A stretch of 64,000 bases of DNA. Origin: Streptomyces catenulae (GTDB lineage Bacteria; Actinomycetota; Actinomycetes; Streptomycetales; Streptomycetaceae). Positions 1-64,000 of this stretch are shown here, in pieces. The notes under the pieces are model-generated. The model was given only the letters and a program-made list of their open reading frames with translations, ran no database searches and was not told where the DNA came from. Numbering within the stretch: the first letter of the stretch is position 1; each line of letters begins with the position of its first letter. The stretch spans positions 1 to 64,000 of the forward strand of contig NZ_JODY01000027.1 in assembly GCF_000718015.1 (NCBI RefSeq). Direction: 5' to 3'. A program made the position numbers and the translations under genes.

Positions 1-30
1 ACTCTGTGGGAGAGTAGGACGCCGCCGAAC
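1..30 (+). rRNA. 5S rRNA, 3' end (partial)
   Basis: The first 30 bases match the conserved 3' end of actinobacterial 5S rRNA, ending in GCCGCCGAAC, and are followed at once by an rRNA-type terminator. The rest of the rRNA operon lies upstream of the window. The call rests on recognition of the tail only. Confidence 0.85.
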
Positions 31-39
31 AATTTTTAC

Positions 40-89
40 GCTCCGGTCCCCGGAAACCAGTGATGGTTTCCGGGGACCGGAGCATTTTT
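40..89 (+). terminator. rRNA operon terminator
   Basis: A perfect 20-bp inverted repeat (40-59 and 64-83) with a 4-base GTGA loop is followed by five T residues (85-89). It sits directly behind the 5S rRNA end, as expected for an intrinsic terminator of the rRNA operon. Confidence 0.93.
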
Positions 90-146
90 GCGTTCAGGGT
101 CCGGATTTCGCTGGTCTGCGGGGGCGGGCGCTGCGATGCTGAGGCG

Positions 147-671
147 ATGGCGTACCTGATCAGGCCGGTGACGGCGGACGAGTGGAAGCGGCTCAAAGAG
201 CTGAGGCTGGCGGCGCTGGCTGATCCCGCGGCGCGGATGGCGTTTCACCAGACGTTCGAGGAGGCGGCGGCGCAGCCGGAGGAGTACTGGCGGCGGCACA
301 CCGCACGTAACGACGAGAGCGGGAGCACGCGGACGCTCATCGGCGAGGGGCCGGACGGCAGCTGGGGCGGGATGGTCGTGGTGCGGCTGGTCGAGGGGGC
401 CGAGGTGCCGCAGACGGAGGTCGTCGCGGTGTACGTACGGCCCGAGCACCGGGGGACGGGGCTGTCGCGGGAGCTGTTCGAGGCGGCGCTCGGCTGGTCG
501 TGGAGTCTGTCGGAGCCGGTCGTGGCCCGCGTACGGGTGTGGGTGCACGAGGAGAACGCTTCGGCGGAGGGGCTGTACCGGGCGCTGGGGTTCGCGCCGA
601 CGGGGCGGACCGCGGCGGATCCGAGGAATCCGGCGGCCGTCGAGCGGGAGATGGCGCTGACCCGGCTGTAG
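147..671 (+). CDS. GNAT family N-acetyltransferase
   Basis: A 174-residue protein beginning MAYLIRPVTADEW, typical of the N-terminus of a GNAT acetyltransferase. The acetyl-CoA binding motif is seen as RPEHRGTGLSRELFEAAL (R-x-x-G-x-G/A type), and a C-terminal NASAEGLYRALGF segment is the usual motif B region. The substrate is unknown; it would transfer acetyl from acetyl-CoA to a small molecule or protein in the cytoplasm. The open frame extends up to base 60, but that start lies inside the rRNA terminator, so the ATG at 147 was chosen. It stands alone between the rRNA terminator and the convergent T4SS-like operon. Confidence 0.85.
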   Translation: MAYLIRPVTADEWKRLKELRLAALADPAARMAFHQTFEEAAAQPEEYWRRHTARNDESGSTRTLIGEGPDGSWGGMVVVRLVEGAEVPQTEVVAVYVRPEHRGTGLSRELFEAALGWSWSLSEPVVARVRVWVHEENASAEGLYRALGFAPTGRTAADPRNPAAVEREMALTRL

Positions 672-701
672 GCGGGTGCCCGCTCGCCGGGGCCGTATGG
701 C

Positions 702-2603
702 TCAGAGGGGCAGGTCGGCGTGGGGCCAGCGGGCGCGGGCCTGTTCCGGGGAGCGCATCGTGGCGAGGGTGAGCAGGCCGCGGGCCGGGTCCGTGCGGAG
801 CAGGTCCGGCAGGGCGGGCAGCGGGGCCAGGGCGGCGATGTCGTCCAGTACGAGGGTGAGCGGCGGGTCGAGGCGGCCGGTGGCGGTGCGGGCGGCGAGC
901 CGACGGGCGTGTTCGACGACGTGTGTCAGGAGCGCGGTGAGCAGGGGCATCGCGCCCGGGTCGGTGCGCGGGTCCTCCAGCGCGTCGCCGACGACGTAGA
1001 GGGTGCCGCCCTCGTCGAGGAAGGCGTCGAGGGCGAGGGTGTCGGGGCGCTGGGCGTTGCAGGCGTCGCGGATGTGGACCGAGCCGAGGGCGGACAGGGC
1101 GCGGCCCGCCAAGTCCTTCGCGCGGTCGCGGCGTTCGGGGTGGGCGGTCAGCACCGATTCCAGTTCGCCTGCCTGACCGGCGGCGCACTTCGGGTCGGTG
1201 CGCAGGATGCGGACCGGTTCCTGGGCGCCGCCGGTGGCGTGCGCCCAGCGGTGCAGCTGGCGGAAGGGGCGTCCGTCCACCGCGGCGGCGTGCAGCCAGC
1301 AGCGGAGCAGCGTCCGGGCGGCGTCGGCGACGGCCGCGTCCAGGGTGCTGTGCGGCTGTACGGGGGCGAGCAGCGCGGCGGCGCGGGTGGTGGCGGTGGC
1401 GAGGTCCTCGCAGCCGGTCGTCGGGGACCAGCGGAGCCGGGACGGGGTGTCGAGGCGGTGCGCCGGGTCGTAGGCGAGGACCGGGCCGAGCTTGGCGCGG
1501 GTGTCCTTGGTGGCCGACCAGAGCGACGGGTCGGTGGTCGCGAGGACGACGGGGCCCGGCGCGGCGGTGACGGTGGTCAGCGCGGCGGCGGTGGCGGCGG
1601 ACCGGTCGGCGCCGAAGTGCAGGCGGGGGAGGGCGGGTTCGGTGGCCGCGGTGGTGAGGGGCGCCGCGGTGGCCGCGGTGGCGGCCAGGGCGACGGCGGG
1701 GGCTTCGGCGGTGCCGGTGCCGGTGGGCGTGCTCGTGCCGGGAGTGGTGCCCGTAGGGGCGCTGAGGGCGGCTGTGGTCGGGCCGGGGAGCGTGGTGGTG
1801 GCGAGGGCGGTCGCGGCGGTGCCGGGGGTCGCGGTGCCCGTGGCGCCAAGGGCGGTGCCCGTGACGGCGGGGGCCGATTCGGCGAGGGAAGCCGGGTCGG
1901 TGGGGGCGCCGGGAGCCGTACCCGTACGGGTATCTGAGCCTGGGTCAGGGGTCGACGCGGGCCCCGGGGTCGTACCCGGAGACGGGTCAGGGATCGACGC
2001 GGGCCCCGGGGCGACAGGGGCCGGTTGTGCGGCCGGGCCCGTAGGGGGTTGTTTCGACGGGCCCGGGAGGGTTCCTGCGCGGCGGGCCCGGCGGAGGGCG
2101 CGGTAGCGGGTGAGGGTGCCCAGGGTGAAGAGGGTCAGGACCAGGAGGACCATCAGCTGGCCGACGAGGAGGCCCCAGAAGAGGCCGTAGCCGGAGAGTT
2201 GGGCCTTGGGGGTGCCGGGCCAGGCGCCGGGGAGGTCGTGGGGGTCGGTGACGAGGTGGCGCAGGGCCGTGGGGGTGCCGGAGTAGGTGACGCCGTCGGG
2301 CCAGGCGCCGTGGCTGAGGAGTCCGGCGAGGCCGGTCGCGGTCCAGATCAGGACGCTCAGACCGAGGAGGAAGAGGAGCAGCCCGATGAGCAGGGAGTCC
2401 GGGACGCCGCCGTGCTGGCGTGGGCCGCGGCCGGGCCGGGGGCCGCGTGGGCCGGGGGCGTACCGGTCGTCGTACGCCCCGGACCGCTCGTCGTACGCGC
2501 CCGGTTGGCCGCCGCGTGGGTCGTGGCCGTACGGGCCGCCGGGGGGCGCGTAGCCGTTGTCGTACGCCCCCGGGTGGCCGGTCGGGTCGGGGGGCGGGGT
2601 CAC
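702..2603 (-). CDS. VirD4/TraG-like type IV coupling protein homologue with degenerate P-loop
   Basis: 633 residues. A Pro/Gly/Tyr-rich N-terminus is followed by two membrane helices (about 71-94 and 139-163), a long Ala/Thr/Pro linker (about 180-325) and a VirD4-like domain. The segment GPVLAYDP...RLRWSPTTGCED (about 373-400) and the Walker B-like LTLVLDDIA (about 582-590) match the actinobacterial coupling-protein pattern. Where the Walker A lysine should be, the sequence reads GADRSAAT (331-338). The protein stops soon after QARARWP, where family members usually continue, so it may not hydrolyse ATP. The GTG start overlaps the stop of the upstream ATPase gene (GTGA), indicating translational coupling. 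It is the last gene of the minus-strand T4SS-like operon. Confidence 0.75.
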   Translation of the reverse strand: MTPPPDPTGHPGAYDNGYAPPGGPYGHDPRGGQPGAYDERSGAYDDRYAPGPRGPRPGRGPRQHGGVPDSLLIGLLLFLLGLSVLIWTATGLAGLLSHGAWPDGVTYSGTPTALRHLVTDPHDLPGAWPGTPKAQLSGYGLFWGLLVGQLMVLLVLTLFTLGTLTRYRALRRARRAGTLPGPSKQPPTGPAAQPAPVAPGPASIPDPSPGTTPGPASTPDPGSDTRTGTAPGAPTDPASLAESAPAVTGTALGATGTATPGTAATALATTTLPGPTTAALSAPTGTTPGTSTPTGTGTAEAPAVALAATAATAAPLTTAATEPALPRLHFGADRSAATAAALTTVTAAPGPVVLATTDPSLWSATKDTRAKLGPVLAYDPAHRLDTPSRLRWSPTTGCEDLATATTRAAALLAPVQPHSTLDAAVADAARTLLRCWLHAAAVDGRPFRQLHRWAHATGGAQEPVRILRTDPKCAAGQAGELESVLTAHPERRDRAKDLAGRALSALGSVHIRDACNAQRPDTLALDAFLDEGGTLYVVGDALEDPRTDPGAMPLLTALLTHVVEHARRLAARTATGRLDPPLTLVLDDIAALAPLPALPDLLRTDPARGLLTLATMRSPEQARARWPHADLPL

Positions 2604-4072
2604 GCCACCGTCTCGCTCGACTCGCCGTGGAGCTGGCGGGCCAGGGCCAGCGCTTCGGCGCGCTGTTCCGCCTCGGCGTCGGCGGCGGCCTCCAGGGCGC
2701 GGGCCTCGTCGGTGGGGAGGGCGGAGGCGGCGGAGACCTCGGACGCCTCGGTCATCGCGCGGTCGGTGTAGACCAGCGGGCGTTCCGCCTCGGTGATGAG
2801 GTGTTTGACGACCTGGACGTTGCCGTTGACGTCCCAGACGGCGATGCCGGGGGTCAGGGTCGGGATGATCTCGACGGCCCAGCGGGGCAGGCCGAGGACC
2901 TGGCCGGTGGCGCGGGCCTCGTCGGCTTTCTGGGCGTAGATCGTGCGGGTGGAGGCCATCTTGAGGATGGCGGCGGCCTCGCGGGCGGCGGCGCCGTCGA
3001 CGACGTCGCTGAGGTGGTGGACGACGGCGACGAAGGAGAGGCCGAGGCGGCGGCCGAACTTCAGCAGGCGCTGGAAGAGCTGCGCGACGAAGGGGGAGTT
3101 GATGATGTGCCACGCCTCCTCCACCAGGAAGATGCGCTTCTTGCGGTCCGGGCGGATCCAGGTGTGCTCCAGCCACACGCCGACGATTGCCATGAGGATC
3201 GGCATGGCGATGGAGTTGCGGTCGATGTGCGAGAGGTCGAAGACGATCAGCGGGGCGTCGAGGTCGATGCCGGCGGTCGTCGGGCCGTCGAACATGCCGC
3301 GCAGGTCACCGTCGACGAGGCGGTCGAGGACGAGGGCGACGTCCAGGCCCCATGCCCGGACATCGTCTATGTCGACATTCATCGCCTCGGCGGCCTCGGC
3401 CTCCGGGTGGCGCAGCTGCTCGACGATGTCGGTGAGGACGGGCTGGCGGGGCGCGCCGGAGTCGTCGCCTCCGTCGCCGAACTCGCCGAGGACGGTGGAG
3501 TGGGCGACCTTGAGGGCGAAGCCGGAGCGCTCGTCCAGACCGCGGCCCATCGCGACCTCGATGATCGTCCGCAGCAGCGCGAGCTGGCCGGTGGTGGTGA
3601 TCGACGGGTCGAGCGGGTTGAGGCGGATGCCGCCGTTGAGGGCGGCGGTCGGGTCGAGGCGGATGGGGGTGATGCCGAGCTGTTCGGCGATGAGATTCCA
3701 CTCGCCGACGCCGTCCTCGCCCTGTGCGTCGAGGACGACGACCTGCCGGTCGCGGAAGCGGAGCTGGCGCAGTACGTACGTCTTCTCCAGCGCGGACTTG
3801 CCGTTGCCGGACTCGCCGAGGACCAGCCAGTGCGGGGCCGGGAGCTGCTGGCCGTAGAGCTGGAAGGGGTCGTAGATGTAGCCCTTGCCGCTGTAGACCT
3901 CGCGGCCGATGATGACGCCGGAGTCACCGAGGCCGGGGGCGGCGGTGGGCAGGTAGACGGCCTGCGCCTGCCCGGTGGAGGTGCGTACGGGCAGCCGCGT
4001 CGTCTCCACCTTCCCGAACAGGAAGGTGGTGAAGGCGTCGGTGAGCGCTCCGAGCGGATCGAGCATGGCCAT
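2600..4072 (-). CDS. VirB4-like T4SS ATPase (C-terminal ATPase half)
   Basis: 490 residues with Walker A GESGNGKS (86-93), an acidic strand VVVLDAQGE after it, a Walker B-like LIVFDLSHI (about 275-283) and IFLVEEAW (about 314-321), the order seen in VirB4/TraC ATPases. It lacks the N-terminal VirB4 region, which appears to be encoded by the preceding gene. It should power assembly of, or substrate transfer through, a membrane-bound secretion machine. The ATG follows GGGAGGCG with about 10 nt spacing and lies 22 nt after the preceding stop. The 3' end overlaps the coupling-protein start. Confidence 0.88.
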   Translation of the reverse strand: MAMLDPLGALTDAFTTFLFGKVETTRLPVRTSTGQAQAVYLPTAAPGLGDSGVIIGREVYSGKGYIYDPFQLYGQQLPAPHWLVLGESGNGKSALEKTYVLRQLRFRDRQVVVLDAQGEDGVGEWNLIAEQLGITPIRLDPTAALNGGIRLNPLDPSITTTGQLALLRTIIEVAMGRGLDERSGFALKVAHSTVLGEFGDGGDDSGAPRQPVLTDIVEQLRHPEAEAAEAMNVDIDDVRAWGLDVALVLDRLVDGDLRGMFDGPTTAGIDLDAPLIVFDLSHIDRNSIAMPILMAIVGVWLEHTWIRPDRKKRIFLVEEAWHIINSPFVAQLFQRLLKFGRRLGLSFVAVVHHLSDVVDGAAAREAAAILKMASTRTIYAQKADEARATGQVLGLPRWAVEIIPTLTPGIAVWDVNGNVQVVKHLITEAERPLVYTDRAMTEASEVSAASALPTDEARALEAAADAEAEQRAEALALARQLHGESSETVA

Positions 4073-4094
4073 GACGTACGCGCCTCCCAGCGGC

Positions 4095-5654
4095 TTAGCG
4101 GCGGATTCCGGTCGCGAACGGCAGGGTGTTGACGAACGCCCGGTGGTGCTCGCGGTCGCACCACTCCAGCTTGAGATAGGACTTTCCGGCCGAGGCGCGG
4201 ATGGTGCGCTTGTCGCGGGCGAGCGCCTCGGGCGAGCGGGAGGAGACCGTCAGATAGCCGACGAGGTTGACCCCGGCGGCTCCGGAGGCGAGGTCCTCGC
4301 CGCGCTGGTCGACGCGGCCGTGGTGGGCGACGTCGCGGGGGTCGACGACGCGGTTCATCTTCGCGGCGCGGCTGGCCTCGGCGTCGTCGTTGGTCTTCTC
4401 CGTCAGCATCCGCTCGATGGCGATCTCGGTGGGCTCCAGGTCCATGCAGACCGCGACGGTGCGGATGACGTCGGGGGTGTGGACCAGCAGCGGGGCGAGG
4501 AAGTTGACGCCGACCGGGGTCAGCGGCCACTCCTTGATCCAGGCGGTGGCGTGGCACCAGGGGGCGCGGGTGGTCGACTCGCGGGTCTTGGCCTGGAGGT
4601 ACGTCGGCTCCACCGCGTCCAGCTCGGCGGGCCAGGCGTTGCGCTTGCTCATCGCCTGGATGTGGTCGATGGGGTGGTCCGGGTCGTACATGGAGTGCAC
4701 GAGGGAGGCGAGGCGGGCCTGGCCGAGCGGTTGGCGGACGCGGATGTCGGCCTCGGCGAGGCGGGCGCAGATGTCGGTCAGCTCGCGGGCCATGACGACG
4801 GCGAGACCGGCGTCGCGGTCGAGCTTGCCGCGGCCCGGACCGCCGCGCTGGGCGGCCGCGGCGCGGGCCATCGTCATCGCCTCGGCGGCCAGCTCGCGGT
4901 CGTAGTGCATACAGGCGACGAGGTAGGCGCGGTGCTGCTCGGAGGAGGTGGAGACCATCGACTGGAGCTGGTCGTACGACTCCTGGAGCCAGGCGGGGGA
5001 GGCGGTGTCGCCGCGCTGGGCGACGTCCTTGGCGTGCGCGTCCGGGTCGGCGGGCAGGGTGCGGGCCAGCATCTGGAGGCGGGTGACGAAGCCGTCACCG
5101 TTGGCGACGTGCTTGAGCAGCGTGCCGAAGCGGTCGACCAGTGCTTCCTGGTCCTCGCTGTCGCGCAGCCCGACGCCGGGGCCCTCGATCTCGATGGCGG
5201 CGGTGACGGTGCGGCGGTCGGCGTGGAGGAGGACGGCGATCTCGTCGGGGCCGAAGGGGGCGGCGAGCCAGTTGATACGGCCGATGCCGGGCGGCGGGCC
5301 GATCTCCACCTCGCGTCCGTCGAGCCGGGTGCCCGCCTCGGCGGCGGTGGAACGGTAGGCGGTGCCGCGGCGGAGGGTGCGGCGGTAGCTGCGCCGGATC
5401 TCGAACCACTTGTAGAACGTGCGGCCCTTGTACGGGACGTACACGGCGGCCAGGCCCAGCATCGGGAAGGCGGTGAGGGCGATGATCCGCATCGCCAGGA
5501 CCTTGATCGCCAGGCCGCCGACCATGCCGAGGAAGGCGCAGACGATGATCAGGGCGATCTCGCCGGTCTCGCGGTTCTTGCCGATGACGGCGTTGGGCCG
5601 GGCGCGGCCGATCAGGTACGTCCTGCGGGGCGCGATCGGATGGGGGGTGGTCAC
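4095..5654 (-). CDS. SCO6880-family protein: VirB3-like helices fused to VirB4 N-terminal-like domain
   Basis: 519 residues. Two hydrophobic helices near the N-terminus (about 32-54 and 57-75) are followed by a soluble region with alternating beta/alpha character. It has no Walker motif. This matches the family annotated in Streptomyces as SCO6880-like, and the layout (short VirB3/PrgI-like membrane part plus VirB4 N-terminal-like part) complements the ATPase encoded just downstream. GTG start with a good GGAGG upstream; the GTG overlaps the stop of the TrbL-like gene as GTGA. Its likely role is as the membrane-proximal part of the secretion ATPase complex. The domain assignment is inferred from order and topology. 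Confidence 0.8.
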   Translation of the reverse strand: MTTPHPIAPRRTYLIGRARPNAVIGKNRETGEIALIIVCAFLGMVGGLAIKVLAMRIIALTAFPMLGLAAVYVPYKGRTFYKWFEIRRSYRRTLRRGTAYRSTAAEAGTRLDGREVEIGPPPGIGRINWLAAPFGPDEIAVLLHADRRTVTAAIEIEGPGVGLRDSEDQEALVDRFGTLLKHVANGDGFVTRLQMLARTLPADPDAHAKDVAQRGDTASPAWLQESYDQLQSMVSTSSEQHRAYLVACMHYDRELAAEAMTMARAAAAQRGGPGRGKLDRDAGLAVVMARELTDICARLAEADIRVRQPLGQARLASLVHSMYDPDHPIDHIQAMSKRNAWPAELDAVEPTYLQAKTRESTTRAPWCHATAWIKEWPLTPVGVNFLAPLLVHTPDVIRTVAVCMDLEPTEIAIERMLTEKTNDDAEASRAAKMNRVVDPRDVAHHGRVDQRGEDLASGAAGVNLVGYLTVSSRSPEALARDKRTIRASAGKSYLKLEWCDREHHRAFVNTLPFATGIRR

Positions 5655-6940
5655 CGCCCCTCACCTCCTGCTGACTTGCCGGTGCGGGAGCCGCCGGGGG
5701 CGCCGGAGCCGGGGTTGGTACGGGGGGCCGGTGGGGCGGTGCGGGAGCTGTGGGCGGCGACGCCGCCGGCCACGCCGCCCGCCGGGGACTGGCCGCCGCC
5801 GCTCTGGGACTGGCCGCCGCCGTCGGACTTGCGGCTGCTGTGGGTCTTGATGCCCTGGGAGACGAGGGCGGCGGGGGAGGAGACCATGGCGGCCGCCTGA
5901 CTGCCGTCGGTGGCGCGCCCCTTGTTCGTCCGCGCGGAGACCATCTCGTCGCCGAAGCCGGGGACGAAGCGGTAGATCACCGCGCTGGCGAAGATCGCGA
6001 GGACGATGATGGCGAGGCCGGAGACGACGGCGGAGAAGGCGTTGGGGCCCTCGTCGGAGGAGAGCGCACCGGCGATGCCGAGGACGATCACGATCACCGG
6101 TTTCACCATGATCACCGCGATCATGATCCCGGCCCAGCGGCGGACGTGGCCCCACATGTTCTTGTCGACGAGCCCGGCGTAGACGACGGTGCCGAGCAGC
6201 GCGCCGACGTACAGCAGCGCGGCGCGGATCACCAACTCCAGCCAGAGCACACCGGCGGCGAGCACCGAGACCAGCGAGACGACGATCAGCATGATCGGGC
6301 CGCCGCCGATGTCGGTGCCCTTGGTCAGCGCCGCGGAGAACGCCCCGAAGAAGGTGTCGGTCTTCGCCCCGGTGCCCTTCGCGATGATCTCGGTGATGCT
6401 GTCGGTCGCGGAGACCACGGTGTAGAGGATCAGCGGCGTGAACGCGGAGGCGAGCACGGTCAGCCAGAGGAACCCGACCGCCTCGCTGATCGCCTCCGTC
6501 AGCCGGACACCCCGCACGGCGCGCTTGGCGACGGCGAGCAGCCACAGGACGAGGGTGAGGACGGTCGAGGCGGCGAAGACGACGGCGTACTGGCGCAGGA
6601 ACGCGGAGTTGGTGAAGTCGACCTGCGAGGTCGCCTTCACGGCGTCGGCCAGCTTGTCGACGATCCAGGCGGCGGCCTTGGCACAGCCCTTGGCGAGGGA
6701 GGTGAGGGGGTCCAGGGGGTTGTTGTCGAACGGGGTGCTCGGTGTCGTGCTGCCGCTGCCCGGTGCGTTCTGTTCGCAGTTCTCCTTGGCAGGGCCGCTG
6801 AGGATGCTGCAGCGTTCCCTTGTCGGTGACGGATCGGGGCCGGGGGCGGCCATGACGCGGGTGGCGCACATGAACACCGCGGTCTGAACCGCGGCGAGAA
6901 CCGAGACGACCGAGAACGCGCGGCGGCTGTTACCGGGCAT
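5651..6940 (-). CDS. VirB6/TrbL-like polytopic membrane protein
   Basis: 429 residues. An N-terminal signal-like segment (RRAFSVVSVLAAVQTAVFMCATRV) is followed by a Cys-containing extracellular loop and then five or six hydrophobic helices (for example AVVFAASTVLTLVLWLLAVA and LIVVSLVSVLAAGVLWLELV). The tail is a disordered Gly/Ser/Gln/Ala-rich stretch. This is the topology of TrbL/VirB6 channel components of type IV systems. The start chosen is ATG at 6940 with GGAGGG 7 nt upstream; the frame is open to 7009 but would overlap the previous gene more. It overlaps the upstream gene by 11 nt and the downstream gene by 4 nt, so the operon is tight. Confidence 0.83.
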   Translation of the reverse strand: MPGNSRRAFSVVSVLAAVQTAVFMCATRVMAAPGPDPSPTRERCSILSGPAKENCEQNAPGSGSTTPSTPFDNNPLDPLTSLAKGCAKAAAWIVDKLADAVKATSQVDFTNSAFLRQYAVVFAASTVLTLVLWLLAVAKRAVRGVRLTEAISEAVGFLWLTVLASAFTPLILYTVVSATDSITEIIAKGTGAKTDTFFGAFSAALTKGTDIGGGPIMLIVVSLVSVLAAGVLWLELVIRAALLYVGALLGTVVYAGLVDKNMWGHVRRWAGIMIAVIMVKPVIVIVLGIAGALSSDEGPNAFSAVVSGLAIIVLAIFASAVIYRFVPGFGDEMVSARTNKGRATDGSQAAAMVSSPAALVSQGIKTHSSRKSDGGGQSQSGGGQSPAGGVAGGVAAHSSRTAPPAPRTNPGSGAPGGSRTGKSAGGEGR

Positions 6941-7775
6941 AGGTGAACCCTCCAAACCCTTCGACCGCACCTGCGATCTCCTTCGCTCCGGATGCGGGGA
7001 CGTCCCCACTGACCGGTGCCGGGCCGTTCTTCTGCGTCTGGGAAACGGCCTTCCAGTCCTTGCCGGTCCAGGTCAGCTTCATCGTGACGGTGAACCACGT
7101 GGTGGTCACCGGCTTGGTGGAGCCGCTGCCCGCCATGCCGAGGAGCCCCGTGCACCACACGTCGACGGTGGCCCCGTCGTCGGCGTAGGCCGTGGCCTTG
7201 GTGCCGATGGGGATGGTGCGGGAGATGAAGGTCATGCCCGAGGGGACGCTGCCGTCCGGCTTCAGGCCGACGGCCTTGCGGGCGTCGGACGTGTAGGCGT
7301 GGTCGAGATCCTTCTGGAACGTGCCGACGACGGAAGGCGCCATGACCGCGCTGACGATCTGGTGGCGCTTCTGGTCGTCGAACATGTCGGAGGATCCCAG
7401 CGCCACCGCATAATTCGCCGCCGCCGACTGCGCCCCCTGCTGGGTCTTGGCGAAGCCCTTGGCGATGGTGCCGTTCTTGTCCGTCACCGGGTCGGTGCCG
7501 GTGGGGGCGGTGGGTTGGGCGGCGGGGCCGTTCTTGGGGGCGCCGTCCGCGGTGTCGGTGGCGGGGTCGGAGCCGGAGCCGCGGTTGGCGAAGGCGATGG
7601 CGGCGATGAGGAGGACCACCACACCGACGACGGCGACGAGGTTGCGGCTGGAGAGCCCGGAGCGGGAGCGGCGCCCCGATCCGTAGGTGTCGCCCTCGCT
7701 CTCCGGAAGTCTGGTGCGGGTCTGGCCGGTGGGACTCGTGTAGTCGCCGCCGTAGCCGTCGTCGCTGGTACTCAT
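6930..7775 (-). CDS. VirB8/TcpC-like single-pass conjugal transfer protein
   Basis: 281 residues: a hydrophilic N-terminal tail (1-45), one membrane helix (about 46-64, NLVAVVGVVVLLIAAIAF), a Pro/Thr linker, and an extracytoplasmic domain of about 180 residues. Domain size and topology fit the VirB8/TcpC (NTF2-like) scaffold of Gram-positive type IV systems, but I see no diagnostic motif, so the family is inferred from position. ATG start preceded by GAGGGGG. It is the first gene of the 702-7775 block and is separated from the pilin gene by about 550 nt. Confidence 0.7.
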   Translation of the reverse strand: MSTSDDGYGGDYTSPTGQTRTRLPESEGDTYGSGRRSRSGLSSRNLVAVVGVVVLLIAAIAFANRGSGSDPATDTADGAPKNGPAAQPTAPTGTDPVTDKNGTIAKGFAKTQQGAQSAAANYAVALGSSDMFDDQKRHQIVSAVMAPSVVGTFQKDLDHAYTSDARKAVGLKPDGSVPSGMTFISRTIPIGTKATAYADDGATVDVWCTGLLGMAGSGSTKPVTTTWFTVTMKLTWTGKDWKAVSQTQKNGPAPVSGDVPASGAKEIAGAVEGFGGFTYAR

Positions 7776-8275
7776 CGCGTACGTGCCCCCTCAACCGCCA
7801 TTGCCGTCTCCGCCGTCGTCGCCGTCCCCGCCGTTGTGGGGCCGCCCTCGTATGACCGTAGCCGCGCGGTTGGCGGCTCGGGTGAAGTGGTACGAGTACA
7901 TCTCACCGTGACGGGTCCTCAGCTGCTGGGCGGTGTGGGTGAATGGGAGACTGTGCGGCTTTTATCCCCTTGGTGTGCACCCGCTTCACCGCCTCCCGCC
8001 GTGGCCTTCTTCCTTCCGGACGGACCTGTCCCCACGGGGTGGCCGCCCCAACCGGTCCGCTGGTCGCGGGCGTGCCGGGGTGGACCGGGAGTCCGGCCGT
8101 GCAGGGGTGAGCGGACGTCAGCATGGGGCCTCGGCGCGGGAGGTGGGGCCGTCGGGGGGTGGATGGAGGCACAGGGGCGGCGGACGGGGCGCATGCGGTG
8201 GGCGCCGGTGGCGGTCCGGCCCGGGGCGCGGCGCGCGGCGGGGGCCGCGGGGCCTGCGCGGTGGGGGAGGTGACG
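7776..8275. other. Intergenic region, no convincing gene
   Basis: About 500 bases between the VirB8-like gene and the pilin terminator. Open frames here are short, Pro/Arg-rich and lack ribosome binding sites, so I see no gene. Because the operon downstream on the minus strand begins at 7775, this stretch presumably carries its promoter, but I cannot point to a clear -10/-35. Confidence 0.5.
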
Positions 8276-8309
8276 GCCCGTCGGCCGCCGGGAGGGGCGG
8301 CCGACGGGC
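8276..8309 (-). terminator. Hairpin terminator after pilin-like gene
   Basis: A perfect 14-bp GC-rich inverted repeat (8276-8289 and 8296-8309) with a 6-base loop lies 12 nt after the stop of the pilin-like gene. There is no T-run, as is common in Streptomyces. It would separate highly expressed pilin mRNA from the rest of the cluster. Confidence 0.7.
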
Positions 8310-8321
8310 GTCGAGGGCGCG

Positions 8322-8639
8322 CTACACGGCCATGCCGTAGACGATCGTGAAGAGGGTGCCGAGGGAGCCGATGATGAAGACGCCGGTGAGACCGGCGACG
8401 ATCAGGCCCTTGCCCTGCTCGGCGCTGAAGGTGTCGCGGAGCGCGGTGGCGCCGATCCGCTGCTTGGCGGCGCCCCAGAAGGCGATGCCCAGGCAGATCA
8501 GGATCGCGACGGCCATGATGACCTCGACCATCACGCGCGCCTCGTGGCCCAGCGTGCCGAACGGGCCCCAGTCCGGGGCGATTCCACCGATGATGGTGCT
8601 GATGTCGCCCTTGTCGGCCGCAATGAACATTGAACTCAC
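8322..8639 (-). CDS. VirB2-like small membrane protein (putative pilin)
   Basis: Up to 105 residues with two hydrophobic helices (about 37-55, VMVEVIMAVAILICLGIAFW, and about 79-101, LIVAGLTGVFIIGSLGTLFTIVYG) separated by a short basic/polar loop. That is the size and hairpin topology of VirB2/TraA-type pilins, although there is no long cleaved leader. The frame can start at GTG 8639 or ATG 8630; an AAAGGGG site precedes both, and its spacing fits the ATG slightly better. It has its own terminator and a long upstream control region, suggesting separate, possibly stronger, expression than the rest of the cluster. Confidence 0.72.
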   Translation of the reverse strand: MSSMFIAADKGDISTIIGGIAPDWGPFGTLGHEARVMVEVIMAVAILICLGIAFWGAAKQRIGATALRDTFSAEQGKGLIVAGLTGVFIIGSLGTLFTIVYGMAV

Positions 8640-8808
8640 CGCCCCTTTATGGGTAGTTGTGGTCCCCTGAATATCTGACAGGGGTCAGTCTCCATCTTCG
8701 CCGACAAAGACACCACCGGATGTCGACTTGGCGGCATTCTTGCGCGGATCTCGTAGGGGTGGGGTGAGGATCGGCCCTGCGACGACCGGCGTCACCCGGG
8801 AAACCCGT

Positions 8809-8838
8809 GTGATGTCACTGTGTGTATCACGTATGATA
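8809..8838. promoter_or_regulatory. Overlapping inverted repeats, possible operator
   Basis: GTGAT (8809-8813) pairs with ATCAC (8826-8830), and TATCA (8825-8829) pairs with TGATA (8834-8838) around a CGTA centre. The A/T-rich palindromic character stands out against the GC-rich surroundings and lies between the iterated repeats and the pilin-like gene. An operator role is inferred. Confidence 0.45.
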
Positions 8839-8861
8839 ACCGTGAGCAATGATGGAGTGAA

Positions 8862-8922
8862 GTCCATCGATGCGTCCATCGATGCGTCCATCAAATGCGT
8901 CCATCAATGCGTCTATCGATAC
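8862..8922. repeat. Five tandem copies of a 12-bp GTCCATCGATGC iteron
   Basis: Copies begin at 8862, 8874, 8886 (13 nt variant), 8899 and 8911. The first two are identical and the others carry one or two changes (GTCCATCAAATGC, GTCCATCAATGC, GTCTATCGATAC). Helical-phase spacing and position in the divergent promoter region suggest an array for a DNA-binding regulator; a decayed replication or transfer iteron is the alternative. Confidence 0.85.
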
Positions 8923-9286
8923 GGGGTGTCCGGTGTGCTCGGCGCGGGGGGCCGTGGGTGGGCCGGGTGGGAGCCGAGGTGGGGGCGTCGGGGCAGGTCC
9001 GGGGGTGTGCGTCCCTCCCGGGAGGAGGGACGCGGGGCGGGACCGGGTGGTTCCGTTTCGCACCGTCAGGGATCCGGCCGTCGGCGGCTGTCGACCGGCG
9101 GGCGTCCGGGCCGTGGGGCGGCGCCCGGGGCTCAGGCGGTGCCGGGTGCGCCGGTAGCCTCTCGGCCGTACGCCGCTCCCCGGTGAGCGCCCCCTGCGCC
9201 GAGGTGTGCGCCGCCGTGCGGTGGGAACTTCCAGGGGTGGCGGGGAATCGGCGGCGAAGTGGGCCCGGATGGGGGAGGGTTGAGGC

Positions 9287-10294
9287 GTGCGGAAACTCTG
9301 GATTGCAGGCGGTATCGGGGCGGGGCTGATGCTCGGCCTGATCGCGCTGCTCGTGATCGGCACGTACACCGCGGCCGCCGGGCTGGTCGGTGGGGCCGGC
9401 GGGCGGGCGCTCGGGCTGGCCAAGGGCGCGGTGCCCGCCGAGTACCAGGCGCTGGTGCAGAAGTGGGGTCAGCTCTGCCCGGCGATAAGCCCCTCGTTGC
9501 TGGCCGCGCAGCTCTACCAGGAGAGCGGCTGGAACCCCAAGGCGCAGAGCCCGGCGAACGCGCTGGGCATGGCGCAGTTCATCCCCGGCACCTGGGCCAC
9601 CCACGGCATCGACGGCAACGGCGACGGCAAGAAGGACATCTGGGATCCGGCGGACGCCATCGCGTCGGCCGCGTCGTACGACTGTGAGCTGGCGCAGTAC
9701 GTGAAGGACGCCCCGGGCGACGCCACGCACAACATGCTCGCCGCGTACAACGCCGGTGCCTACCGCGTCATCCAGTACAGCGGCGTGCCGCCCTACGGTG
9801 AGACGCAGAACTACGTCAAGACGATCACCACGCTCGCCAAGAGCTTCGAGGCGCCGACCGCGCCGGTCGCCCCGTCGAAGCAGGCCGCCGCGGCGATCTA
9901 CTACGCGCAGGCGAAGCTCGGCACGCCGTATCTGTGGGGCGGTACGGGCACCGCGGCGCAGAACGGCCGGTTCGACTGCTCCGGGCTGACACAGGCCGCG
10001 TACCGCTCGGTCGGCATAGAGCTGCCGCGGGTGGCGAACGACCAGTGGAACGCCGGTCCGCACCCCAAGCGCGATGAGCTGCTCCCCGGCGATCTGGTCT
10101 TCTTCGCCAACGATCTGACGGACCCGCGGTCGATCCACCACGTCGGGATCTACGTCGGCGGCGGCTACATGGTCAACGCGCCGCACACCGGCGCGCTGAT
10201 CCGCTTCGACAAGATCGATGTGCCGGACTACATCGGCGCCACCCGCGTCACCTCCGATGGCGCGAAAGCGCTGCCCGCTGCGAACACCGCGTGA
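9287..10294 (+). CDS. Bifunctional lytic transglycosylase / C40 (NlpC/P60) peptidase, VirB1-like
   Basis: 335 residues. An N-terminal membrane anchor or signal (about 5-27) is followed by a soluble lytic transglycosylase domain with catalytic Glu in LYQESGWNP (E79) and the NALGMAQFIPGTW motif. A C-terminal NlpC/P60 domain has Cys in RFDCSGLT (C231) and His in IHHVGIY (H285). The first domain cleaves glycan strands of peptidoglycan and the second the peptide stems, opening the wall for a secretion apparatus. It is divergent from the pilin gene and is the natural VirB1 partner of the cluster. GTG start at 9287. Both active sites look intact. Confidence 0.9.
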   Translation: MRKLWIAGGIGAGLMLGLIALLVIGTYTAAAGLVGGAGGRALGLAKGAVPAEYQALVQKWGQLCPAISPSLLAAQLYQESGWNPKAQSPANALGMAQFIPGTWATHGIDGNGDGKKDIWDPADAIASAASYDCELAQYVKDAPGDATHNMLAAYNAGAYRVIQYSGVPPYGETQNYVKTITTLAKSFEAPTAPVAPSKQAAAAIYYAQAKLGTPYLWGGTGTAAQNGRFDCSGLTQAAYRSVGIELPRVANDQWNAGPHPKRDELLPGDLVFFANDLTDPRSIHHVGIYVGGGYMVNAPHTGALIRFDKIDVPDYIGATRVTSDGAKALPAANTA

Positions 10295-10517
10295 ACATGA
10301 GGCGCCCGGCGCCCGGGGTGGGTCACGCTGGGACAACAGGCTGGTGATCTTCCGGTGGAGAGCGGAACGACCACAGTGACGAGCGCGTTCTTCTGGCGTC
10401 GGGCGGTCCGGACGTGGGGGCGCGCCCGGTGTGGCGGTACGGCGGCACAGGACGACCACGGGGGTCGGCAGCACATACACGGCGCTCGCGCGCGCGGAAG
10501 ATAAGGGGTCGCAGCAG

Positions 10518-11312
10518 ATGGCTGGACTCGCACTGGTGGGGCCGGACCCGGATGCCGACGTGCTCGGCGGCATCAACGGCCTCGCGAAGGATGCTCCCCG
10601 GTGGGTCAACCACACGGTGGAGTATCTCGGCGAATACGGCGTCCTCGCCGCGCTCGCCGTGCTGTGCGTGCTCGCCTGGTGGTCCGTGCGGCGCCGCGCC
10701 GGGGCGCCCGCGGCGGTCGCCGGGCTGGTGTGGGCGCCGCTCGCGGGCGGCCTCGCCCTGCTCGCCAACATCCCGATCCGGACCATCGTCGGCCGCCCCC
10801 GCCCGTTCCACGACCAGACCGGGCTGGCGGTCCTCGTCCCGGGGAAGACCGACTTCTCGTTCGTCAGCGACCACGCGACGCTCGCCATGGCGGTCGGCGC
10901 CGGACTCTTCCTCGTCCGCCGCTCCTACGGCCTGATCGGGATCGGGCTGGCGCTGCTCGAAGGGTTCTGCCGGATCTATCTGGGCGTGCACTACCCGACG
11001 GACGTCGTCGGCGGGTTCGCGCTGGGCACCGCCGTGGTGCTGCTGCTCGCACCGCTCGCGCAGGCGGTGCTGGTGCCGCTGATGACGCGGCTGGGCCGCT
11101 CGCGCGCGGGGCGGCTGGTGCGGGCGCCCGGGGTGCCGGAGACGGTGCGGACGCCCGACGCGGAGGCGGCGGTCGAGGCGGCGTACGCGCGGACGTTCGC
11201 GGAGACCTACGGCGAGCGGTACGCGCCGCAGGACGCGGGCGACGACCTGGCGCTTCCGGCCGGTGCGGCGCTGCCCGGCGGCAAGGGACCGGAACGCGAC
11301 CTGGCGGCCTGA
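10518..11312 (+). CDS. PAP2-family membrane phosphatase
   Basis: 264 residues with about five membrane helices. All three phosphatase motifs are present: RTIVGRPRPFHD (motif 1), SFVSDHATL (motif 2, SDH in place of SGH) and CRIYLGVHYPTDV (motif 3 with the catalytic His). Enzymes of this family remove phosphate from lipid pyrophosphates such as undecaprenyl pyrophosphate, or from phosphatidic acid, on the outer face of the membrane. The ATG at 10518 follows AAGGGG; upstream in-frame starts lack a site. The C-terminal 60 residues are a polar cytoplasmic tail. It is monocistronic, convergent with the oxidase gene. Confidence 0.88.
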   Translation: MAGLALVGPDPDADVLGGINGLAKDAPRWVNHTVEYLGEYGVLAALAVLCVLAWWSVRRRAGAPAAVAGLVWAPLAGGLALLANIPIRTIVGRPRPFHDQTGLAVLVPGKTDFSFVSDHATLAMAVGAGLFLVRRSYGLIGIGLALLEGFCRIYLGVHYPTDVVGGFALGTAVVLLLAPLAQAVLVPLMTRLGRSRAGRLVRAPGVPETVRTPDAEAAVEAAYARTFAETYGERYAPQDAGDDLALPAGAALPGGKGPERDLAA

Positions 11313-11319
11313 CGGCGGG

Positions 11320-11345
11320 GCGGCCGGACCCCGGGGCCCGGCCGC
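11320..11345. terminator. Convergent hairpin terminator
   Basis: An 8-bp perfect GC stem (11320-11327 and 11338-11345) lies in the 47-nt gap between the convergent PAP2 and oxidase genes. It has no T-run. The position supports a bidirectional terminator. Confidence 0.5.
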
Positions 11346-11359
11346 GTCCCGTGCCTCGC

Positions 11360-12952
11360 TCAGAGCGCCTGCGGGAACGTGCTGAACAGCCGCTGCGGAT
11401 CGTACGTCCGCTTGACCTTGTCCAGACGGCCGGTGGCCGGTCCGTAGTAGGCGGACTTCCAGTCGGTCAGGGACGGGTCGGTGTAGTTCTGGTACGCGGC
11501 GCCGGAGGCGTGGCGGCGCATCGCGCCGTGGAAGGAATCGAGCCAGGCGGTGCGGTTGGCGGACGGACCGCCCGCCGGCCAGGACGCCAGGTACTGCGCG
11601 AGGAAACGCGAACCGCGGTGGACGAACGCGGTGTCGGTGGCGCCGACGCGGTTGATCGCGCCGCCCAGCGCGGTGAAGGCGACATTGCCGGTCACGCCCT
11701 TGTGGCCGCCGTTCTCGATCTGCGCCAGGGCCGTCTGGACACCGGAGGCGGAGAGCGGCCGGTCGTAGAAGTGCGAGCGTGCCGCGTACGTTTCGCGGCC
11801 CAGCTGGCCCGGGGCGGTCTGGCCGGGCAGTGCGCCCGGGGCGTGGCACTGGGCCGTTGTCTTGGAGGAGCAGCCCGCGTACGCCTCCATCGCGTCCAGA
11901 TGGTCGATGGGGGTGAGCCGGACGGTGGCCGCGGGGCCCGGGCCGCCGGGCTGGTCGGCGAGCCGGTCGACGGCGTTCTGCAGGTCGCGGTAGCCGCCCA
12001 TGGAGAACGCGGCGACGGAGACGGCGGGGGTGTTGCCGGGGCGGGCGTCCAGATGGCAGGCGGACCATATCTCGTCCGCCTGCGAGGGGCCCCACTTCTG
12101 CCAGGAGCCCAGCACCTTGGCCGCCTTCGCCCACGGCCACGTCATGTACGCCATGACCGAACGCGGCGCGGGGTGCGTACGGAAGCGGAGGTCGGTGACG
12201 ACGCCGAAGTTGCCGTTGCCGGCGCCGCGCAGCGCCCAGAAGAGGTCGGGGTGGTGCGAGGCGTCGCACTCGACGGTCTTGCCGTCGGCCGTGACGACCG
12301 TCGCGCCGACGAGGGAGTCGCAGGTCAGGCCGTACGCACGGGAGGTGACGCCGTGTCCGCCACCCAGGGTGAGGCCGGATATCGCGACGGTCGGGCAGGA
12401 GCCGCCGGGCAGGGTGACGCCGTGCGCGCCGAGCCCGGTGTAGATGTCGATGAGCTTGGCGCCCGCGCCGATCGTGACCTCGCCGCCGGAGGGCGCGCCG
12501 ACCTTGTCGAGCTTGGAGACGTCGATGACGAGCTTGCCGTCGCCGCTGGAGTAGCCCGCGTAGGAGTGGCCACCGCTGCGGATGGCGACGGGGGTGCGGT
12601 AGCGGCGCGCGAAGGAGAGGCACTCGGCGATGTCCGAGGGGTGCGCGACATAGGCGACCGCCGACGGCTTCAGGGAGTCGTAACGGGTGTTGTAGAGCCG
12701 TCCGGCCGAGGCGTACGCGGCGTCGGAGGGGCGGATGAGGGTGCCGTCGAGGCTCTTGGCGAGGGCGCTCCAACCGGCCTTGGTGGCGGCCGGTTTCGCG
12801 GCCGAGGTGGTGGTGGCGGTGAGCGCTCCGCCGGGCGTCGTCGCGGAGGCGGAGGAGCCGGTGGCCGCGCCGTTCGTGGTGCAGCCGGTGGCCCAGGCGA
12901 CCGAGGTGGCCGCGAGACCGCCACCGGTTTGCAGGAGTGTGCGGCGCTTCAT
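11360..12952 (-). CDS. Secreted FAD-dependent oxidase, berberine-bridge (BBE) type
   Basis: 530 residues. The N-terminus MKRRTLLQTGGG with AWATGC looks like a Tat signal ending in a lipoprotein-type Cys. The FAD-binding domain has RSGGHSYAGY, whose His normally binds FAD covalently, and GGSCPTVAISGLTLGGGHG, whose Cys gives the second covalent link, so a bicovalent flavin is likely. The C-terminus DPQRLFSTFPQAL is the usual BBE ending. Such enzymes oxidise sugars or natural products; the substrate is unknown. The start chosen is ATG 12952, giving a proper Tat signal; the frame is open to 12997. Confidence 0.88.
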   Translation of the reverse strand: MKRRTLLQTGGGLAATSVAWATGCTTNGAATGSSASATTPGGALTATTTSAAKPAATKAGWSALAKSLDGTLIRPSDAAYASAGRLYNTRYDSLKPSAVAYVAHPSDIAECLSFARRYRTPVAIRSGGHSYAGYSSGDGKLVIDVSKLDKVGAPSGGEVTIGAGAKLIDIYTGLGAHGVTLPGGSCPTVAISGLTLGGGHGVTSRAYGLTCDSLVGATVVTADGKTVECDASHHPDLFWALRGAGNGNFGVVTDLRFRTHPAPRSVMAYMTWPWAKAAKVLGSWQKWGPSQADEIWSACHLDARPGNTPAVSVAAFSMGGYRDLQNAVDRLADQPGGPGPAATVRLTPIDHLDAMEAYAGCSSKTTAQCHAPGALPGQTAPGQLGRETYAARSHFYDRPLSASGVQTALAQIENGGHKGVTGNVAFTALGGAINRVGATDTAFVHRGSRFLAQYLASWPAGGPSANRTAWLDSFHGAMRRHASGAAYQNYTDPSLTDWKSAYYGPATGRLDKVKRTYDPQRLFSTFPQAL

Positions 12953-13177
12953 GGGTGAATGTCCCCTCGTGGTGATCCGGCGTCCCCGTACGGCCACGGG
13001 TCCGGCCGGTGGCCGAGGGGTGCGGCGCCGGGCGTCCGGCGCCGCCGTGGGGGCGGCGCTCCGGTGGCGCGGACAGGTCCCGAAGGGCCGTCAGGTCGGC
13101 GCGCCGCCGGTGCCCGGTGCCGTCGTTCTCTCCCTACCCAGATGCGGCCGGGGGGTGGACGGTTCCCGGGCGGCGGA

Positions 13178-13399
13178 TCATTCCGGTCGGGCGGCGGCCG
13201 TCAGATGGCGTTCGGCGTCCGTACGGGCCTGGGAGCGGGCGCGGCGGGCGGCGCCGCGCCAGCCGCAGGTGCAGCCCGCCGAGATGAAGGAGCCGCGTTC
13301 GGAGGTGGAGGTGTGGTGGGCGGCCGTGTCGTCGGCGGCGGGCGCGGGGCCGGGGACGGAGGGGCCCGACGGGTGGGGGTGCGGGGCGCGATCGGTCAC
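13178..13399 (-). CDS. Small Streptomyces protein with CxCGWRG motif
   Basis: 73 residues with a Pro/His-rich N-terminus and a C-terminal ISAGCTCGWRGAARRARSQA segment. The CxCGWRG plus Arg-rich helix pattern recurs in small Streptomyces proteins, which is why I call it. It may bind a metal through its Cys residues or nucleic acid through the basic helix, but no function is known to me. GTG start at 13399. It faces away from the lipoprotein gene that follows on the plus strand. Confidence 0.65.
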   Translation of the reverse strand: MTDRAPHPHPSGPSVPGPAPAADDTAAHHTSTSERGSFISAGCTCGWRGAARRARSQARTDAERHLTAAARPE

Positions 13400-13598
13400 C
13401 CCGCCACGCTACGCGCCCCGGGTGGCGGGGCGTGACGGGCCCCGGGAACGGTCGTTGAACGGGGCGGTCGGTGGGAATCCGGCCGTCCGGAACGGGCCGC
13501 TCGATGCGGGCCGCCGGTGCGCGGAGCGTCCGATCGGCGGCTCCGTACCGGCTGTTCCGGGTCCGCCCAGGGGAAGCGGCCGAAGGGGCTCGTAGGCG

Positions 13599-14447
13599 AT
13601 GGTGGCGCAGGTCGGACGGGAGACGGGCGCGGTCGTCGCGGCGCTGGTGTGCGGGGCGGGGCTGCTGACGGCGGGGTGTTCGGCGGTCGGGGCGTCGGCC
13701 GACGGGTTGCCGGGAGCGAACTCCCCGGCGGCCGGGCGGGCGGTGCGGGCCAGCGCCGATGCGCTGCTGCGGGCCGGTGGGGCGCGGGTCACCTCGACGA
13801 TGGAGACGGTCAGCGGCGGCACCCGGGTGGCGATCCGGGGGAGCGGTGAGTACGACTTCCGGCGCGGGACGGGGCGGCTGCGGCTGACGTTGCCGGACGC
13901 GGCGGGCGAGGGGCGTGGGCCGCGGCCGCCGGTCACCGAGATCCTGGTGCCGGGCGCGCTCTACATGAAGAACCGCGGCGCCGGGGTGCCCGCGGACAAG
14001 TGGGTGCGGATCGATGCGACGGGGCTCGCGGACGGCAATCTCGTCACCGGCGGGGCCACCGATCCGCTGGCCGCGGCCGAACTGCTGCGGGGGGCGCGGG
14101 AGGTGACGTACCGGGGCGAGGCGCGGGTCGACGGGGTCGCGGTGCGGCACTACAGCGGGACGGCGGATCTGGTGGCGGCTGCCGGGGCGGCGTCGGCGCG
14201 GACCCGGCCGGTGCTGACGGCGGCGGAAAAAGGGTTCACCACGCGGCGGGTGCCGTTCGACGTCTATCTGGACGAGGCGGGGCGGCTGCGCCGGGTCAGT
14301 CAGCACTACCGCTTCGCCAACGGGTCGCGGCGCGGTGCGGCGGTGACGTCGACGACCGAACTGGACCACTTCGGCCGTCGCCCGGAGGTGGCGCTGCCGC
14401 CGCGGGAGGCGATCTACACGGGGCGGATCGCGGCTTCGGGGGCGTGA
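13599..14447 (+). CDS. Secreted lipoprotein, LppX/LprG-like fold likely
   Basis: 282 residues. The signal peptide ends in the lipobox LTAGC (Cys 27), so the protein should be lipid-anchored on the outer face of the membrane. The mature part alternates short beta strands (LYMKNRG, WVRIDATG, VTYRGEARVDGVAVRHYSG, VPFDVYLDEAGRLRRV), the pattern of LolA/LppX-like lipid carriers in actinobacteria. There is no catalytic motif. ATG start at 13599, preceded by a GGGGCTCG region. The role is inferred only from the fold type. Confidence 0.75.
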   Translation: MVAQVGRETGAVVAALVCGAGLLTAGCSAVGASADGLPGANSPAAGRAVRASADALLRAGGARVTSTMETVSGGTRVAIRGSGEYDFRRGTGRLRLTLPDAAGEGRGPRPPVTEILVPGALYMKNRGAGVPADKWVRIDATGLADGNLVTGGATDPLAAAELLRGAREVTYRGEARVDGVAVRHYSGTADLVAAAGAASARTRPVLTAAEKGFTTRRVPFDVYLDEAGRLRRVSQHYRFANGSRRGAAVTSTTELDHFGRRPEVALPPREAIYTGRIAASGA

Positions 14448-14774
14448 CGGGGGAGACGCGGGCCGTGAGGTGACGCGCTGTCAGGGCGGCGCGTGCGTAC
14501 GGGCGTCGGGGTCGGTGGTGCGGGGGCCGGGTCCGTCCGTCGTGTTGGTCGCCGGGGTGGCTTCCGGGGTGGCTCCTCGGGGGCCGTCGGCCCGGGGGAT
14601 CGGGTTTTTGACCGTCGGTTTTCGGCCGTCTCCGGAACGGTCCGGGGGAGGGCCCGCCACCCGGGCGGGGGTGGCGGAAATGGTCCTTCCGTGCCATGGG
14701 CGGCGGGGCGCGCCGTCCCTACGCTGGGCGGTGTCCGCCTCGGAGGGGGAGGCGCGCGAAGGAAGGTGTCGTCC

Positions 14775-14951
14775 GTGACCGTGACCTGCGACGCGACGGT
14801 TCAGGACCGCGTGGCCCTCGTCGAGATCGAGCTGATCGGCGAGCTGATGATCGCCGCGGCGGCCGCGAGCGAGGAGCGGCTGAGCCCGGACCGGATCGAT
14901 GAGCTGCTGGATGTCGACGGACGGCGGCGGGAGCGGTCCGCCGAGCGGTGA
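14775..14951 (+). CDS. Small conserved Streptomyces protein (58 aa)
   Basis: 58 residues, VTVTCDATVQDRVALVEIEL followed by a helix rich in Ala/Glu and RIDELLDV. A strong AAGGAAGG ribosome site precedes the GTG. Helical, acidic proteins of this type (ERVALVE...GELMIAA...ERL...RIDE) are common in Streptomyces. The function is unknown. It ends 26 nt before the convergent csoR stop. A longer open frame upstream is Gly/Arg-rich and not credible. Confidence 0.65.
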   Translation: MTVTCDATVQDRVALVEIELIGELMIAAAAASEERLSPDRIDELLDVDGRRRERSAER

Positions 14952-14976
14952 CCCGGCGGTCGCGGCGCCGGGCGGT

Positions 14977-15378
14977 TCAGGTGCGGAGCATCCGCTCGAT
15001 CGCCTTGGTGGCTTCCTGGACCTTGGCGTCGATGGCCTCGGGACCGTGCACCGCGGCGTCGGCGACGCAGTGGCGCAGGTGCTCCTCCAGGAGCTGGAGC
15101 CCGAAGGACTGCAGGCCCTTCGTGCTCGCCGAGACCTGCGTGAGTATGTCGATGCAGTAGACGTCCTCCTCCAGCATGCGCTGGAGGCCGCGGATCTGGC
15201 CCTCGATCCGGCGCAATCTCTTGAGGTGGGCGTCCTTCTGGTGGGCGTAGCCGTGGATGCCGCGGTCGTGGTCGGTGACGGCGTTCGGGTCGCCCTGGGG
15301 GGCGGTTTTCGGCGCGGGCGCGGGGGTGGCCGGGGCGGTTTCGGTGGTGCCGTCCGTACCGGCGTCCGTGGTCGTCAT
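14977..15378 (-). CDS. csoR: Copper-sensing transcriptional repressor CsoR
   Basis: 133 residues. A disordered Thr/Ala/Pro-rich N-terminal tail (1-35) is followed by the all-helical CsoR core. The copper ligands are present as C75 (VYCIDIL), H100 and C104 (EHLRHC), the same numbering as I recall for Streptomyces lividans CsoR, along with the HQKDAHLKRLRRIEGQIRG DNA-binding face. It represses copper genes in the absence of Cu(I) and is probably autoregulated through the palindrome at 15406-15430. It is divergent from the phosphate transport pair. Confidence 0.93.
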   Translation of the reverse strand: MTTTDAGTDGTTETAPATPAPAPKTAPQGDPNAVTDHDRGIHGYAHQKDAHLKRLRRIEGQIRGLQRMLEEDVYCIDILTQVSASTKGLQSFGLQLLEEHLRHCVADAAVHGPEAIDAKVQEATKAIERMLRT

Positions 15379-15405
15379 GGCCGTCTCCCGTGGTATCCCG
15401 TCGAT

Positions 15406-15430
15406 CCATATACCCCTGGTGGGTATATGG
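15406..15430. promoter_or_regulatory. CsoR operator-like palindrome
   Basis: A perfect 10-bp inverted repeat, CCATATACCC and GGGTATATGG, separated by CTGGT. TATACCC/GGGTATA half-sites are the pattern of Streptomyces CsoR operators. It lies 28 bp upstream of the csoR ATG and would overlap its promoter, consistent with autoregulation. Confidence 0.82.
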
Positions 15431-15443
15431 TACCGAATTTTCC

Positions 15444-15460
15444 GGGTACCGGAGGTACCC
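15444..15460. promoter_or_regulatory. Second perfect palindrome between csoR and DUF47 gene
   Basis: GGGTACC (15444-15450) and GGTACCC (15454-15460) around GGA. It resembles the CsoR site half (GGGTA) but has a shorter spacer, so it may be a weaker second CsoR site or a site for another regulator of the DUF47/pit pair. Confidence 0.45.
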
Positions 15461-15572
15461 CGTGCAGAGCATGCTGCCCGATGCGCGACACTGAAGGAAT
15501 GCTGGTAAGCAGTGGCTGGATGATGCGCCTAGCATCAACTCGACCGAAACCGATGCACCCCGAGGATTTCAC

Positions 15573-16193
15573 GTGCGCTTTCGTCTGACCCCCAGGGAGA
15601 CGAGCTTCTACGACATGTTCGCCGCATCCGCGGACAACATCGTCACCGGCTCGAAGCTCCTGATGGAAATGCTCGGGGCGGACACCTCCGCGCGGGCCGA
15701 GATCGCCGAACGGATGCGGGCGGCGGAGCACGCCGGGGACGACGCGACTCACGCGATCTTCCACCAGCTGAACTCCTCGTTCATCACCCCCTTCGACCGC
15801 GAGGACATCTACAACCTCGCCTCGTCGCTCGACGACATCATGGACTTCATGGAGGAGGCCGTCGATCTCGTCGTCCTCTACAAGGTGGAGGAGCTGCCGA
15901 AGGGCGTCGAGCAGCAGATCGAGGTGCTGGCACGGGCGGCCGAGCTGACCGCCGAGGCGATGCCGAATCTGCGGACGATGTCGAACCTCACCGAGTACTG
16001 GATCGAGGTCAACCGTCTGGAGAACCAGGCCGACCAGATCCACCGCAAGCTGCTCGCGCACCTCTTCAACGGCAAGTACGACGCCATCGAGGTGCTGAAG
16101 CTCAAGCAGATCGTGGACATCCTCGAGGAGGCGGCCGACGCCTTCGAGCACGTCGCCAACACCGTCGAGACCATCGCGGTCAAGGAGTCCTGA
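15573..16193 (+). CDS. DUF47/PhoU-like Pit accessory protein
   Basis: 206 residues, all-helical, matching the DUF47 family (TSFYDMFAASADNIV, the acidic SLDDIMDFMEEAVDLV, and a NRLENQADQIHRKL helix). Proteins of this family are PhoU-like and normally accompany Pit phosphate transporters, which they modulate. GTG start with GAGGA upstream. The Pit gene follows after 9 nt, so the two form an operon. Confidence 0.9.
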   Translation: MRFRLTPRETSFYDMFAASADNIVTGSKLLMEMLGADTSARAEIAERMRAAEHAGDDATHAIFHQLNSSFITPFDREDIYNLASSLDDIMDFMEEAVDLVVLYKVEELPKGVEQQIEVLARAAELTAEAMPNLRTMSNLTEYWIEVNRLENQADQIHRKLLAHLFNGKYDAIEVLKLKQIVDILEEAADAFEHVANTVETIAVKES

Positions 16194-16202
16194 GCCCCGG
16201 CC

Positions 16203-17201
16203 ATGGACACCTTCGCGCTCGTCGTGACCATCGCGGTCGCGCTCGGTTTCACATATACCAACGGCTTTCACGACTCGGCGAACGCCATCGCCACCTCGGT
16301 GTCGACCCGGGCGCTGACGCCACGGGCGGCGCTGGCGATGGCCGCCGTGATGAACCTCGCCGGTGCCTTTCTGGGCAGCGGGGTCGCCAAGACGGTCAGC
16401 GAGGGGCTGATCTCCACGCCCGAGGGCAGCAAGGGGATGGGGATCCTGTTCGCCGCGCTGCTGGGCGCGGTGGTCTGGAACCTCGTCACCTGGTACTTCG
16501 GACTGCCGTCGTCCTCCTCCCACGCACTCTTCGGCGGCATGGTCGGCGCGGCGCTCGCGGGGGGCACCGAGGTGATCTGGGCCGGGGTGATCGAGAAGGT
16601 CGTCCTGCCGATGTTCATCTCGCCGATCATCGGCCTGGTGCTCGGCTATCTGGTGATGGTCGTCATCCTCTGGCTGTTCCGCGGCGCCAATCCGCACCGT
16701 GCCAAGCGGGGCTTCCGCATAGCGCAGACCGTCTCGGCGGCGGGCATGGCGCTCGGCCACGGTCTCCAGGACGCGCAGAAGACCATGGGTGTCGTGGTGA
16801 TGGCGCTGGTCATCGCCGATGTCCAGGACGCCAGCGCGGCCATCCCGGTCTGGGTGAAGCTGGTCTGTGCGATCACGCTGTCGCTCGGTACGTACGCGGG
16901 TGGCTGGCGGATCATGCGGACGCTGGGGCGGCGGATCATCGAGCTGGACCCGCCGCAGGGCTTCGCCGCGGAGACCACGGCGGCTTCGGTGATGTACACC
17001 GCGTCGTTCATGTTCCACGCGCCGATCTCCACCACGCACGTCATCACCTCCGCGATCATGGGTGTGGGCTCGACCAAGGGTCCGCGCGCGGTGCGCTGGG
17101 GCGTCGCCAAGAACATCGTGATGGGCTGGTTCATCACGATGCCGGCGGCGGCGCTCGTGGCCGCGGCCGCCTACTGGGTGATCAAGCTGGCCTTCGGCTG
17201 A
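16203..17201 (+). CDS. pitH: Low-affinity inorganic phosphate transporter, Pit family
   Basis: 332 residues with about nine or ten membrane helices. The family signatures are present: FTYTNGFHDSANAIATSV near the N-terminus, PSSSSHALFGG in the middle, and HAPISTTHVITSAIMGVG in the second half. It imports phosphate (probably as a metal-phosphate complex) using proton motive force. It is in an operon with the DUF47 gene and convergent with the high-affinity pst operon, so both phosphate uptake modes sit together. A strong terminator follows. Confidence 0.93.
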   Translation: MDTFALVVTIAVALGFTYTNGFHDSANAIATSVSTRALTPRAALAMAAVMNLAGAFLGSGVAKTVSEGLISTPEGSKGMGILFAALLGAVVWNLVTWYFGLPSSSSHALFGGMVGAALAGGTEVIWAGVIEKVVLPMFISPIIGLVLGYLVMVVILWLFRGANPHRAKRGFRIAQTVSAAGMALGHGLQDAQKTMGVVVMALVIADVQDASAAIPVWVKLVCAITLSLGTYAGGWRIMRTLGRRIIELDPPQGFAAETTAASVMYTASFMFHAPISTTHVITSAIMGVGSTKGPRAVRWGVAKNIVMGWFITMPAAALVAAAAYWVIKLAFG

Positions 17202-17240
17202 CCCGCGCCGGGCCCCTGCCCGGCGCACCCGTACGAAGGA

Positions 17241-17273
17241 AAGGGCCCGCCCCCGATGTGGGGGCGGGCCCTT
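17241..17273. terminator. Bidirectional terminator between pit and pstB
   Basis: A perfect 14-bp stem (17241-17254 and 17260-17273), AAGGGCCCGCCCCC and its complement, with a 5-base loop, located between convergent operons. Confidence 0.85.
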
Positions 17274-17336
17274 CGTCGTGCGGTGGCACCGCCATGCAGC
17301 ACCGCAGGACGCGGGTGGGGCCGCCGGGCGGGCGGC

Positions 17337-18113
17337 TCAGCCGAAGCGGCCGGAGATGTAGTCCTCGGTCGCCTGGACGGACGGGTTGGAGAAGATCCGC
17401 TCGGTGTCGTCGATCTCGACGAGGGTGCCGGGCTGCCCGACGGCCGAGAGGTTGAAGAACGCCGTACGGTCCGAGACGCGCGCCGCCTGCTGCATGTTGT
17501 GCGTCACGATGACGATCGTGAAGCGCTCCTTCAGCTCGCCGATGAGGTCCTCGACGGCGAGCGTGGAGATCGGGTCCAGCGCGGAGCAGGGTTCGTCCAT
17601 GAGCAGGACCTGCGGTTCGACGGCGATGGCGCGGGCGATGCACAGGCGCTGCTGCTGGCCGCCGGAGAGGCCGGAGCCGGGCTTGTTGAGGCGGTCCTTG
17701 ACCTCGTTCCAGAGGTTGGCGCCCTTGAGGGACCGCTCGACGATGTCGGTGAGATCGCTCTTCTTCGTGGTGCCGTTGAGCCGCAGCCCGGCCGCGACGT
17801 TGTCGAAGATCGACATCGTGGGGAACGGGTTGGGCCGCTGGAAGACCATGCCGACGGTGCGGCGGACCGCGACCGGGTCGACGCCGGGGCCGTAGAGGTC
17901 CTCGTCGTCCAGGAGCACCTTGCCCTCGACGCGGCCGCCGGGGGTGACCTCGTGCATCCGGTTCAGGGTGCGCAGGAAGGTCGACTTGCCGCAGCCGGAG
18001 GGGCCGATGAAGGCGGTCACCGAGCGGGGCTCGACGCTCATGGAGATGTCGTCGATGGCCTTGTGGTTGCCGTAGAAGGCGGAGAGGCCGCTGACATCGA
18101 TTCGCTTGGCCAT
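17337..18113 (-). CDS. pstB: Phosphate ABC transporter ATP-binding protein PstB
   Basis: 258 residues from the ATG at 18113 (MAKRIDVSG); a GTG three codons upstream is possible. Walker A is GPSGCGKST, the Q-loop follows in [14 protein letters not shown], the ABC signature is LSGGQQQR, Walker B is [13 protein letters not shown], and the switch His is in VTHNMQQ. The PNPFP motif is characteristic of PstB. It hydrolyses ATP to drive high-affinity phosphate import with PstA and PstC. It is the last gene of pstSCAB. Confidence 0.97.
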
Positions 18114-18143
18114 GGGGATCACTGCTTCTTTCTGGGGACGCGG

Positions 18144-19229
18144 TCAGCGGCCGGTTTTGGGGGCCTTCCAGCGGGCGATGCCGCGGGCCACCAGGTTGAG
18201 GATCATCACGAAGGCGATGAGGACGAGGGCCGCGGCCCAGGCGCGGTCGTACGACGCCTCGGAGCCCTGCTGCCACTGCTGGAAGACGTAGAGCGGCAGG
18301 GACTGCTGGGCGTCCTGGAACGGGTTGTTGTTGATCGTCTTCGCGCCCCACACCAGCAGCATGACCGGCGCGGTCTCACCGGTGATCCGGGCGACGGCCA
18401 GCATCACGCCGGTGGTGATGCCGCCGATCGACGTCGGCAGGACGACCTTGAGGATGGTGCGCCACTTCGGCACGCCCAGGGCCAGCGACGCCTCGCGCAG
18501 CTCGTTGGGGACGAGCTTGAGCATCTCCTCGGTGGAGCGGACGACGACCGGGACCATCAAGATCGCCAGCGCCATCGACCCGGCGAAGCCGGACGGGCCG
18601 AAGCCGAGGATCAGGATCCAGACGGAGAGGATGAAGAGTCCGGCGACGATGGACGGGATGCCGGTCATCACGTCGACGAAGAAGGTGACGGCCTTGGCGA
18701 GCCGTCCGCGGCCGTACTCGACCAGGTAGATCGCGGTGAACAGGCCGAGCGGCGCGGCGATCAGGGTGGCCAGGCCCACCTGCTCCAGGGTGCCGATGAT
18801 CGCGTGGTAGATGCCGCCGCCGGGCAGCGCGTCCGGCAGGGTGCCCATCGAGTGGGAGAGGAAGTAGCCGTCCAGGACCTTGCTGCCGCGGACGACCGTC
18901 TCCCACAGCAGGGAGGCCAGCGGGATGACGGCGAGCAGGAAGGCCATCCAGACGAGGCCGGTGGCGAGGCGGTCCTTGGCCTGCCGGGCGCCTTCGACGG
19001 CGGCGGACAGCACGAAGGTGGCGACCACGAAGACCAGCGCGGCGATCAGACCCCACTGGATACGGCTGTCCAGACCGGCGCCGAGGCCGATGCCGCAGCC
19101 GATCGCGGCCGAGGCGAGGGCGAGGGCCGCCGGGGTCCAGCGGGGGAGCCGGGCCTGCTTGAGGGAGAGGCTCGACACGCCGCCGGGCCGCTCGGCGAGG
19201 GCCTGCCGTTCCGTCATGACGTCGCTCAC
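18144..19229 (-). CDS. pstA: Phosphate ABC transporter permease PstA
   Basis: 361 residues with an N-terminal hydrophilic stretch and about eight membrane helices. The ABC permease coupling segment is seen as ELREASLALGVPKWRTILKVVLP (read in two parts), typical of PstA. The GTG at 19229 was chosen because it overlaps the pstC stop as GTGA and has AAGGAG 5 nt before it; an in-frame ATG lies four codons further in. It forms the phosphate channel with PstC. Confidence 0.95.
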   Translation of the reverse strand: MSDVMTERQALAERPGGVSSLSLKQARLPRWTPAALALASAAIGCGIGLGAGLDSRIQWGLIAALVFVVATFVLSAAVEGARQAKDRLATGLVWMAFLLAVIPLASLLWETVVRGSKVLDGYFLSHSMGTLPDALPGGGIYHAIIGTLEQVGLATLIAAPLGLFTAIYLVEYGRGRLAKAVTFFVDVMTGIPSIVAGLFILSVWILILGFGPSGFAGSMALAILMVPVVVRSTEEMLKLVPNELREASLALGVPKWRTILKVVLPTSIGGITTGVMLAVARITGETAPVMLLVWGAKTINNNPFQDAQQSLPLYVFQQWQQGSEASYDRAWAAALVLIAFVMILNLVARGIARWKAPKTGR

Positions 19230-20215
19230 GAGTACTCCTTGCGCCGGGCGATGATCAGGCGGGCCGCGCCGTTGACGAGCAGGGTGATCACGAAGAGGAC
19301 GAGGCCCGAGGCGATCAGTGCGTCCTGGCCGAAGGTGTCGGCCTCGCTGAACTTCGCGGCGATGTTCTGCGCGAAGGTGCCGCCGCCCGGGTCGAGCAGG
19401 CTGGTGTTGATCAGGAAGCTGGGGGAGAGGACGGTGGCGACGGCCATCGTCTCGCCGAGCGCCCGGCCCAGGCCCAGCATGGAGGCGCTGATGATGCCGG
19501 AGCGGCCGAAGGGGAGGACCGACATCCGGATGACCTCCCAGCGGGTGGCGCCGAGCGCCAGGGCCGCCTCCTCGTGCATCCTCGGCGCCTGGAGGAAGAC
19601 CTCGCGGCTGACGCTGGTGACGATCGGCAGGATCATGATCGCCAGCAGGATGCCGACGGTGAACAGCGAGCGGGCGGCGCCGCCGCCGTAGCTGAAGACG
19701 CCGGTCCAGCCGAGGTAGTCGTCGAGCCAGCCGTAGAGCCCGCCGAGGTGCGGGACGAGGAAGAGCGCGCCCCACAGGCCGTAGATGATGCTGGGCACCG
19801 CGGCGAGCAGGTCGATGACGTAGCCGAGCGGGGAGGCCAGCCTGCGGGGGGCGTAGTGCGAGATGAAGAGGGCGATGCCGACCGCGACCGGGACCGCGAT
19901 GACCATCGCGATCAGGGCGCTGACGACGGTGCCGAACGCCAGGACCGCGATGCCGAATTTGGGCTCGGTGCCGGTGGCGTTCCAGTCGAGGGTGGTGAAG
20001 AAGTTGGCGTGGTCGCCGGATATCGCGAGCACGGACCGGTAGGTGAGGAAGGCGGCGATGGCCGCCATGATCACCAGGAGGGCGATACCGGATCCGCGGG
20101 AGAGCCCGAGGAAGATCCGGTCGCCGGGGCGCCGGGCCTTCCCCGAGACGGCGGAGTCGGGGGCCGCGGCCGGTGGCGGCGCGGCGTCAGGTGTCGCGGT
20201 TGCTGAGGGGGTCAT
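19226..20215 (-). CDS. pstC: Phosphate ABC transporter permease PstC
   Basis: 329 residues. A Pro/Ala-rich N-terminal tail is followed by about six membrane helices and the coupling helix EEAALALGATRWEVIRMSVLP. The LLAAVPSIIYGLWG segment is typical of PstC. ATG at 20215 has GGAG 7 nt upstream; the frame is open further up but without a site. It is coupled to pstA by a GTGA overlap and follows pstS by about 117 nt. Confidence 0.95.
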   Translation of the reverse strand: MTPSATATPDAAPPPAAAPDSAVSGKARRPGDRIFLGLSRGSGIALLVIMAAIAAFLTYRSVLAISGDHANFFTTLDWNATGTEPKFGIAVLAFGTVVSALIAMVIAVPVAVGIALFISHYAPRRLASPLGYVIDLLAAVPSIIYGLWGALFLVPHLGGLYGWLDDYLGWTGVFSYGGGAARSLFTVGILLAIMILPIVTSVSREVFLQAPRMHEEAALALGATRWEVIRMSVLPFGRSGIISASMLGLGRALGETMAVATVLSPSFLINTSLLDPGGGTFAQNIAAKFSEADTFGQDALIASGLVLFVITLLVNGAARLIIARRKEYS

Positions 20216-20332
20216 GGTTTCTCCGGTCTGCGGAGCCCGGGGGCTCCTGGCGCGGCGGTGCACCGGACGGGCGGCGGCCGGGGGCCGTACGGCGGGGTGA
20301 CCCGGCCGTACGGCGGGCCGCCGCCCGGTGGA

Positions 20333-21457
20333 TCAGGCGAGGGCGGCGACGGTCTTGCGGACCTTGTCGGCGATCTCGGTGGGCAGCGGGGCGTAGCCCA
20401 GGTCCTTCAGGGCGTTCTGGCCGTCCTCGCTGGCGATGTAGGTGAGGAAGGACTTGGTGGCCGGGAGGGTCTCGGTCTTGTTGCCCTTGTCGCAGGCGAT
20501 CTCGTACGTCACCAGGGTGATCGGGTAGGCGCCCTCGGCCTTGGTGGCGTAGTTCAGCTCCAGGGCGAGGTCGTCGCCCTTGCCGACCTGCTTGGCCTCG
20601 GCGATGGCCTTGGAGGCGTTGTCGACGGTGGCCTCGACCGGGGACTTGGCGCCGGTGGCGATCTTGACGGTGGGGATCTTCCCGGCCGTCGCGTAGGACA
20701 GCTCGAAGTAGGAGATCGCGCCGTTGGTCTGCTTGACCTGCGAGGAGACACCGGCGGAGCCGGAGGCCGCCTGGCCGCCCTTGCCCTCCCAGGTCTTCGC
20801 GGGCTCGTGCTTCCAGGCGTCGGGGGCGGCGCCCTTGAGGTACTTGGTGAAGTTGTCGGTGGTGCCCGAGTCGTCGGAGCGGTGGAACGCCTGGATCTTG
20901 AGGTCCGGCAGCGAGGCGCCCGGGTTGAGCTTCTTGATCGCCGCGTCGTTCCAGTTGGTGATCTGCGAGTCGAAGATCTTGGCGAGGGTGGGCGCGTCGA
21001 GGACGAGGTTGTCCACGCCGGGCACGTTGTAGCCGACCGCGATCGGGCCGCCGACCATCGGCAGGTTGATCGCCTTGCCGCCCTTGCAGACCTTCTCCGA
21101 CTTGGCGACCTCCTCGGGCTTGAGGGCCGAGTCGGAACCGGCGAACGCGGTCTGGCCCTGGAGGAAGGTGGTGATGCCCGCGCCGGAGCCGGTCGGCTGG
21201 TAGTTGATCTCGGTGTCCTTGCAGGACCCGGCGTAGTTCTGCACCCAGACGTCCATGGCGTTCTTCTGCGCCGAGGAGCCGGAGGCGCGCAGCTTGCCCT
21301 TGCCCTCGCACTTGATGCTGCCGGTCTTGGCGGCGTTGCCCGCGCCACCGGAGGCGCTGGTGTCGTCGGAGCCGCACGCCGTCAGGGCCAGGGCACCGGT
21401 GACGGCGAGAGCGCCCACCGCGAGGGCGCGAACCCGGTTCTTGCGCTGAAGCTTCAC
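20333..21457 (-). CDS. pstS: Phosphate-binding lipoprotein PstS
   Basis: 374 residues. The signal peptide ends in lipobox LTAC (Cys 28). The phosphate-binding PstS features are visible: ASGSSAQKNAM, QPTGSGAGI, FAGSDSAL and FHRSDDSGTTDNF. It captures phosphate outside the membrane and delivers it to PstCA. GTG start at 21457 with AAGGAA upstream. A PHO box about 150 bp upstream indicates PhoP-dependent induction under phosphate starvation. It is the first and presumably the most strongly expressed gene of the operon. Confidence 0.97.
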   Translation of the reverse strand: MKLQRKNRVRALAVGALAVTGALALTACGSDDTSASGGAGNAAKTGSIKCEGKGKLRASGSSAQKNAMDVWVQNYAGSCKDTEINYQPTGSGAGITTFLQGQTAFAGSDSALKPEEVAKSEKVCKGGKAINLPMVGGPIAVGYNVPGVDNLVLDAPTLAKIFDSQITNWNDAAIKKLNPGASLPDLKIQAFHRSDDSGTTDNFTKYLKGAAPDAWKHEPAKTWEGKGGQAASGSAGVSSQVKQTNGAISYFELSYATAGKIPTVKIATGAKSPVEATVDNASKAIAEAKQVGKGDDLALELNYATKAEGAYPITLVTYEIACDKGNKTETLPATKSFLTYIASEDGQNALKDLGYAPLPTEIADKVRKTVAALA

Positions 21458-21592
21458 TGTCGAGAGTTCCTTCCTGGGGCGCGCCGCTTGCTCGGCGTGC
21501 GAGGTGTGTCAGGAGTGTGCGGAGTCAGCCGGAGCCCCTATCGGTTCGCGACGGTGACGCGCACTCGGTACGGCCGAAATTAGGCAGATCAA

Positions 21593-21631
21593 GTGAAGTG
21601 ACCGACGGAGAAGAGTGAACGCACGGTGAAC
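21593..21631 (-). promoter_or_regulatory. PHO box of pstS (PhoP direct repeats)
   Basis: On the minus strand GTTCACCGTGC (21631-21621) is followed directly by GTTCACTCTTC (21620-21610), two adjacent 11-bp units matching the Streptomyces PhoP consensus. A third, out-of-phase GGTCACTTCAC lies at 21603-21593. The array may also affect the divergent NlpC/P60 gene. Confidence 0.88.
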
Positions 21632-21760
21632 CTCACCCGTCAGCTGGGGGCGACTCGTCCTGGCATGTATCGGTCACGCGAAATCGGGGAATTGCCCCGT
21701 CCTCTGTCGACTTACCGATCGGTATGGCACTATCCGCGCCAACGACCACGGGGAGACGAA

Positions 21761-23017
21761 GTGGTGGGCATCGACCGGAGGTGGCGGGTGGGGACCCAGG
21801 GGGCGGCGAAGGCCGTACGGGGCGGAGCGGACGCGGGAGACACCGGAGGAGCGCGGGGCGCCGCCGCTCCGGGGGACGGCGCGGCGGCCACGCCCGGCCG
21901 CGCCGCCCCGCGGGGCCGGGCGGTCGCCCGCGCCGCCGTGGTGGTCTGCGCGCTCGGACTGCTCGGGCCCCTGGCCCCGGCGGCGTACGCCTCGGCCGGA
22001 CGGGCGGCCGACGGACCGGACGGGCGCCCGCCCGCGCGGGAGACGGCGGACGGCCCGGACGCGGGCGGCGCGGGCCCCGGCACGGACCGGCTGGCCCGGG
22101 TGCACCGGCAGATCGAGGATCTCTACCGCGCCGCGGAGCGGGCCACCGACGCGTACAACGCCGCGCAGGAGCAGGTCACCGGCGAGCAGAAGAAGATCGT
22201 CGAGCTGGCCCGGCGGATCGACGCCGCGCAGCGCCGCCGGGACGCGCTCAAGCGGCAGGCGGGCGTGCTGGCCAGTGCGCAGTACCGCGCCGGGGGCATC
22301 CCGGACGAGGCGCGGCTGCTGCTCCATGCGGACCCCGAGGGGTACCTCGACAACGTGGTGCTGGCCCGCAAGAGCCAGCGCGCCGCCACGAACGTCGCCG
22401 GGGAGCTGAGCCGGTTGGCGGCCGGGCTGCGGGACGACGCGCACTCCGCGACGGTCCGCTGGGAACACCTCGATGCCGAACGCGTGAAGAAGGAAAAAGC
22501 GCGGAGTGACATCAGGAAGAAGATCGACGCAGCGAAGAAAATCGAATCCCGGCTGGCCGCCGCGGAAAAGGATCGGCTGAAAGAGCTGGAGGAATCCCGG
22601 GCCCGCGCCGAACAGCAGAAATGGCTGGACACCGGCATCCTGAAGGAGATCGACAACAAGGCGTCCGCCGCCGGAAGGAAAGCCGTTTCCTTCGCCACCG
22701 CACAGATCGGCAAGGATTATGTGTGGGGCGCCGTGGGACCGGACACCTTCGACTGCTCGGGGCTGACCCTGCGCGCCTGGCAGGCCGGCGGCCGTACCAT
22801 TCCGCGGACCTCCCAGGAGCAGTGGCGGCAGCTGCCGCACGTCGCCGTCAGGGACTTGCGCCCGGGGGACCTGATCATCTACTTCTCCGACGCCAGCCAT
22901 GTCGGGATGTACCTCGGGGACGGGGCGGTCGTGCACGCTCCGCGACCGGGTCGGCAGGTCACGATCACCGGCGCCGGATCGATGCCGATCCTCGGTGTCG
23001 TACGGCCCGATAAATGA
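21761..23017 (+). CDS. Secreted NlpC/P60 (C40) endopeptidase with coiled coil
   Basis: About 418 residues from GTG 21761 (GGGGAG 5 nt upstream; a second GTG follows directly). A long Ala/Gly-rich cytoplasmic segment precedes a signal-like helix (VARAAVVVCALGLLGPLAPAAYA, split here by reading). An extended coiled coil with many Arg/Lys/Glu (QEQVTGEQKKIVELARRID and beyond) is followed by an NlpC/P60 domain with catalytic Cys in TFDCSGLTL and His in ASHVGMYLG. This is the RipA/CwlO-type layout of wall hydrolases held inactive by a coiled coil. It is divergent from pstS across the PHO box. Confidence 0.87.
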   Translation: MVGIDRRWRVGTQGAAKAVRGGADAGDTGGARGAAAPGDGAAATPGRAAPRGRAVARAAVVVCALGLLGPLAPAAYASAGRAADGPDGRPPARETADGPDAGGAGPGTDRLARVHRQIEDLYRAAERATDAYNAAQEQVTGEQKKIVELARRIDAAQRRRDALKRQAGVLASAQYRAGGIPDEARLLLHADPEGYLDNVVLARKSQRAATNVAGELSRLAAGLRDDAHSATVRWEHLDAERVKKEKARSDIRKKIDAAKKIESRLAAAEKDRLKELEESRARAEQQKWLDTGILKEIDNKASAAGRKAVSFATAQIGKDYVWGAVGPDTFDCSGLTLRAWQAGGRTIPRTSQEQWRQLPHVAVRDLRPGDLIIYFSDASHVGMYLGDGAVVHAPRPGRQVTITGAGSMPILGVVRPDK

Positions 23018-23456
23018 CGGAATGCGCGTAACGGCCGCAACCTGTGATTGCCGGTGGCGATGTGGGTGAGACCGTTATCGGACGGTCGCCGGGCCGTGGC
23101 ACATTGCGATCGGTTCCGGCCCCGGCGGGGTGATGTTCGTCATTCCCTTTCCGGCTTCTCCCGGTCTCTCCAGGTCAAATGGCTTATACCCGGCGGCATA
23201 TGACGCGTGCCGCGTGCCGCGGGTCATTCCGCACAAGTGTCCGGTGGCGCTATGGTCGCACTCTCGGTGCCCGGTGGCGCACCGCTCTCCCCCACGAGCG
23301 GCGCACGACCGGGCACGTTGGTGCGCCGGAGGGCGCGCCGGAACAGCCCTGAGGAAACGCCTTCGCACGTGGTCCCGCGCCCGTCAGGGCGACCACCGGC
23401 GAGCCGGGCGTCGAACCGGCCCACCACGACCCAGGGGGAGGGAAGGAAGCAGAGCC
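23018..23456. other. Intergenic region upstream of the RsbU-type phosphatase
   Basis: About 440 bases. Open frames on both strands are basic and lack ribosome sites, so I see no gene. An in-frame extension of the next gene covers part of this stretch but lacks a start site as good as the one at 23457. The promoter of that gene should lie here. Confidence 0.5.
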
Positions 23457-24827
23457 ATGTCCGTACCCGTTCCGCACCGGCGCACGGCCGTGCTGTCGCA
23501 GCAGACGGCCCCGGCCCGTGACGTCTGCGCCGCACGCCGCACGCCGGACGGCGCGGCGGACGTGCCCGCGCACCCTCTCCCCACCGCCGACGCCATGACG
23601 GCGGCGATACCGGGCGCCCGCCGCCCCGAGAAGCCCGCCGACAACGGCTCCGGGCCCGGCCTGACCGTCCTCCTCATCGGCGACGACCCCAGCAGCACCG
23701 TCCCCGACATGTGGGACTGGGCGGGCCGCAAGGTCCGGCTGCGCACCGCCCGCAACCTCACCGAGGCGGCGCGGCTGCTCACCGACGACGTCGACTGCCT
23801 CCTCCTCGACCTCGCCCCGGCCACCGAGGCGGACGTCCCGGCGGACGGCGCCGACACCCTCGGCGCGCTCCACGCGGTGCTGCGGATGGCCCCGGCCCAC
23901 GCCGTCCTCGTGATGACGCCGGAGACCGACGCCGAACGCGCCGCCGAGGCGGTCCGCGTCGGCGCGCAGGACTACCTCTTCCGCGACGAGCTGGACGGCG
24001 CGGTCCTCAGCCGCGCGGTGCGCTACGCCGTCGAGCGCAAGCGCGCCGACCTCGCACAGCGCCAGCTCACCGAGTCGCGGATGCGCGCCCAGGAGAACGC
24101 CCGGCTGGAGCGCGGCCTGCTGCCGACCCCGCTGCTCGACGGCTCCGACCTGCGCTTCGCCGCCCGCTACCGCCCCGGTCGCAGCCGCGCGCTCCTCGGT
24201 GGCGACTTCTACGACACCGTCCGCACCCCGGACGGCACCGTCCACGCGATGATCGGCGACGTCTGCGGCCACGGCCCGGACGAGGCGGCGCTCGGCGTGG
24301 AGCTGCGGATCGCCTGGCGGGCGCTGACCTTCGCCGGGCTCTGCGGCGACGAACTGCTCTCCACCCTCCAGAAGGTCCTGGAGCACGAGCGGGCCGACGA
24401 CGAGATCTTCGCGACGCTCTGCACCGTCGACATCTCCCCGGACGGCCGCCGCGCCGGACTCTGCCTCGCGGGCCACCCGGCCCCGCTGCTCGCCCGCGCG
24501 GGCGGCCCGCCGCGGCTGCTCCCGTACGAGTTCGGCGGCCCGGCGCTCGGCCTGCTGCCGTACGCCCGCTGGCCGCGCCACCAGATCGAGCTGGGCGGCG
24601 CCTGGAGCCTGATGATGTACACCGACGGCCTGATCGAGGGGCATGTCGGGGAGGGGCGGCTGCGGCTGGGCCAGGAGGGCATGGCCGAGCTGGTCGCCCG
24701 CCGGATGGCCGCGGGCCTGACCGGCGAGGAGCTGCTGGACACCACCCTGAACGAGGTCCGCGACCTCAACGGCGGCGAGCTGACGGACGACGTCGCGGTG
24801 GTGTGGCTGGACCGCGGGCACGGTTGA
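23457..24827 (+). CDS. Receiver-like domain plus PPM/RsbU-type serine phosphatase
   Basis: 456 residues. A disordered N-terminus (1-65) is followed by a response-regulator-like domain (LTVLLIGDDPSS, LLLDLAPATEAD, GAQDYLFRDELD) whose usual phosphoacceptor surroundings are altered, then a linker helix and a PPM/SpoIIE-type phosphatase domain with LLGGDFYDTV, MIGDVCGHGPDEA, and YTDGLIEG...DDVAVVWL metal-binding motifs. Such proteins dephosphorylate anti-anti-sigma factors, switching on stress or developmental sigma factors. No partner switch gene is adjacent. ATG start with GGGAAGGAAG upstream. Confidence 0.9.
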   Translation: MSVPVPHRRTAVLSQQTAPARDVCAARRTPDGAADVPAHPLPTADAMTAAIPGARRPEKPADNGSGPGLTVLLIGDDPSSTVPDMWDWAGRKVRLRTARNLTEAARLLTDDVDCLLLDLAPATEADVPADGADTLGALHAVLRMAPAHAVLVMTPETDAERAAEAVRVGAQDYLFRDELDGAVLSRAVRYAVERKRADLAQRQLTESRMRAQENARLERGLLPTPLLDGSDLRFAARYRPGRSRALLGGDFYDTVRTPDGTVHAMIGDVCGHGPDEAALGVELRIAWRALTFAGLCGDELLSTLQKVLEHERADDEIFATLCTVDISPDGRRAGLCLAGHPAPLLARAGGPPRLLPYEFGGPALGLLPYARWPRHQIELGGAWSLMMYTDGLIEGHVGEGRLRLGQEGMAELVARRMAAGLTGEELLDTTLNEVRDLNGGELTDDVAVVWLDRGHG

Positions 24828-24856
24828 GGCGCCCGGTCCGCACACCGATCGTGCGA

Positions 24857-24888
24857 ACGGGGCGCCCACCCGCGGTGGCGCGCCCCGT
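24857..24888. terminator. Convergent hairpin terminator
   Basis: A stem of about 13 bp with one bulge (24857-24870 pairing with 24874-24888) lies between the phosphatase gene and the convergent DUF2516 gene. Confidence 0.6.
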
Positions 24889-24922
24889 GTGCCGGTCAGG
24901 TCGCGGTGTGTCCGTCCGGTGT

Positions 24923-25276
24923 TCAGCGTCCGCCGTTGTACGGCCCGTACGGACCGTCCGAGCTGGAGCCGCCGCGGCGCGGGCCACCGCCGCCGGTGGC
25001 GTGGCGGAGGGCCGGGCGGACGTCGACGGTGTAGACGATCACCGCGATCACGCCGATGATCGGCAGGAACGACATCAGCGGCATCACGAAGAGCAGCAGC
25101 GTGGCGAGGGCCAGGAAGAGCAGCCACATCGGCTTGGACTGCTTGTCGGCCGCGCGGTAGGCGTCGTCGCGGCGGACCGCCGCGTCGATCAGCATCACCG
25201 CGGCATAGATGCCCAGGGCCAGCTGTGCCCAGCCCAGAAGGGACTGGAATCCGTACACCAGCACGCCGCGCACCAC
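24923..25276 (-). CDS. DUF2516 family membrane protein
   Basis: 117 residues with three hydrophobic segments (QLALGIYAAVMLIDAA, MWLLFLALATLLLFVMPLM, FLPIIGVIAVIVYTVDVRPAL) and a Gly/Ser/Tyr-rich tail. The pattern matches the actinobacterial DUF2516 family, whose function is unknown. GTG start; a second GTG follows. It is downstream of the HBHA-like and XRE genes on the same strand. Confidence 0.85.
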   Translation of the reverse strand: MVRGVLVYGFQSLLGWAQLALGIYAAVMLIDAAVRRDDAYRAADKQSKPMWLLFLALATLLLFVMPLMSFLPIIGVIAVIVYTVDVRPALRHATGGGGPRRGGSSSDGPYGPYNGGR

Positions 25277-25380
25277 CTTGCTTGTCGTCTTGCCCTGTCG
25301 TTCGGGGGCCGTAGCGGCCCACCGTACCCGGACAACGGGCCGGGCCGCCGCCGCGTGCCCGGCCCGTGGGGATAACTACG

Positions 25381-26061
25381 TCACTTCGACGGCGGGGTGC
25401 TCCGACGGGTGGCGGGCTTACGGGCCGGGGCCTTCTTCGCGGCCTTCGCCTCGTCCGCCTTGGCGGTGGCGGGCTTCGCGGTGGCGGGCTTCGCCGCGGG
25501 CTTGGTGACCGGCTTCGGCACCGCGCCGGTCCGCGACGGCTTCGCCGTGGTCTTGCCGTGGGCGGTGCCGTTCGCCGTGCCGTTGGCCTTCGCGGGCTTC
25601 GGGGCGGTCTTCGGCGCCGGGTCCGGCTCGATCACCACGGCCAGCTCCTCGACGTGGTCGGCGGCGTCACCGCGCCAGCCCTGCACCGCGCCGCGGCCCC
25701 GCTCGGCCAGCCCGTCGTACGTCTCCCGCGCCCGGACCGCGTACTCGGCGGCCCGGCCGACGCCCTGGAGCGCGAGGACCTGCGCCTGCTCCCGCAGCTT
25801 CTTCAGGTCGGTGTCGAGCGAGCCGAGCAGGTCGTTCAGCTTGCCCTGGGCCTCCTTGGCCTGCTGGGTGACGCGCGCCTGGACGTCCTTGGGATCCGTG
25901 GCCCGCACCGCCTCGATGTGCTTGGGGGCCTCCGCGCGGATCCGCTCGACCAGCACCGGCACCTCACCGAGCTTCTCGGCCGCCAGGTCGGCGGTACCGG
26001 CGAGGGCGTACAGCGGGGTCGGGTCGGTCAGGGTCTTGCGGAGGTCATCGGTGATGGCCAT
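25381..26061 (-). CDS. Heparin-binding hemagglutinin (HBHA)-like protein
   Basis: 226 residues. A long helical N-terminal part (LAAEKLGEVPVLVERIRAE, QQAKEAQGKLNDLLGSLD) resembles mycobacterial HBHA, and the C-terminal 70 residues are Lys/Ala/Pro/Thr repeats (TAKPATAKADEAKAAKKAP), the glycosaminoglycan- or DNA-binding type of tail. In non-pathogenic actinomycetes HBHA-like proteins may act in membrane or lipid storage biology instead of adhesion. ATG with AGGAGGAAG upstream. Together with the XRE and DUF2516 genes it forms a conserved Streptomyces trio. Confidence 0.82.
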   Translation of the reverse strand: MAITDDLRKTLTDPTPLYALAGTADLAAEKLGEVPVLVERIRAEAPKHIEAVRATDPKDVQARVTQQAKEAQGKLNDLLGSLDTDLKKLREQAQVLALQGVGRAAEYAVRARETYDGLAERGRGAVQGWRGDAADHVEELAVVIEPDPAPKTAPKPAKANGTANGTAHGKTTAKPSRTGAVPKPVTKPAAKPATAKPATAKADEAKAAKKAPARKPATRRSTPPSK

Positions 26062-26108
26062 GAGGTGCTTCCTCCTGCATTCGGTGTCCTGATGCGGATG
26101 TCGTGGGC

Positions 26109-26510
26109 TCAGCCGTGGCCCGGGACGTCATCGGCCGGGGCGGCTCCCGGGTCGGTGCTGCCGTATCCGTTCTCCTTGCGGAAGGAGTCGTAGATCTGCA
26201 GCAGGACCTGCTTCTGCTTCTCGTTGAGAGAGGGGTCGGTGCGTATCGCGGTCTGCACCTCGACACCGCTCGGCCCCTGCCGCTCGTCGAGGATCCCGGC
26301 CTGGACGTACAGCGTCTCGGCGGAGATCCGCAGCGCCTTGGCCAGCTGCTGCAGAATCTCCGCGCTCGGCTTGCGCAGCCCGCGCTCGATCTGGCTGAGA
26401 TACGGGTTCGACACCCCCGCGGCCTCCGAGAGCTGCCGCAGGCTCAGCTGCGCCGTACGCCGCTGCTCCCGCAGGAACTCACCGAGATTGCCGACATTGA
26501 GCGATGCCAT
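26109..26510 (-). CDS. XRE-family helix-turn-helix regulator
   Basis: 133 residues. An N-terminal HTH of the XRE/Cro type is clear (LGEFLREQRRTAQLSLRQL, AAGVSNPYLSQIERGLRKPS), followed by ILQQLAKALRI and a C-terminal helix (EKQKQVLLQIYDSFRKEN). It probably regulates the HBHA-like gene 47 nt downstream, whether as a repressor or an activator. ATG start at 26510. Confidence 0.92.
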   Translation of the reverse strand: MASLNVGNLGEFLREQRRTAQLSLRQLSEAAGVSNPYLSQIERGLRKPSAEILQQLAKALRISAETLYVQAGILDERQGPSGVEVQTAIRTDPSLNEKQKQVLLQIYDSFRKENGYGSTDPGAAPADDVPGHG

Positions 26511-27453
26511 GGCCCCATCGTGCCCGCTGGTGCTAACTATTGCAAGCAGGGTGCTTGCGGGAGTGTTACGGGGGTGGGGTGGCTGGTGGAGGTGGAGGAC
26601 TACTGGCTGGAGTTCGCGGACGCCCGGGGCGAGATCCGTGGCGGGCCGCTTGGGGTGATGTGGTCAGGCCGTTTCGAGTCGGCCGGACCGCCACGGCAAC
26701 CAGAACGGCAGCGAGTCCTTCACGGACTCTGTCGCAGGCGCCGATACCACCGGATCCTTCCCAACTACGCAGAGTGCGAAGAGTTCTATGGGGCTTTGGC
26801 CAAGCACGGGTACGCGGCCGACCGGGTTGAACGCCGTATCAACCTCATCGCCGGACACCACGTGACGTGCATGTCCATCACCGATACCCGTATCAGGAGG
26901 CCGCGCTGTTCCCGGACGTAGCCGAGGCCACCAGGCTCTTCGCGTCACGCTTCTGGTGTCGGCAGGTCCTCGGCGGTAAACACGGGGCTCAACTCCTCCG
27001 CCAGGAGTTCAAGCGTCGCCTTCCGCCGAACGGCGCTTCCGGACCACTGCGATCCCATGGTTCGAAGCTGAGATCACGCGCCTGGCACACACGATCAGGA
27101 AGCGCGTCGATCGAGAACTCACGGACTTGGCGCGAGTGGAAGACGGCCGCCCACACGGCGCACGAGCCATCCTGCGGCGCACCCCGTCTCACGCACGGTG
27201 AAACAGCGAGGGGCAGGCGTGGCTTTGTGGACCTGGCCGCTGCTGGTTTCACCGAAGCAGCAGGGCCTGCTGCGCGCCCCGGACGCCGCCGGGTCCGACG
27301 AGGGCGAAACGGTACCGAGGCTGACCACGGCCGGGACCGTTTGTGAGAACCGCCCGGCAGGCGAAGGCGAGCACACCGGCCCGGCGGGGCCCCGGAGTGT
27401 GCGGGAGGCCGACCGCCGCTGTGTGGGTGCGGTGGGCCTGCGCGGCGGAGTGG
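26511..27453. other. About 940 bp without an intact gene; likely decayed DNA
   Basis: No frame here has consistent Streptomyces codon use or a family match I recognise. Short stretches look once-coding, for example VEDYWLEFADARGEIRGGPL near 26590-26650 and PWFEAEITRLAHTIRKRVDR near 27055-27115, but they are interrupted by stops or frame changes. GC content looks lower than in the neighbours. I read it as gene debris at the edge of an acquired or rearranged patch. Confidence 0.5.
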
Positions 27454-28215
27454 TCAGACGATCTTGACATTGGAGCCGACGGCTTCGAGTGCGTCTACCT
27501 CTTCGGCGGATGCGGTGGTGTCGGTGACGAGAGTGTGCAGGAGCGTGGCGGGGCCGACGTGGGCGTGGGCGGTGCGGCCGAGTTTGCCGCCGTCCGCGGC
27601 GAGGACGACGCGGCGGGCGGATGCGATGCCCGCCTTCTTCACCGCGGCGTCGTCGAGGTCGTAGGCGGTCAGGCCGTCGGCCGCGCTCAGTCCGCAGCAG
27701 CCGATCACGGCCGTGTCGAAGCGCAGGGCGGCCAGGGAGGCGAGGGCGAGCGGGCCGGTCAGGGCTCCCTCGGCGGCGCGCGGCCTCCCCCCGGGCATCA
27801 GCAGATCTGCGTGGCCGGGTGTCTCGCCGAGGAGGCGGATTGCCTGCAAGGACAGGGGCATGACTGTGACGTGCCGCTCACGCAGGATGCGGGCGACCTC
27901 CAGGCAGGTGGTGCCGCTGTCCAGCAGAACGCTCTCGCCGTCGGCAATGAGTGCCGCGACCTCGGCGGCGATCCTGCGTTTGGCGTCGACCGCATCCTGC
28001 GCCCGCAGGGCGAACGGGGGCTCCTCGCCCCTGAGAAGAAGGGTGCGTGCGCCGCCCCGGACACGTTCGAGGACCCCCTGCGTGGCCAGGGTGTCGAGGT
28101 CTCGCCGGATCGTCATCTCCGAGGCTCCGGTCAACTCGGCGAGTTCCTGAACCGTGGCACCGCCGGAGTCCCGGACCGTCTTCGCGATTAGCCCGTGGCG
28201 GTCTGTGTTGCTCAT
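27454..28215 (-). CDS. DeoR/GlpR-family transcriptional regulator
   Basis: 253 residues from the ATG at 28215. The N-terminal winged HTH has the DeoR pattern (ATVQELAELTGASEMTIRRDL) and the sensor domain begins KRRIAAEVAALIADGESVLLDSGTTC, which binds a sugar phosphate in this family. It is divergent from an MFS transporter and likely represses it and the HAD gene. Repeated GAACAC/GTGTTC half-sites fill the intergenic region. No obvious ribosome site precedes the start; the frame is open to 28260, but that would run through the operator. Confidence 0.88.
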   Translation of the reverse strand: MSNTDRHGLIAKTVRDSGGATVQELAELTGASEMTIRRDLDTLATQGVLERVRGGARTLLLRGEEPPFALRAQDAVDAKRRIAAEVAALIADGESVLLDSGTTCLEVARILRERHVTVMPLSLQAIRLLGETPGHADLLMPGGRPRAAEGALTGPLALASLAALRFDTAVIGCCGLSAADGLTAYDLDDAAVKKAGIASARRVVLAADGGKLGRTAHAHVGPATLLHTLVTDTTASAEEVDALEAVGSNVKIV

Positions 28216-28224
28216 GGAGGGATT

Positions 28225-28290
28225 GAACACCACATCACTTCGAACACTCAAGGTGTTCATTTAGATGATTTCAAACATCATTCGTGTTCG
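28225..28290. promoter_or_regulatory. GAACAC/GTGTTC operator array for the DeoR regulator
   Basis: GAACAC at 28225-28230, the perfect palindrome GAACAC-TCAAG-GTGTTC at 28242-28258, and GTGTTC again near 28284. The region is much more A/T-rich than its surroundings and lies between divergent DeoR and MFS genes, so shared autoregulatory control is likely. Confidence 0.72.
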
Positions 28291-28304
28291 TTAGAGTGCG
28301 TGGC

Positions 28305-29543
28305 ATGGACCGTTCCTTGCGCGCCGCCCGCGTGGCGACCTACGTCTACTTCGTCCTCTGCGGCACTTTGATGGGTACCTGGGTCGTACACATTCCCGCG
28401 ATCGAGGAGCGCGTGGGCATCAGCCACGCGACGCTCGGCGGCCTGCTGGTCCTGCTCGGGCTCGGGGCTTTTCTCGGGATGCGGGTGGCCGGACGCCTGG
28501 CCGACCGCTTCGGTACGCGCATCGTCGTGCCCATCGGCGGTGTGCTGTGCGGCGCGGCCTTGGTGCTGCCCGGTCTTGCACGGGACCCGTTGACGCTGGC
28601 CGCGGCGTTGCTGCTCTTCGGCTTCTGCAACGGCTGTCTGGACGTGGGCATGAACGCCCACGCCGTACACGTGGAGAAGGCGTACGGTCGGCCTGTCATG
28701 TCCGGCTTCCATGCCACCTTCTCGGTCGGTGGGGTCCTCGCCGCGCTGGGCGCCGCGGCTGCCGCGAGCGTCGGCCTGAGTCCGGCCGCGGGTATGGCGG
28801 CCCTCGGGGCAGTGGGCATCGTGATCGCGCTGGCGTCGGCACGCGCGCTGCTGACCGGAGCTGCCTCCGCCGACACCGGACACGCCACCGAGACCACCGA
28901 AACACCCGTGGGCGGGGCCGAGGCATCGCCGGTCGGCGTACGTCGGCGTATCTGGCTCCTGGCCGCCCTGGCGCTGATGGTCATGCTGTCCGAGGGAGCC
29001 GCCAACGACTGGAGCGCGCTGCACTTCAAGGACATCCTCGGCACGTCCACCAGCACCGCCGCCTTCGCGTACGGCACCTTCGCGGCTGCCATGACCATCG
29101 GCCGGCTGCTCGCCGACCGCCTCGCCGACCGGTTCGGTTCGATGGCGATCCTGCGCCACGGGGCCGCCGTGGCCGCCGTCGGCATCACGCTGGTGGCGCT
29201 CGGCCCGTGGATATGGACGGCGTTCACCGGCTGGGCACTGTTCGGCCTGGGGCTGTCGGGGTGTGTCCCGCAGTTGTTCAGCGCGGCCGGGCACGCGGAC
29301 CCGGCCGCTGCGGGCGCGAACGTTTCACGGGTTGCCGGGCTCGGTTATCTCGGCATGCTCGCCGGTCCCGCCGTCATCGGCTGGCTGTCCCATGCCATTG
29401 CCCTGAACCACACGTTCCTCCTGCTGACACTGCTTTGTGCGGCCACCGCCGTGGCCGCCGGGGTCCTGCGCACCAGCTCAAACCGCCCGCGCAGAGGTGA
29501 GCCCGCGCCCACCGGCGACCGCCCTCACCGCACCTCCGCATGA
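28305..29543 (+). CDS. MFS transporter
   Basis: 412 residues with twelve predicted membrane helices. The MFS loop motif is seen as GRLADRFGTRIVVPIGG between helices 2 and 3 and again as GRLLADRLADRFG in the second half. N-terminal MDRSLRAARVATYVYFVLCG. Distant resemblance to sugar or efflux MFS (FucP/YbjJ-like) is suggested by the acidic EGAANDWSALHF segment. The substrate is unknown; the DeoR neighbour suggests a sugar or nucleoside. ATG at 28305. Confidence 0.87.
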   Translation: MDRSLRAARVATYVYFVLCGTLMGTWVVHIPAIEERVGISHATLGGLLVLLGLGAFLGMRVAGRLADRFGTRIVVPIGGVLCGAALVLPGLARDPLTLAAALLLFGFCNGCLDVGMNAHAVHVEKAYGRPVMSGFHATFSVGGVLAALGAAAAASVGLSPAAGMAALGAVGIVIALASARALLTGAASADTGHATETTETPVGGAEASPVGVRRRIWLLAALALMVMLSEGAANDWSALHFKDILGTSTSTAAFAYGTFAAAMTIGRLLADRLADRFGSMAILRHGAAVAAVGITLVALGPWIWTAFTGWALFGLGLSGCVPQLFSAAGHADPAAAGANVSRVAGLGYLGMLAGPAVIGWLSHAIALNHTFLLLTLLCAATAVAAGVLRTSSNRPRRGEPAPTGDRPHRTSA

Positions 29544-29837
29544 ACGGGCACCGGCCCGGTCCACCGACGCCGTCCCCTCGTCAGGAGCTCCGCAAGGAGT
29601 ACCGCACCTCGCACACCGCTGCCGCAGCGGATCCGTACCACCGCCAGCAGCGCGCTCTCGGCGTTCTACGCCAAAGGCAAGGCCCTCGCCCCGTTCGATC
29701 CGTTCCAGATCGGGTGGCGCCCGCGTCTGCACATGTCCGTGCTGCTCCGCCTGGAGCAGCCGGGCGACCGAGCCCGCCCGCCGCCGGTACCGGGGACGTT
29801 GACCGCTGCCTTCCCCCACCTGCGGAAGGAACCGACC
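29544..29837. other. 294-bp gap holding a possible gene fragment
   Basis: In the frame of the following HAD gene, the stretch about 29620-29790 reads like coding DNA (SALSAFYAKGKALAPFDPF, LHMSVLLRLEQPGDRA) but has no credible start. It may be the tail of a lost gene. No other feature is seen. Confidence 0.4.
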
Positions 29838-30455
29838 ATGCCCACCGACCGGCCCATCGTGCTGTTCGATCTCTTCGGCGTCATCGCGTGCCACCAACGC
29901 CCCGGTGCCATGGACGAGATGGCCACGCTGAGCGGAGCCCGCACCGTGCCCTTCGCAGACGCCTACTGGGCCTGCCGCCTGCCCTACGACGCCGGACAGC
30001 TCTCCGCACCCCAGTACTGGACGGCGGTCCTGAACCAACTGTCACTCACCGCGCACCCCGACACCATCGAGAAGCTGCGGCTCACCGATATCGACAGCTG
30101 GTCGCGCGTCGACAACGACATGGTCGACTTCGTGCAGTCCTTGCGGGAGCGCGCCGAAGTCGCCCTGCTGTCCAACATCCCCGCCGACCACGCCGATGCC
30201 TTCCTCATCGACCAGCCCTGGGTCCGCCACCTTGACCACGTCGCCTTCTCCGGAAAGGTCAGAGCGGCCAAACCGGATCCCGTGGCGTTCCGCCACTGCA
30301 TCGACGCCATGCACGCCGCTCCGGCCGATTTCCTCTTCGTCGACGACCGCGACGAAAACGTGCGCGCAGCACAAGCCACCGGTATGAACGGACACATCTT
30401 CACCGGGCGCGAGGAACTGACCGGGGCCCTCGGCACCTGGCTACCGGCCCACTGA
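29838..30455 (+). CDS. HAD-superfamily hydrolase
   Basis: 205 residues. HAD motif I is VLFDLFGVIA (nucleophile Asp; the usual second Asp is replaced, DxFG type as in many haloacid dehalogenase-like/epoxide hydrolase N-terminal phosphatases), motif II LLSNIPAD, motif III Lys in KVRAAKPDPVAF, motif IV FLFVDDRDENV. It probably hydrolyses a phosphorylated metabolite. ATG at 29838 with GGAAGGAA upstream. It follows the MFS gene on the same strand and is probably under DeoR control. Confidence 0.88.
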   Translation: MPTDRPIVLFDLFGVIACHQRPGAMDEMATLSGARTVPFADAYWACRLPYDAGQLSAPQYWTAVLNQLSLTAHPDTIEKLRLTDIDSWSRVDNDMVDFVQSLRERAEVALLSNIPADHADAFLIDQPWVRHLDHVAFSGKVRAAKPDPVAFRHCIDAMHAAPADFLFVDDRDENVRAAQATGMNGHIFTGREELTGALGTWLPAH

Positions 30456-31299
30456 CGCCATACCGTCCGGCGACGGCCAGACCCGAGACACGCGACACGA
30501 GTGCGGCGGCTCAAAAACCTTGACGGAGTCCGGCCACCATCCCGGCAACTCCTCCTGCGCGAGGACTACTCCGCAACCCACCAGGCGATCGCCTCATTGG
30601 TTTCGGACCGTTCGGCTCGCCGACCGACCTGCCGACCCGTCAGGCCAGCACACCCAAACCCCAATCGCGGACCAAGCCGTCAGCGGCCCAGTTCTGGCTA
30701 CGAAAACGACAGAACGCCATTCGGCGCCAGGGGCGACGCATGGTCTCCTCCGCATACCTGAACTTGAGCAAGACGTGGCCAACTTCAGCGTCTCGCTCAA
30801 GTTGGGGCATCGCAGCTCAGCGAGAGGCGCTGCCCTGGATTGAGTGAGACGGGACAGGTCCGGTGCGGTTTCCGGTCGACCCGAGGAGCGGTCGGGCGCA
30901 GTGACGTGCCTCACGCGCAGGGTCGGTGCGGAGTACCCGGCTCGGCAGTACGTTGTGCCGCATCGCTGTTCGGTGCAGGGTCCTCGTGGCCTCGGCTGCC
31001 GTCGTTGTGGCAGGCGTCCTGGGGGGTGCGGCGCCTGCGCAGGCCGCTCCGGCGTCCGTGGCGGCGGGCGGTACGGCACCCGCCTGCATCGACCGCAGCG
31101 GTGTCAGGAACAACATCGGGGGCGGTATGTCGGGGTACGTCTACAACGAGGGGTGTGGGCCCCCGTCCACGGGCGGGCCGGACGCCGTTCGGTCCGCTCG
31201 ATGGGGGCGAACGTCGGGGGTTCGCCCCGGAACCACCGCAGGTGACAGTCGTTCAGATACGGGCTGACCTGTGCTTCTCTCTTTCAAGGATGTAAGGGC
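30456..31299. other. About 840 bp without an intact conserved gene
   Basis: From 30456 to about 30920 I see no gene; frames are short and of mixed codon use. From 30926 a truncated secreted-protein frame is listed separately. With 26511-27453 this makes degraded DNA on both sides of the DeoR/MFS/HAD set. Confidence 0.5.
30926..31267 (+). pseudogene. Remnant of a small secreted protein
   Basis: The frame carries a clear signal peptide (CRVLVASAAVVVAGVLGGAA, ending AQAAPA) followed by a short mature part with Cys residues (PACIDRSGVRNN, GYVYNEGCGPP), as in small secreted Streptomyces proteins of about 100-130 residues. After that the sequence becomes a basic, Gly-rich run unlike the family, so the 3' half seems lost or frame-shifted. 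The start is uncertain (GTG 30926 or a later TTG). Confidence 0.45.
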
Positions 31300-32037
31300 A
31301 TGGCGGGAATTGCGGGCAAGGTAGTGGCGATCACGGGGGCCAGTAGTGGCATCGGGGCGGCGACGGCGGAGTATCTCGCGGAGCGGGGCGCCCGGTTGGT
31401 CCTCGGGGCGCGGCGGGCGGAGCGGCTGACCGCGGTGGTCGACGACCTCACCGCGCGAGGGGGCGAGGCGGTCGGCGTGGTCGTCGATGTGACCCGCCGG
31501 GAGGACCTCGCGCGCCTCACGGACACGGCGGTCGAACGGTACGGGCGGCTCGACGTCCTGATCTCCAACGCCGGGACGATGGCGGTCTCGCCCTTCGACG
31601 AGCTGCGGCAGGACGACTGGGACGCGATGGTCGCCACGCACATCACCGGTCTGCTCAACGGCATCGGTGCGGCGCTGCCCGTCTTCCGGCGGCAGGGCTC
31701 CGGCCACTTCGTCAACGTCGGCTCCACCGCGGCGCATGTCGTGAAGTCGCCGCAGGGCGTGTACGCGGCGACGAAGGCGGCGGTCAAGGTGTTGACCGAG
31801 GGGCTGCGGCAGGAGTCCGGCCCCGACCTGCGGGTCACCCTCATCTCGCCCGGCTTCACCCACACCGAGGGCGTCGGCAAGGGGGCGAGCCCCGAGACGG
31901 CGGCAGCGCTGGTCCGGCAGCGCGACGAGATCGCGATGCCGCCCTCCGCCGTCGCCGCCGCGATCGGCTTCGCGATCGAACAGCCGCCGGGTGTGGACGT
32001 CGGCGAGATCGTCGTACGGCCGACGGCGCAGGGGTGA
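31300..32037 (+). CDS. Short-chain dehydrogenase/reductase (classical SDR)
   Basis: 245 residues. The cofactor motif TGASSGIG (about 12-19), the structural NAG in LISNAGTMA, and the catalytic Ser, Tyr, Lys in NVGSTAAHV and VYAATKAAV are all present. LGARRAERL after the second strand suggests NADPH preference. It oxidises or reduces an unknown alcohol/ketone. ATG at 31300 preceded by an AAGGATG stretch. A LysR gene follows in the same direction after 37 nt, so they may be co-transcribed. Confidence 0.92.
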   Translation: MAGIAGKVVAITGASSGIGAATAEYLAERGARLVLGARRAERLTAVVDDLTARGGEAVGVVVDVTRREDLARLTDTAVERYGRLDVLISNAGTMAVSPFDELRQDDWDAMVATHITGLLNGIGAALPVFRRQGSGHFVNVGSTAAHVVKSPQGVYAATKAAVKVLTEGLRQESGPDLRVTLISPGFTHTEGVGKGASPETAAALVRQRDEIAMPPSAVAAAIGFAIEQPPGVDVGEIVVRPTAQG

Positions 32038-32074
32038 CGGCCGTGACGGGCCCGTACGTGGTGGGGCGGGCGCG

Positions 32075-32971
32075 GTGAGTCTGCGGCAGTTCGAGTACGC
32101 GCTGGCCGTGGCCGCGGAGGGGTCGGTGACGGCCGCCGCGGAGGTGCTGCGGGTCGCGCAGCCGTCGGTCTCCCAGCAGATCCGGGGGCTGGAGCGGGAG
32201 TTGGGCGTCGCGCTGTTCGCGCGTACGCCGTCCGGGCTGGTGCCCACCGTGGTCGGCCGGGCGTTCCTGCGGGAGGCGGAGGCCGCGGTGGGGGCGGCGC
32301 GGCGGGCCCGGGCGACGGCGCGGGCAGGTGCCGAGGAGTTGGTGGGCGAGGTGGTGGTCGCGGCGCAGATGGGCTTCGGCACCCGGCAGTTCCCGGGCGC
32401 GCTGGCCGCGCTGCGCCGCCGTTTCCCGCGTCTGGAGGTCACCGTCTTCGAGGAGCCGGGCTCCGCGGAGCTGGAGCGGCTGTGCCGCCGGGGCACGCTG
32501 GACCTCGCGCTGATGGCGGAGTGCGAGCGGACCCCGGCCGACGCCCACCGCCTCGGCGACGAGGAGTTCGTCGCGGTGCTGGGCGAGGGCCATCCGCTGC
32601 TCGCCGCGGACCGGGTCGAGTTGGGCGCGCTGGCGGCCGAGCCGTGGGTGCGGTTCGACCGGGACAGCGCGCTCGACGCCGTCCTCCTGAACGTCCTGCG
32701 GGACGGCGGCGTGGATCCGGCCACCGCCGCCCGCGTCTCCCAGACCGCGACCGCCGTGCGCTGGGCCGCCCACGGGCTGGGCGTGACGCTCGTCCCCGCG
32801 TCCGCGGTGCCCCAGGGCTACGCCCACCTCGTCCGTCCGGTGTCCCCGGCGGTCTCCCAGCCCGTCATCGCGGTGATCCGCGCCGCCCCGGGCCCGGCGG
32901 AGACGGCCCTGCTGGAATTCCTCCGGCGGGAGGAATGGGCGGGGGCGGGCGCCGTTCCGTCGAATTCCTGA
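32075..32971 (+). CDS. LysR-family transcriptional regulator
   Basis: 298 residues. N-terminal HTH SLRQFEYALAVAAEGSVTAA, then QPSVSQQIRGLERELGVALF, is the standard LysR DNA-binding domain; the rest is a periplasmic-binding-protein-like effector domain (FPRLEVTVFEEPGSAELERL, ALMAECERT). Start chosen at GTG 32075 because it begins the HTH directly; the ribosome site is weak. It may control the SDR genes on either side. Confidence 0.88.
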   Translation: MSLRQFEYALAVAAEGSVTAAAEVLRVAQPSVSQQIRGLERELGVALFARTPSGLVPTVVGRAFLREAEAAVGAARRARATARAGAEELVGEVVVAAQMGFGTRQFPGALAALRRRFPRLEVTVFEEPGSAELERLCRRGTLDLALMAECERTPADAHRLGDEEFVAVLGEGHPLLAADRVELGALAAEPWVRFDRDSALDAVLLNVLRDGGVDPATAARVSQTATAVRWAAHGLGVTLVPASAVPQGYAHLVRPVSPAVSQPVIAVIRAAPGPAETALLEFLRREEWAGAGAVPSNS

Positions 32972-33049
32972 CGGGTGGCGGAAATCCCCCGACGGACCGG
33001 GCGTGCGGCCTTTCCGGGATACCCAGGGGTGCCCCGGAATTCGTCCGCG

Positions 33050-33847
33050 TCAGCCTCGCGGGAATTCTCCGCCGTCCACGACGAGTGTGCTTCCGGTCAG
33101 CCACTCCGCCCGGTCGGAGACGAAGTACAGCACCGCGTGGGCGATGTCGTCCGGGTGGCCCTCGCGGCCCAGCGGCGCGGTGTCGTCGGCGTTGGTCGCG
33201 CCCGGTCCCACGGACAGGCGCGCCCACCGCTCCCGGGTGTCCTCGCCGCCGGGGGTGGCGGTCCGGCCCGGCGAGACGGTGTTGACCCGCACGCCGGACG
33301 GCGCCAGCTCCGCGGCCAGCCCCCGGCTGTAGTTCTCCAGCGCCGCCTTCGCCGCCGTGTAGTGCAGGAACGGCCCCACCGGCGTGGCGACCGCGGCGGA
33401 CGAGATGTGCACGATCGCCCCCGAACGCCGCTCCCGCATCCCGGGTGCCAGCAGCGCGTCCAGCCGGACCGACGCCAGGAAGTTCAGGTCCAGCGCGTGC
33501 TGCCACTCCTCGTCGGGGATGGCCGCGGCGCCCCGGTACGGCTGCGCCCCACCGGCGTTGTGCACCAGGATGTCCACGCCGCCGAGCCGCTCCTGCGCCG
33601 CCGTGGCCAGCGTCTCCGCGCCGGACCGGGTGGCGATGTCCGCCGCGACGAAGAGCGCCCCGTCCGGCGCCGTCCCCGTCGCCGACCTGGCCGTCGTCAG
33701 CACCTCGGCGCCCGCCGCCAGCAGTCCTCGTACGACGGCGGCGCCGATACCGCGGGTGCCGCCGGTGACCAGCGCCCGCTTTCCGGCGAGTTCCCGCACT
33801 CCGGCGAGTTCCCGCATTTCCGATCCGTTGTTCTCGGCAGTGGTCAT
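33050..33847 (-). CDS. SDR-family oxidoreductase
   Basis: 265 residues from ATG 33847 (GGAAGGG upstream). TGGTRGIG cofactor motif, HNAGG, catalytic Ser in VHISSAAV, Tyr and Lys in HYTAAKAAL, and a C-terminal TGSTLVVDGGEFPRG ending, typical of FabG-like SDRs. NADP(H) is likely from the TTARSA segment. The substrate is unknown. It is convergent with the LysR gene; an upstream in-frame stretch to 33937 has no site. Confidence 0.91.
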   Translation of the reverse strand: MTTAENNGSEMRELAGVRELAGKRALVTGGTRGIGAAVVRGLLAAGAEVLTTARSATGTAPDGALFVAADIATRSGAETLATAAQERLGGVDILVHNAGGAQPYRGAAAIPDEEWQHALDLNFLASVRLDALLAPGMRERRSGAIVHISSAAVATPVGPFLHYTAAKAALENYSRGLAAELAPSGVRVNTVSPGRTATPGGEDTRERWARLSVGPGATNADDTAPLGREGHPDDIAHAVLYFVSDRAEWLTGSTLVVDGGEFPRG

Positions 33848-34019
33848 TCCGTCGGCCCTTCCGGATTGATTCTCTCTACGTATTTCCCGTGCGGCCCGGC
33901 CCGCGATTGCGGAGCTTTTCGGACCGGGTGAATTCACGGTACGTAGAGGGAGGAGGGTGGGGCAAAGACGGAAATTCAGGGGACGGTATAGGGGTTTCCT
34001 ATAGCGGGCGGGATCGGTT

Positions 34020-34125
34020 TCCGGGGCGGACGGCTGGGCCGCCGGGCCCCGGACCGCCAGGCCCGCTGGGCGGCTAGGCCGCCGGGTTGCCAGGCTGCCG
34101 GACCGCCAGGCCGCCGGACCCCCGG
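34020..34125. repeat. Imperfect GC-rich repeats (GGACCGCCAGGCC)
   Basis: The motif GGACCGCCAGGCC occurs twice, near 34051 and near 34100, with related GCCGCCGGG/GCTGCCGG units between them. It lies after the HxlR stop on the minus strand. It looks like simple-sequence expansion, possibly also folding as a terminator. Confidence 0.5.
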
Positions 34126-34132
34126 CCCGGGT

Positions 34133-34585
34133 TCACTCCTCGGGCACCTTCCGTACCGTCGTGTCGCCCGGGGTCACCCGGCGTCCGTCCTCGGCGTGGA
34201 CCTCCAGTGGGCGCAGCGGGTGGCCCGCGCGGCGGTCGACGAGTTCGGAGTGGGGTTCGCCGGGGGTGAAGAAGTGCTGCTCGCCCCACTGGCGCAGCGC
34301 CACGATGACGGGGAAGAGCGCCTCGCCTTTCGGGGTCAGCACGTACTCGCGGTAGGCGCTGCCGTCCGAGGCGGGGACGGAGGCGAGGACGCCACCGGCG
34401 ACGAGGGCGCGCAGCCGGGTGGTGAGGATGTTCTTCGCCACGCCCAGGCTGCGCTGGAACTCCCCGAAGCGGCGGCTGCCGTCGAACGCGTCCCGGACGA
34501 TCAGCAGGGACCACCAGTCGCCGATCGCGTCCACGGACCGGGCGACCGGGCAGTCACTGTCGTCGAAGCGGGTCCTGCTCACCAT
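34133..34585 (-). CDS. HxlR-family winged-helix regulator
   Basis: 150 residues. The family start is clear: Cys in DDSDCPVARSVDAIGDWWSL, then FGEFQRSLGVAKNILTTRL (recognition helix) and YREYVLTPKGEALFPV (wing). HxlR members with one N-terminal Cys often sense electrophiles or redox change. It is divergent from an MFS exporter; a near-palindromic pair of 17-bp arms lies between them. ATG at 34585 with GAGGGA upstream. Confidence 0.92.
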   Translation of the reverse strand: MVSRTRFDDSDCPVARSVDAIGDWWSLLIVRDAFDGSRRFGEFQRSLGVAKNILTTRLRALVAGGVLASVPASDGSAYREYVLTPKGEALFPVIVALRQWGEQHFFTPGEPHSELVDRRAGHPLRPLEVHAEDGRRVTPGDTTVRKVPEE

Positions 34586-34647
34586 GGCGTCCCTCGTTCC
34601 CGTCGATCCGTCCGGTCCGCGCGAGTCCGCGCCGGTCCGTCGATTGT

Positions 34648-34709
34648 GGTTGCAACATGCTACCAAGCGGGTTAGCGTCGCCCTCGTTCTTCGGTAGCAA
34701 GTTGAAACC
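34648..34709. promoter_or_regulatory. Two inverted 17-bp sites, likely HxlR operators
   Basis: GGTTGCAACATGCTACC at 34648-34664 and its near-complement GGTAGCAAGTTGAAACC at 34693-34709 (15 of 17 positions match when inverted), 28 bp apart, in the divergent HxlR/MFS promoter region. Confidence 0.75.
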
Positions 34710-34735
34710 AGATGGGTCGGAGGGTGGGGAAGCGG

Positions 34736-36085
34736 ATGTCGATGCCCGGTGACGGTGACGGCGACGGTAGCTGCGGTGGCGGCGGTACGGAGGCTGTGGC
34801 GTTACGGGATGAGGGCGGGCGCGGGGAGGAGGGCGCCGGGTACGTTCTGTCGCGGGGCGTCGTCGCGCTCTTCGCGGTCGCCTGCGGCGCCGCGGTGGCC
34901 AATGTCTACTTCGCGCAGCCGCTGCTGGTGACCATGGGGCGCGACCTCGCCATGAGCCCGGCGCTGGTCGGCGCCGTCGTCACGCTCACCCATGTCGGAT
35001 ACGGCCTCGGGCTCTTCCTCCTCGTACCGCTGGGTGATGTGGCCGACCGGCGGCGGATCATCGTGGGGCAACTGGCGCTGCTGGTCGGGGCGTTGGCCGT
35101 GGTCGGCACCGCCGGTACGGCCGCGGCGCTGCTCGCGGGGGTGGCCGCCACCGGGCTGCTCGCCGTCGTCACGCAGACGCTGGTGGCGTTCGCCGCGTCG
35201 CTGGCGCCGCCCGCCGGGCGGGGCCGGGTCGTGGGGCTGGTCACCGGCGGGGTGGTCATCGGCATCCTGCTCGCCCGCACCGCCTCCGGGCTCCTCGCCG
35301 ACCTCGCGGGCTGGCGCTCCGTCTACCTCGCCTCGGCGGCGCTGACCGCGGTGCTGGCGCTGACCCTCCACCGGGTGCTGCCCCGCCGCCCCGCCGCACC
35401 GGACGCCCTCCGCTACGGGCAGCTGCTCCGCTCCACGCTCACCCTCTTCGCGCGCGAACCGGTGCTACGGCTGCGGGCGTGCTACTGCCTGCTGGTCTTC
35501 GCCGCGTTCAGCACCCTGTGGAGCAGCGTCGCGCTGCCGCTCAGCGAGGCGCCGTACTTCCTGCCGCACCGTGCGATCGGCGCGCTCGGGCTGATCGGGG
35601 TGGCCGGTGCGCTGGCCGCGACCGTCGCGGGGCGGCTCAACGACCGCGGGCTCGCCCGCCGCACCACCGGCCTCGCCCTCGCCCTGCTCACCGCCGCCTG
35701 GCTCCCGCTGGCCCTCACCCGCAGCTCGCTGTGGGCGCTGGCCGCCGGGGTGATCCTCCTCGACCTCGCGGTCCAGGCGGTCCATGTCACCAACCAGACG
35801 GTGATCTACGCCCTCCACCCGGACGCGGGCAGCCGTCTGATCGGCGGCTACATGGTCTTCTACTCGATCGGCAGCGCCACCGGCGCCCTCGCCGCGACCT
35901 CCCTCTACGCGGCGGCCGGATGGGGCGCGGTCTGCGTACTGGGGGCCGGGTTCAGCGCGCTGGGGGCGGCGGTCTGGGTGGGCGCGTGGTGGCGGGAGCG
36001 GCGCGCGGGGCTCCGCGGCGGGCCCGGGGCACCGGCCGCGGGCGGGCGGCGGCTCACCTCCGGACCCGGTACCGCAGATGGGTGA
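34736..36085 (+). CDS. MFS transporter (drug efflux type)
   Basis: 449 residues from ATG 34736 (GGGGAAG upstream); the frame opens at 34712 directly after the operator, and an ATG two codons later is also possible. Twelve membrane helices begin at [20 protein letters not shown]. The MFS motif is [13 protein letters not shown]. Resembles YnfM/arabinose-efflux-like MFS exporters. It is divergent from HxlR, so induction by a toxic compound is likely. Its 3' end overlaps the convergent reductase gene by 32 nt. Confidence 0.88.
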
Positions 36086-36656
36086 CGCCGGTGCCCTCGA
36101 CCACCGCGACGGGCCCGTCGAACCGCACCGGCCCGCCGCCGAGCCCGTCGAAGAGCCGTTTGCCGCCGCCCAGGACGACCGGGACCAGCGCGATACCGAC
36201 CTCGTCGAGCAGTCCGGCCTCCAGACACTGACGGGCCATCTGCCCGCCGTTCACCACCACGTCCTTCTCCCCGGCGAGCGCCTTCGCCCGGGCCACCGCC
36301 GCCTCGATGCCGTCGGTGACGAAGACGAAGTCCGCGTCGTCCTCGGGCCGGTCCGCCGGGCGCCGGTGGGTGAGGACGACGGTGGGTACATCCATCGGGT
36401 GGCGCCCGCCCCAGGCGTGCGTCAGGTCGTAGAGGTACCGGCCGACGACCAGCGCCCCGGCGTTCCCCCACTCCCGCCGGAGCAGCGCGGCGCTGGCCGC
36501 GGAGACATGGAACGGCGGCACGTCCGGGCTGGCCGACGGGATCTCGACATCGCCGTTGCCGTACCACTGGAAGAGCAGGTCGAAGCCGCTCTCGTCCGGA
36601 CCGGCGATATAGCCGTCCAGCGACATCGTGGTGACGCTGGTGGTGACCTTGCCCAT
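36054..36656 (-). CDS. RibD C-terminal/dihydrofolate reductase-like protein
   Basis: 200 residues. [20 protein letters not shown] at the N-terminus and [19 protein letters not shown] plus the [12 protein letters not shown] segment at the C-terminus are characteristic of the RibD_C (bifunctional deaminase-reductase C-terminal) family of stand-alone NADPH reductases. The physiological substrate is unknown. ATG with AAGGAG upstream. Its 3' end lies inside the end of the MFS gene on the other strand. Confidence 0.9.
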
Positions 36657-36878
36657 GGGGTGTCTCCTTCGCGGCTCGGTGCCCGCTCGCGGGCCGGTCC
36701 GGGCGCCGCGGAGGTGCCGGGACCCGCGGCGCTCGGCACCGTACCCCCGCGCACCGGCAGCGGACCCGCCCCGCGCCGGACACCGTTGACTTCGAGCGCA
36801 CTTCAGCTCCTACCGTCATCGGGACGGCCACGGTTCCGGGAGGGTCCCGGTGGTGGGCCGTGCCAGGAGGTGGCGGAG

Positions 36879-37865
36879 ATGACGGGGACGGCTACGCGCA
36901 GGCTCGGTGCGCTGGAGGTCTCGGCCCAGGGACTCGGGTGCATGGGGATGAGCCACGGGTACGGGGCGTCGGACGACGCCATGTCACTCGCCACCCTGCA
37001 CCGGGCGCTCGATCTCGGTGTCACCCTGCTGGACTCCTCCGACTTCTACGGAGCCGGACACAACGAGGAGTTGCTCGGCCGACTGCTCGCCGAGCGCCGT
37101 GACGAGGTGGTGCTCGCCACCAAGTTCGGCTTCGCCAACCGCCTCGGCGAACCGGCCGTCATCCGCGGCGACGCCGCCTACGTACGCCAGGCGTGCGACG
37201 CCTCGCTGCGCCGCCTCGGCGTCGACCACATCGACCTCTACTACCAGCACCGCGTCGACCCGCGGGTGCCGATCGAGGAGACGGTCGGCGCGATGGCGGA
37301 GCTGGTCGCGGCGGGCAAGGTGCGCCACCTCGGGCTCTGCGAGGCGGGCGCGGAGACCGTCCGCCGGGCCCATGCGGTCCATCCGATCGCCGCGTTGCAG
37401 AGCGAGTGGTCGCTGTGGACCCGCGACCTGGAGCGGGAGATCGCCCCGGTCTGCCGGGAGCTGGGCATCGGCCTCGTGCCGTTCTCGCCGCTCGGCCGCG
37501 GCTTCCTGACCGGGCGGTACGCCTCCGTCGAGGGCATGGCGGAGACCGATGTGCGGCGCACCCAGCCGCGGTTCGCCGACGGGAACCTGGAGCAGAACCT
37601 CGCGATCGTCCGGAAGCTGGCGGAGCTGGCCGCCGCGCGCGGGGTGACCGCCGGGCAGCTCGCGCTGGCCTGGGTGCAGCACCGCGGCGAGGACGTCGTC
37701 CCGATCCCCGGCACCCGGCGCGTGCGGTACCTGGAGGAGAACCTCGCCGCGACGGCCATCGAACTCTCCGCCGACGACCTCGCCGCCATCGACGCCGCCG
37801 CCCCCGCCGACCGCGTCGCCGGGACCCGCTACGACGCGGGGAGCATGGAGTTGGTGGGACGGTGA
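36879..37865 (+). CDS. Aldo/keto reductase
   Basis: 328 residues. AKR features: [11 protein letters not shown], the catalytic Asp/Tyr in [18 protein letters not shown], Lys in VVLATKFGF, and His in YYQHRVDP. The C-terminal [18 protein letters not shown] binds NADP(H). YajO/AKR13-like. It reduces small aldehydes or ketones. ATG at 36879 with a strong GGAGG. The stop overlaps the GTG of the methyltransferase gene, so translation is coupled. Confidence 0.92.
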
Positions 37866-38746
37866 GGGGGAAGCCGACGGGGGAGGTGCCCGGCGGCTCG
37901 GCTTCCGGGGGCTCGGCTTCCGGTGGTCCGGCCCCCGACGGCCCCGCCTTCCTCCGTCGTTTCCACGCCGCGTATCCCGCGGTCACCGCCCGGGCCATGG
38001 CGCACGGTCGCGGGCCCGACGGCCGGTCCAGCTATGCGCTGCTGCGGGACGCGGTGGCCGGGCGGCGCCGGGTGCTGGACGTGGGCTGTGGCGACGGGCT
38101 GCTGCTGGAACTGCTCGCCGCCGGGCCCGGCCGACAGGTCGCCGGTGTCGACCTGTCGGCCGCGGAACTGGCCCTGGCCCGCCGCCGCCCGGGCCTGGAC
38201 ACCGCACCGCTCCACACCGGGAGCGCCGATCAACTCCCGTTCCGCGAGGGCGAGTTCGACGGTGTGGTCTCCCATATGGCGCTGATGCTGATGGACGGTC
38301 CCGAGCGGGTCGCCGCCGAGATCGGCCGGGTGCTGGCGCCCGGCGGGACGCTGGCCGCGGTCCTCGGCGGCGGGCCGGGGGAGGGCGAGGCGTACGCGGC
38401 GTTCCTGCGGCTGCTGCGGCCGGTGCTCGACGCGGCGCCGCCCGGACGCCGCCTCCCGCGCCTCGGCGACCGGCGGCTGCGCACCCGGGAGGGGTTCGAC
38501 GCGGTCTTCGGGCCCGCCGGGTTCGCCCCGGTGTCCTGGGAGCGGGTGCCGCTCGACCTGACCGCGCCACCGGAGACGGTGTGGCGGACGGTCGGCTGCC
38601 TCTACGACCTGGCGTTACTTGACCTGGCGACCGTCGCGGACCTGCGCGACCGCTTCACCGCCGCCACCGCCCCGGCGGCGCTCCCGGACGGCCGTATCCC
38701 GTGCGGGATGACCGTGTACGTGGCGGTGGCCCGGCGCACGGGCTGA
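37862..38746 (+). CDS. SAM-dependent class I methyltransferase
   Basis: 294 residues. A Gly/Ser/Pro-rich N-terminal stretch is followed by the SAM-binding motif [18 protein letters not shown], then the post-I acidic [29 protein letters not shown] (motif II/III) and [14 protein letters not shown]. Methyltransf_11-like. The acceptor is unknown. GTG overlaps the aldo/keto reductase stop as GTGA, so the two enzymes are probably produced together and may act in one pathway. Confidence 0.88.
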
Positions 38747-38751
38747 GCCGC

Positions 38752-38780
38752 GGGGCGCGCGCCGGATGCGGACGCGCCCC
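38752..38780. terminator. Convergent hairpin terminator
   Basis: GGGGCGCG (38752-38759) pairs with CGCGCCCC (38773-38780) in the 38-nt gap between convergent genes. Confidence 0.5.
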
Positions 38781-38784
38781 CGGG

Positions 38785-39363
38785 TCAGGCCCCGTACGGC
38801 CGTGCGGCGCGGCCCTCGCGGAGGGTGAGGGCCCACCAGGTGAGCTGGTTGAGCAGGGCGTCGGCCGCCTCGGTGGCCGGTGCCGGGTCGCGCAGCTCGC
38901 CGTTCTCGTCGAAGAGCGACCAGGCCAGCGGGAAGCTGACCGTCTCGCGGACGGTCGTGGCGTGCAACTCCGCGAATACCAGCCGCAGTTGCTCCACCGC
39001 CCGCAGCCCGCCGGAGATCCCGCCGTACGAGACGAAGCCGACGGGCTTGGCGTGCCACTGCGGGTTCAGCAGGTCGATGGCGTGCTTCAGCGGCGCGGGG
39101 AACGAGTGGTTGTACTCGGGGGTGACCACCACGAACGCGTCGGCCGCCGCGACGCGCCCGGCGAACTCCTCGAACTCCGGCGTCCCGTGGCGCAGTTCGT
39201 ACGGGCGGACCGCGTCCAGGTCGATGACGTCGACGTCGAGGTGGGGACGGGCGGCGGCGTGCCGGGCGAACCAGCCGCTGACGACCGGCGCGAACCGGCC
39301 CTCACGCGTGGAGCCGACGAGCACGGCGAGGGTGTGGCGGGCGGGGGCGTCGGTTGCGGACAC
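38785..39363 (-). CDS. NADPH-dependent FMN reductase, likely SoxR target
   Basis: 192 residues. Flavodoxin-like fold with phosphate-binding VGSTREGRFAP near the N-terminus and VVVTPEYNHSFPAPLK, the signature of the NADPH-dependent FMN reductase/quinone reductase family. It should reduce quinones or redox dyes. GTG at 39363 with GGAGGAA upstream. A SoxR-type palindrome lies about 70 bp upstream. From memory, a reductase of this family (SCO2478) is one of the SoxR regulon genes in S. coelicolor, so this may be its equivalent. Confidence 0.88.
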   Translation of the reverse strand: MSATDAPARHTLAVLVGSTREGRFAPVVSGWFARHAAARPHLDVDVIDLDAVRPYELRHGTPEFEEFAGRVAAADAFVVVTPEYNHSFPAPLKHAIDLLNPQWHAKPVGFVSYGGISGGLRAVEQLRLVFAELHATTVRETVSFPLAWSLFDENGELRDPAPATEAADALLNQLTWWALTLREGRAARPYGA

Positions 39364-39429
39364 GGGGTTCCTCCGGAGGAGCGGGCGCGGATGGCGGCGG
39401 CGGGTGCCGCCGTCGGAACCGACGCTAGA

Positions 39430-39449
39430 ACCTCAAGTTGAGTTGAGGT
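39430..39449 (-). promoter_or_regulatory. SoxR box upstream of FMN reductase
   Basis: ACCTCAA (39430-39436) and TTGAGGT (39443-39449) with a 6-bp centre give the 18-bp core CCTCAAGTTGAGTTGAGG, which matches the SoxR operator layout (CCTCAA...TTGAGG). It lies 67 bp upstream of the reductase start, where a promoter is expected. Confidence 0.85.
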
Positions 39450-39479
39450 CAAGGGCGCGGGCGGGAGCGAGGCTCGGGG

Positions 39480-39620
39480 CTCGCCGTCTGGGGCCCGCGG
39501 CCTGGGGCTGCCGCGAGCCCGAGCCGCCCCCCGGGCCCGCCGCGAGCCCGAGCCGCCGCCTGGGGTTCGCCGCCCGAGGCTCGAATCCCGGGCCCGCCGC
39601 CCGAGCCGCCGCCCGAGGCC
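39480..39620. repeat. GC-rich degenerate repeats
   Basis: CGCGAGCCCGAGCCGCC and related units recur between 39510 and 39560 and again, degraded, to 39620. No gene is present in 39364-39758. Confidence 0.5.
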
Positions 39621-39682
39621 GGGCCCCGCACGCAGAACGGGCCCCGCACGCAGAACGGGCCCCACACGCAGAAACGGGCCCC
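39621..39682. repeat. 3.4 tandem copies of an 18-bp repeat
   Basis: GGGCCCCGCACGCAGAAC at 39621-39638, an identical copy at 39639-39656, a 19-bp variant (39657-39675) and a partial GGGCCCC copy. It lies between two minus-strand genes, so it is transcribed upstream of the ankyrin gene or terminates the reductase transcript. Confidence 0.85.
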
Positions 39683-39758
39683 AGGCGGAACACGGCCCCC
39701 GCGCCGCTCCGGCGCGCGCCCGTTCCGCCCGGGGCCCGTGCCCCGGAAACCGTCCCGC

Positions 39759-40190
39759 TCAGGCGGCCTTGAACAGCTTCAGCAGCTCCGTCTTCTCGAA
39801 CATCCGGGCCGTGTCGATCGCCGACGGCGTGCCCGCGGCCGGGTCCGCGCCATGGGCGACCAGCACCTTCACGACCTCGTCCGCGCCCTTGAAGACCGCG
39901 CCCGCCAGCGGCGTCTGGCCGCGGTCGTTGGCGCGGTCGGCGTCGGCGCCGCGGCGCAGCAGCGCCTCCACCGTGGCCGCATGGCCGTGGTAGGCGGCCA
40001 GCATGACCAGCGAATCGCCCTTCTCATTGGTCAGATTGGCCGGTACCCCGGCGTCCACGTACGCCGCGACGGTGTCCGTGTCGCCCTGCCGCGCGAGGTC
40101 GAACACCTTGGCCGCGAGCTGTAGCACCTCGGGGTCGTGGGCGTGCTCGGTCGCCTCGGGCCCCTGCGGTCCGGTGTGCGCATCGCTCAT
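39759..40190 (-). CDS. Ankyrin-repeat protein
   Basis: 143 residues. About three ankyrin repeats are visible: VFDLARQGDTDTVAAYVDAG, GDSLVMLAAYHGHAATVEAL and GQTPLAGAVFKGADEVVKVL, each with the TPL/LxxAAxxGH pattern. There is no signal peptide, so it is a cytoplasmic protein-protein interaction module. Similar bacterial ankyrin proteins accompany catalases or stress enzymes, but no such partner is adjacent. ATG at 40190 with GGAGG upstream. Confidence 0.92.
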   Translation of the reverse strand: MSDAHTGPQGPEATEHAHDPEVLQLAAKVFDLARQGDTDTVAAYVDAGVPANLTNEKGDSLVMLAAYHGHAATVEALLRRGADADRANDRGQTPLAGAVFKGADEVVKVLVAHGADPAAGTPSAIDTARMFEKTELLKLFKAA

Positions 40191-40346
40191 GATCGCCGGC
40201 CTCCTGCTGTGATCGTCCCCAACTGACTGTCGCCGCCACTGTAGGCACGCCCCGCACCCTCTGTGCAGGCCAACGCCGGTACGACGGGGAACACCACGCG
40301 ACCGGACAGCCGTGGGGCGGACGCCGGGAACCGGCCCCCGCACGTC

Positions 40347-41324
40347 TCAGAACGCCGCGCGGATCTCCCCGACGCGGACGCCGCCGCCCAGCAGCGGGAC
40401 ATCCGCGATGCGGTCCAGGACCGGCGCCTCGACGCCCATCCCGCGCAGCGTGCGGGCCAGCACCGGGCCCAGCGTGCGGGTGTTGCCGTCGTCGATCTTG
40501 AAGGCGAGGGCCCGCCCGTCGGGCAGCGCCAGCGCCTGGACCGCCTCCGCGCCCATCTTCGACAGCGTGCCGGGCAGCTCCCGCATCAGCCAGGTGTCCG
40601 GGCGCCGGGTCCCCGCGACGTACTCGGGGTGCGCGCGCATCGCGTCGGCGACCCGCCGCTCGGGCGTGCCCGGCTCGGCCAGGACAAAGGTCCGGAACGA
40701 CCGGGCCAGACCGGTCAGCGACAGCGACATCAGCGGCGCCCCGCAGCCGTCCGTGCCGATGTGCGCCACCTCCTCACCGCTCGCCGCGCGCACACACGCA
40801 AGGACCAGCTGCTGGAGCGGGTGGTCCTGGTCGAGGTAGCTCTCCGTCGGCCAGCCGTTGGCGACGCAGGCGGCGAGCATCGCGGTGTGCTTGCCGGAGC
40901 AGTTCATCGTCAGCGGCGAGCGGACCTGCCCGGACGCGAGGTACCGCTCGGCCTCCTCCGGGTCCAGCGGGAGGTCCGGCGGCGTCTGCAGCTGCGCCGG
41001 GTCGAGCCGGAACTCGTCCAGCATCGTCCGCACCAGCTCCAGGTGGAACGGTTCGCCGGAGTGGCTGGCCGCCGCCAGCGCGAGCCGCTCGCCGGACAGC
41101 TCCAGGCCCGCCCGCAGCAGCGCCGCGGCCTGCATCGGCTTGTTGGTGGAGCGGGGGAAGACCGGCGCGTCGACGTCACCGAGCGCGGTCTCGACGCCAC
41201 CGTCGGCGGCCAGCACCACCACGGAGCCGCGGTGGCGCCCCTCGACGAAACCGGAGCGGACGACCTCGGCGAGGACCGGGGAGTCCGGTGCCGGGCGGTC
41301 GGATATCGGGCGGGACGGAGACAT
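40347..41324 (-). CDS. L-asparaginase of the type II/thermolabile (AnsA-Rhizobium) family
   Basis: 325 residues. Motifs of the asparaginase_II family are seen: EVVRSGFVEGRHRGSVVVL at the N-terminus, PRSTNKPMQA (nucleophile Ser region), MNCSGKHTAML, and GTDGCGAPLMSLSLTGLAR. This family is unrelated to E. coli AnsB. It hydrolyses asparagine to aspartate and ammonia. There is no signal peptide, so the enzyme is cytoplasmic. ATG with GGAAGG upstream. Confidence 0.9.
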   Translation of the reverse strand: MSPSRPISDRPAPDSPVLAEVVRSGFVEGRHRGSVVVLAADGGVETALGDVDAPVFPRSTNKPMQAAALLRAGLELSGERLALAAASHSGEPFHLELVRTMLDEFRLDPAQLQTPPDLPLDPEEAERYLASGQVRSPLTMNCSGKHTAMLAACVANGWPTESYLDQDHPLQQLVLACVRAASGEEVAHIGTDGCGAPLMSLSLTGLARSFRTFVLAEPGTPERRVADAMRAHPEYVAGTRRPDTWLMRELPGTLSKMGAEAVQALALPDGRALAFKIDDGNTRTLGPVLARTLRGMGVEAPVLDRIADVPLLGGGVRVGEIRAAF

Positions 41325-41378
41325 CGATGAGCCTTCCGGGAACGTGACCGGCCCTCCCCGGAAGGCTTGTGGCCCAGG

Positions 41379-42065
41379 TCAGGACAGCAGGTCGTCTACT
41401 TGTGCTTCCCCTTCACGGTACCTGCGGGCGATTTCGGTACTGCAATCGTCGGCCATCCGCTGCAACGACTGCCGCCGCCCGGAGACCTGCTGCTCGTACC
41501 GGACCAGCCGGGTCATCGCCTCCGTCAGCTCACCGTCGGTCCGCGCGCCCAGATCGGACAGCTCCACCTCGCCGAGCATGTCGTCGGCGAGCCGCCGGTA
41601 CTCCTCGCCGTGCGGGGTGCCGACCGTGACGTGCCGGGCGGAGGAGCGGTGGCGGGACGGGACGTCCGCGAGGATCTCCGGCAGCCGGTCGAGCAGCGGC
41701 GGCAGCGGCGCCGCCCGGCGGGCCAGCTCCGCCCGCAGGATGTCGATCCGGCCCTGGAGCAGCCGCCGCAGATAGCTGAGATCGGCCTCCTCGCGCTGTG
41801 CGTCACGCCGCAGCACCCGCAGCTCGGGCAGGCCCGGGGCGGTCAGATCCGGCTGGACGACGGGGCGGAAGCGGTCGCGCTGCTGCGGTGGGCGGTGCGG
41901 CGACGGGCCGGCTTGGAGCATGGGGCCATCCTCGGTGCGGGCGCCGTCGGCAGGGGCCGTCGCCATGGTCGTCCAACGGGCGACGGGCGGCGCCGGAGCG
42001 GCACCCGGGGTCGTACGGGCGGGTGGTACGGGACCGGGGATCCGCCCGGCGCCGGCAGTGCTCAT
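41379..42065 (-). CDS. rsiG: RsiG, c-di-GMP-dependent anti-sigma factor of WhiG
   Basis: 228 residues. A disordered N-terminus (1-80) is followed by two long helices, each carrying the c-di-GMP binding motif E(x3)S(x2)R(x3)Q(x3)D: residues E93, S97, R100, Q104, D108 and E191, S195, R198, Q202, D206. This duplicated motif is the hallmark of Streptomyces RsiG, which with c-di-GMP holds the sporulation sigma factor WhiG inactive. Annotation pipelines often call it aerial mycelium formation protein. ATG at 42065 with GAGGGGAC upstream. whiG is not in the window. Confidence 0.93.
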   Translation of the reverse strand: MSTAGAGRIPGPVPPARTTPGAAPAPPVARWTTMATAPADGARTEDGPMLQAGPSPHRPPQQRDRFRPVVQPDLTAPGLPELRVLRRDAQREEADLSYLRRLLQGRIDILRAELARRAAPLPPLLDRLPEILADVPSRHRSSARHVTVGTPHGEEYRRLADDMLGEVELSDLGARTDGELTEAMTRLVRYEQQVSGRRQSLQRMADDCSTEIARRYREGEAQVDDLLS

Positions 42066-42237
42066 GAGTGGTTGTCCCCTCGTCCGGTGCGGCATCCAGG
42101 GCATGTTGTCCATGAAACGCACCACGTGCACGCATCGTGCCACTCTGGGCGGTCCGTATGCAGGGCCATGACACCCGAACGGCCCCTGGAGGGGCACGGC
42201 TGTCCGAACGGTTCCGGGGCCCGGCATGATGGCGGGT

Positions 42238-42663
42238 ATGCGAGCAGTGGTGCAGAGAGTGGACGGCGCACGCGTCGTCGTGGACGGCGAGACGGTCGGC
42301 GAGATCGTCGGCGAGGGACTGTGCGTGCTGGTCGGGGTCACGCACGACGACACCGCCCAGAAGGCGGCGCAGCTCGCCCGGAAGCTGTGGTCGGTGCGGA
42401 TCCTGCCGGGCGAGAAGTCGTGCTCGGACACGGCCGCCCCGCTGCTGGTCATCAGCCAGTTCACTCTCTACGGTGACGCGCGCAAGGGCCGCCGCCCCAC
42501 CTGGAACGCGGCCGCGCCCGGCCCGGTCGCCGAACCCCTCGTCGACGAGGTGGTCACTCAGCTGCGGGCGCTCGGCGCCCAGGTGGAGACCGGCCGCTTC
42601 GGCGCCGACATGAAGGTGTCGCTGACCAACGACGGTCCGTTCACGGTCCTCGTCGAGGTGTGA
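42238..42663 (+). CDS. dtd: D-aminoacyl-tRNA deacylase Dtd
   Basis: 141 residues. [18 protein letters not shown] at the start, the catalytic SQFTLYGD motif and the NDGPFTV motif near the C-terminus identify Dtd. It removes D-amino acids (and glycine from tRNA-Ala) from mischarged tRNA. ATG at 42238; the frame opens four codons earlier. It is divergent from rsiG. Confidence 0.96.
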
Positions 42664-42684
42664 CGGCAGCCTTTCCCGCCCGGA

Positions 42685-42734
42685 CACGGCGACGGCCGCG
42701 GCCCCTCGCGCGAGGGACCGCGGCCGTCGCCGTG
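42685..42734. terminator. Strong convergent terminator between dtd and ygfZ
   Basis: A 17-bp perfect stem (42685-42701 and 42718-42734) with an additional inner CCCTCG/CGAGGG hairpin, between convergent genes. Confidence 0.82.
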
Positions 42735-42745
42735 CGGAGAGCGGT

Positions 42746-43711
42746 CTACGGCGCGACCACGACCTCCTGGGCCGCGGCGGTGCCCTCGGCGTCCAGCGGG
42801 GCGTCGACGGGGACGTTCCGCTTGATCAGACCGAGCGCGATCGGGCCCAGCTCGTGGTGGCGGGCCGAGGTGGTGACGAAGCCGATCTGACGGCCCTCGG
42901 GACCGTCCGCGGCGAGCCGCAACGGCGTGCCGTGCGGCGGCAGATGCACCTCGCTGCCGTCCAGGTGCAGGAAGACCAGGCGGCGCGGCGGCTTCCCCAG
43001 GTTGTGGACGCGGGCGACGGTCTCCTGGCCGCGGTAGCAGCCCTTCTGCAGATGGACCGCGGTCTCCAGCCAGCCCAGCTCGTGCGGGATGGTGCGGTGG
43101 TCGGTCTCCAGACCGAGCCGCGGGCGGTGCGCCTCGACGCGCAGCGCCTCCAGCGCGAGCACACCGACCGCCGGGCCGTGCGCCGCGGCGAACGCGTCCA
43201 GCGCGGCGCGCGGCAGGAAGAGGTCCCGGCCGTGCGGCGTCTCACGGACCGCGGTGCCCTCGGGCGCCTCGGTGATCGAACCGGCCGGGAGGTGCACCAC
43301 GGCGATGTCCGCGGTGCGGTCGGCGACCTCGACGCGGTAGAAGAACTTCATGCTCTCCAGATAGGCGATCAACGCCTCCTGGGTGCCCGGCTCGGCGTGC
43401 AGCCACGTCGTCTCCCCGTCGTCGACGAGGTACAGCGCATGCTCGACATGGCCGTGCGGGGAGAGGATCAGCGCCTCGGTGGCCTGCCCCGGCGGCAACT
43501 CGCTGACATGCTGGGTGACCAGCAGATGGAGCCAGCTCAGCCGCTCCGCCCCGGTGACGGTGACGACGGCGCGGTGCGAGAGGTCCACGAAACCGGAGCC
43601 GTCCGCCAGCGCGCGTTGTTCACGGAAGAGGTCACCGTAGTGCGCGGCGACGCCTTCGTCGGGGGCCTCGGCGGGGACGGCGCCGGGCAGCGACAGCAGG
43701 GAACTCTTCAT
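42746..43711 (-). CDS. ygfZ: YgfZ/GcvT-like folate-binding protein
   Basis: 321 residues. The diagnostic K-G-C-Y-x-G-Q-E motif is present as QKGCYRGQETVARV, with the GcvT-like folate-binding fold around it (LSHRAVVTVTGAERLSWLH, and the LGLETDHRTIPHELGWLE segment). YgfZ assists iron-sulfur cluster enzymes under oxidative stress using tetrahydrofolate. ATG at 43711. Nur is 24 nt further upstream on the same strand, so the two may be co-transcribed. Confidence 0.94.
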   Translation of the reverse strand: MKSSLLSLPGAVPAEAPDEGVAAHYGDLFREQRALADGSGFVDLSHRAVVTVTGAERLSWLHLLVTQHVSELPPGQATEALILSPHGHVEHALYLVDDGETTWLHAEPGTQEALIAYLESMKFFYRVEVADRTADIAVVHLPAGSITEAPEGTAVRETPHGRDLFLPRAALDAFAAAHGPAVGVLALEALRVEAHRPRLGLETDHRTIPHELGWLETAVHLQKGCYRGQETVARVHNLGKPPRRLVFLHLDGSEVHLPPHGTPLRLAADGPEGRQIGFVTTSARHHELGPIALGLIKRNVPVDAPLDAEGTAAAQEVVVAP

Positions 43712-43735
43712 GCCGCCAGCCTACGGCCCACGCCG

Positions 43736-44200
43736 CTACGCCTCGCCGCCCGCCGTCTCCGCGGCACCCTCCGGCCGCGCCGCCTTCTCCGTACAGGCGC
43801 GGCAGCGGCCGAAGATGGCGAAGTGCTTCAGATCGGTGGTGAAGCCGAACTGCTCGCGGAGCGTGGCGGCGAACGGCTCGGCCACCGACAGATCCGCCTC
43901 GATCACCTCCGTGCAGTCCCGGCAGACCAGATGCATGTGGTGGTGGCGGTCGGCGAGGTGGTAGGTGGCCGAGCCGTGGCCGAGGTGGGCGTGGCTGACC
44001 AGGCCCAGCTCCTCCAGCAGCTCCAGGGTGCGGTAGACGGTGGAGATGTTCACGCTGCCCGCGGTCTTGCGCACCTCGGTGAGGACGTCGTCCGGGGTCG
44101 CGTGCTCCAGTCTGTCGACGGCTTCCAGCACGAGCTGACGCTGGGGCGTCAGCCGGTAGCCGCGTTTGCGGAGGTCGCTCTGCCAGTCGGTGCTCACCAC
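43736..44200 (-). CDS. nur: Nickel-responsive Fur-family regulator Nur
   Basis: 154 residues starting GTG-GTG (VSTDWQSDLRKRGYRLTPQR). The Fur-type DNA-binding domain (VNISTVYRTLELLEELGL) is followed by the metal-binding HHHMHLVCRDC segment and the C-terminal CRAC zinc site. The sequence closely resembles my recollection of Streptomyces coelicolor Nur (SCO4179), which represses nickel uptake and FeSOD when nickel is bound. The position next to the YgfZ gene is as I recall it there. A B12-type importer follows on the same strand. Confidence 0.9.
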   Translation of the reverse strand: MVSTDWQSDLRKRGYRLTPQRQLVLEAVDRLEHATPDDVLTEVRKTAGSVNISTVYRTLELLEELGLVSHAHLGHGSATYHLADRHHHMHLVCRDCTEVIEADLSVAEPFAATLREQFGFTTDLKHFAIFGRCRACTEKAARPEGAAETAGGEA

Positions 44201-44236
44201 ACGCCCAGTGTAAGGAGCGCCGGGCCGCCCGAGGAG

Positions 44237-45268
44237 TCAGCCGACGTGCCCGGCGGCGAGATAGCGGGCCAGCGAGCGGACCGCCGCCGGGTTGCGGGGC
44301 GATTCGACGAGGTCGGCGTAGTCGAGCGTGTAGATCCGGTGGTGCTTGACGGCGGAGACGTTCGCCAGCGGCTTGTAGTGGAGCAGGAAGTCCTTCTTCT
44401 GCGCGGCGGTCGGCGAACCGTAGTCGTTGATCACGATGACGTCGGGGTTCCGCTCGACGACGGTCTCCCAGCCGACGGTGGTCCAGGTGTCCTTGAGGTC
44501 CTTGGTGATGTTGACGCCGCCCGCCTTGGTGATGATGTCGTCCGGACCGGCGAAGGCGCCCGCGGTCAGCGGCTTGTCGGTGCCGCTGTCGTAGAGGAAG
44601 ACGGACGGCTTCTTCCCGTCCTTGGCGTGTCCGGCGCGGACCTCGGCGATCTCCGCCCGGTACTCCTTGACCAGCTTCGCGGCGCGGTCCTCGACGTGGA
44701 AGATCTTCCCGAGGTTGGTCAGGTCGGCGTAGAGCGCCTCCAGCGGCGGCATCACCCCGCGGGCACTCCCGGCGCCGCCGTTGCGGCACGACTCGGTCAG
44801 GACGTACGAGTCGATGCCGAGCTTCTTGAGGGAGGCGGGCGTGAGGTCGTTGCCCTCGCCGAAGCCGTAGTTCCAGCCCGCGAGGACGAGATCGGCGTGC
44901 GCGTCGAGCGCGATCTCCTTGGTGATCGCCTTCTTCGACAGCCACGGCACCTTGTCGAACGCGTCCCGCCAGGCCACCTTGTCGATCCGGCCCCGGTACG
45001 ACGGCGTCACGTACCCGGCCATCCGGTCCTCCAGACCGAGCGCCAGCATCAGATCGGTGATGCCGATGTCGTTGGTGACGACCCGGGACGGCTTCTTGTC
45101 GAAGGTCAGATCGGTGCCGCAGTTCTTGACGGTGACCGGGTAACCGGCCGCGTCCTTGCGGTCGGCGTCCTTGTCGGCGGCGACCTTCGCCCCGCATCCG
45201 GTGAGGGTCAGGGCGAGGGCGGAGACCGCGGCGAGCGCGGGGAACAGGGCGGCGGGGCGGCGGGACAT
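44237..45268 (-). CDS. ABC transporter substrate-binding lipoprotein, BtuF/FecB-like
   Basis: 343 residues. Lipobox LTGC (Cys 25) after a signal peptide; the mature part is a class III binding protein (SRVVTNDIGITDLMLALGL, the long central helix, VFLYDSGTD, ITKDLKDTWTTVGWETVVER). It should deliver cobalamin or a related corrinoid/metal chelate to the permease. The cobalamin riboswitch ahead of the operon points to vitamin B12 or cobinamide. It is the last gene of the permease-ATPase-binding protein operon, 8 nt after the ATPase stop. Confidence 0.9.
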   Translation of the reverse strand: MSRRPAALFPALAAVSALALTLTGCGAKVAADKDADRKDAAGYPVTVKNCGTDLTFDKKPSRVVTNDIGITDLMLALGLEDRMAGYVTPSYRGRIDKVAWRDAFDKVPWLSKKAITKEIALDAHADLVLAGWNYGFGEGNDLTPASLKKLGIDSYVLTESCRNGGAGSARGVMPPLEALYADLTNLGKIFHVEDRAAKLVKEYRAEIAEVRAGHAKDGKKPSVFLYDSGTDKPLTAGAFAGPDDIITKAGGVNITKDLKDTWTTVGWETVVERNPDVIVINDYGSPTAAQKKDFLLHYKPLANVSAVKHHRIYTLDYADLVESPRNPAAVRSLARYLAAGHVG

Positions 45269-45276
45269 CGGGGGCC

Positions 45277-46179
45277 TTATCTGGGGGAGGGGAGGGAGGG
45301 GGAATCTGCGGCGCCGTCCGGGCCGGGCGGTGGCGGACCGTCGCCGTCCGGGGCGCCCGGTGGGGCGGCCTCCGGGGTGTCCGGTGGGGCGGCCTCCGGG
45401 GTGTCCGTCCGCTGCGGCAGCCGGTCGAAGAGCAGCTGTACGGCGCCGGTCTCGGGGTGGCGGACGCGGTGGGCGCGGACGCCGAAGACCTCGGCGAGCA
45501 GCTCGGCGGTGAGCACCTCGTGCGGGGCGCCGGAGGCGACGATCCGGCCGCCGTCCAGGACGTACAGCGCATCGCAGTGCTGCGCCGCGAGGTTGAGGTC
45601 GTGCAGCGCCGCCAGCACCGTCAGACGGCTGTCCCGGACCAGTGCCAGGACCTCCAGCTGCTGGGCGATGTCGAGGTGGTTGGTGGGCTCGTCCAACACC
45701 AGCACCCGCGGCTGCTGGGCGAGCGCGCGGGCGATCAGCACCCGCTGCTTCTCACCGCCGGACAGCCCGGGGAAGCCGCGGTGCGCCAGATGCCCGGCGC
45801 CGACCCGGGCCAGCGCCCGCGCGCAGATCTCCTCGTCGGCGGCGGATGCCCGGCCGGAGCCGCGCTGGTGCGGCAGCCGCCCCATCGCCACGATCTCGGC
45901 GACCGTGAAGTCGAAGGTGGCCTGGCCCTCCTGCGGCAGCGCGGCCAGCAGCCGGGCGCCCTCCCGGGCGTCCATGGCGTGCAGATCGGCGCCGTCCAGC
46001 CGGACCGTGCCGCCCGCCGGGCGCAGCGCCCGGTAGACGCAGCGCAGCAGCGTGGACTTACCGCTGCCGTTCGGGCCGATCAACCCGATGAGCTGTCCTT
46101 CGGCCGCGCGGAGCGTCACCTCGTGGATCAGCCGCCGCCCGGCGACCTCCACGGCCAGACCGTCGATGTCGACGCGCAT
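45277..46179 (-). CDS. ABC transporter ATP-binding protein, BtuD/FecE-like
   Basis: 300 residues. Walker A GPNGSGKST, ABC signature LSGGEKQRV, Walker B VLVLDEPTNHLD, switch His in ALHDLNLAAQ. The order and spacing match FecE/BtuD-type importers. The C-terminal 40 residues are a Pro/Asp/Gly-rich repetitive tail (TPEAAPPDTPEAAPPGAP) unusual for the family. The ATG shares its A with the permease stop. It energises corrinoid import. Confidence 0.93.
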   Translation of the reverse strand: MRVDIDGLAVEVAGRRLIHEVTLRAAEGQLIGLIGPNGSGKSTLLRCVYRALRPAGGTVRLDGADLHAMDAREGARLLAALPQEGQATFDFTVAEIVAMGRLPHQRGSGRASAADEEICARALARVGAGHLAHRGFPGLSGGEKQRVLIARALAQQPRVLVLDEPTNHLDIAQQLEVLALVRDSRLTVLAALHDLNLAAQHCDALYVLDGGRIVASGAPHEVLTAELLAEVFGVRAHRVRHPETGAVQLLFDRLPQRTDTPEAAPPDTPEAAPPGAPDGDGPPPPGPDGAADSPSLPSPR

Positions 46180-47285
46180 CAGACGCCCCCTCCGAAGCTG
46201 TAGCCGTTCCGCCGCATCAGCAGCACGAAGCCGGGCACACCGAGCACCGCGGTGATCGCCCCGACGGGCAGTTCGACGGGCGCGATCAGCACCCGCGACA
46301 GCACATCCGCCCAGACCAGCAGCACCGCGCCGAGCAGCGGCGCGACCGCGATCACCCGGCGGTGGTCGGCGCCCACCAGCATCCGCGTCACATGCGGCAC
46401 CAGCAGCCCGACGAAGCCGATCGCCCCGCTCACCGCGACCACCGCCCCGGCGACCGCAGCCACCACCAGGAACAGCTCCCGCCGCAGCCGCCCCGCGTCC
46501 ACGCCGAGCGCCGCGGCCGTCTCGTCGCCCATCGCCAGCGCGTTCAGGCGCCCCGCGGCCAGCCGCAGATAGAGCACCGCGGCGGCCACCGCGGCGGCGG
46601 CGAGCGGCACCGACGGCCAGCCCGCGCCGCTCAGGGAGCCCAGCAGCCACATCACCGCGGACCGGGCCGCCTCGCCGCGGTCGGCGGAGAACACCATCAG
46701 TGTCGTCACGGCGGAGAAGCCGTAGTACATCGCGGTACCGGTGAGGACCAGCCGCAGCGGGGTGAGGCCGTGCGCGGTGCGGGCGGCGGCGTACACCAGG
46801 GCCATGGCGAGCAGCGCGCAGACGAACGCGGAGGTGGAGAGCGCCCAGACGCCCAGCGCCCCGGCGGCGCCGAAGAGCAGCACCGCGTTGGCGCCGACGG
46901 CGGCGCCGGAGGAGATCCCGAGGACGAACGGATCGGCGAGCGCGTTGCGGACCAGCGCCTGTACGGCGACGCCGATGGCGGAGAGCCCCGCGCCGACGAC
47001 GGCGGCCAGCAGCGCCCGAGGGAAGCGCAGTTCCCAGACGACGGTGTAGCCCGCGGAGTCCTCGGCGGGGAGCGTCCCGCCGGTCACCCCGGCGGTCAGA
47101 TAGTGCACCACCTGGCTCCAGCTCACCCCGGCGGAGCCCAGGCCGACGCCGCAGACGACGGAGCCGAGCAGCGCGACGGTGAGGGCCGCGACCAGCGGCG
47201 GGAGGGGGAGGCGGCGCACCGGCGCGGGCGCCTCGTACGGGCGCGCGGTGCGGGGCGCGGTGGCCTGGGAGGGCGTCGGTTCCAC
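46179..47285 (-). CDS. FecCD-family ABC permease, BtuC-like
   Basis: 368 residues with about ten membrane helices. FecCD/BtuC features: RFPRALLAAVVGAGLSAIGV and LVRNALADPFVLGISSGAAVGA, then VGLLVPHVTRMLVGADHR, which contacts the ATPase. First gene of the operon; the GTG start lies just after a hairpin that can hide the start region, behind the cobalamin riboswitch. Corrinoid uptake is the likely role. Confidence 0.93.
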   Translation of the reverse strand: MEPTPSQATAPRTARPYEAPAPVRRLPLPPLVAALTVALLGSVVCGVGLGSAGVSWSQVVHYLTAGVTGGTLPAEDSAGYTVVWELRFPRALLAAVVGAGLSAIGVAVQALVRNALADPFVLGISSGAAVGANAVLLFGAAGALGVWALSTSAFVCALLAMALVYAAARTAHGLTPLRLVLTGTAMYYGFSAVTTLMVFSADRGEAARSAVMWLLGSLSGAGWPSVPLAAAAVAAAVLYLRLAAGRLNALAMGDETAAALGVDAGRLRRELFLVVAAVAGAVVAVSGAIGFVGLLVPHVTRMLVGADHRRVIAVAPLLGAVLLVWADVLSRVLIAPVELPVGAITAVLGVPGFVLLMRRNGYSFGGGV

Positions 47286-47314
47286 GGACGGTCCGCCTTC
47301 GGCTCGGGCCGTCC
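47286..47314 (-). promoter_or_regulatory. Possible start-sequestering hairpin (riboswitch expression platform)
   Basis: On the minus strand GGACGG (47314-47309) can pair with CCGTCC (47291-47286), enclosing the GAAGGCGG stretch that would serve as ribosome site, directly before the GTG at 47285. This suggests translation control by the riboswitch. Confidence 0.5.
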
Positions 47315-47385
47315 TACGGGTGAAGGCACGGCCCGGCGACTGCGGCGGGCGTCCCCTCGCAGTCCACGGCGAGTTCTACAGGTGC

Positions 47386-47505
47386 GGACGCCACCGCGGG
47401 TGATCGGGCTCGCGGACGCTCCCCGGGACGGGGGCTCCGCTTACCGTTGCGGGTCAGCGCCGGACTCTCACCGGACTTCCCCCGCGGGGCGCGTCATACG
47501 TATGC
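47386..47505 (-). promoter_or_regulatory. Cobalamin riboswitch
   Basis: The minus strand between 47482 and 47441 reads GGGAAGTCCGGTGAGAGTCC then GGCGCTGACCCGCAACGGTA, the conserved core of the cobalamin riboswitch (GGGAAnnnGGTGnnAnTCC...CCCGCnACnGTnA). A GAGCCCGATCACCCGC stretch (about 47414-47399) may correspond to the B12 box. The limits given are approximate. It controls the importer operon. Confidence 0.88.
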
Positions 47506-47554
47506 GGTTGTGGGACGTACGGGGCACCCGGCCCCGTACGCCGTCGGGCGGTGC

Positions 47555-48142
47555 TCAGCCCTCGTACGGGGTGCCGTCCGCGTTGAAGAACGAGACACCG
47601 TCGGGGGTGTCGGCCGGGAGGCTCTCCGCCCACTCCTTGAGGTCGGCGACCTTCTTCAGGTGCGCGGACATGTACGGCCGCAGCGGCACCTCGGGGGTGG
47701 CCTTCTCGCCGACCCACATCAGATCGCTCTTGACGTAGCCGTAGAGGCGCTTGCCACCGGTGTACGGACCGGCGGCCGCGGTGCGGGCGACGGCGTCGGT
47801 GGCGAGGTCGATCTGCGGCTTCTGGTCGGCCAGCTCGCCGTACCAGACCTCGACGATGCCCTGGTCGCGGATCATGACGACCTCGACCTTGCGGTCCTTG
47901 TCGATCCGCCAGTAGCCGCTCTCGGTCTCCAGCGGGCGGACCTTCTTGCCCTCGCCGTCCAGGACCCAGCTGTGCGAGGTGTACTCCAGGAAGTCACGGC
48001 CGTCATGGGTGAACGTGACCTCCTGCCCGAAGTTGCACTTCTCGGTGCCGGGGAAGTCCGCGACACCCGCGCCTTCCCAGTTGCCGAGGAGGAAGGCCAG
48101 GGGGACCAGGGCCGGGTTCAGGTCGGACGGGATCTCGATCAT
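47555..48142 (-). CDS. Nitrobindin-like heme-binding beta-barrel protein (DUF1794/FABP-like)
   Basis: 195 residues. The family motif GNWEGAGVADFPG near residue 20, EYTSHSWVLDGEG and the ESGYWRIDKDRKVEV strand series fit the nitrobindin/FABP-like barrel family. A member of this family binds ferric heme and reacts with peroxynitrite. The start ATG at 48142 gives MIEIPSDLNPALVPLAFLLG. It is probably monocistronic, upstream of the riboswitch on the same strand. Confidence 0.9.
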   Translation of the reverse strand: MIEIPSDLNPALVPLAFLLGNWEGAGVADFPGTEKCNFGQEVTFTHDGRDFLEYTSHSWVLDGEGKKVRPLETESGYWRIDKDRKVEVVMIRDQGIVEVWYGELADQKPQIDLATDAVARTAAAGPYTGGKRLYGYVKSDLMWVGEKATPEVPLRPYMSAHLKKVADLKEWAESLPADTPDGVSFFNADGTPYEG

Positions 48143-48194
48143 CAGCTCAGGCGATCTGTGGGGAGGGACAAGACGGCACGGCGGGAGGCGGTCG

Positions 48195-48296
48195 TCAGCG
48201 CTGACCCTGGTAGAGCTTCTTGAAGGTCAGACCGGCGAAGGCGATGACGCCGACGCCGACCAGGACGAGCAGGGTGGTGAAGACTGCCTCAAGCAC
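48195..48296 (-). CDS. 33-residue single-pass membrane protein
   Basis: The GTG at 48296 follows AAGGAG with ideal spacing and encodes a hydrophobic helix (VFTTLLVLVGVGVIAFAGL) followed by a basic tail FKKLYQGQR. Third positions are almost all G or C. The peptide type is one I recognise from other Streptomyces genomes, but I know no function. It is too short for most ORF callers. Confidence 0.8.
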   Translation of the reverse strand: MLEAVFTTLLVLVGVGVIAFAGLTFKKLYQGQR

Positions 48297-48425
48297 GTCG
48301 TGCTCCTTGGACGGAGTGGGGTGGAACGGACCGGGGACGAGTCTAGTCGTCGTACCGGACGGCGGCGCTGTGAGGTTCCCCGCGCGGGGCCTGGAGCGGT
48401 GACGACGGGCCGGAGGGCCGTCCGT

Positions 48426-48704
48426 TCAGTGCGAGTGGTGGTCGTCGCGGTCGTCCAGCTCACGCCACCAGCGGTCCGACTCCGGGTCGCCGGACTCGTC
48501 CCACCAGCGCTCGTAGGGGCCCCGGCGGTTGGCGACGATCGCCGCGACGGGCGGGATGACCATCGCGATCACGCACATCACCACCGCCGCCGTCACCGAC
48601 CACATCCGCACCACGCTCCAGGCGAGCACGAAAAGGGTGAGGCAGACCCCCATCATCACGAAGTACCAGCGATGACGGCGTCGGGGAGGCAGCCAGCCGG
48701 GCAT
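48426..48704 (-). CDS. DUF3099-like small membrane protein
   Basis: 92 residues from ATG 48704. Basic start MPGWLPPRRRHRWYF, then two hydrophobic helices (FVMMGVCLTLFVLAWSVV and VTAAVVMCVIAMVIPPVAAIV) followed by NRRGPYERWWDESGDPESD and an acidic/His tail. This is the DUF3099 pattern. The frame is open upstream, but the stretch there is not credible; the ribosome site GGAGG is only one base from the ATG, which is unusual, so the start is uncertain. Confidence 0.8.
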   Translation of the reverse strand: MPGWLPPRRRHRWYFVMMGVCLTLFVLAWSVVRMWSVTAAVVMCVIAMVIPPVAAIVANRRGPYERWWDESGDPESDRWWRELDDRDDHHSH

Positions 48705-48882
48705 ACCTCCACGGTAAGTCCGTACCGCCCCGGAAAGAAGTCCCGGCGGCCCGTTCGCGACACGGCCCGCCGGTCCGTACACAGCGCGGAGGGCCGCACC
48801 ACCGCCAAGGCGTCCAACCCCGGGGTACGGCCCTCCGCCGGTGGGTGCGCGACCGCTGCCGCGCACCCACCGCACGCTGTCG

Positions 48883-49170
48883 TCAGACGGCGATGGCGAC
48901 CTCCGCCAGGCCGCCCTTCTGCGCGACCACGGTGCGGTCGGCGGTGGCGCCGGGGACGAGGGCGCGCAGCGTCCAGGTGCCCTCCGCCGCGTAGAAGCGG
49001 AACTGTCCGGTCGCGGAGGTGGGGACCTCGGCGGTGAACTCGCCGGTGCTGTCCAGCAGGCGGACGTAGCCGGTGACGGGCTCGCCGTCGCGGGTCACGC
49101 TGCCCTGGATCGTGGTCTCACCGGGCTTGATGGTCGACGCGTCGGGGCCGCCGGCCTGTGCTCCACACAT
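48883..49170 (-). CDS. DUF1416 protein (SseC-like)
   Basis: 95 residues starting MCGAQAGGPDASTIKPGETTIQG: the DUF1416/SseC family, a small beta-sandwich protein always found next to the thiosulfate sulfurtransferase in actinobacteria, as here (34 nt after it). Its exact role in sulfur transfer is unknown. ATG start. Confidence 0.93.
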   Translation of the reverse strand: MCGAQAGGPDASTIKPGETTIQGSVTRDGEPVTGYVRLLDSTGEFTAEVPTSATGQFRFYAAEGTWTLRALVPGATADRTVVAQKGGLAEVAIAV

Positions 49171-49204
49171 GGGATTCCTTGAGGGGTAGAGGGGTGGGGC
49201 GGGC

Positions 49205-50050
49205 TTACTTGTTGGCGCCGAGCTCGATCGGCACGCCGACCAGCGAGCCGTACTCGGTCCAGGAGCCGTCGTAGTTCTTGACGTTCGTCTGGCCGAGCAG
49301 CTCGTGCAGGACGAACCAGGTCAGGGCGGAACGCTCACCGATACGGCAGTAGGCGATGGTGTCCTTCGCCAGGTCGACCTGCTCGCCCTCGTAGAGCGCC
49401 GTCAGCTCGTCGTCCGACTTGAAGGTGCCGTCGTCGTTGGCGTTCTTCGACCACGGGATGTTGCGGGCGCTGGGCACGTGGCCGGGGCGCTGCGACTGCT
49501 CCTGCGGGAGGTGCGCCGGGGCGAGCAGCTTGCCGCTGAACTCGTCGGGGGAGCGCACGTCGACGAGGTTCTCGGCGCCGATCGCGGCGACGACGTCGTC
49601 CCGGAAGGCACGGATGGAGGTGTCCTGCGCCTGCGCCTTGTAGGCGGTGGCGGGGCGCTGGGGGACCTCGGAGCCGTCGACCAGGTCGCGGGAGTCCAGC
49701 TCCCACTTCTTGCGGCCGCCGTCGAGCAGCTTCACGCTGTCGTGGCCGTAGAGCTTGAAGTACCAGTAGGCGTACGAGGCGAACCAGTTGTTGTTGCCGC
49801 CGTAGAGGACGACGGTGTCGTCGTTGGCGATGCCCTTGGCGGAGAGCAGCTTCTCGAAGCCCTCCTGGTCGACGAAGTCACGGCGGACCGGGTCCTGGAG
49901 ATCCTTCTGCCAGTCGATCCGGACGGCGTTCCTGATGTGGTTCTTGTCGTACGCGGCGGTGTCCTCGTCGACCTCGACGAGGACGACCTTCGGGTCGTCG
50001 AGGTGGGCCTCGACCCAGTCGGCGTCCACCAGAACGTCGGTGCGGCTCAT
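49205..50050 (-). CDS. Thiosulfate sulfurtransferase (two-domain rhodanese, CysA/SseA type)
   Basis: 281 residues. Two rhodanese domains: the first ends without a catalytic Cys, the second carries it in TIAYCRIGERSALT (about C233). Actinobacterial CysA2/SseA-like. It transfers sulfane sulfur from thiosulfate to a thiol acceptor, cytoplasmic. ATG with GGAGGAG upstream. Directly followed by the DUF1416 partner and preceded by a Cys-containing leader peptide, suggesting control by cysteine supply. Confidence 0.95.
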   Translation of the reverse strand: MSRTDVLVDADWVEAHLDDPKVVLVEVDEDTAAYDKNHIRNAVRIDWQKDLQDPVRRDFVDQEGFEKLLSAKGIANDDTVVLYGGNNNWFASYAYWYFKLYGHDSVKLLDGGRKKWELDSRDLVDGSEVPQRPATAYKAQAQDTSIRAFRDDVVAAIGAENLVDVRSPDEFSGKLLAPAHLPQEQSQRPGHVPSARNIPWSKNANDDGTFKSDDELTALYEGEQVDLAKDTIAYCRIGERSALTWFVLHELLGQTNVKNYDGSWTEYGSLVGVPIELGANK

Positions 50051-50218
50051 GTTCTTCTCCTCCGGGGCAGTTGCGGGGGTGTGCTTGCGGGACGGGCACG
50101 CGGATACGCCGGGGAAGCGCGGCGGCTGGGGCGGCGCGCGGCGCGGCGTGGCACAACGGGAACGGCGATCAGACGGAGCGGCCGGGGGGCGGACCGGCCG
50201 ACGACGGGGGCGGACCCG

Positions 50219-50326
50219 TCAGACAGGGCGACAGAGCATGGTGGCGACGCGGCACAGGTCGACTGCCCGCCGCTTCGTGAGGTTCGCCTGTCCCCTGAAA
50301 CGGGGACCGCTCGATGCGCTCTGCAT
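50219..50326 (-). CDS. Putative Cys-containing leader peptide for the sulfur operon
   Basis: 35 residues: MQSASSGPRFRGQANLTK, then RRAVDLCRVATMLCRPV with two Cys residues near its end. The VDLCRV...CR motif is typical of the putative leader peptides found upstream of sulfur genes in Streptomyces. It ends 168 nt upstream of the sulfurtransferase ATG. Slow translation of the Cys codons under cysteine shortage would change leader folding and raise expression of the operon. Confidence 0.75.
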   Translation of the reverse strand: MQSASSGPRFRGQANLTKRRAVDLCRVATMLCRPV

Positions 50327-50526
50327 GGCCTCGATCGTAGGGACGGACACCGGGACCTGTCACCGGTGTGTCATATGACGAGACGTGATTGTCCGCGATA
50401 CGGAACGTAGACCGCCGCCCGGCACTCCCTCGCGGGGGCCGGGCGGCGGTGGGGCGGTGGGGGGTCTGTCGTACGGGACGTGTCGTCTCAGCGGCTGGAC
50501 GTGGGGGCAGCCGGGCGGTGGAGCGG

Positions 50527-51225
50527 TCAGCCGGGGAGCTTGACGTCCGTACCGGTCGCGGTGATCTTCACGCCGCCGGGGCCGGTGGTGACCTTGTCGA
50601 GCTTGAGGTTGGCGGGCAGCTGGTCGAGCTTCCACTCGTGGTCGGTCTGCTCGCGGACCTTGTCGGCGCAGCCGGGGAGCAGTCGGCACATGGTCGGGAT
50701 GGAGTCGGCGCGCAGCCGCAGGGTGTTGCCCTGCGCGGTGACCGAGCCGGTCACCTCCAGCGAGCTGAGCAGCGGAATGGTCGGCGAGATCTTCACCTGA
50801 CCCTGGCCGTCCTTCTGCCCGCCGTACGCCACCTGCACATTCGCGCCGGACGCCGAGGTCAGGTCCGGGTAGGAGAGGGTGGCGGTGGCGGTGGCCGATG
50901 CGGCCTTCTCGATCGAGCTGTAGTCGTCCGAGAGCCGTACGTCGTGGAAGGTCGCCTTCAGCTTCTCGACCCGGAGGGTGTGGCCGTCGGCGCGGGCCTT
51001 GAGGTCGCCCAGCGAGGTGTCGACCTCGTCCAGGCTGCGCCCGGCGACCTGGGTCAGGAACGGGAAGCCCTTGATCGAGACCTCCGGGTCGACCGGGAGG
51101 CCCAGGCTCGCGCGGATCTTCTCCGCCGCCTTGTCCTCGGCGAGATTGACCGCCACCCGGTCGGCGGCGACGAACAACCCGCCGACCACCAGGACCAGCA
51201 CCAGCAGCACCTTCAGTGCGCGCAT
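50527..51225 (-). CDS. DUF2993 (LmeA-like) lipid-binding protein
   Basis: 232 residues. An N-terminal helix (ALKVLLVLVLVVGGLFVAAD) anchors or exports it; the rest is the DUF2993 fold (AEDKAAEKIRASLGLPVDPE, VSIKGFPFLTQVAGRSLDEV, ATFHDVRLSDD). In mycobacteria LmeA of this family binds phosphoinositides and helps make cell envelope lipids. The ATG 51225 with GGGGAAGGG upstream gives the signal helix; the frame extends upstream without a site. A second DUF2993 gene begins at the end of this window. Confidence 0.88.
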   Translation of the reverse strand: MRALKVLLVLVLVVGGLFVAADRVAVNLAEDKAAEKIRASLGLPVDPEVSIKGFPFLTQVAGRSLDEVDTSLGDLKARADGHTLRVEKLKATFHDVRLSDDYSSIEKAASATATATLSYPDLTSASGANVQVAYGGQKDGQGQVKISPTIPLLSSLEVTGSVTAQGNTLRLRADSIPTMCRLLPGCADKVREQTDHEWKLDQLPANLKLDKVTTGPGGVKITATGTDVKLPG

Positions 51226-51445
51226 CGAACCCTTCCCCCACACCCGGCCGGTCCGCCCGGCACGTCGCTTCGTCTTCCGTACGCCGCGAGCCCCCTGCCC
51301 GCGCACCGGCGAGCCTAGACGACCCGCCGCCGGGAACGTCCGGGACGACCGGTTCCCGCCGTACGGCCCGTACGGCCCCGGGAAAGCGCACGGCCGCCGG
51401 AGGCGCGGAGGGCGCCCGGCGGCGGCCGGTCGGGGAGGCGGGCGG

Positions 51446-52789
51446 TCAGCCGAGGACCGGCCCCAGCAGATGGACGGCCGGGGCGGCGAGTGCCAGCGGC
51501 AGCGCGACGCCCGCGGTGAGGTGGACGAAGCGGGACGGGTAGTCGTAGCTCGCCACCCGCAGACCGATCAGCGCACAGCAGCCGGTCGCCAGGCCCAGCG
51601 CGGCGCCCGTGGTGCCGAAGGCGTTGAGCTGTCCGGCGGCGGCGCCCGCACCGGCGGCGGCGAGCAGCGCGAGGACCGCGGAGACCGGGCCCGGCAGCGG
51701 CAGCGCGCGGACCAGGACGGCCAGTGTGACACCGGCGGCGCCCACCACGACCGCGTCCGAGAGGGCGGAGAGCTGTCCGGCGGCGAGCACCGCAAGCGCC
51801 GTGGAGGTCAGCCCCGCGGTCAGCGCGTACATCCGCTCGTCGGCGCTGCTGCGGTTGCGGAGCTGGAGGACGAGGACGAGCAGACACCAGACGCCGAGCG
51901 TGCCGAGGACCACCAGCGGGGCGTCCGCGCGCTCCGTCGCGAGCAGCGCGACATCCGTCGTCACGCCCGCCAGGAACGCCAGCGCGATGCCCTGCCGGGC
52001 CGGCCACATGCCGTTCAGCCGGAACCATCCGGCCGCGGTGACCGCCTGGAGCAGCACCACCGGCACCGCCCGTACGGCCTCCGGCAGCGGCGCGGTGACC
52101 GCGATCAACAGCGCGAGCACGGCGGTGAGCGCGGCCGGTTGGAGCCCCGGCGCGATGATCGGCGACCGGCCTTCGGCCCGGGCCCGCTGGTTGGGCGCGA
52201 GACCGGAGAGGTCCTGGGGGGCGTCCGGCTGCGGGGCGGCCCGGGGCGCACCCGCCGCCGCGCCACCGGGGGCCGGAACGGTGGCCGCGCCCGGAGGGTA
52301 CGGCGCGGTGGCGGCCGGAGCCTGCTCGTACGGGGCGGCGGCCGGTGCAGCCTGCTGCTGCCCGTACGGCGCCTGGCCGGGGTGAGCCTGCGGGGGCTGC
52401 CCGGGGTGGCCCTGCGGGGGCTGACCCGGATGGCCCTGCGAGGGCTGACCGGTCTGCCCGTACTGCTGCCGCGCCGCGTACTGCTGCGGCGCGGGCGTCC
52501 GGTCGTACGGCGTATGGGCCTGCCCGTACGGCTCCTGCCCGTAAGGCTCCTGGCCGTACGAGGGCTGCCCGTAGGGCGTCTGGCCCTGGGGGGCCTGACC
52601 GGCGTAGCCCTGGCTGTAGGGCTCCTGGCCGTAGGGCTGCTGCCCGTACTGCTGCTGCGGGGCGTGGCCCTGTCCGTAGGGGGGCTGGGCGTGGCCCTGG
52701 GGGTCGGGGTACGGGCCGGGGGCGGCGTACGGGGCGGGGCCCGGCTGCTGTTCCGGGGTGCCGTAGGGCTGCTGCGGGGAGTCGTTCAT
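51446..52789 (-). CDS. Membrane protein with Gln/Tyr/Pro/Gly-rich N-terminal repeats
   Basis: 447 residues. The first 190 residues are low complexity, with [14 protein letters not shown] and GHPGQPPQ repeats; the C-terminal half has about ten hydrophobic helices ([19 protein letters not shown] and so on). Such disordered tails on Streptomyces membrane proteins may mediate clustering, but the function is unknown. ATG at 52789 with GAGGAAA, which lies partly in the moaD stop region, so the two genes are coupled. Confidence 0.82.
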
Positions 52790-52799
52790 GATCGTTTCC

Positions 52800-53063
52800 T
52801 CAGCCTCCCGCGAACGGCGGCAGGACCTCGACGGTGCCACCCTGGACGAGCGGGACGGCCGCGTGGTCGCGGGTGCCGACCGGGTCGCCGTCCACCAGGA
52901 ACGAGCTGCGCCGCAGGACGCGGGCGAACTCCGGGTGCGCGGCGTGCGCGGTGCGCGCCGCCTCCAGCGCTTCGGCGAGCGTCTCCGCCGCGTACGGCTC
53001 CTCGGCCGTGCCTGCGGCGGCCTTGGCGGCAGCCCAGTAGCGCACGGTGCCAGTTGGTGTCAC
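52800..53063 (-). CDS. MoaD/ThiS-family sulfur carrier protein
   Basis: 87 residues. Beta-grasp fold ([20 protein letters not shown], the [10 protein letters not shown] helix, FLVDGDPVG) ending in the diagnostic C-terminal Gly-Gly (VLPPFAGG), which becomes a thiocarboxylate in molybdopterin, thiamine or thiolation pathways. No MoaE or ThiG neighbour exists, so the acceptor is unknown. GTG at 53063 with AGAGGCGG upstream. Confidence 0.88.
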
Positions 53064-53290
53064 GGCCGCCTCTTTTGGTCGTGGATGTTGTGGATGTCGT
53101 GGGTGCGGCGCCGGAACAGGGGCCCCCGGACCGCGCCGTCCATGATGGCGTACGCGCGGCCGGGCCCGGCGCGGCCGGGGGCCGGGCGGGCGGCTGCGGC
53201 ACACGGTCGGCGCAGGCGCGTGCCCCCGTGCGTCCCGTGGTGTCGTCGATATCCGGTTGCCGCGGGCAAGTGTTCGCATAAGGTCGTACG

Positions 53291-55024
53291 GTGTTGGTCC
53301 GACTCGCGCGGGCGCATCTGCGGCCCCACAGGCGCGCTATATCCCTGATCGTTCTCCTCCAGCTCATCCAGACGCTGGCCACCATCTCCCTGCCCACCCT
53401 GAACGCCGACATCATCGATCACGGTGTCGTCCGCGGGGACACGGGCTACATCCTGCGCGTCGGCGGCTTCATGATCGCCATCGCGCTGCTCCAGGTCGTC
53501 TGCGCGACCGGCGCCGTCTACTTCGGCGCCCGCACCGCCGGTCGACTGGGCCGGGACGTCCGGGCGGCGGTCTTCGACCGGGTGCAGACGTTCTCCGCCC
53601 GGGAGGTGGCCGCCTTCGGCGCGCCCTCGCTGATCACCCGCACCACCAACGACGTCCAGCAGGTCCAGATGCTGGTCCTGCTGACGTTCACGATGATGGT
53701 GTCCGCGCCGATCATGTGCGTCGGCGGCGTCGTCATGGCGCTCAACCAGGACGTCCCGCTCTCCGGTCTGCTGCTGGTGATCGTCACGATCCTGGGGACC
53801 TTCGTCTCGCTGATCGTGCGCCGACTGCGGCCGCTGTTCCGCAGCGTCCAGGAGCGCATCGACACCGTCAACCGCGTACTGCGCGAGCAGATCACCGGCA
53901 TCCGCGTCATCCGCGCCTTCGTCCGCGACCGCCACGAACAGCAGCGGTTCCGCGCCGCCAACCGCGATCTCTACGACGTGTCGCTGCGCTCCGGCAAGCT
54001 GATGTCCACGATGTTCCCGCTGGTCATGATGATCGTGAACCTCTCCAGCGTCGCCGTGGTCTGGTTCGGCGGGCTGCGCATCGACTCCGGTGAGATGCAG
54101 ATCGGCGCGCTCACCGCGTTCCTCAGCTACCTCATGTACATCCTGATGTCGATCATGATGGCGACGTTCATGACGATGATGCTGCCGCGCGCCGAGGTCT
54201 GCGCCGAGCGCATCCAGGAGGTGCTGGACACCGACAGCAGCGTCGTCCCGCCCGAGCGGCCCGTCACCACCCTCCGCCGCCCCGGCGAGCTGGAGCTGCG
54301 CGGCGTGGAGTTCCGCTTCCCCGGCGCCGAGGAGCCCGTCCTCAAGGACATCTCGCTGCTCGCCCGGCCCGGTGAGACCACCGCCGTCATCGGCTCCACC
54401 GGCAGCGGCAAGTCCACCCTGATCGGCCTGGTGCCGCGCCTCTTCGACGCGACCGGCGGCACCGTCCTGGTCGGCGGCGAGGACGTCCGCACCCTCGACG
54501 AGACGACGCTGGCCCGCACCATCGGCCTCGTCCCGCAGAAGCCGTACCTCTTCTCCGGCACCATCGCCTCCAACCTCCGCCACGGCGACCCGGACGCCAC
54601 CGACGAGGACCTGTGGCGGGCGCTGGAGACCGCGCAGGCCAAGGAGTTCGTCGCGGCGATGGAGGGCGGTCTCCAGGCGCCCGTCGCCCAGGGCGGCTCC
54701 AACGTCTCCGGCGGCCAGCGCCAGCGCCTGGCCATCGCCCGCGCGCTGGTCGGCAAGCCGGACCTCTACCTCTTCGACGACTCCTTCTCGGCCCTCGACT
54801 ACGCCACCGACGCCGCGCTGCGCGCCGCACTGACCCGCGAGACCGGCGGCGCCAGCGTCGTCATCGTCGCCCAGCGCGTCGCCACCATCCGCGGCGCCGA
54901 CCGGATCCTCGTCCTCGACGAGGGCCGCGTCGTCGGCAGCGGCACCCACGCCGAGCTGATGACGGACAACGCAACGTACCGGGAGATCGTGCTCTCCCAG
55001 CTCACCGAGCAGGAGGCGGCGTGA
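53291..55024 (+). CDS. ABC exporter half-transporter 1 (degenerate catalytic site)
   Basis: 577 residues: six membrane helices then an ATPase domain with Walker [10 protein letters not shown] (about 367-375), signature VSGGQRQR (about 472) and Walker [13 protein letters not shown] (about 490-500) in which Asp replaces the catalytic Glu. An Asp here marks one half of heterodimeric exporters such as TM287/288. GTG at 53291. Stop overlaps the GTG of the partner gene. The export substrate is unknown (drug, lipid or peptide). Confidence 0.93.
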
Positions 55025-57021
55025 CCACCGCGGACAAGGAGACGGAGACCCGCGGCGAGGACGCCGCGGAGGCGGCGGAGGCGCACCGCACCGCGCGCCC
55101 CGCCGGACCGGCCCGCGCCATGGGCGGCCCGCCGATGGTGAAGTCGCTGGACTTCAAGGGCTCCGGCAAGCGGCTGCTGGGCCAGCTGCGGCCGCAGCGC
55201 GCCGCGCTCCTGGGCGCACTGCTGCTGACCATCGCCTCCGTGGCGCTCACGGTCACCGGCCCGCGCGTCCTCGGGCACGCCACCGACCTGCTCCTGGCCG
55301 GGCTGGTCGGCCGCGATCTGCCGTCCGGCGTCACCAAGGCGCAGGCGGCCGAGCAGCTGCGCGCCCACGGACAGGGCGGTCTCGCCGACCTCATCGGCAC
55401 CCTGCCGCTCGTCCCCGGCCACGGCATCGACTTCACCGCCGTCGGCACCGTCCTGCTCTACGCCACCCTGATCTACGCGGCGGCCTCGCTCTTCGGCTTC
55501 CTCCAGGCGCGGCTGGTCACCACTGCCGTGCAGGGCACCGTCTTCCGGATGCGCGAGCAGGTCGAGGCGAAGCTGTCGCGGCTGCCGCTGAGCTACTTCG
55601 ACAAGCAGCAGCGCGGTGAGGTGCTCTCCCGGGCGACCAACGACATCGACAACGTCCAGCAGACGCTCCAGCAGAGCCTGAGCCAGATCGTCACCTCGAC
55701 GCTGACCGTCCTCGGCGTCCTCGCGATGATGTTCTGGATCACCCCGCTGCTGGCGGCGGTCGCGCTGCTCACGGTCCCGCTGTCGGTGCTCGTCGCCACC
55801 CGGGTCGGCAAGCGCGCCCAGCCGCAGTTCGTCAAGCAGTGGTCGTCCACCGGCAAGCTCAACGGCCATGTCGAGGAGATGTACACCGGCCACTCCCTGG
55901 TCCGCGTCTTCGGCCGCCAGAAGGAGTCCGCCGAGCGGTTCCGCGAGCAGAACGACGCGCTCTACGAGGCGAGCTTCAAGGCGCAGGCCATCTCCGGCCT
56001 CATCCAGCCCGCGATGACCTTCGTCGGCAACCTCAACTACGTGCTGATCGCCGTCGTCGGCGGTCTGCGGGTCGCCTCCGGCGCGCTGTCGGTCGGTGAC
56101 GTCCAGGCGTTCATCCAGTACTCCCGCCAGTTCAGCCAGCCGCTCACGCAGATCGCGGCGCTCGCCAACCTCGTCCAGTCCGGCGTCGCCTCCGCCGAGC
56201 GGGTCTTCGAACTCCTCGACGCCGAGGAGCAGACGCCCGACCCGGAGCCGACCGCCGCCCCGGCGCGCACCACCGGACGCGTCGCCTTCGAGAACGTCTC
56301 GTTCCGCTACGACGAGGAGAAGCCGCTGATCGAGGGCTTGTCGCTGACCGTCGAGCCCGGCCAGACCGTCGCCATCGTCGGCCCCACCGGCGCCGGAAAG
56401 ACCACCCTCGTCAACCTCCTCATGCGGTTCTACGAGACCCGCTCGGGCCGGATCACCCTCGACGGCACCGACATCGCCGGTCTCGGCCGCGAGGAGCTGC
56501 GCTCCCGGATCGGCATGGTCCTCCAGGACACCTGGCTCTTCGGCGGCACCATCGCCGAGAACATCGCCTACGGCGCCCCGGACGGCACCCCGCACGAGAA
56601 GGTCGTCGAGGCGGCCCGCGCCACCCACGTCGACCGCTTCGTACGCACCCTGCCGGACGGCTACGACAGCGTCGTCGACGACGAGGGCGGCAGCGTCTCC
56701 GTCGGCGAGAAGCAGCTGATCACCATCGCCCGGGCGTTCCTCGCCGAGCCCGCCATCCTCGTCCTCGACGAGGCCACCAGCTCCGTCGACACCCGCACCG
56801 AGGTGCTGATCCAGCAAGCCATGGCGCGGCTGCGCACCGGCCGCACCAGCTTCGTCATCGCCCACCGCCTCTCCACCATCCGCGACGCCGATCTGATCCT
56901 CGTCATGGAGTCCGGCGCCATCGTCGAGCAGGGCGACCACGCCACCCTCCTCGCCGCCGACGGCGCCTACGCCCGCCTCTACGCGGCCCAGTTCGCCGAG
57001 GCGGTGGCGGAGGCCGAATAG
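55021..57021 (+). CDS. ABC exporter half-transporter 2 (catalytic half)
   Basis: 666 residues. A polar N-terminal tail of about 55 residues precedes six membrane helices and an ATPase domain with Walker [10 protein letters not shown] (about 453), a non-canonical signature VSVGEKQL (about 559), Walker [12 protein letters not shown] with the catalytic Glu, and switch His in AHRLST. The canonical Walker B here complements the degenerate one in the partner, and the odd signature here complements the good one there, as expected for an asymmetric heterodimer. GTGA overlap with the first gene. Confidence 0.95.
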
Positions 57022-57022
57022 C

Positions 57023-57901
57023 TCATCCGCAGCCGCCGCCCGCCCCCGCCTGCCGCTCCGCGATCCAGCCGCCGATCCGGTCCAGCAGCTCGGGGGCGGC
57101 GGCGTTCTCGGCGTGCCCGAAGCCCGGTTCCAGCCAGAGGTCGCTGGTGGCGGGGGACGCGGCGGCGTACAGCATGCGCGGGTGGTCGAGCGGGAAGTAC
57201 GGATCGCGGTCGCCGTGCACCAGGAGCAGCGGGACGGGCGCGATCAGCGGGACCGCGGCGACGGGGGAGAGCGGCACCGGATCCCAGTCCTCGGGATGGA
57301 TGCGGGTGCGCAGCCCGACGCGGGAGACCAGGCGGCCGGTGGGGCGGGTGACGGCCCAGTGCAACCGGCGCATCGAGGCGGTGCCGCGGTAGTACCAGCG
57401 CGCGGGGGCGCTCACCGACACGACCGCATCGCTGTGAGCTGCGGTGCGCCCCCCGTGCGCCGGGCGGTGCAGCGCGGCGTGGCGCAGCACCACCGAGCCG
57501 CCCATGGAGAAGCCGAGGGTGGCGACCCGGCGGTGGCCCAGCGCCCGGGCCCAGCGGACCGCCGCGGCCAGATCCTCCACCTCCCGGTCGCCGACGGTGG
57601 AGCGCCCGCCGGAGCGCCCGTGGCCGCGGAAGGAGAACGTCACCACCGCCGCCCGGCCCTGGAACGCGGCGGCCGCGCGGCGCAGCGCCGGGCGGTCCAG
57701 GGAGCCGGTGAAGCCGTGCGCGACGACCAGCGCGAGGGTGTCGGCGCCGCCCTCGCGGCGCAGGTCAGGGGCGCCGGAGCGTGGGGTGTAGGCGGCCTCG
57801 ATCCGGACGCCGTCGGCGGTCAGCAACGACGCCCGGTGACCACGCGACGTGACCGAAGGAACACGGGAGCGGCCGGGATCGACCTCGGGTCCGGGGGACA
57901 T
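57023..57901 (-). CDS. Alpha/beta hydrolase
   Basis: 292 residues. VAHGFTGSL (oxyanion loop), nucleophile Ser in [13 protein letters not shown], Asp in [12 protein letters not shown] and His in GFGHAENAA give a complete catalytic triad. Monoacylglycerol-lipase-like/esterase. No signal peptide. Start ATG 57901; the frame is open to 58168, but that would run through the glnR leader. Convergent with the exporter gene with one base between the stops. Confidence 0.88.
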
Positions 57902-57924
57902 GTGGGCTATTCTGCTGGGCGTGG

Positions 57925-57957
57925 AGGATCCGGGCAGCGAAGCCCCCGGATCCTTTT
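57925..57957 (+). terminator. Terminator-like hairpin in the glnR leader
   Basis: AGGATCCGGG (57925-57934) pairs perfectly with CCCGGATCCT (57945-57954), followed by four Ts (57954-57957). It lies before the glnR reading frame on the same strand, so it could be an attenuator or the end of a short leader RNA. Confidence 0.7.
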
Positions 57958-57959
57958 GT

Positions 57960-57992
57960 GCTTTCGGACAGGCACGGTGCGTGGCCGAAAGC
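57960..57992 (+). promoter_or_regulatory. Second leader hairpin upstream of glnR
   Basis: GCTTTCGG (57960-57967) pairs with CCGAAAGC (57985-57992), and GCAC/GTGC can pair inside the loop. It begins three bases after the T-run of the first hairpin, giving a compact structured leader. Confidence 0.6.
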
Positions 57993-58075
57993 AGCGTACG
58001 AAGCAGTGCCGCAGACTCCCCCGGCCGAGGCCGGGTGGTGCCCCCGTCGCAGGGACCGAGGAGGAACCAGACGTC

Positions 58076-58141
58076 ATGGGCGAGCGAAGCGAGCAGTACC
58101 GACAAGAACGGGCCGGGTACCGGGCAGGTGGTCGGAAGTGA
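58076..58141 (+). CDS. 21-residue upstream ORF coupled to glnR
   Basis: ATG at 58076 with GAGGAGG upstream encodes [20 protein letters not shown] and a final Lys. Its stop TGA (58139-58141) overlaps the GTG start of glnR (58138-58140). The strong ribosome site here and the weak one in front of glnR suggest that glnR is translated by coupling from this uORF. Confidence 0.65.
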
Positions 58142-58947
58142 GTTCCCTCCTGCTGCTGACCAATGCACTGCAACCGTCGGCGGAGGTGCTCCCCGCCCTC
58201 GGCCTGCTGCTGCACGGCGTGCGGGTGGCTCCTGCCGAGGGCCCGGCCCTGATCGACACCCCCGGAGCGGACGTCATCCTCATCGACGGCCGCCGCGACC
58301 TGCCACAGGTGCGGTCGCTGTGCCAGCTGCTGCGGTCCACGGGCCCCGGCAGTCCCCTGATCCTCGTGGTGACCGAGGGCGGACTCGCCGCCGTCACCGC
58401 CGACTGGGGCGTCGATGACGTCCTGCTCGACACGGCGGGCCCCGCCGAGGTCGAGGCCCGGCTGCGGCTGGCCCTGGGCCGCCGCCAGCTGTCGGTCGAC
58501 GACAGCCCGATGGAGATCCGTACCGGTGATCTCTCGGTGGACGAGGCGACCTACAGCGCCAAGCTGAAGGGCCGGGTCCTGGACCTGACCTTCAAGGAGT
58601 TCGAGCTGCTGAAGTACCTCGCGCAGCACCCGGGCCGGGTCTTCACCCGCGCCCAGCTGCTCCAGGAGGTCTGGGGCTACGACTACTTCGGCGGCACCCG
58701 CACCGTGGACGTCCACGTCCGGCGGCTGCGCGCGAAGCTCGGCCCCGAGCACGAGTCGCTGATCGGCACCGTCCGCAACGTCGGCTACCGCTTCGTGGTG
58801 CCGGACAAGGCGGAGCGCGCGGCCGAGGCGAAGGAGAAGAAGGCCGCGGGCCCGCCGTCCGGGCGGAAGACCGCGGCCGAACCGTCCGCGAAGGAGACCG
58901 TGCGCTCCGGCGGCGCGGCGACCGGGGCACGCACCGGCAAGAAGTGA
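58138..58947 (+). CDS. glnR: Nitrogen regulator GlnR (OmpR-type)
   Basis: 269 residues. Starts [20 protein letters not shown], matching Streptomyces GlnR closely (S. coelicolor SCO4159 as I recall). The receiver-like domain has D50 (ILID) but lacks the other acidic pocket residues, as known for this orphan regulator, and the winged HTH ([34 protein letters not shown]) is complete. A Lys/Ala/Thr-rich tail follows. It activates glnA, amtB, nitrite reduction and other nitrogen genes. GTG start. Confidence 0.97.
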
Positions 58948-59037
58948 GACGCGGGCCGACGGTTCACGGCCCGGGCCCTTCCGCGCCCGCCCCTTGGACC
59001 GTCGGCCGCCCCCTGGGGAGCCCCCCGTTCACCCGCG

Positions 59038-59043
59038 TAGACT
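59038..59043 (+). promoter_or_regulatory. -10 element directly before the LacI start
   Basis: TAGACT, 7 bases before the GTG at 59051, fits the Streptomyces -10 consensus. No ribosome site precedes the GTG, so the mRNA is likely leaderless. Confidence 0.55.
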
Positions 59044-59050
59044 GCCGCGC

Positions 59051-60076
59051 GTGGCCAAGGTGACGCGGGATGATGTGGCAAGGCTGGCGGGGACCTCGAC
59101 CGCGGTGGTCAGTTACGTCATCAACAACGGACCGAGGCCGGTCGCACCGGCCACCCGGGAGCGGGTGCTCGCCGCGATCAAGGAGCTGGGGTACCGCCCG
59201 GACCGGGTCGCGCAGGCGATGGCCTCGCGCCGTACCGACCTCATAGGACTGATCGTCCCCGACGCCCGGCAGCCGTTCTTCGCGGAGATGGCGCACGCCG
59301 TGGAACAGGCCGCGGCCGAGCGCGGCAAGATGGTGCTGGTCGGCAACGCCAACTACCTCGACGAGCGCGAGGTCCACTATTTGCGCGCCTTCCTCGGGAT
59401 GCGGGTCTCCGGCCTGATCCTCATCAGCCAGGGCCCCAGCGAGCACGCCGCCGCCGAGATCGACGCCTGGGACGCCCGGGTGGTGCTGCTGCACCGCAGG
59501 CCCGACGCGATCGACGACGTCGCGGTGATGACCGACGACGTGTGGGGCGCCCAGCTCGCCACCCGCCATCTGCTGGAGCACGGTCACCCGTACGTCGCGT
59601 TCCTCGGCGGCACCGAGGAGACCCCGAAGTCCGGCGACCCGGTCACCGACCATGTCGAGGGGTGGCGCCGGGCGATGATGGAGGCGGGCCGGTCGCTGGA
59701 GGGCCGCTACTTCCAGGCGCCGTACAACCGTTACGACGCCTACCGGGTCGCGCTGGAGCTGCTGGCCGGTCCGGATCGGCCACCGGCCCTGATGTGCGCC
59801 ACCGACGATCAGGCCATCGGTGTGCTGCGGGCCGCGCGGGAGCTGCGGATCGACGTGCCGGGGGAGTTGGCGGTCGCCGGGTTCGACGATGTGAAGGAAG
59901 CCGGGCTGACCGATCCGCCGCTGACGACGGTCGCCTCGGACCGGGAGGCGATGGCGCGCGCCGCCGTCGACCTCGTCCTCGACGACGGGCTGCGGGTGGC
60001 CGGTTCGCGCCGGGAGCGGCTGCGGCAGTTCCCCTCGCGGCTGGTGGTCCGCCGCTCCTGCGGCTGCGGCGGCTGA
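59051..60076 (+). CDS. LacI-family transcriptional regulator
   Basis: 341 residues. N-terminal [23 protein letters not shown] and hinge [21 protein letters not shown]; the sensor domain is periplasmic-binding-protein-like ([35 protein letters not shown]). The C-terminal RRSCGCGG is a common LacI ending. It is probably leaderless from GTG 59051. The target is unknown; it may respond to a sugar or nucleoside. It sits between glnR and the protease gene. Confidence 0.92.
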
Positions 60077-60130
60077 CACCGGGCGCCCCCGGGCGGGTGT
60101 TCTTATACCGGGCATACCTACTTCTGCCGG

Positions 60131-60163
60131 GTCTCTCAGGGCGTTCTCACCCCGTTCTCATGG
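60131..60163 (+). promoter_or_regulatory. Three 11-bp direct repeats before the protease gene
   Basis: GTCTCTCA (60131-60138), CGTTCTCA (60142-60149) and CGTTCTCA (60153-60160) occur at exact 11-bp spacing, each followed by a three-base filler. This is the layout of an OmpR-type regulator binding site; the regulator gene at 61505 is the candidate. Confidence 0.75.
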
Positions 60164-60183
60164 TGGCCGCGCACAGTGATCAC

Positions 60184-61284
60184 ATGACCGAGAGCTACCG
60201 CCGCAGCGGCGATGAGATGTCCCAGGACGGGCCGTACGGCTACGGCCACGGCGACGACGCCCGCACGGGCGGTGCCGGAGCGGCGTACCCGCCGCCACCC
60301 CCGTACGCACCCGGCGGTGAGGGCACGTACGCGGGGTTCGCGGGTGCCAATCCGGCCGCCGCGCCGCAGGCGCCCCAGGAGGCGCCGCGGCACCGGGCGC
60401 GGCGGCCGGTCGCGCTGATCGCGGCGGTGGCGCTGGCCTCGGGTCTCATCGGCGGCGGCAGTGCGGCGCTGATCGCCGGGGCGACGCAGCACCGGCAGGA
60501 TTCGGCGGTCTCCGCGCCGCTGGTCAACGCGGGGAAGACCAGCGGGAGCGGGGTCTCGGCGGTGGCGAAGGCGGTCAGCCCGTCGATAGTCGAGATCCAG
60601 GCGCGGACCGGCGAGGGCGAGTCCACCGGCTCCGGGGTGGTCGTCAGCGACAAGGGCGAGATCGTCACCAACAACCATGTGGTGGCCGGTGCCCACACGG
60701 TGACCGTGGCGTTCAGCGACGGCAGCCGGAAGACCGCGACGGTCGTCGGCACCGACCCGGACAAGGACCTGGCGCTGGTCAAGGTGCACGACGCGAAGGG
60801 GCTGACGCCCGCGAGCCTGGGCGATTCGGACCGGGTCGCGGTCGGCGACCAGGTCGTGGCGATCGGCTCGCCGGAGGGCCTGACCGGCTCGGTGACCAGC
60901 GGGATCGTCTCCGCGCTCAACCGCGATGTGACGGTGCCGAAGAGCGACGGGCAGAGCCCGGACCAGGGGCAGGGGCAGGGCGGCGACCAGTGGCCGTTCG
61001 AGTTCGGCGGCAACCGCTACAACGGCGACACCGGCTCCTCCAAGACCTCGTACAAGGCCCTCCAGACCGATGCCTCGCTCAACCCCGGCAACTCCGGTGG
61101 TGCGCTGATCAACATGTCCGGGCAGGTCATCGGCATCAACTCCGCGATGTACGCCCCGAGTTCGGCGAGCAGCAGCACCGCCGGGAGTGTGGGGCTGGGC
61201 TTCGCGATCCCGATCAACACCGTGAAGGCGGACCTCGCCGCGCTGCGTGGGGGCGGCAGCGGCGGGCCGAACAGCGGGGTCTGA
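60184..61284 (+). CDS. HtrA/DegP-like membrane-anchored serine protease
   Basis: 366 residues. A Gly/Tyr/Pro-rich cytoplasmic part (1-75), one membrane helix (PVALIAAVALASGLIGGGSA) and a trypsin-like S1C protease domain with catalytic His in TNNHVVAG, Asp in DPDKDLALV and Ser in LNPGNSGGAL. No PDZ domain follows, unlike full HtrA. It should degrade or process misfolded secreted proteins. ATG 60184, no strong ribosome site. Followed by the regulator-kinase pair. Confidence 0.92.
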   Translation: MTESYRRSGDEMSQDGPYGYGHGDDARTGGAGAAYPPPPPYAPGGEGTYAGFAGANPAAAPQAPQEAPRHRARRPVALIAAVALASGLIGGGSAALIAGATQHRQDSAVSAPLVNAGKTSGSGVSAVAKAVSPSIVEIQARTGEGESTGSGVVVSDKGEIVTNNHVVAGAHTVTVAFSDGSRKTATVVGTDPDKDLALVKVHDAKGLTPASLGDSDRVAVGDQVVAIGSPEGLTGSVTSGIVSALNRDVTVPKSDGQSPDQGQGQGGDQWPFEFGGNRYNGDTGSSKTSYKALQTDASLNPGNSGGALINMSGQVIGINSAMYAPSSASSSTAGSVGLGFAIPINTVKADLAALRGGGSGGPNSGV

Positions 61285-61504
61285 GCCCGGGTGACGGGGC
61301 GGCCCGCCGGTGTGGGGCCGTTCGGCCGTCCCGTCACCCGATTTCCCTACGCGCCCGGGGCCGACGCCCGCCCCTGGGCGCCCCGCGTCCCGTGCCCGGC
61401 CCGACCTCCCCTCGGGCCGGGCCGCCCGCGTGCGACGCTTGCCCCGGGCGGCTCGCCGCCCGCCGTCCCGTATCGCGTCCAGAGGTATCCAGAGGTAGTC
61501 GCGC

Positions 61505-62242
61505 ATGAGCCCCGCCGACCACGGTGACCAGCCCGCCCGCATCCTGATCGTCGACGACGAGCCCGCGGTCCGCGAGGCGCTGCGGCGCTCGCTGGCGTTC
61601 GAGGGGTACGCCACCGAGGAAGCCGTCGACGGGCTCGACGCCGTCGAGAAGGTCGCCTCGTACGATCCCGAGCTGATCGTGCTGGACGTCCTGATGCCGC
61701 GGATGGACGGGCTGACCGCCGCCCGCCGCCTGCGGGCCAGCGGTGTGACCGTGCCGATCCTGATGCTGACCGCCCGCGACACCGTCGGCGACCGCGTCAC
61801 CGGCCTCGACGCGGGCGCCGACGACTACCTCGTCAAACCCTTCGAACTGGACGAACTCCTCGCCCGCATCCGGGCGTTGCTCCGCCGCAGCTCCTACGCG
61901 GCCGCCGCCGACGCGGCGCCCGCCGACGGTGACGTCCTCGCCTTCGCCGATCTGCGGATGGATCTGGCGACCCGCGAGGTGACCCGCGGGGCGCGGCCCG
62001 TCGAGCTGACCCGGACCGAGTTCACGCTGCTGGAGATGTTCCTCGCGCACCCGCGGCAGGTCCTCACCCGCGAGCAGATCCTCAAGGCCGTCTGGGGCTT
62101 CGACTTCGAACCGACCTCCAACTCCCTGGACGTGTACGTGATGTATCTGCGCCGCAAGACGGAGGCGGCGGGCGAGCCGCGGCTGGTGCACACGGTGCGC
62201 GGCGTCGGTTACGTGCTGCGCGCGGAGGGCGGCGGCGAATGA
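61505..62242 (+). CDS. OmpR-family response regulator
   Basis: 245 residues. Receiver with acidic pair in IVDDEP, phosphoacceptor D61 (LIVLDVLMP), T89 and K111 ([11 protein letters not shown]); winged [23 protein letters not shown] and [15 protein letters not shown]. MprA-like. ATG start at 61505; the stop overlaps the kinase start as ATGA. Probably binds the 11-bp repeats in front of the protease gene. Confidence 0.95.
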
Positions 62243-63771
62243 CCGCCCAGCCCCCGCCGCCCGGGGAGCCGGGCGGCGCCACCGCGGCGGAGCGGACGCC
62301 CGGGCTGCTGGCGCGCGCCGCCCGCCGCTACCGGCAGCTGCCGCTCCGCTCCCGCCTCGCGATGCTCACCGCCGTCGCCGTGGCGCTCGCCGTCGCGGCG
62401 TCCGCCGCCGCCTGCTGGCTGATCACCCGCGACCGGCTCACCGGACAGCTCGACTCCACGCTGCGCAGCGTCGACGTGGGCCAGGGCTACGTCCAGGCGC
62501 TGAAGATCTCCTGCTCGGGGACGGCCGACGGGCAGGTGGCGTTCCAGCCGACGCCGTACACCGTGCAGCTGGTGTCGACCTCCGGGGATGTGTGCACCTC
62601 GCCGGAGAAGGACCCGATCCCCGCCCAGCGCGCCGATGTGGCGGTCGCGGACGGGCGGCTGGACTCCGCCGTCCACACCACCCGCTCCGTGGACGGCACC
62701 CCGATGCGGGTGGCGACGCTGCACTACCCGGGCCCGATCACCGACGCCCGCGGCAACCACATCGCGGTCTCCGTCGCCGCGCCGATGGACCAGGTCACCC
62801 AGCCGCTGAACCAGCTGGCGCTGGTGTTGCTGATCGTCTCCGGGGTCGGGGTGCTGGGCGCCGCGACCGCCGGACTGTGGGTGGCGCGCGCCGGGCTCAA
62901 GCCCGTCGACCGGCTCACCGACGCCGCCGAGCACATCGCCCGCACCGAGGACCTGACCATCCGGATCCCGGCCGACGGGGAGGACGAGATCGCCCGGCTG
63001 TCGCGCGCGTTCAACTCCATGACGGCGGCGCTGGCGGCCTCCCGGGAGTTGCAGCGGCAGCTGATCGCGGACGCCGGGCACGAACTCCGTACGCCGCTGA
63101 CCTCGCTGCGGACCAACATCGATCTGCTGGTACGCAGCGAACGCTCCGGCCGCCCGATCCCGCCCGCCGACAAGGAGGCGCTGCTGACGTCGGTGAAGGC
63201 GCAGATGGGGGAGTTGGCGTCGCTGATCGGCGATCTCCAGGAGCTGTCCCGGACGCCGGACGCCGGGCCGGGCGGCGGCGCGTCGCTGCGGGTGGTGGCG
63301 CTGCACGACACGGTCGCCACCGCCCTGGAACGGGCCCGGCTGCGCGGCCCGACGCTGACCGTCACCTCGGACCTCGCGCCCTGGTACGTCCGCGCGGAGC
63401 CGGCGGCGCTGGAGCGCGCGGTGGTCAATCTGCTGGACAACGCGGTGAAGTTCAGCCCGGCGGGCGGCACCGTCGAGGTCCGTCTCGCGGCGGGCGAGCT
63501 GACCGTACGCGATCACGGTCCGGGCATCGCGGAGGACGAGCTGCCGCACGTCTTCGCCCGCTTCTGGCGCTCCCCGTCGGCCCGTTCGCTGCCCGGCAGC
63601 GGGCTGGGTCTGTCGATCGTGGCGCGGACGGCGGAGCAGGCCGGTGGCGGTGTGCTGCTGCGGCCCGCCCCGGGCGGCGGCACGGAGGCGGTGCTGACGC
63701 TGCCGGGCGCGCCCACCCCGCCGCCGCCCGGCCCGGCGGAGCCGGAGCCGCCGGGGGAGCGCGCGGAGTGA
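62239..63771 (+). CDS. Sensor histidine kinase
   Basis: 510 residues. Two membrane helices around a periplasmic sensor of about 130 residues (with two Cys: [15 protein letters not shown]), a HAMP domain ([19 protein letters not shown]), HisKA with the phosphoacceptor His in [15 protein letters not shown] (about 278) and a C-terminal HATPase domain ([37 protein letters not shown]). Partner of the preceding regulator by a 4-nt overlap. MprB-like; the signal is unknown. Confidence 0.95.
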
Positions 63772-63805
63772 GGGCGGGCCCGGCCGGACGCCGGGCCGAC
63801 GGGAA

Positions 63806-63855
63806 CGGGCCGGGGCCCGGCCGGGCCGCTGCGGCTCCGGCCGGGCCCCGGCCCG
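63806..63855. terminator. Strong convergent terminator
   Basis: A perfect 19-bp GC stem (63806-63824 and 63837-63855) with a 12-base loop between the kinase gene and the convergent DUF2993 gene. Confidence 0.85.
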
Positions 63856-63870
63856 TATCCCTGCGTCAGC

Positions 63871-64000
63871 TCACTTCGCGTCCGCGCCCGCCTTCTTCGC
63901 GGCGTCGCCGAACGGCAGATCGCGGCCGTCGAGTTCGGCGCGGATCCCGTCCTCCTGGACCGAGATATGACGCAGCCGCACGTCACCGGGGGTCTTCGGG
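63871..64000 (-). CDS. DUF2993 (LmeA-like) protein, C-terminal part
   Basis: Only the last 42 codons are in the window; the 5' end lies beyond base 64000. The visible part (RLRHISVQEDGIRAELDGRD, LPFGDAAKKAGADAK) has the C-terminal strand pattern of DUF2993 proteins like the one at 50527. It is a second, more distant member of the family near here. Confidence 0.7.
   Translation of the reverse strand, partial: PKTPGDVRLRHISVQEDGIRAELDGRDLPFGDAAKKAGADAK

Follow-up and report, generated by a model that had tools for sequence, protein, structure and literature searches.

The cmd operon of Streptomyces as a candidate domesticated conjugation machine with a degenerate or lost coupling protein

The closest described counterpart of the locus analysed here is the Streptomyces coelicolor operon cmdABCDEF (SCO4126-4131) together with tgdA (SCO4132), whose gene content and order are the same as in our window, i.e., the whole 64,000-nucleotide stretch of Streptomyces catenulae DNA under study. 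The cmd genes are co-transcribed, and the cmdB transcript rises during aerial growth (Xie et al., 2009; PMC2782261). In S. coelicolor, loss of cmdA-F harms aerial growth, sporulation and the segregation of chromosomes; mutants lacking cmdB or cmdA-F show late aerial mycelium, extra branches and short spore chains, with 8% or 6% anucleate spores vs 0.1% (PMC2782261). Likewise, the S. lividans and S. avermitilis deletions impair sporulation (PMC2782261). Among the single mutants, deletion of cmdA causes no apparent sporulation defect, whereas the other deletions give light grey colonies (PMC2782261). The conserved lysines K90 and K404 of CmdB are needed, unless the changes destabilised the protein, and transfer of an SLP2-derived plasmid was the same in the cmdA-F deletion (authors' data not shown; PMC2782261). 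Deletion of cmdB, cmdD, cmdE or the whole cmdA-F set increases blue pigment, which is not the case for cmdA, cmdC or cmdF; the cmdC and cmdF deletions make little or no blue pigment (PMC2782261). Such differences among single deletions speak against the envelope reading favored below. Additionally, a transposon screen lists cmdBCDEF and tgdA, but not cmdA, among the genes whose mutants show a similar increase of actinorhodin (PMC6585502), and the title of a 2013 paper cited there concerns SCO4132 and differentiation.

Several other systems bear on the locus. The SCO6880-type T4SSs of actinobacterial ICEs and plasmids, e.g., one on contig C20 of the same S. catenulae genome and one on pMDJK44.2, have homologous parts in the same order as Cmd, but in both of these examples the coupling protein has GK[S/T] and the contig or plasmid encodes a relaxase as well; Cmd has neither feature. 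According to the 2009 paper, plasmid SLP2 carries three related genes, and null mutants of SCO6878 and SCO6881 show no phenotype of the cmd kind (PMC2782261). Bordetella Ptl, Brucella VirB, Helicobacter pylori ComB and Bartonella Trw consist of a VirB core without a coupling protein (PMC12857230); these four systems come from Gram-negative bacteria and are directed at hosts, the milieu or external DNA, whereas Cmd belongs to the core genome of monoderms and is linked with development. The VirD4-less systems named in section 20 of this review are from Gram-negatives only, and the review does not mention cmdA, cmdB or sporulation (PMC12857230). Finally, the Streptomyces TraB/FtsK proteins share with Cmd a motor that takes part in DNA movement or segregation in the mycelium. 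The FtsK-like TraB acts independently of other known T4SS subunits (PMC12857230), unlike CmdB, which is a VirB4-type ATPase within a T4SS-like operon.

In the window, positions 702-10294 hold six minus-strand genes and one divergent plus-strand gene, arranged as cmdF-E-D-C-B-A plus tgdA, and all of the T4SS-like parts that an earlier note on this DNA had named were found there, with matches beyond chance (SCO6880 family, 1.7e-53; AAA_10, 2.5e-10; NlpC/P60, 3.7e-24). By protein families and gene order, rather than by comparison with the SCO sequences, the cluster is the counterpart of the published operon cmdABCDEF with the wall-hydrolase gene tgdA; the match could be fixed because the 2009 paper likens SCO6878, SCO6880 and SCO6881 to cmdB, cmdC and cmdD (PMC2782261). 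The cmdB gene (2600-4072, minus strand) encodes the C-terminal motor half of VirB4, with the P-loop GESGNGKS, the motif VEEAW and a match to Pfam AAA_10; the matches to TraC/VirB4 NCBIfam models (9.4e-11 to 2.9e-7) are all far below the full-length cut-offs. Of the two published lysines, K90 probably belongs to Walker A, and its equivalent in the window is then K92. The cmdC gene (4095-5654, minus strand) encodes a SCO6880-family protein (NCBIfam NF042935) that is probably VirB3 joined to the N-terminal half of VirB4: plasmid relatives match PrgI at 0.006 and 0.02, under the cut-off, and in one case a VirB4 model at 0.0022. Its predicted structure (AF2) has a mean pLDDT of 40 and is unusable. 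The weakest assignment is that of cmdD (5651-6940, minus strand) as a VirB6-like membrane protein, with a match to the SCO6881 family at 5.8e-5, under its cut-off, and a plasmid counterpart that matches TrbL_4 at 0.031, also under the cut-off. Thus, CmdC and CmdD are placed tentatively, by weak matches.

The product of cmdE (6930-7775, minus strand) combines a probable membrane helix (residues 44-63) with an NTF2-like domain in a VirB8-like fold, and cmdF (8322-8639, minus strand) encodes a very conserved small membrane protein, putatively VirB2/TrbC-like. CmdF is homologous to small proteins of plasmid and ICE T4SS loci (hhalign probability 99.4, E 2.7e-21), one of which matches DUF6112 at 1.1e-5 and TrbC/VIRB2 at 0.0027, the latter under the cut-off. 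The divergent tgdA (9287-10294, plus strand), counterpart of SCO4132, encodes a VirB1-like protein with an SLT transglycosylase (9.9e-18) and an NlpC/P60 peptidase domain. The intergenic region between cmdF and tgdA contains a 12-bp tandem repeat (8862-8920; TRF) whose core occurs in at most one copy in all 59 relatives examined, and the cmdF and tgdA matches lie 235 to 3627 bp apart (59 loci). Sequence searches of the PDB with profiles of CmdB, CmdA and CmdC gave nothing usable; the CmdA profile reached ATP synthase b at 0.016, in its helical part only, and TrwB at about 0.3.

The remaining gene, cmdA (702-2603, minus strand), probably starts with a GTG at 2603 that overlaps the cmdB stop; the analyses ran on 702-2591. 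It had been read as VirD4-like, which needs one correction: CmdA aligns with 11 plasmid and ICE coupling proteins over 468 columns (hhalign probability 100, E 3.5e-66; TraG-D_C at 0.021, under the cut-off), and it is catalytically degenerate, with the P-loop GADRSAATA, DD instead of DE in Walker B and a short C-terminus. The same holds across the 59 sequences compared, i.e., the window and 58 of 80 named loci (19 of the others have no ATPase-like CmdA domain and three are cut by contig ends). GK[S/T] is present in one of the 59 CmdA sequences vs 9 of 11 plasmid/ICE relatives, the letters GK in the P-loop stretch in 5/59 vs 11/11, and Walker B DE in none of the 59 vs all 11, DD being found in 50. 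C-terminal tails have a median length of 9 residues (range 2-79), compared with 115-146 in the 11 relatives. The sole CmdA with GK[S/T] is that of Wenjunlia tyrosinilytica (L181), with a full GSPGTGKS, and a family-f49 protein has GKA and an 87-residue tail; both look like intermediates. Given the GK letters in five sequences and the GKA of f49, nucleotide binding by CmdA may persist in places.

In other lineages cmdA is missing. It is absent from 11/11 g150 loci, from all 19 named loci nearest to g150, which are Kitasatospora and its kin and overlap the former set, and from 10/10 loci of family f50; in none of them does the 3-kb stretch following cmdB (2 kb in one locus) contain masked bases. 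The g151 locus L081 also lacks CmdA, yet 1137 of the 3000 bases after its cmdB are masked, and it was left out of the loss count. In agreement with these absences, tblastn with 11 CmdA variants gave no match in 41 cmdA-less loci, L081 among them. Additionally, only the N-terminal membrane part of CmdA is left in 3/3 g138 and 3/3 g141 loci; in the four genomes of these two genera that were searched whole, weak similarity to CmdA continues beyond a stop codon. Judged by its motifs and its absences, CmdA is thus an ATPase either dead or lost. No description of it as a degenerate coupling protein was found in the literature searched (titles and abstract starts, with most subscription papers outside), nor does the available part of the 2009 paper contain one (PMC2782261). 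What is new here is the loss of the coupling motor; the gene cluster itself was already known.

The motor CmdB shows the opposite pattern, with P-loop and VEEAW both present in 58/58 family loci; among plasmid/ICE homologs, GxxxxGK[S/T] is absent from one of nine (L135), and plasmid L134 has no CmdB match. Median dN/dS, taken over the 20 closest of 34 disjoint pairs (dS 0.05-1.5; for CmdA 11 pairs, matched part), is 0.06 for CmdB, 0.065 for CmdF, 0.10 for CmdC, 0.17 for CmdA, 0.21 for TgdA, 0.29 for CmdD and 0.35 for CmdE. Given its low value, CmdA is, where present, kept under selection as a pseudo-enzyme and not rotting. Of the parts of a monoderm T4SS core, Cmd has a VirB4 ATPase with intact P-loop, a VirB8-like protein and a VirB1-like wall hydrolase, with candidates for the VirB2-, VirB3- and VirB6-like parts, and lacks a catalytically intact VirD4, a usual T4SS part that is absent from some T4SSs.

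As the earlier note had suggested, the cluster is conserved in Streptomyces: CmdB orthologs at E <= 1e-250 occur in 196/199 genomes, the window's own included. This threshold is not reached in G127 and G177, where CmdC is present at full strength, and in G139, a 1010-contig assembly where CmdC was not found. Within the family, CmdC was detected in 296 of 297 genomes and in all 17 genera, the sole genome without a match (G687) being 71% complete; G744 carries a frameshift, and G643 (76% complete) yields fragments. CmdC was also found in 119/119 sampled genomes of the order, including 15 that belong to two further families (70-75% identity). Of 394 sampled across the class, 109 matched at E <= 1e-30, 40 within the genus and 69 outside; among the latter, only G205 is ortholog-like (78%), the other 68 reaching at most 38%. 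G205 (970 contigs, 6% contamination) carries cmdB-F, tgdA, csoR and pit-type genes together, and the operon may be older than the order, or this contig may be contamination.

In the CmdB tree, 58 chromosomal rows stand apart from nine plasmid/ICE rows (support 91/87), and groups g1, g150, g139, g141 and g147 are whole, g143 is split, and g138 and g152 are without resolution; since the chromosomal rows separate and most groups are whole, the tree fits vertical descent. The gene set likewise recurs. In the 71 named loci whose upstream sequence exceeds 6.5 kb, cmdC, D and E are present in all 71, cmdF in 70 and tgdA, within the fetched flank, in 59; in the fetched stretches of 38 family-sample loci, cmdB-E are present in all 38, cmdF in 36, tgdA in 30 and csoR or pit in 15. 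Beyond cmdA, 6/6 loci examined have an rRNA operon (23S and 5S genes), with the 5S gene 432-5306 bases past cmdA. The contig stops at the left edge of the window, which would be explained by such an rRNA operon adjoining there, as in relatives.

The flanking genes are of the housekeeping type that had been proposed (GNAT, PAP2, FAD oxidoreductase, CsoR-type, PhoU-like, Pit, ABC ATPase and a phosphate-binding-type protein), plus one probable lipoprotein without a Pfam match. No integrase was seen at the cluster, and searches for two relaxase families found TrwC (PF08751) nowhere in the genome and a single PF03432 match on another contig, C20. This latter contig provides an internal control: its T4SS (19-31 kb) has the same order of parts as cmd, a coupling protein with APRSGKT and the PF03432 relaxase at 43 kb, so that detection failure does not account for the parts that cmd lacks. 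Nor do presence and position vary between strains, as would be expected of a conjugative element (119/119 genomes, common neighbours). The earlier note had named a relaxase close by or a mobile-element boundary as evidence against a cellular role; neither relaxase family lies nearby, no boundary was seen, and the cluster is conserved across the order in a common neighbourhood. Its guess of a cellular, non-conjugative job, sporulation included, is borne out by the published knock-outs (PMC2782261) and was right, although largely in print since 2009.

Collectively, we lean towards Cmd being a domesticated, VirB4-driven envelope machine that is coupling-free, i.e., without a substrate-loading motor. 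On this reading, cmdABCDEF-tgdA would go back to a conjugation-type T4SS whose domestication took place in the ancestor of the Streptomyces order or earlier. TgdA would open peptidoglycan locally, CmdC, D, E and F would make up a platform in the membrane that bears a VirB2-like ring or a short fibre, and ATPase cycles of CmdB, the putative sole power source, would assemble or move this platform at its site of work, the envelope of young aerial hyphae. With no coupling ATPase to feed it cytoplasmic substrates, Cmd could serve as an envelope-remodelling or anchoring assembly, the segregation defects would result from faulty growth and septation of aerial hyphae, and degenerate CmdA, where kept, could be a non-catalytic accessory. 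The same genes would also fit a channel; nothing that we found supports secretion or transfer of anything by Cmd.

One channel of this kind would be a DNA pump in which CmdB, much as FtsK/SpoIIIE, drives chromosomal DNA into the spore compartments; the 2009 authors themselves proposed to investigate whether a type IV-like channel translocates chromosomes or plasmids (PMC2782261). The excess of anucleate spores and the authors' PHYRE model, which places CmdB on RecA/FtsK motors, speak for such a pump (PMC2782261), as does the grouping of VirB4 ATPases with SpoIIIE/FtsK/HerA (PMC12857230). However, more than 90% of the mutant spores are not anucleate, and the defects begin at aerial growth, ahead of septation (PMC2782261). 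Additionally, the pump would be served by neither a working coupling ATPase nor a relaxase of the two families searched, and the review treats direct substrate recruitment by VirB4 as not shown (PMC12857230), which together make this reading rather unlikely.

We hold it to be similarly doubtful that Cmd is a protein exporter without a coupling protein, a VirB4-driven machine that moves on Sec or Tat cargo as two-step Ptl does. Streptomyces has no outer membrane, a second export step would be less needed, and no obvious cargo gene lies among the neighbours examined. On the other hand, the Cmd parts match a secretion core, two-step VirD4-less T4SSs are known in Gram-negatives, and protease secretion has been reported for one Gram-positive T4SS, which has VirD4 (PMC12857230).

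It seems very improbable that an unlinked T4SS lends Cmd its intact coupling protein: VirD4-like genes unlinked to cmd do occur in 8/10 f50 and 2/11 g150 genomes, but 9/11 g150 genomes have no VirD4-like match at E <= 1e-5 (64 first-look candidates scored per genome), and in the seven of eight such f50 genomes that were inspected, the gene is part of another T4SS, which has a VirB4-like gene of its own. In these seven genomes the genes, which have intact P-loops, are for the same reason not a moved cmdA. That cmd is a decaying or defective ICE, as the lack of a visible integrase and of the two relaxase families might suggest, is hardly credible given its retention in all 119 genomes of the order, the low dN/dS, the common neighbourhood and the knock-out phenotype (PMC2782261). 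An origin of Cmd from relaxase-free linear-plasmid systems was also considered and rejected: the three linear plasmids examined, taken from the closest CmdB relatives ranking below record H1, each carry two copies of TrwC, one towards each end, with PF03432 in 0/5 records.

On balance, then, we favor with some reserve an order-wide domesticated conjugation machine, VirB4-only, in which the DNA-loading motor would have been switched off and then dropped several times, and which would build or drive an envelope structure needed for aerial growth and orderly sporulation. If true, a VirB4-driven core would be useful on its own inside the producing cell, and Cmd would be a monoderm T4SS free of a coupling protein that acts on its own maker cell. 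Kitasatospora represents a natural cmdA deletion, and programs that look for ICEs may misclassify a core developmental operon as a defective one.

Type IV secretion systems (T4SSs) distinct from cmd are found both in the window's own genome and in a related family. Contig C20 of the same Streptomyces catenulae genome carries an ICE-like element at 12-52 kb (L087/L088), separate from cmd, which combines a SCO6880-type T4SS with an intact coupling protein and a relaxase; an integrase-like gene, judged by eye, lies at ~12.1-13.2 kb. In f50, a family of the same order whose cmd loci lack cmdA, all seven genomes inspected (L230, L231, L233-L237) encode a second T4SS that is unlinked to cmd and has its own VirB4-like gene and an intact VirD4 gene. 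Many orthologs of the VirD4-like CmdA, e.g., P0121, are named "type VI secretion protein" in public records, a name that is misleading.

Within the cmd locus of the window, a 12-bp tandem repeat of ~4.8 copies occupies positions 8862-8920, between the divergent cmdF and tgdA genes; in each of 59 relatives, the core of this repeat occurred once at most. In Streptomyces sp. ICBB 8177 (G596; L073/L183), the 7-9 kb next to cmdB-E yielded neither cmdF nor tgdA even though the contig continues, possibly reflecting a rearrangement. Additionally, cmdC is split by a frameshift, either real or a sequencing error, in a 99% complete Streptomyces genome (G744, L086).

Related systems also reside on plasmids. 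Close CmdB relatives (46-49%) are encoded on giant linear plasmids (L109, L110, L136 and their records), each carrying two TrwC-type relaxase genes, one towards either end; PLSDB nevertheless classes these plasmids as non-mobilizable. On plasmid pMDJK44.2 (L112), the T4SS genes are followed by a 5.5-kb DUF6531 gene (16579-22089), whose product is a possible cargo of that system.
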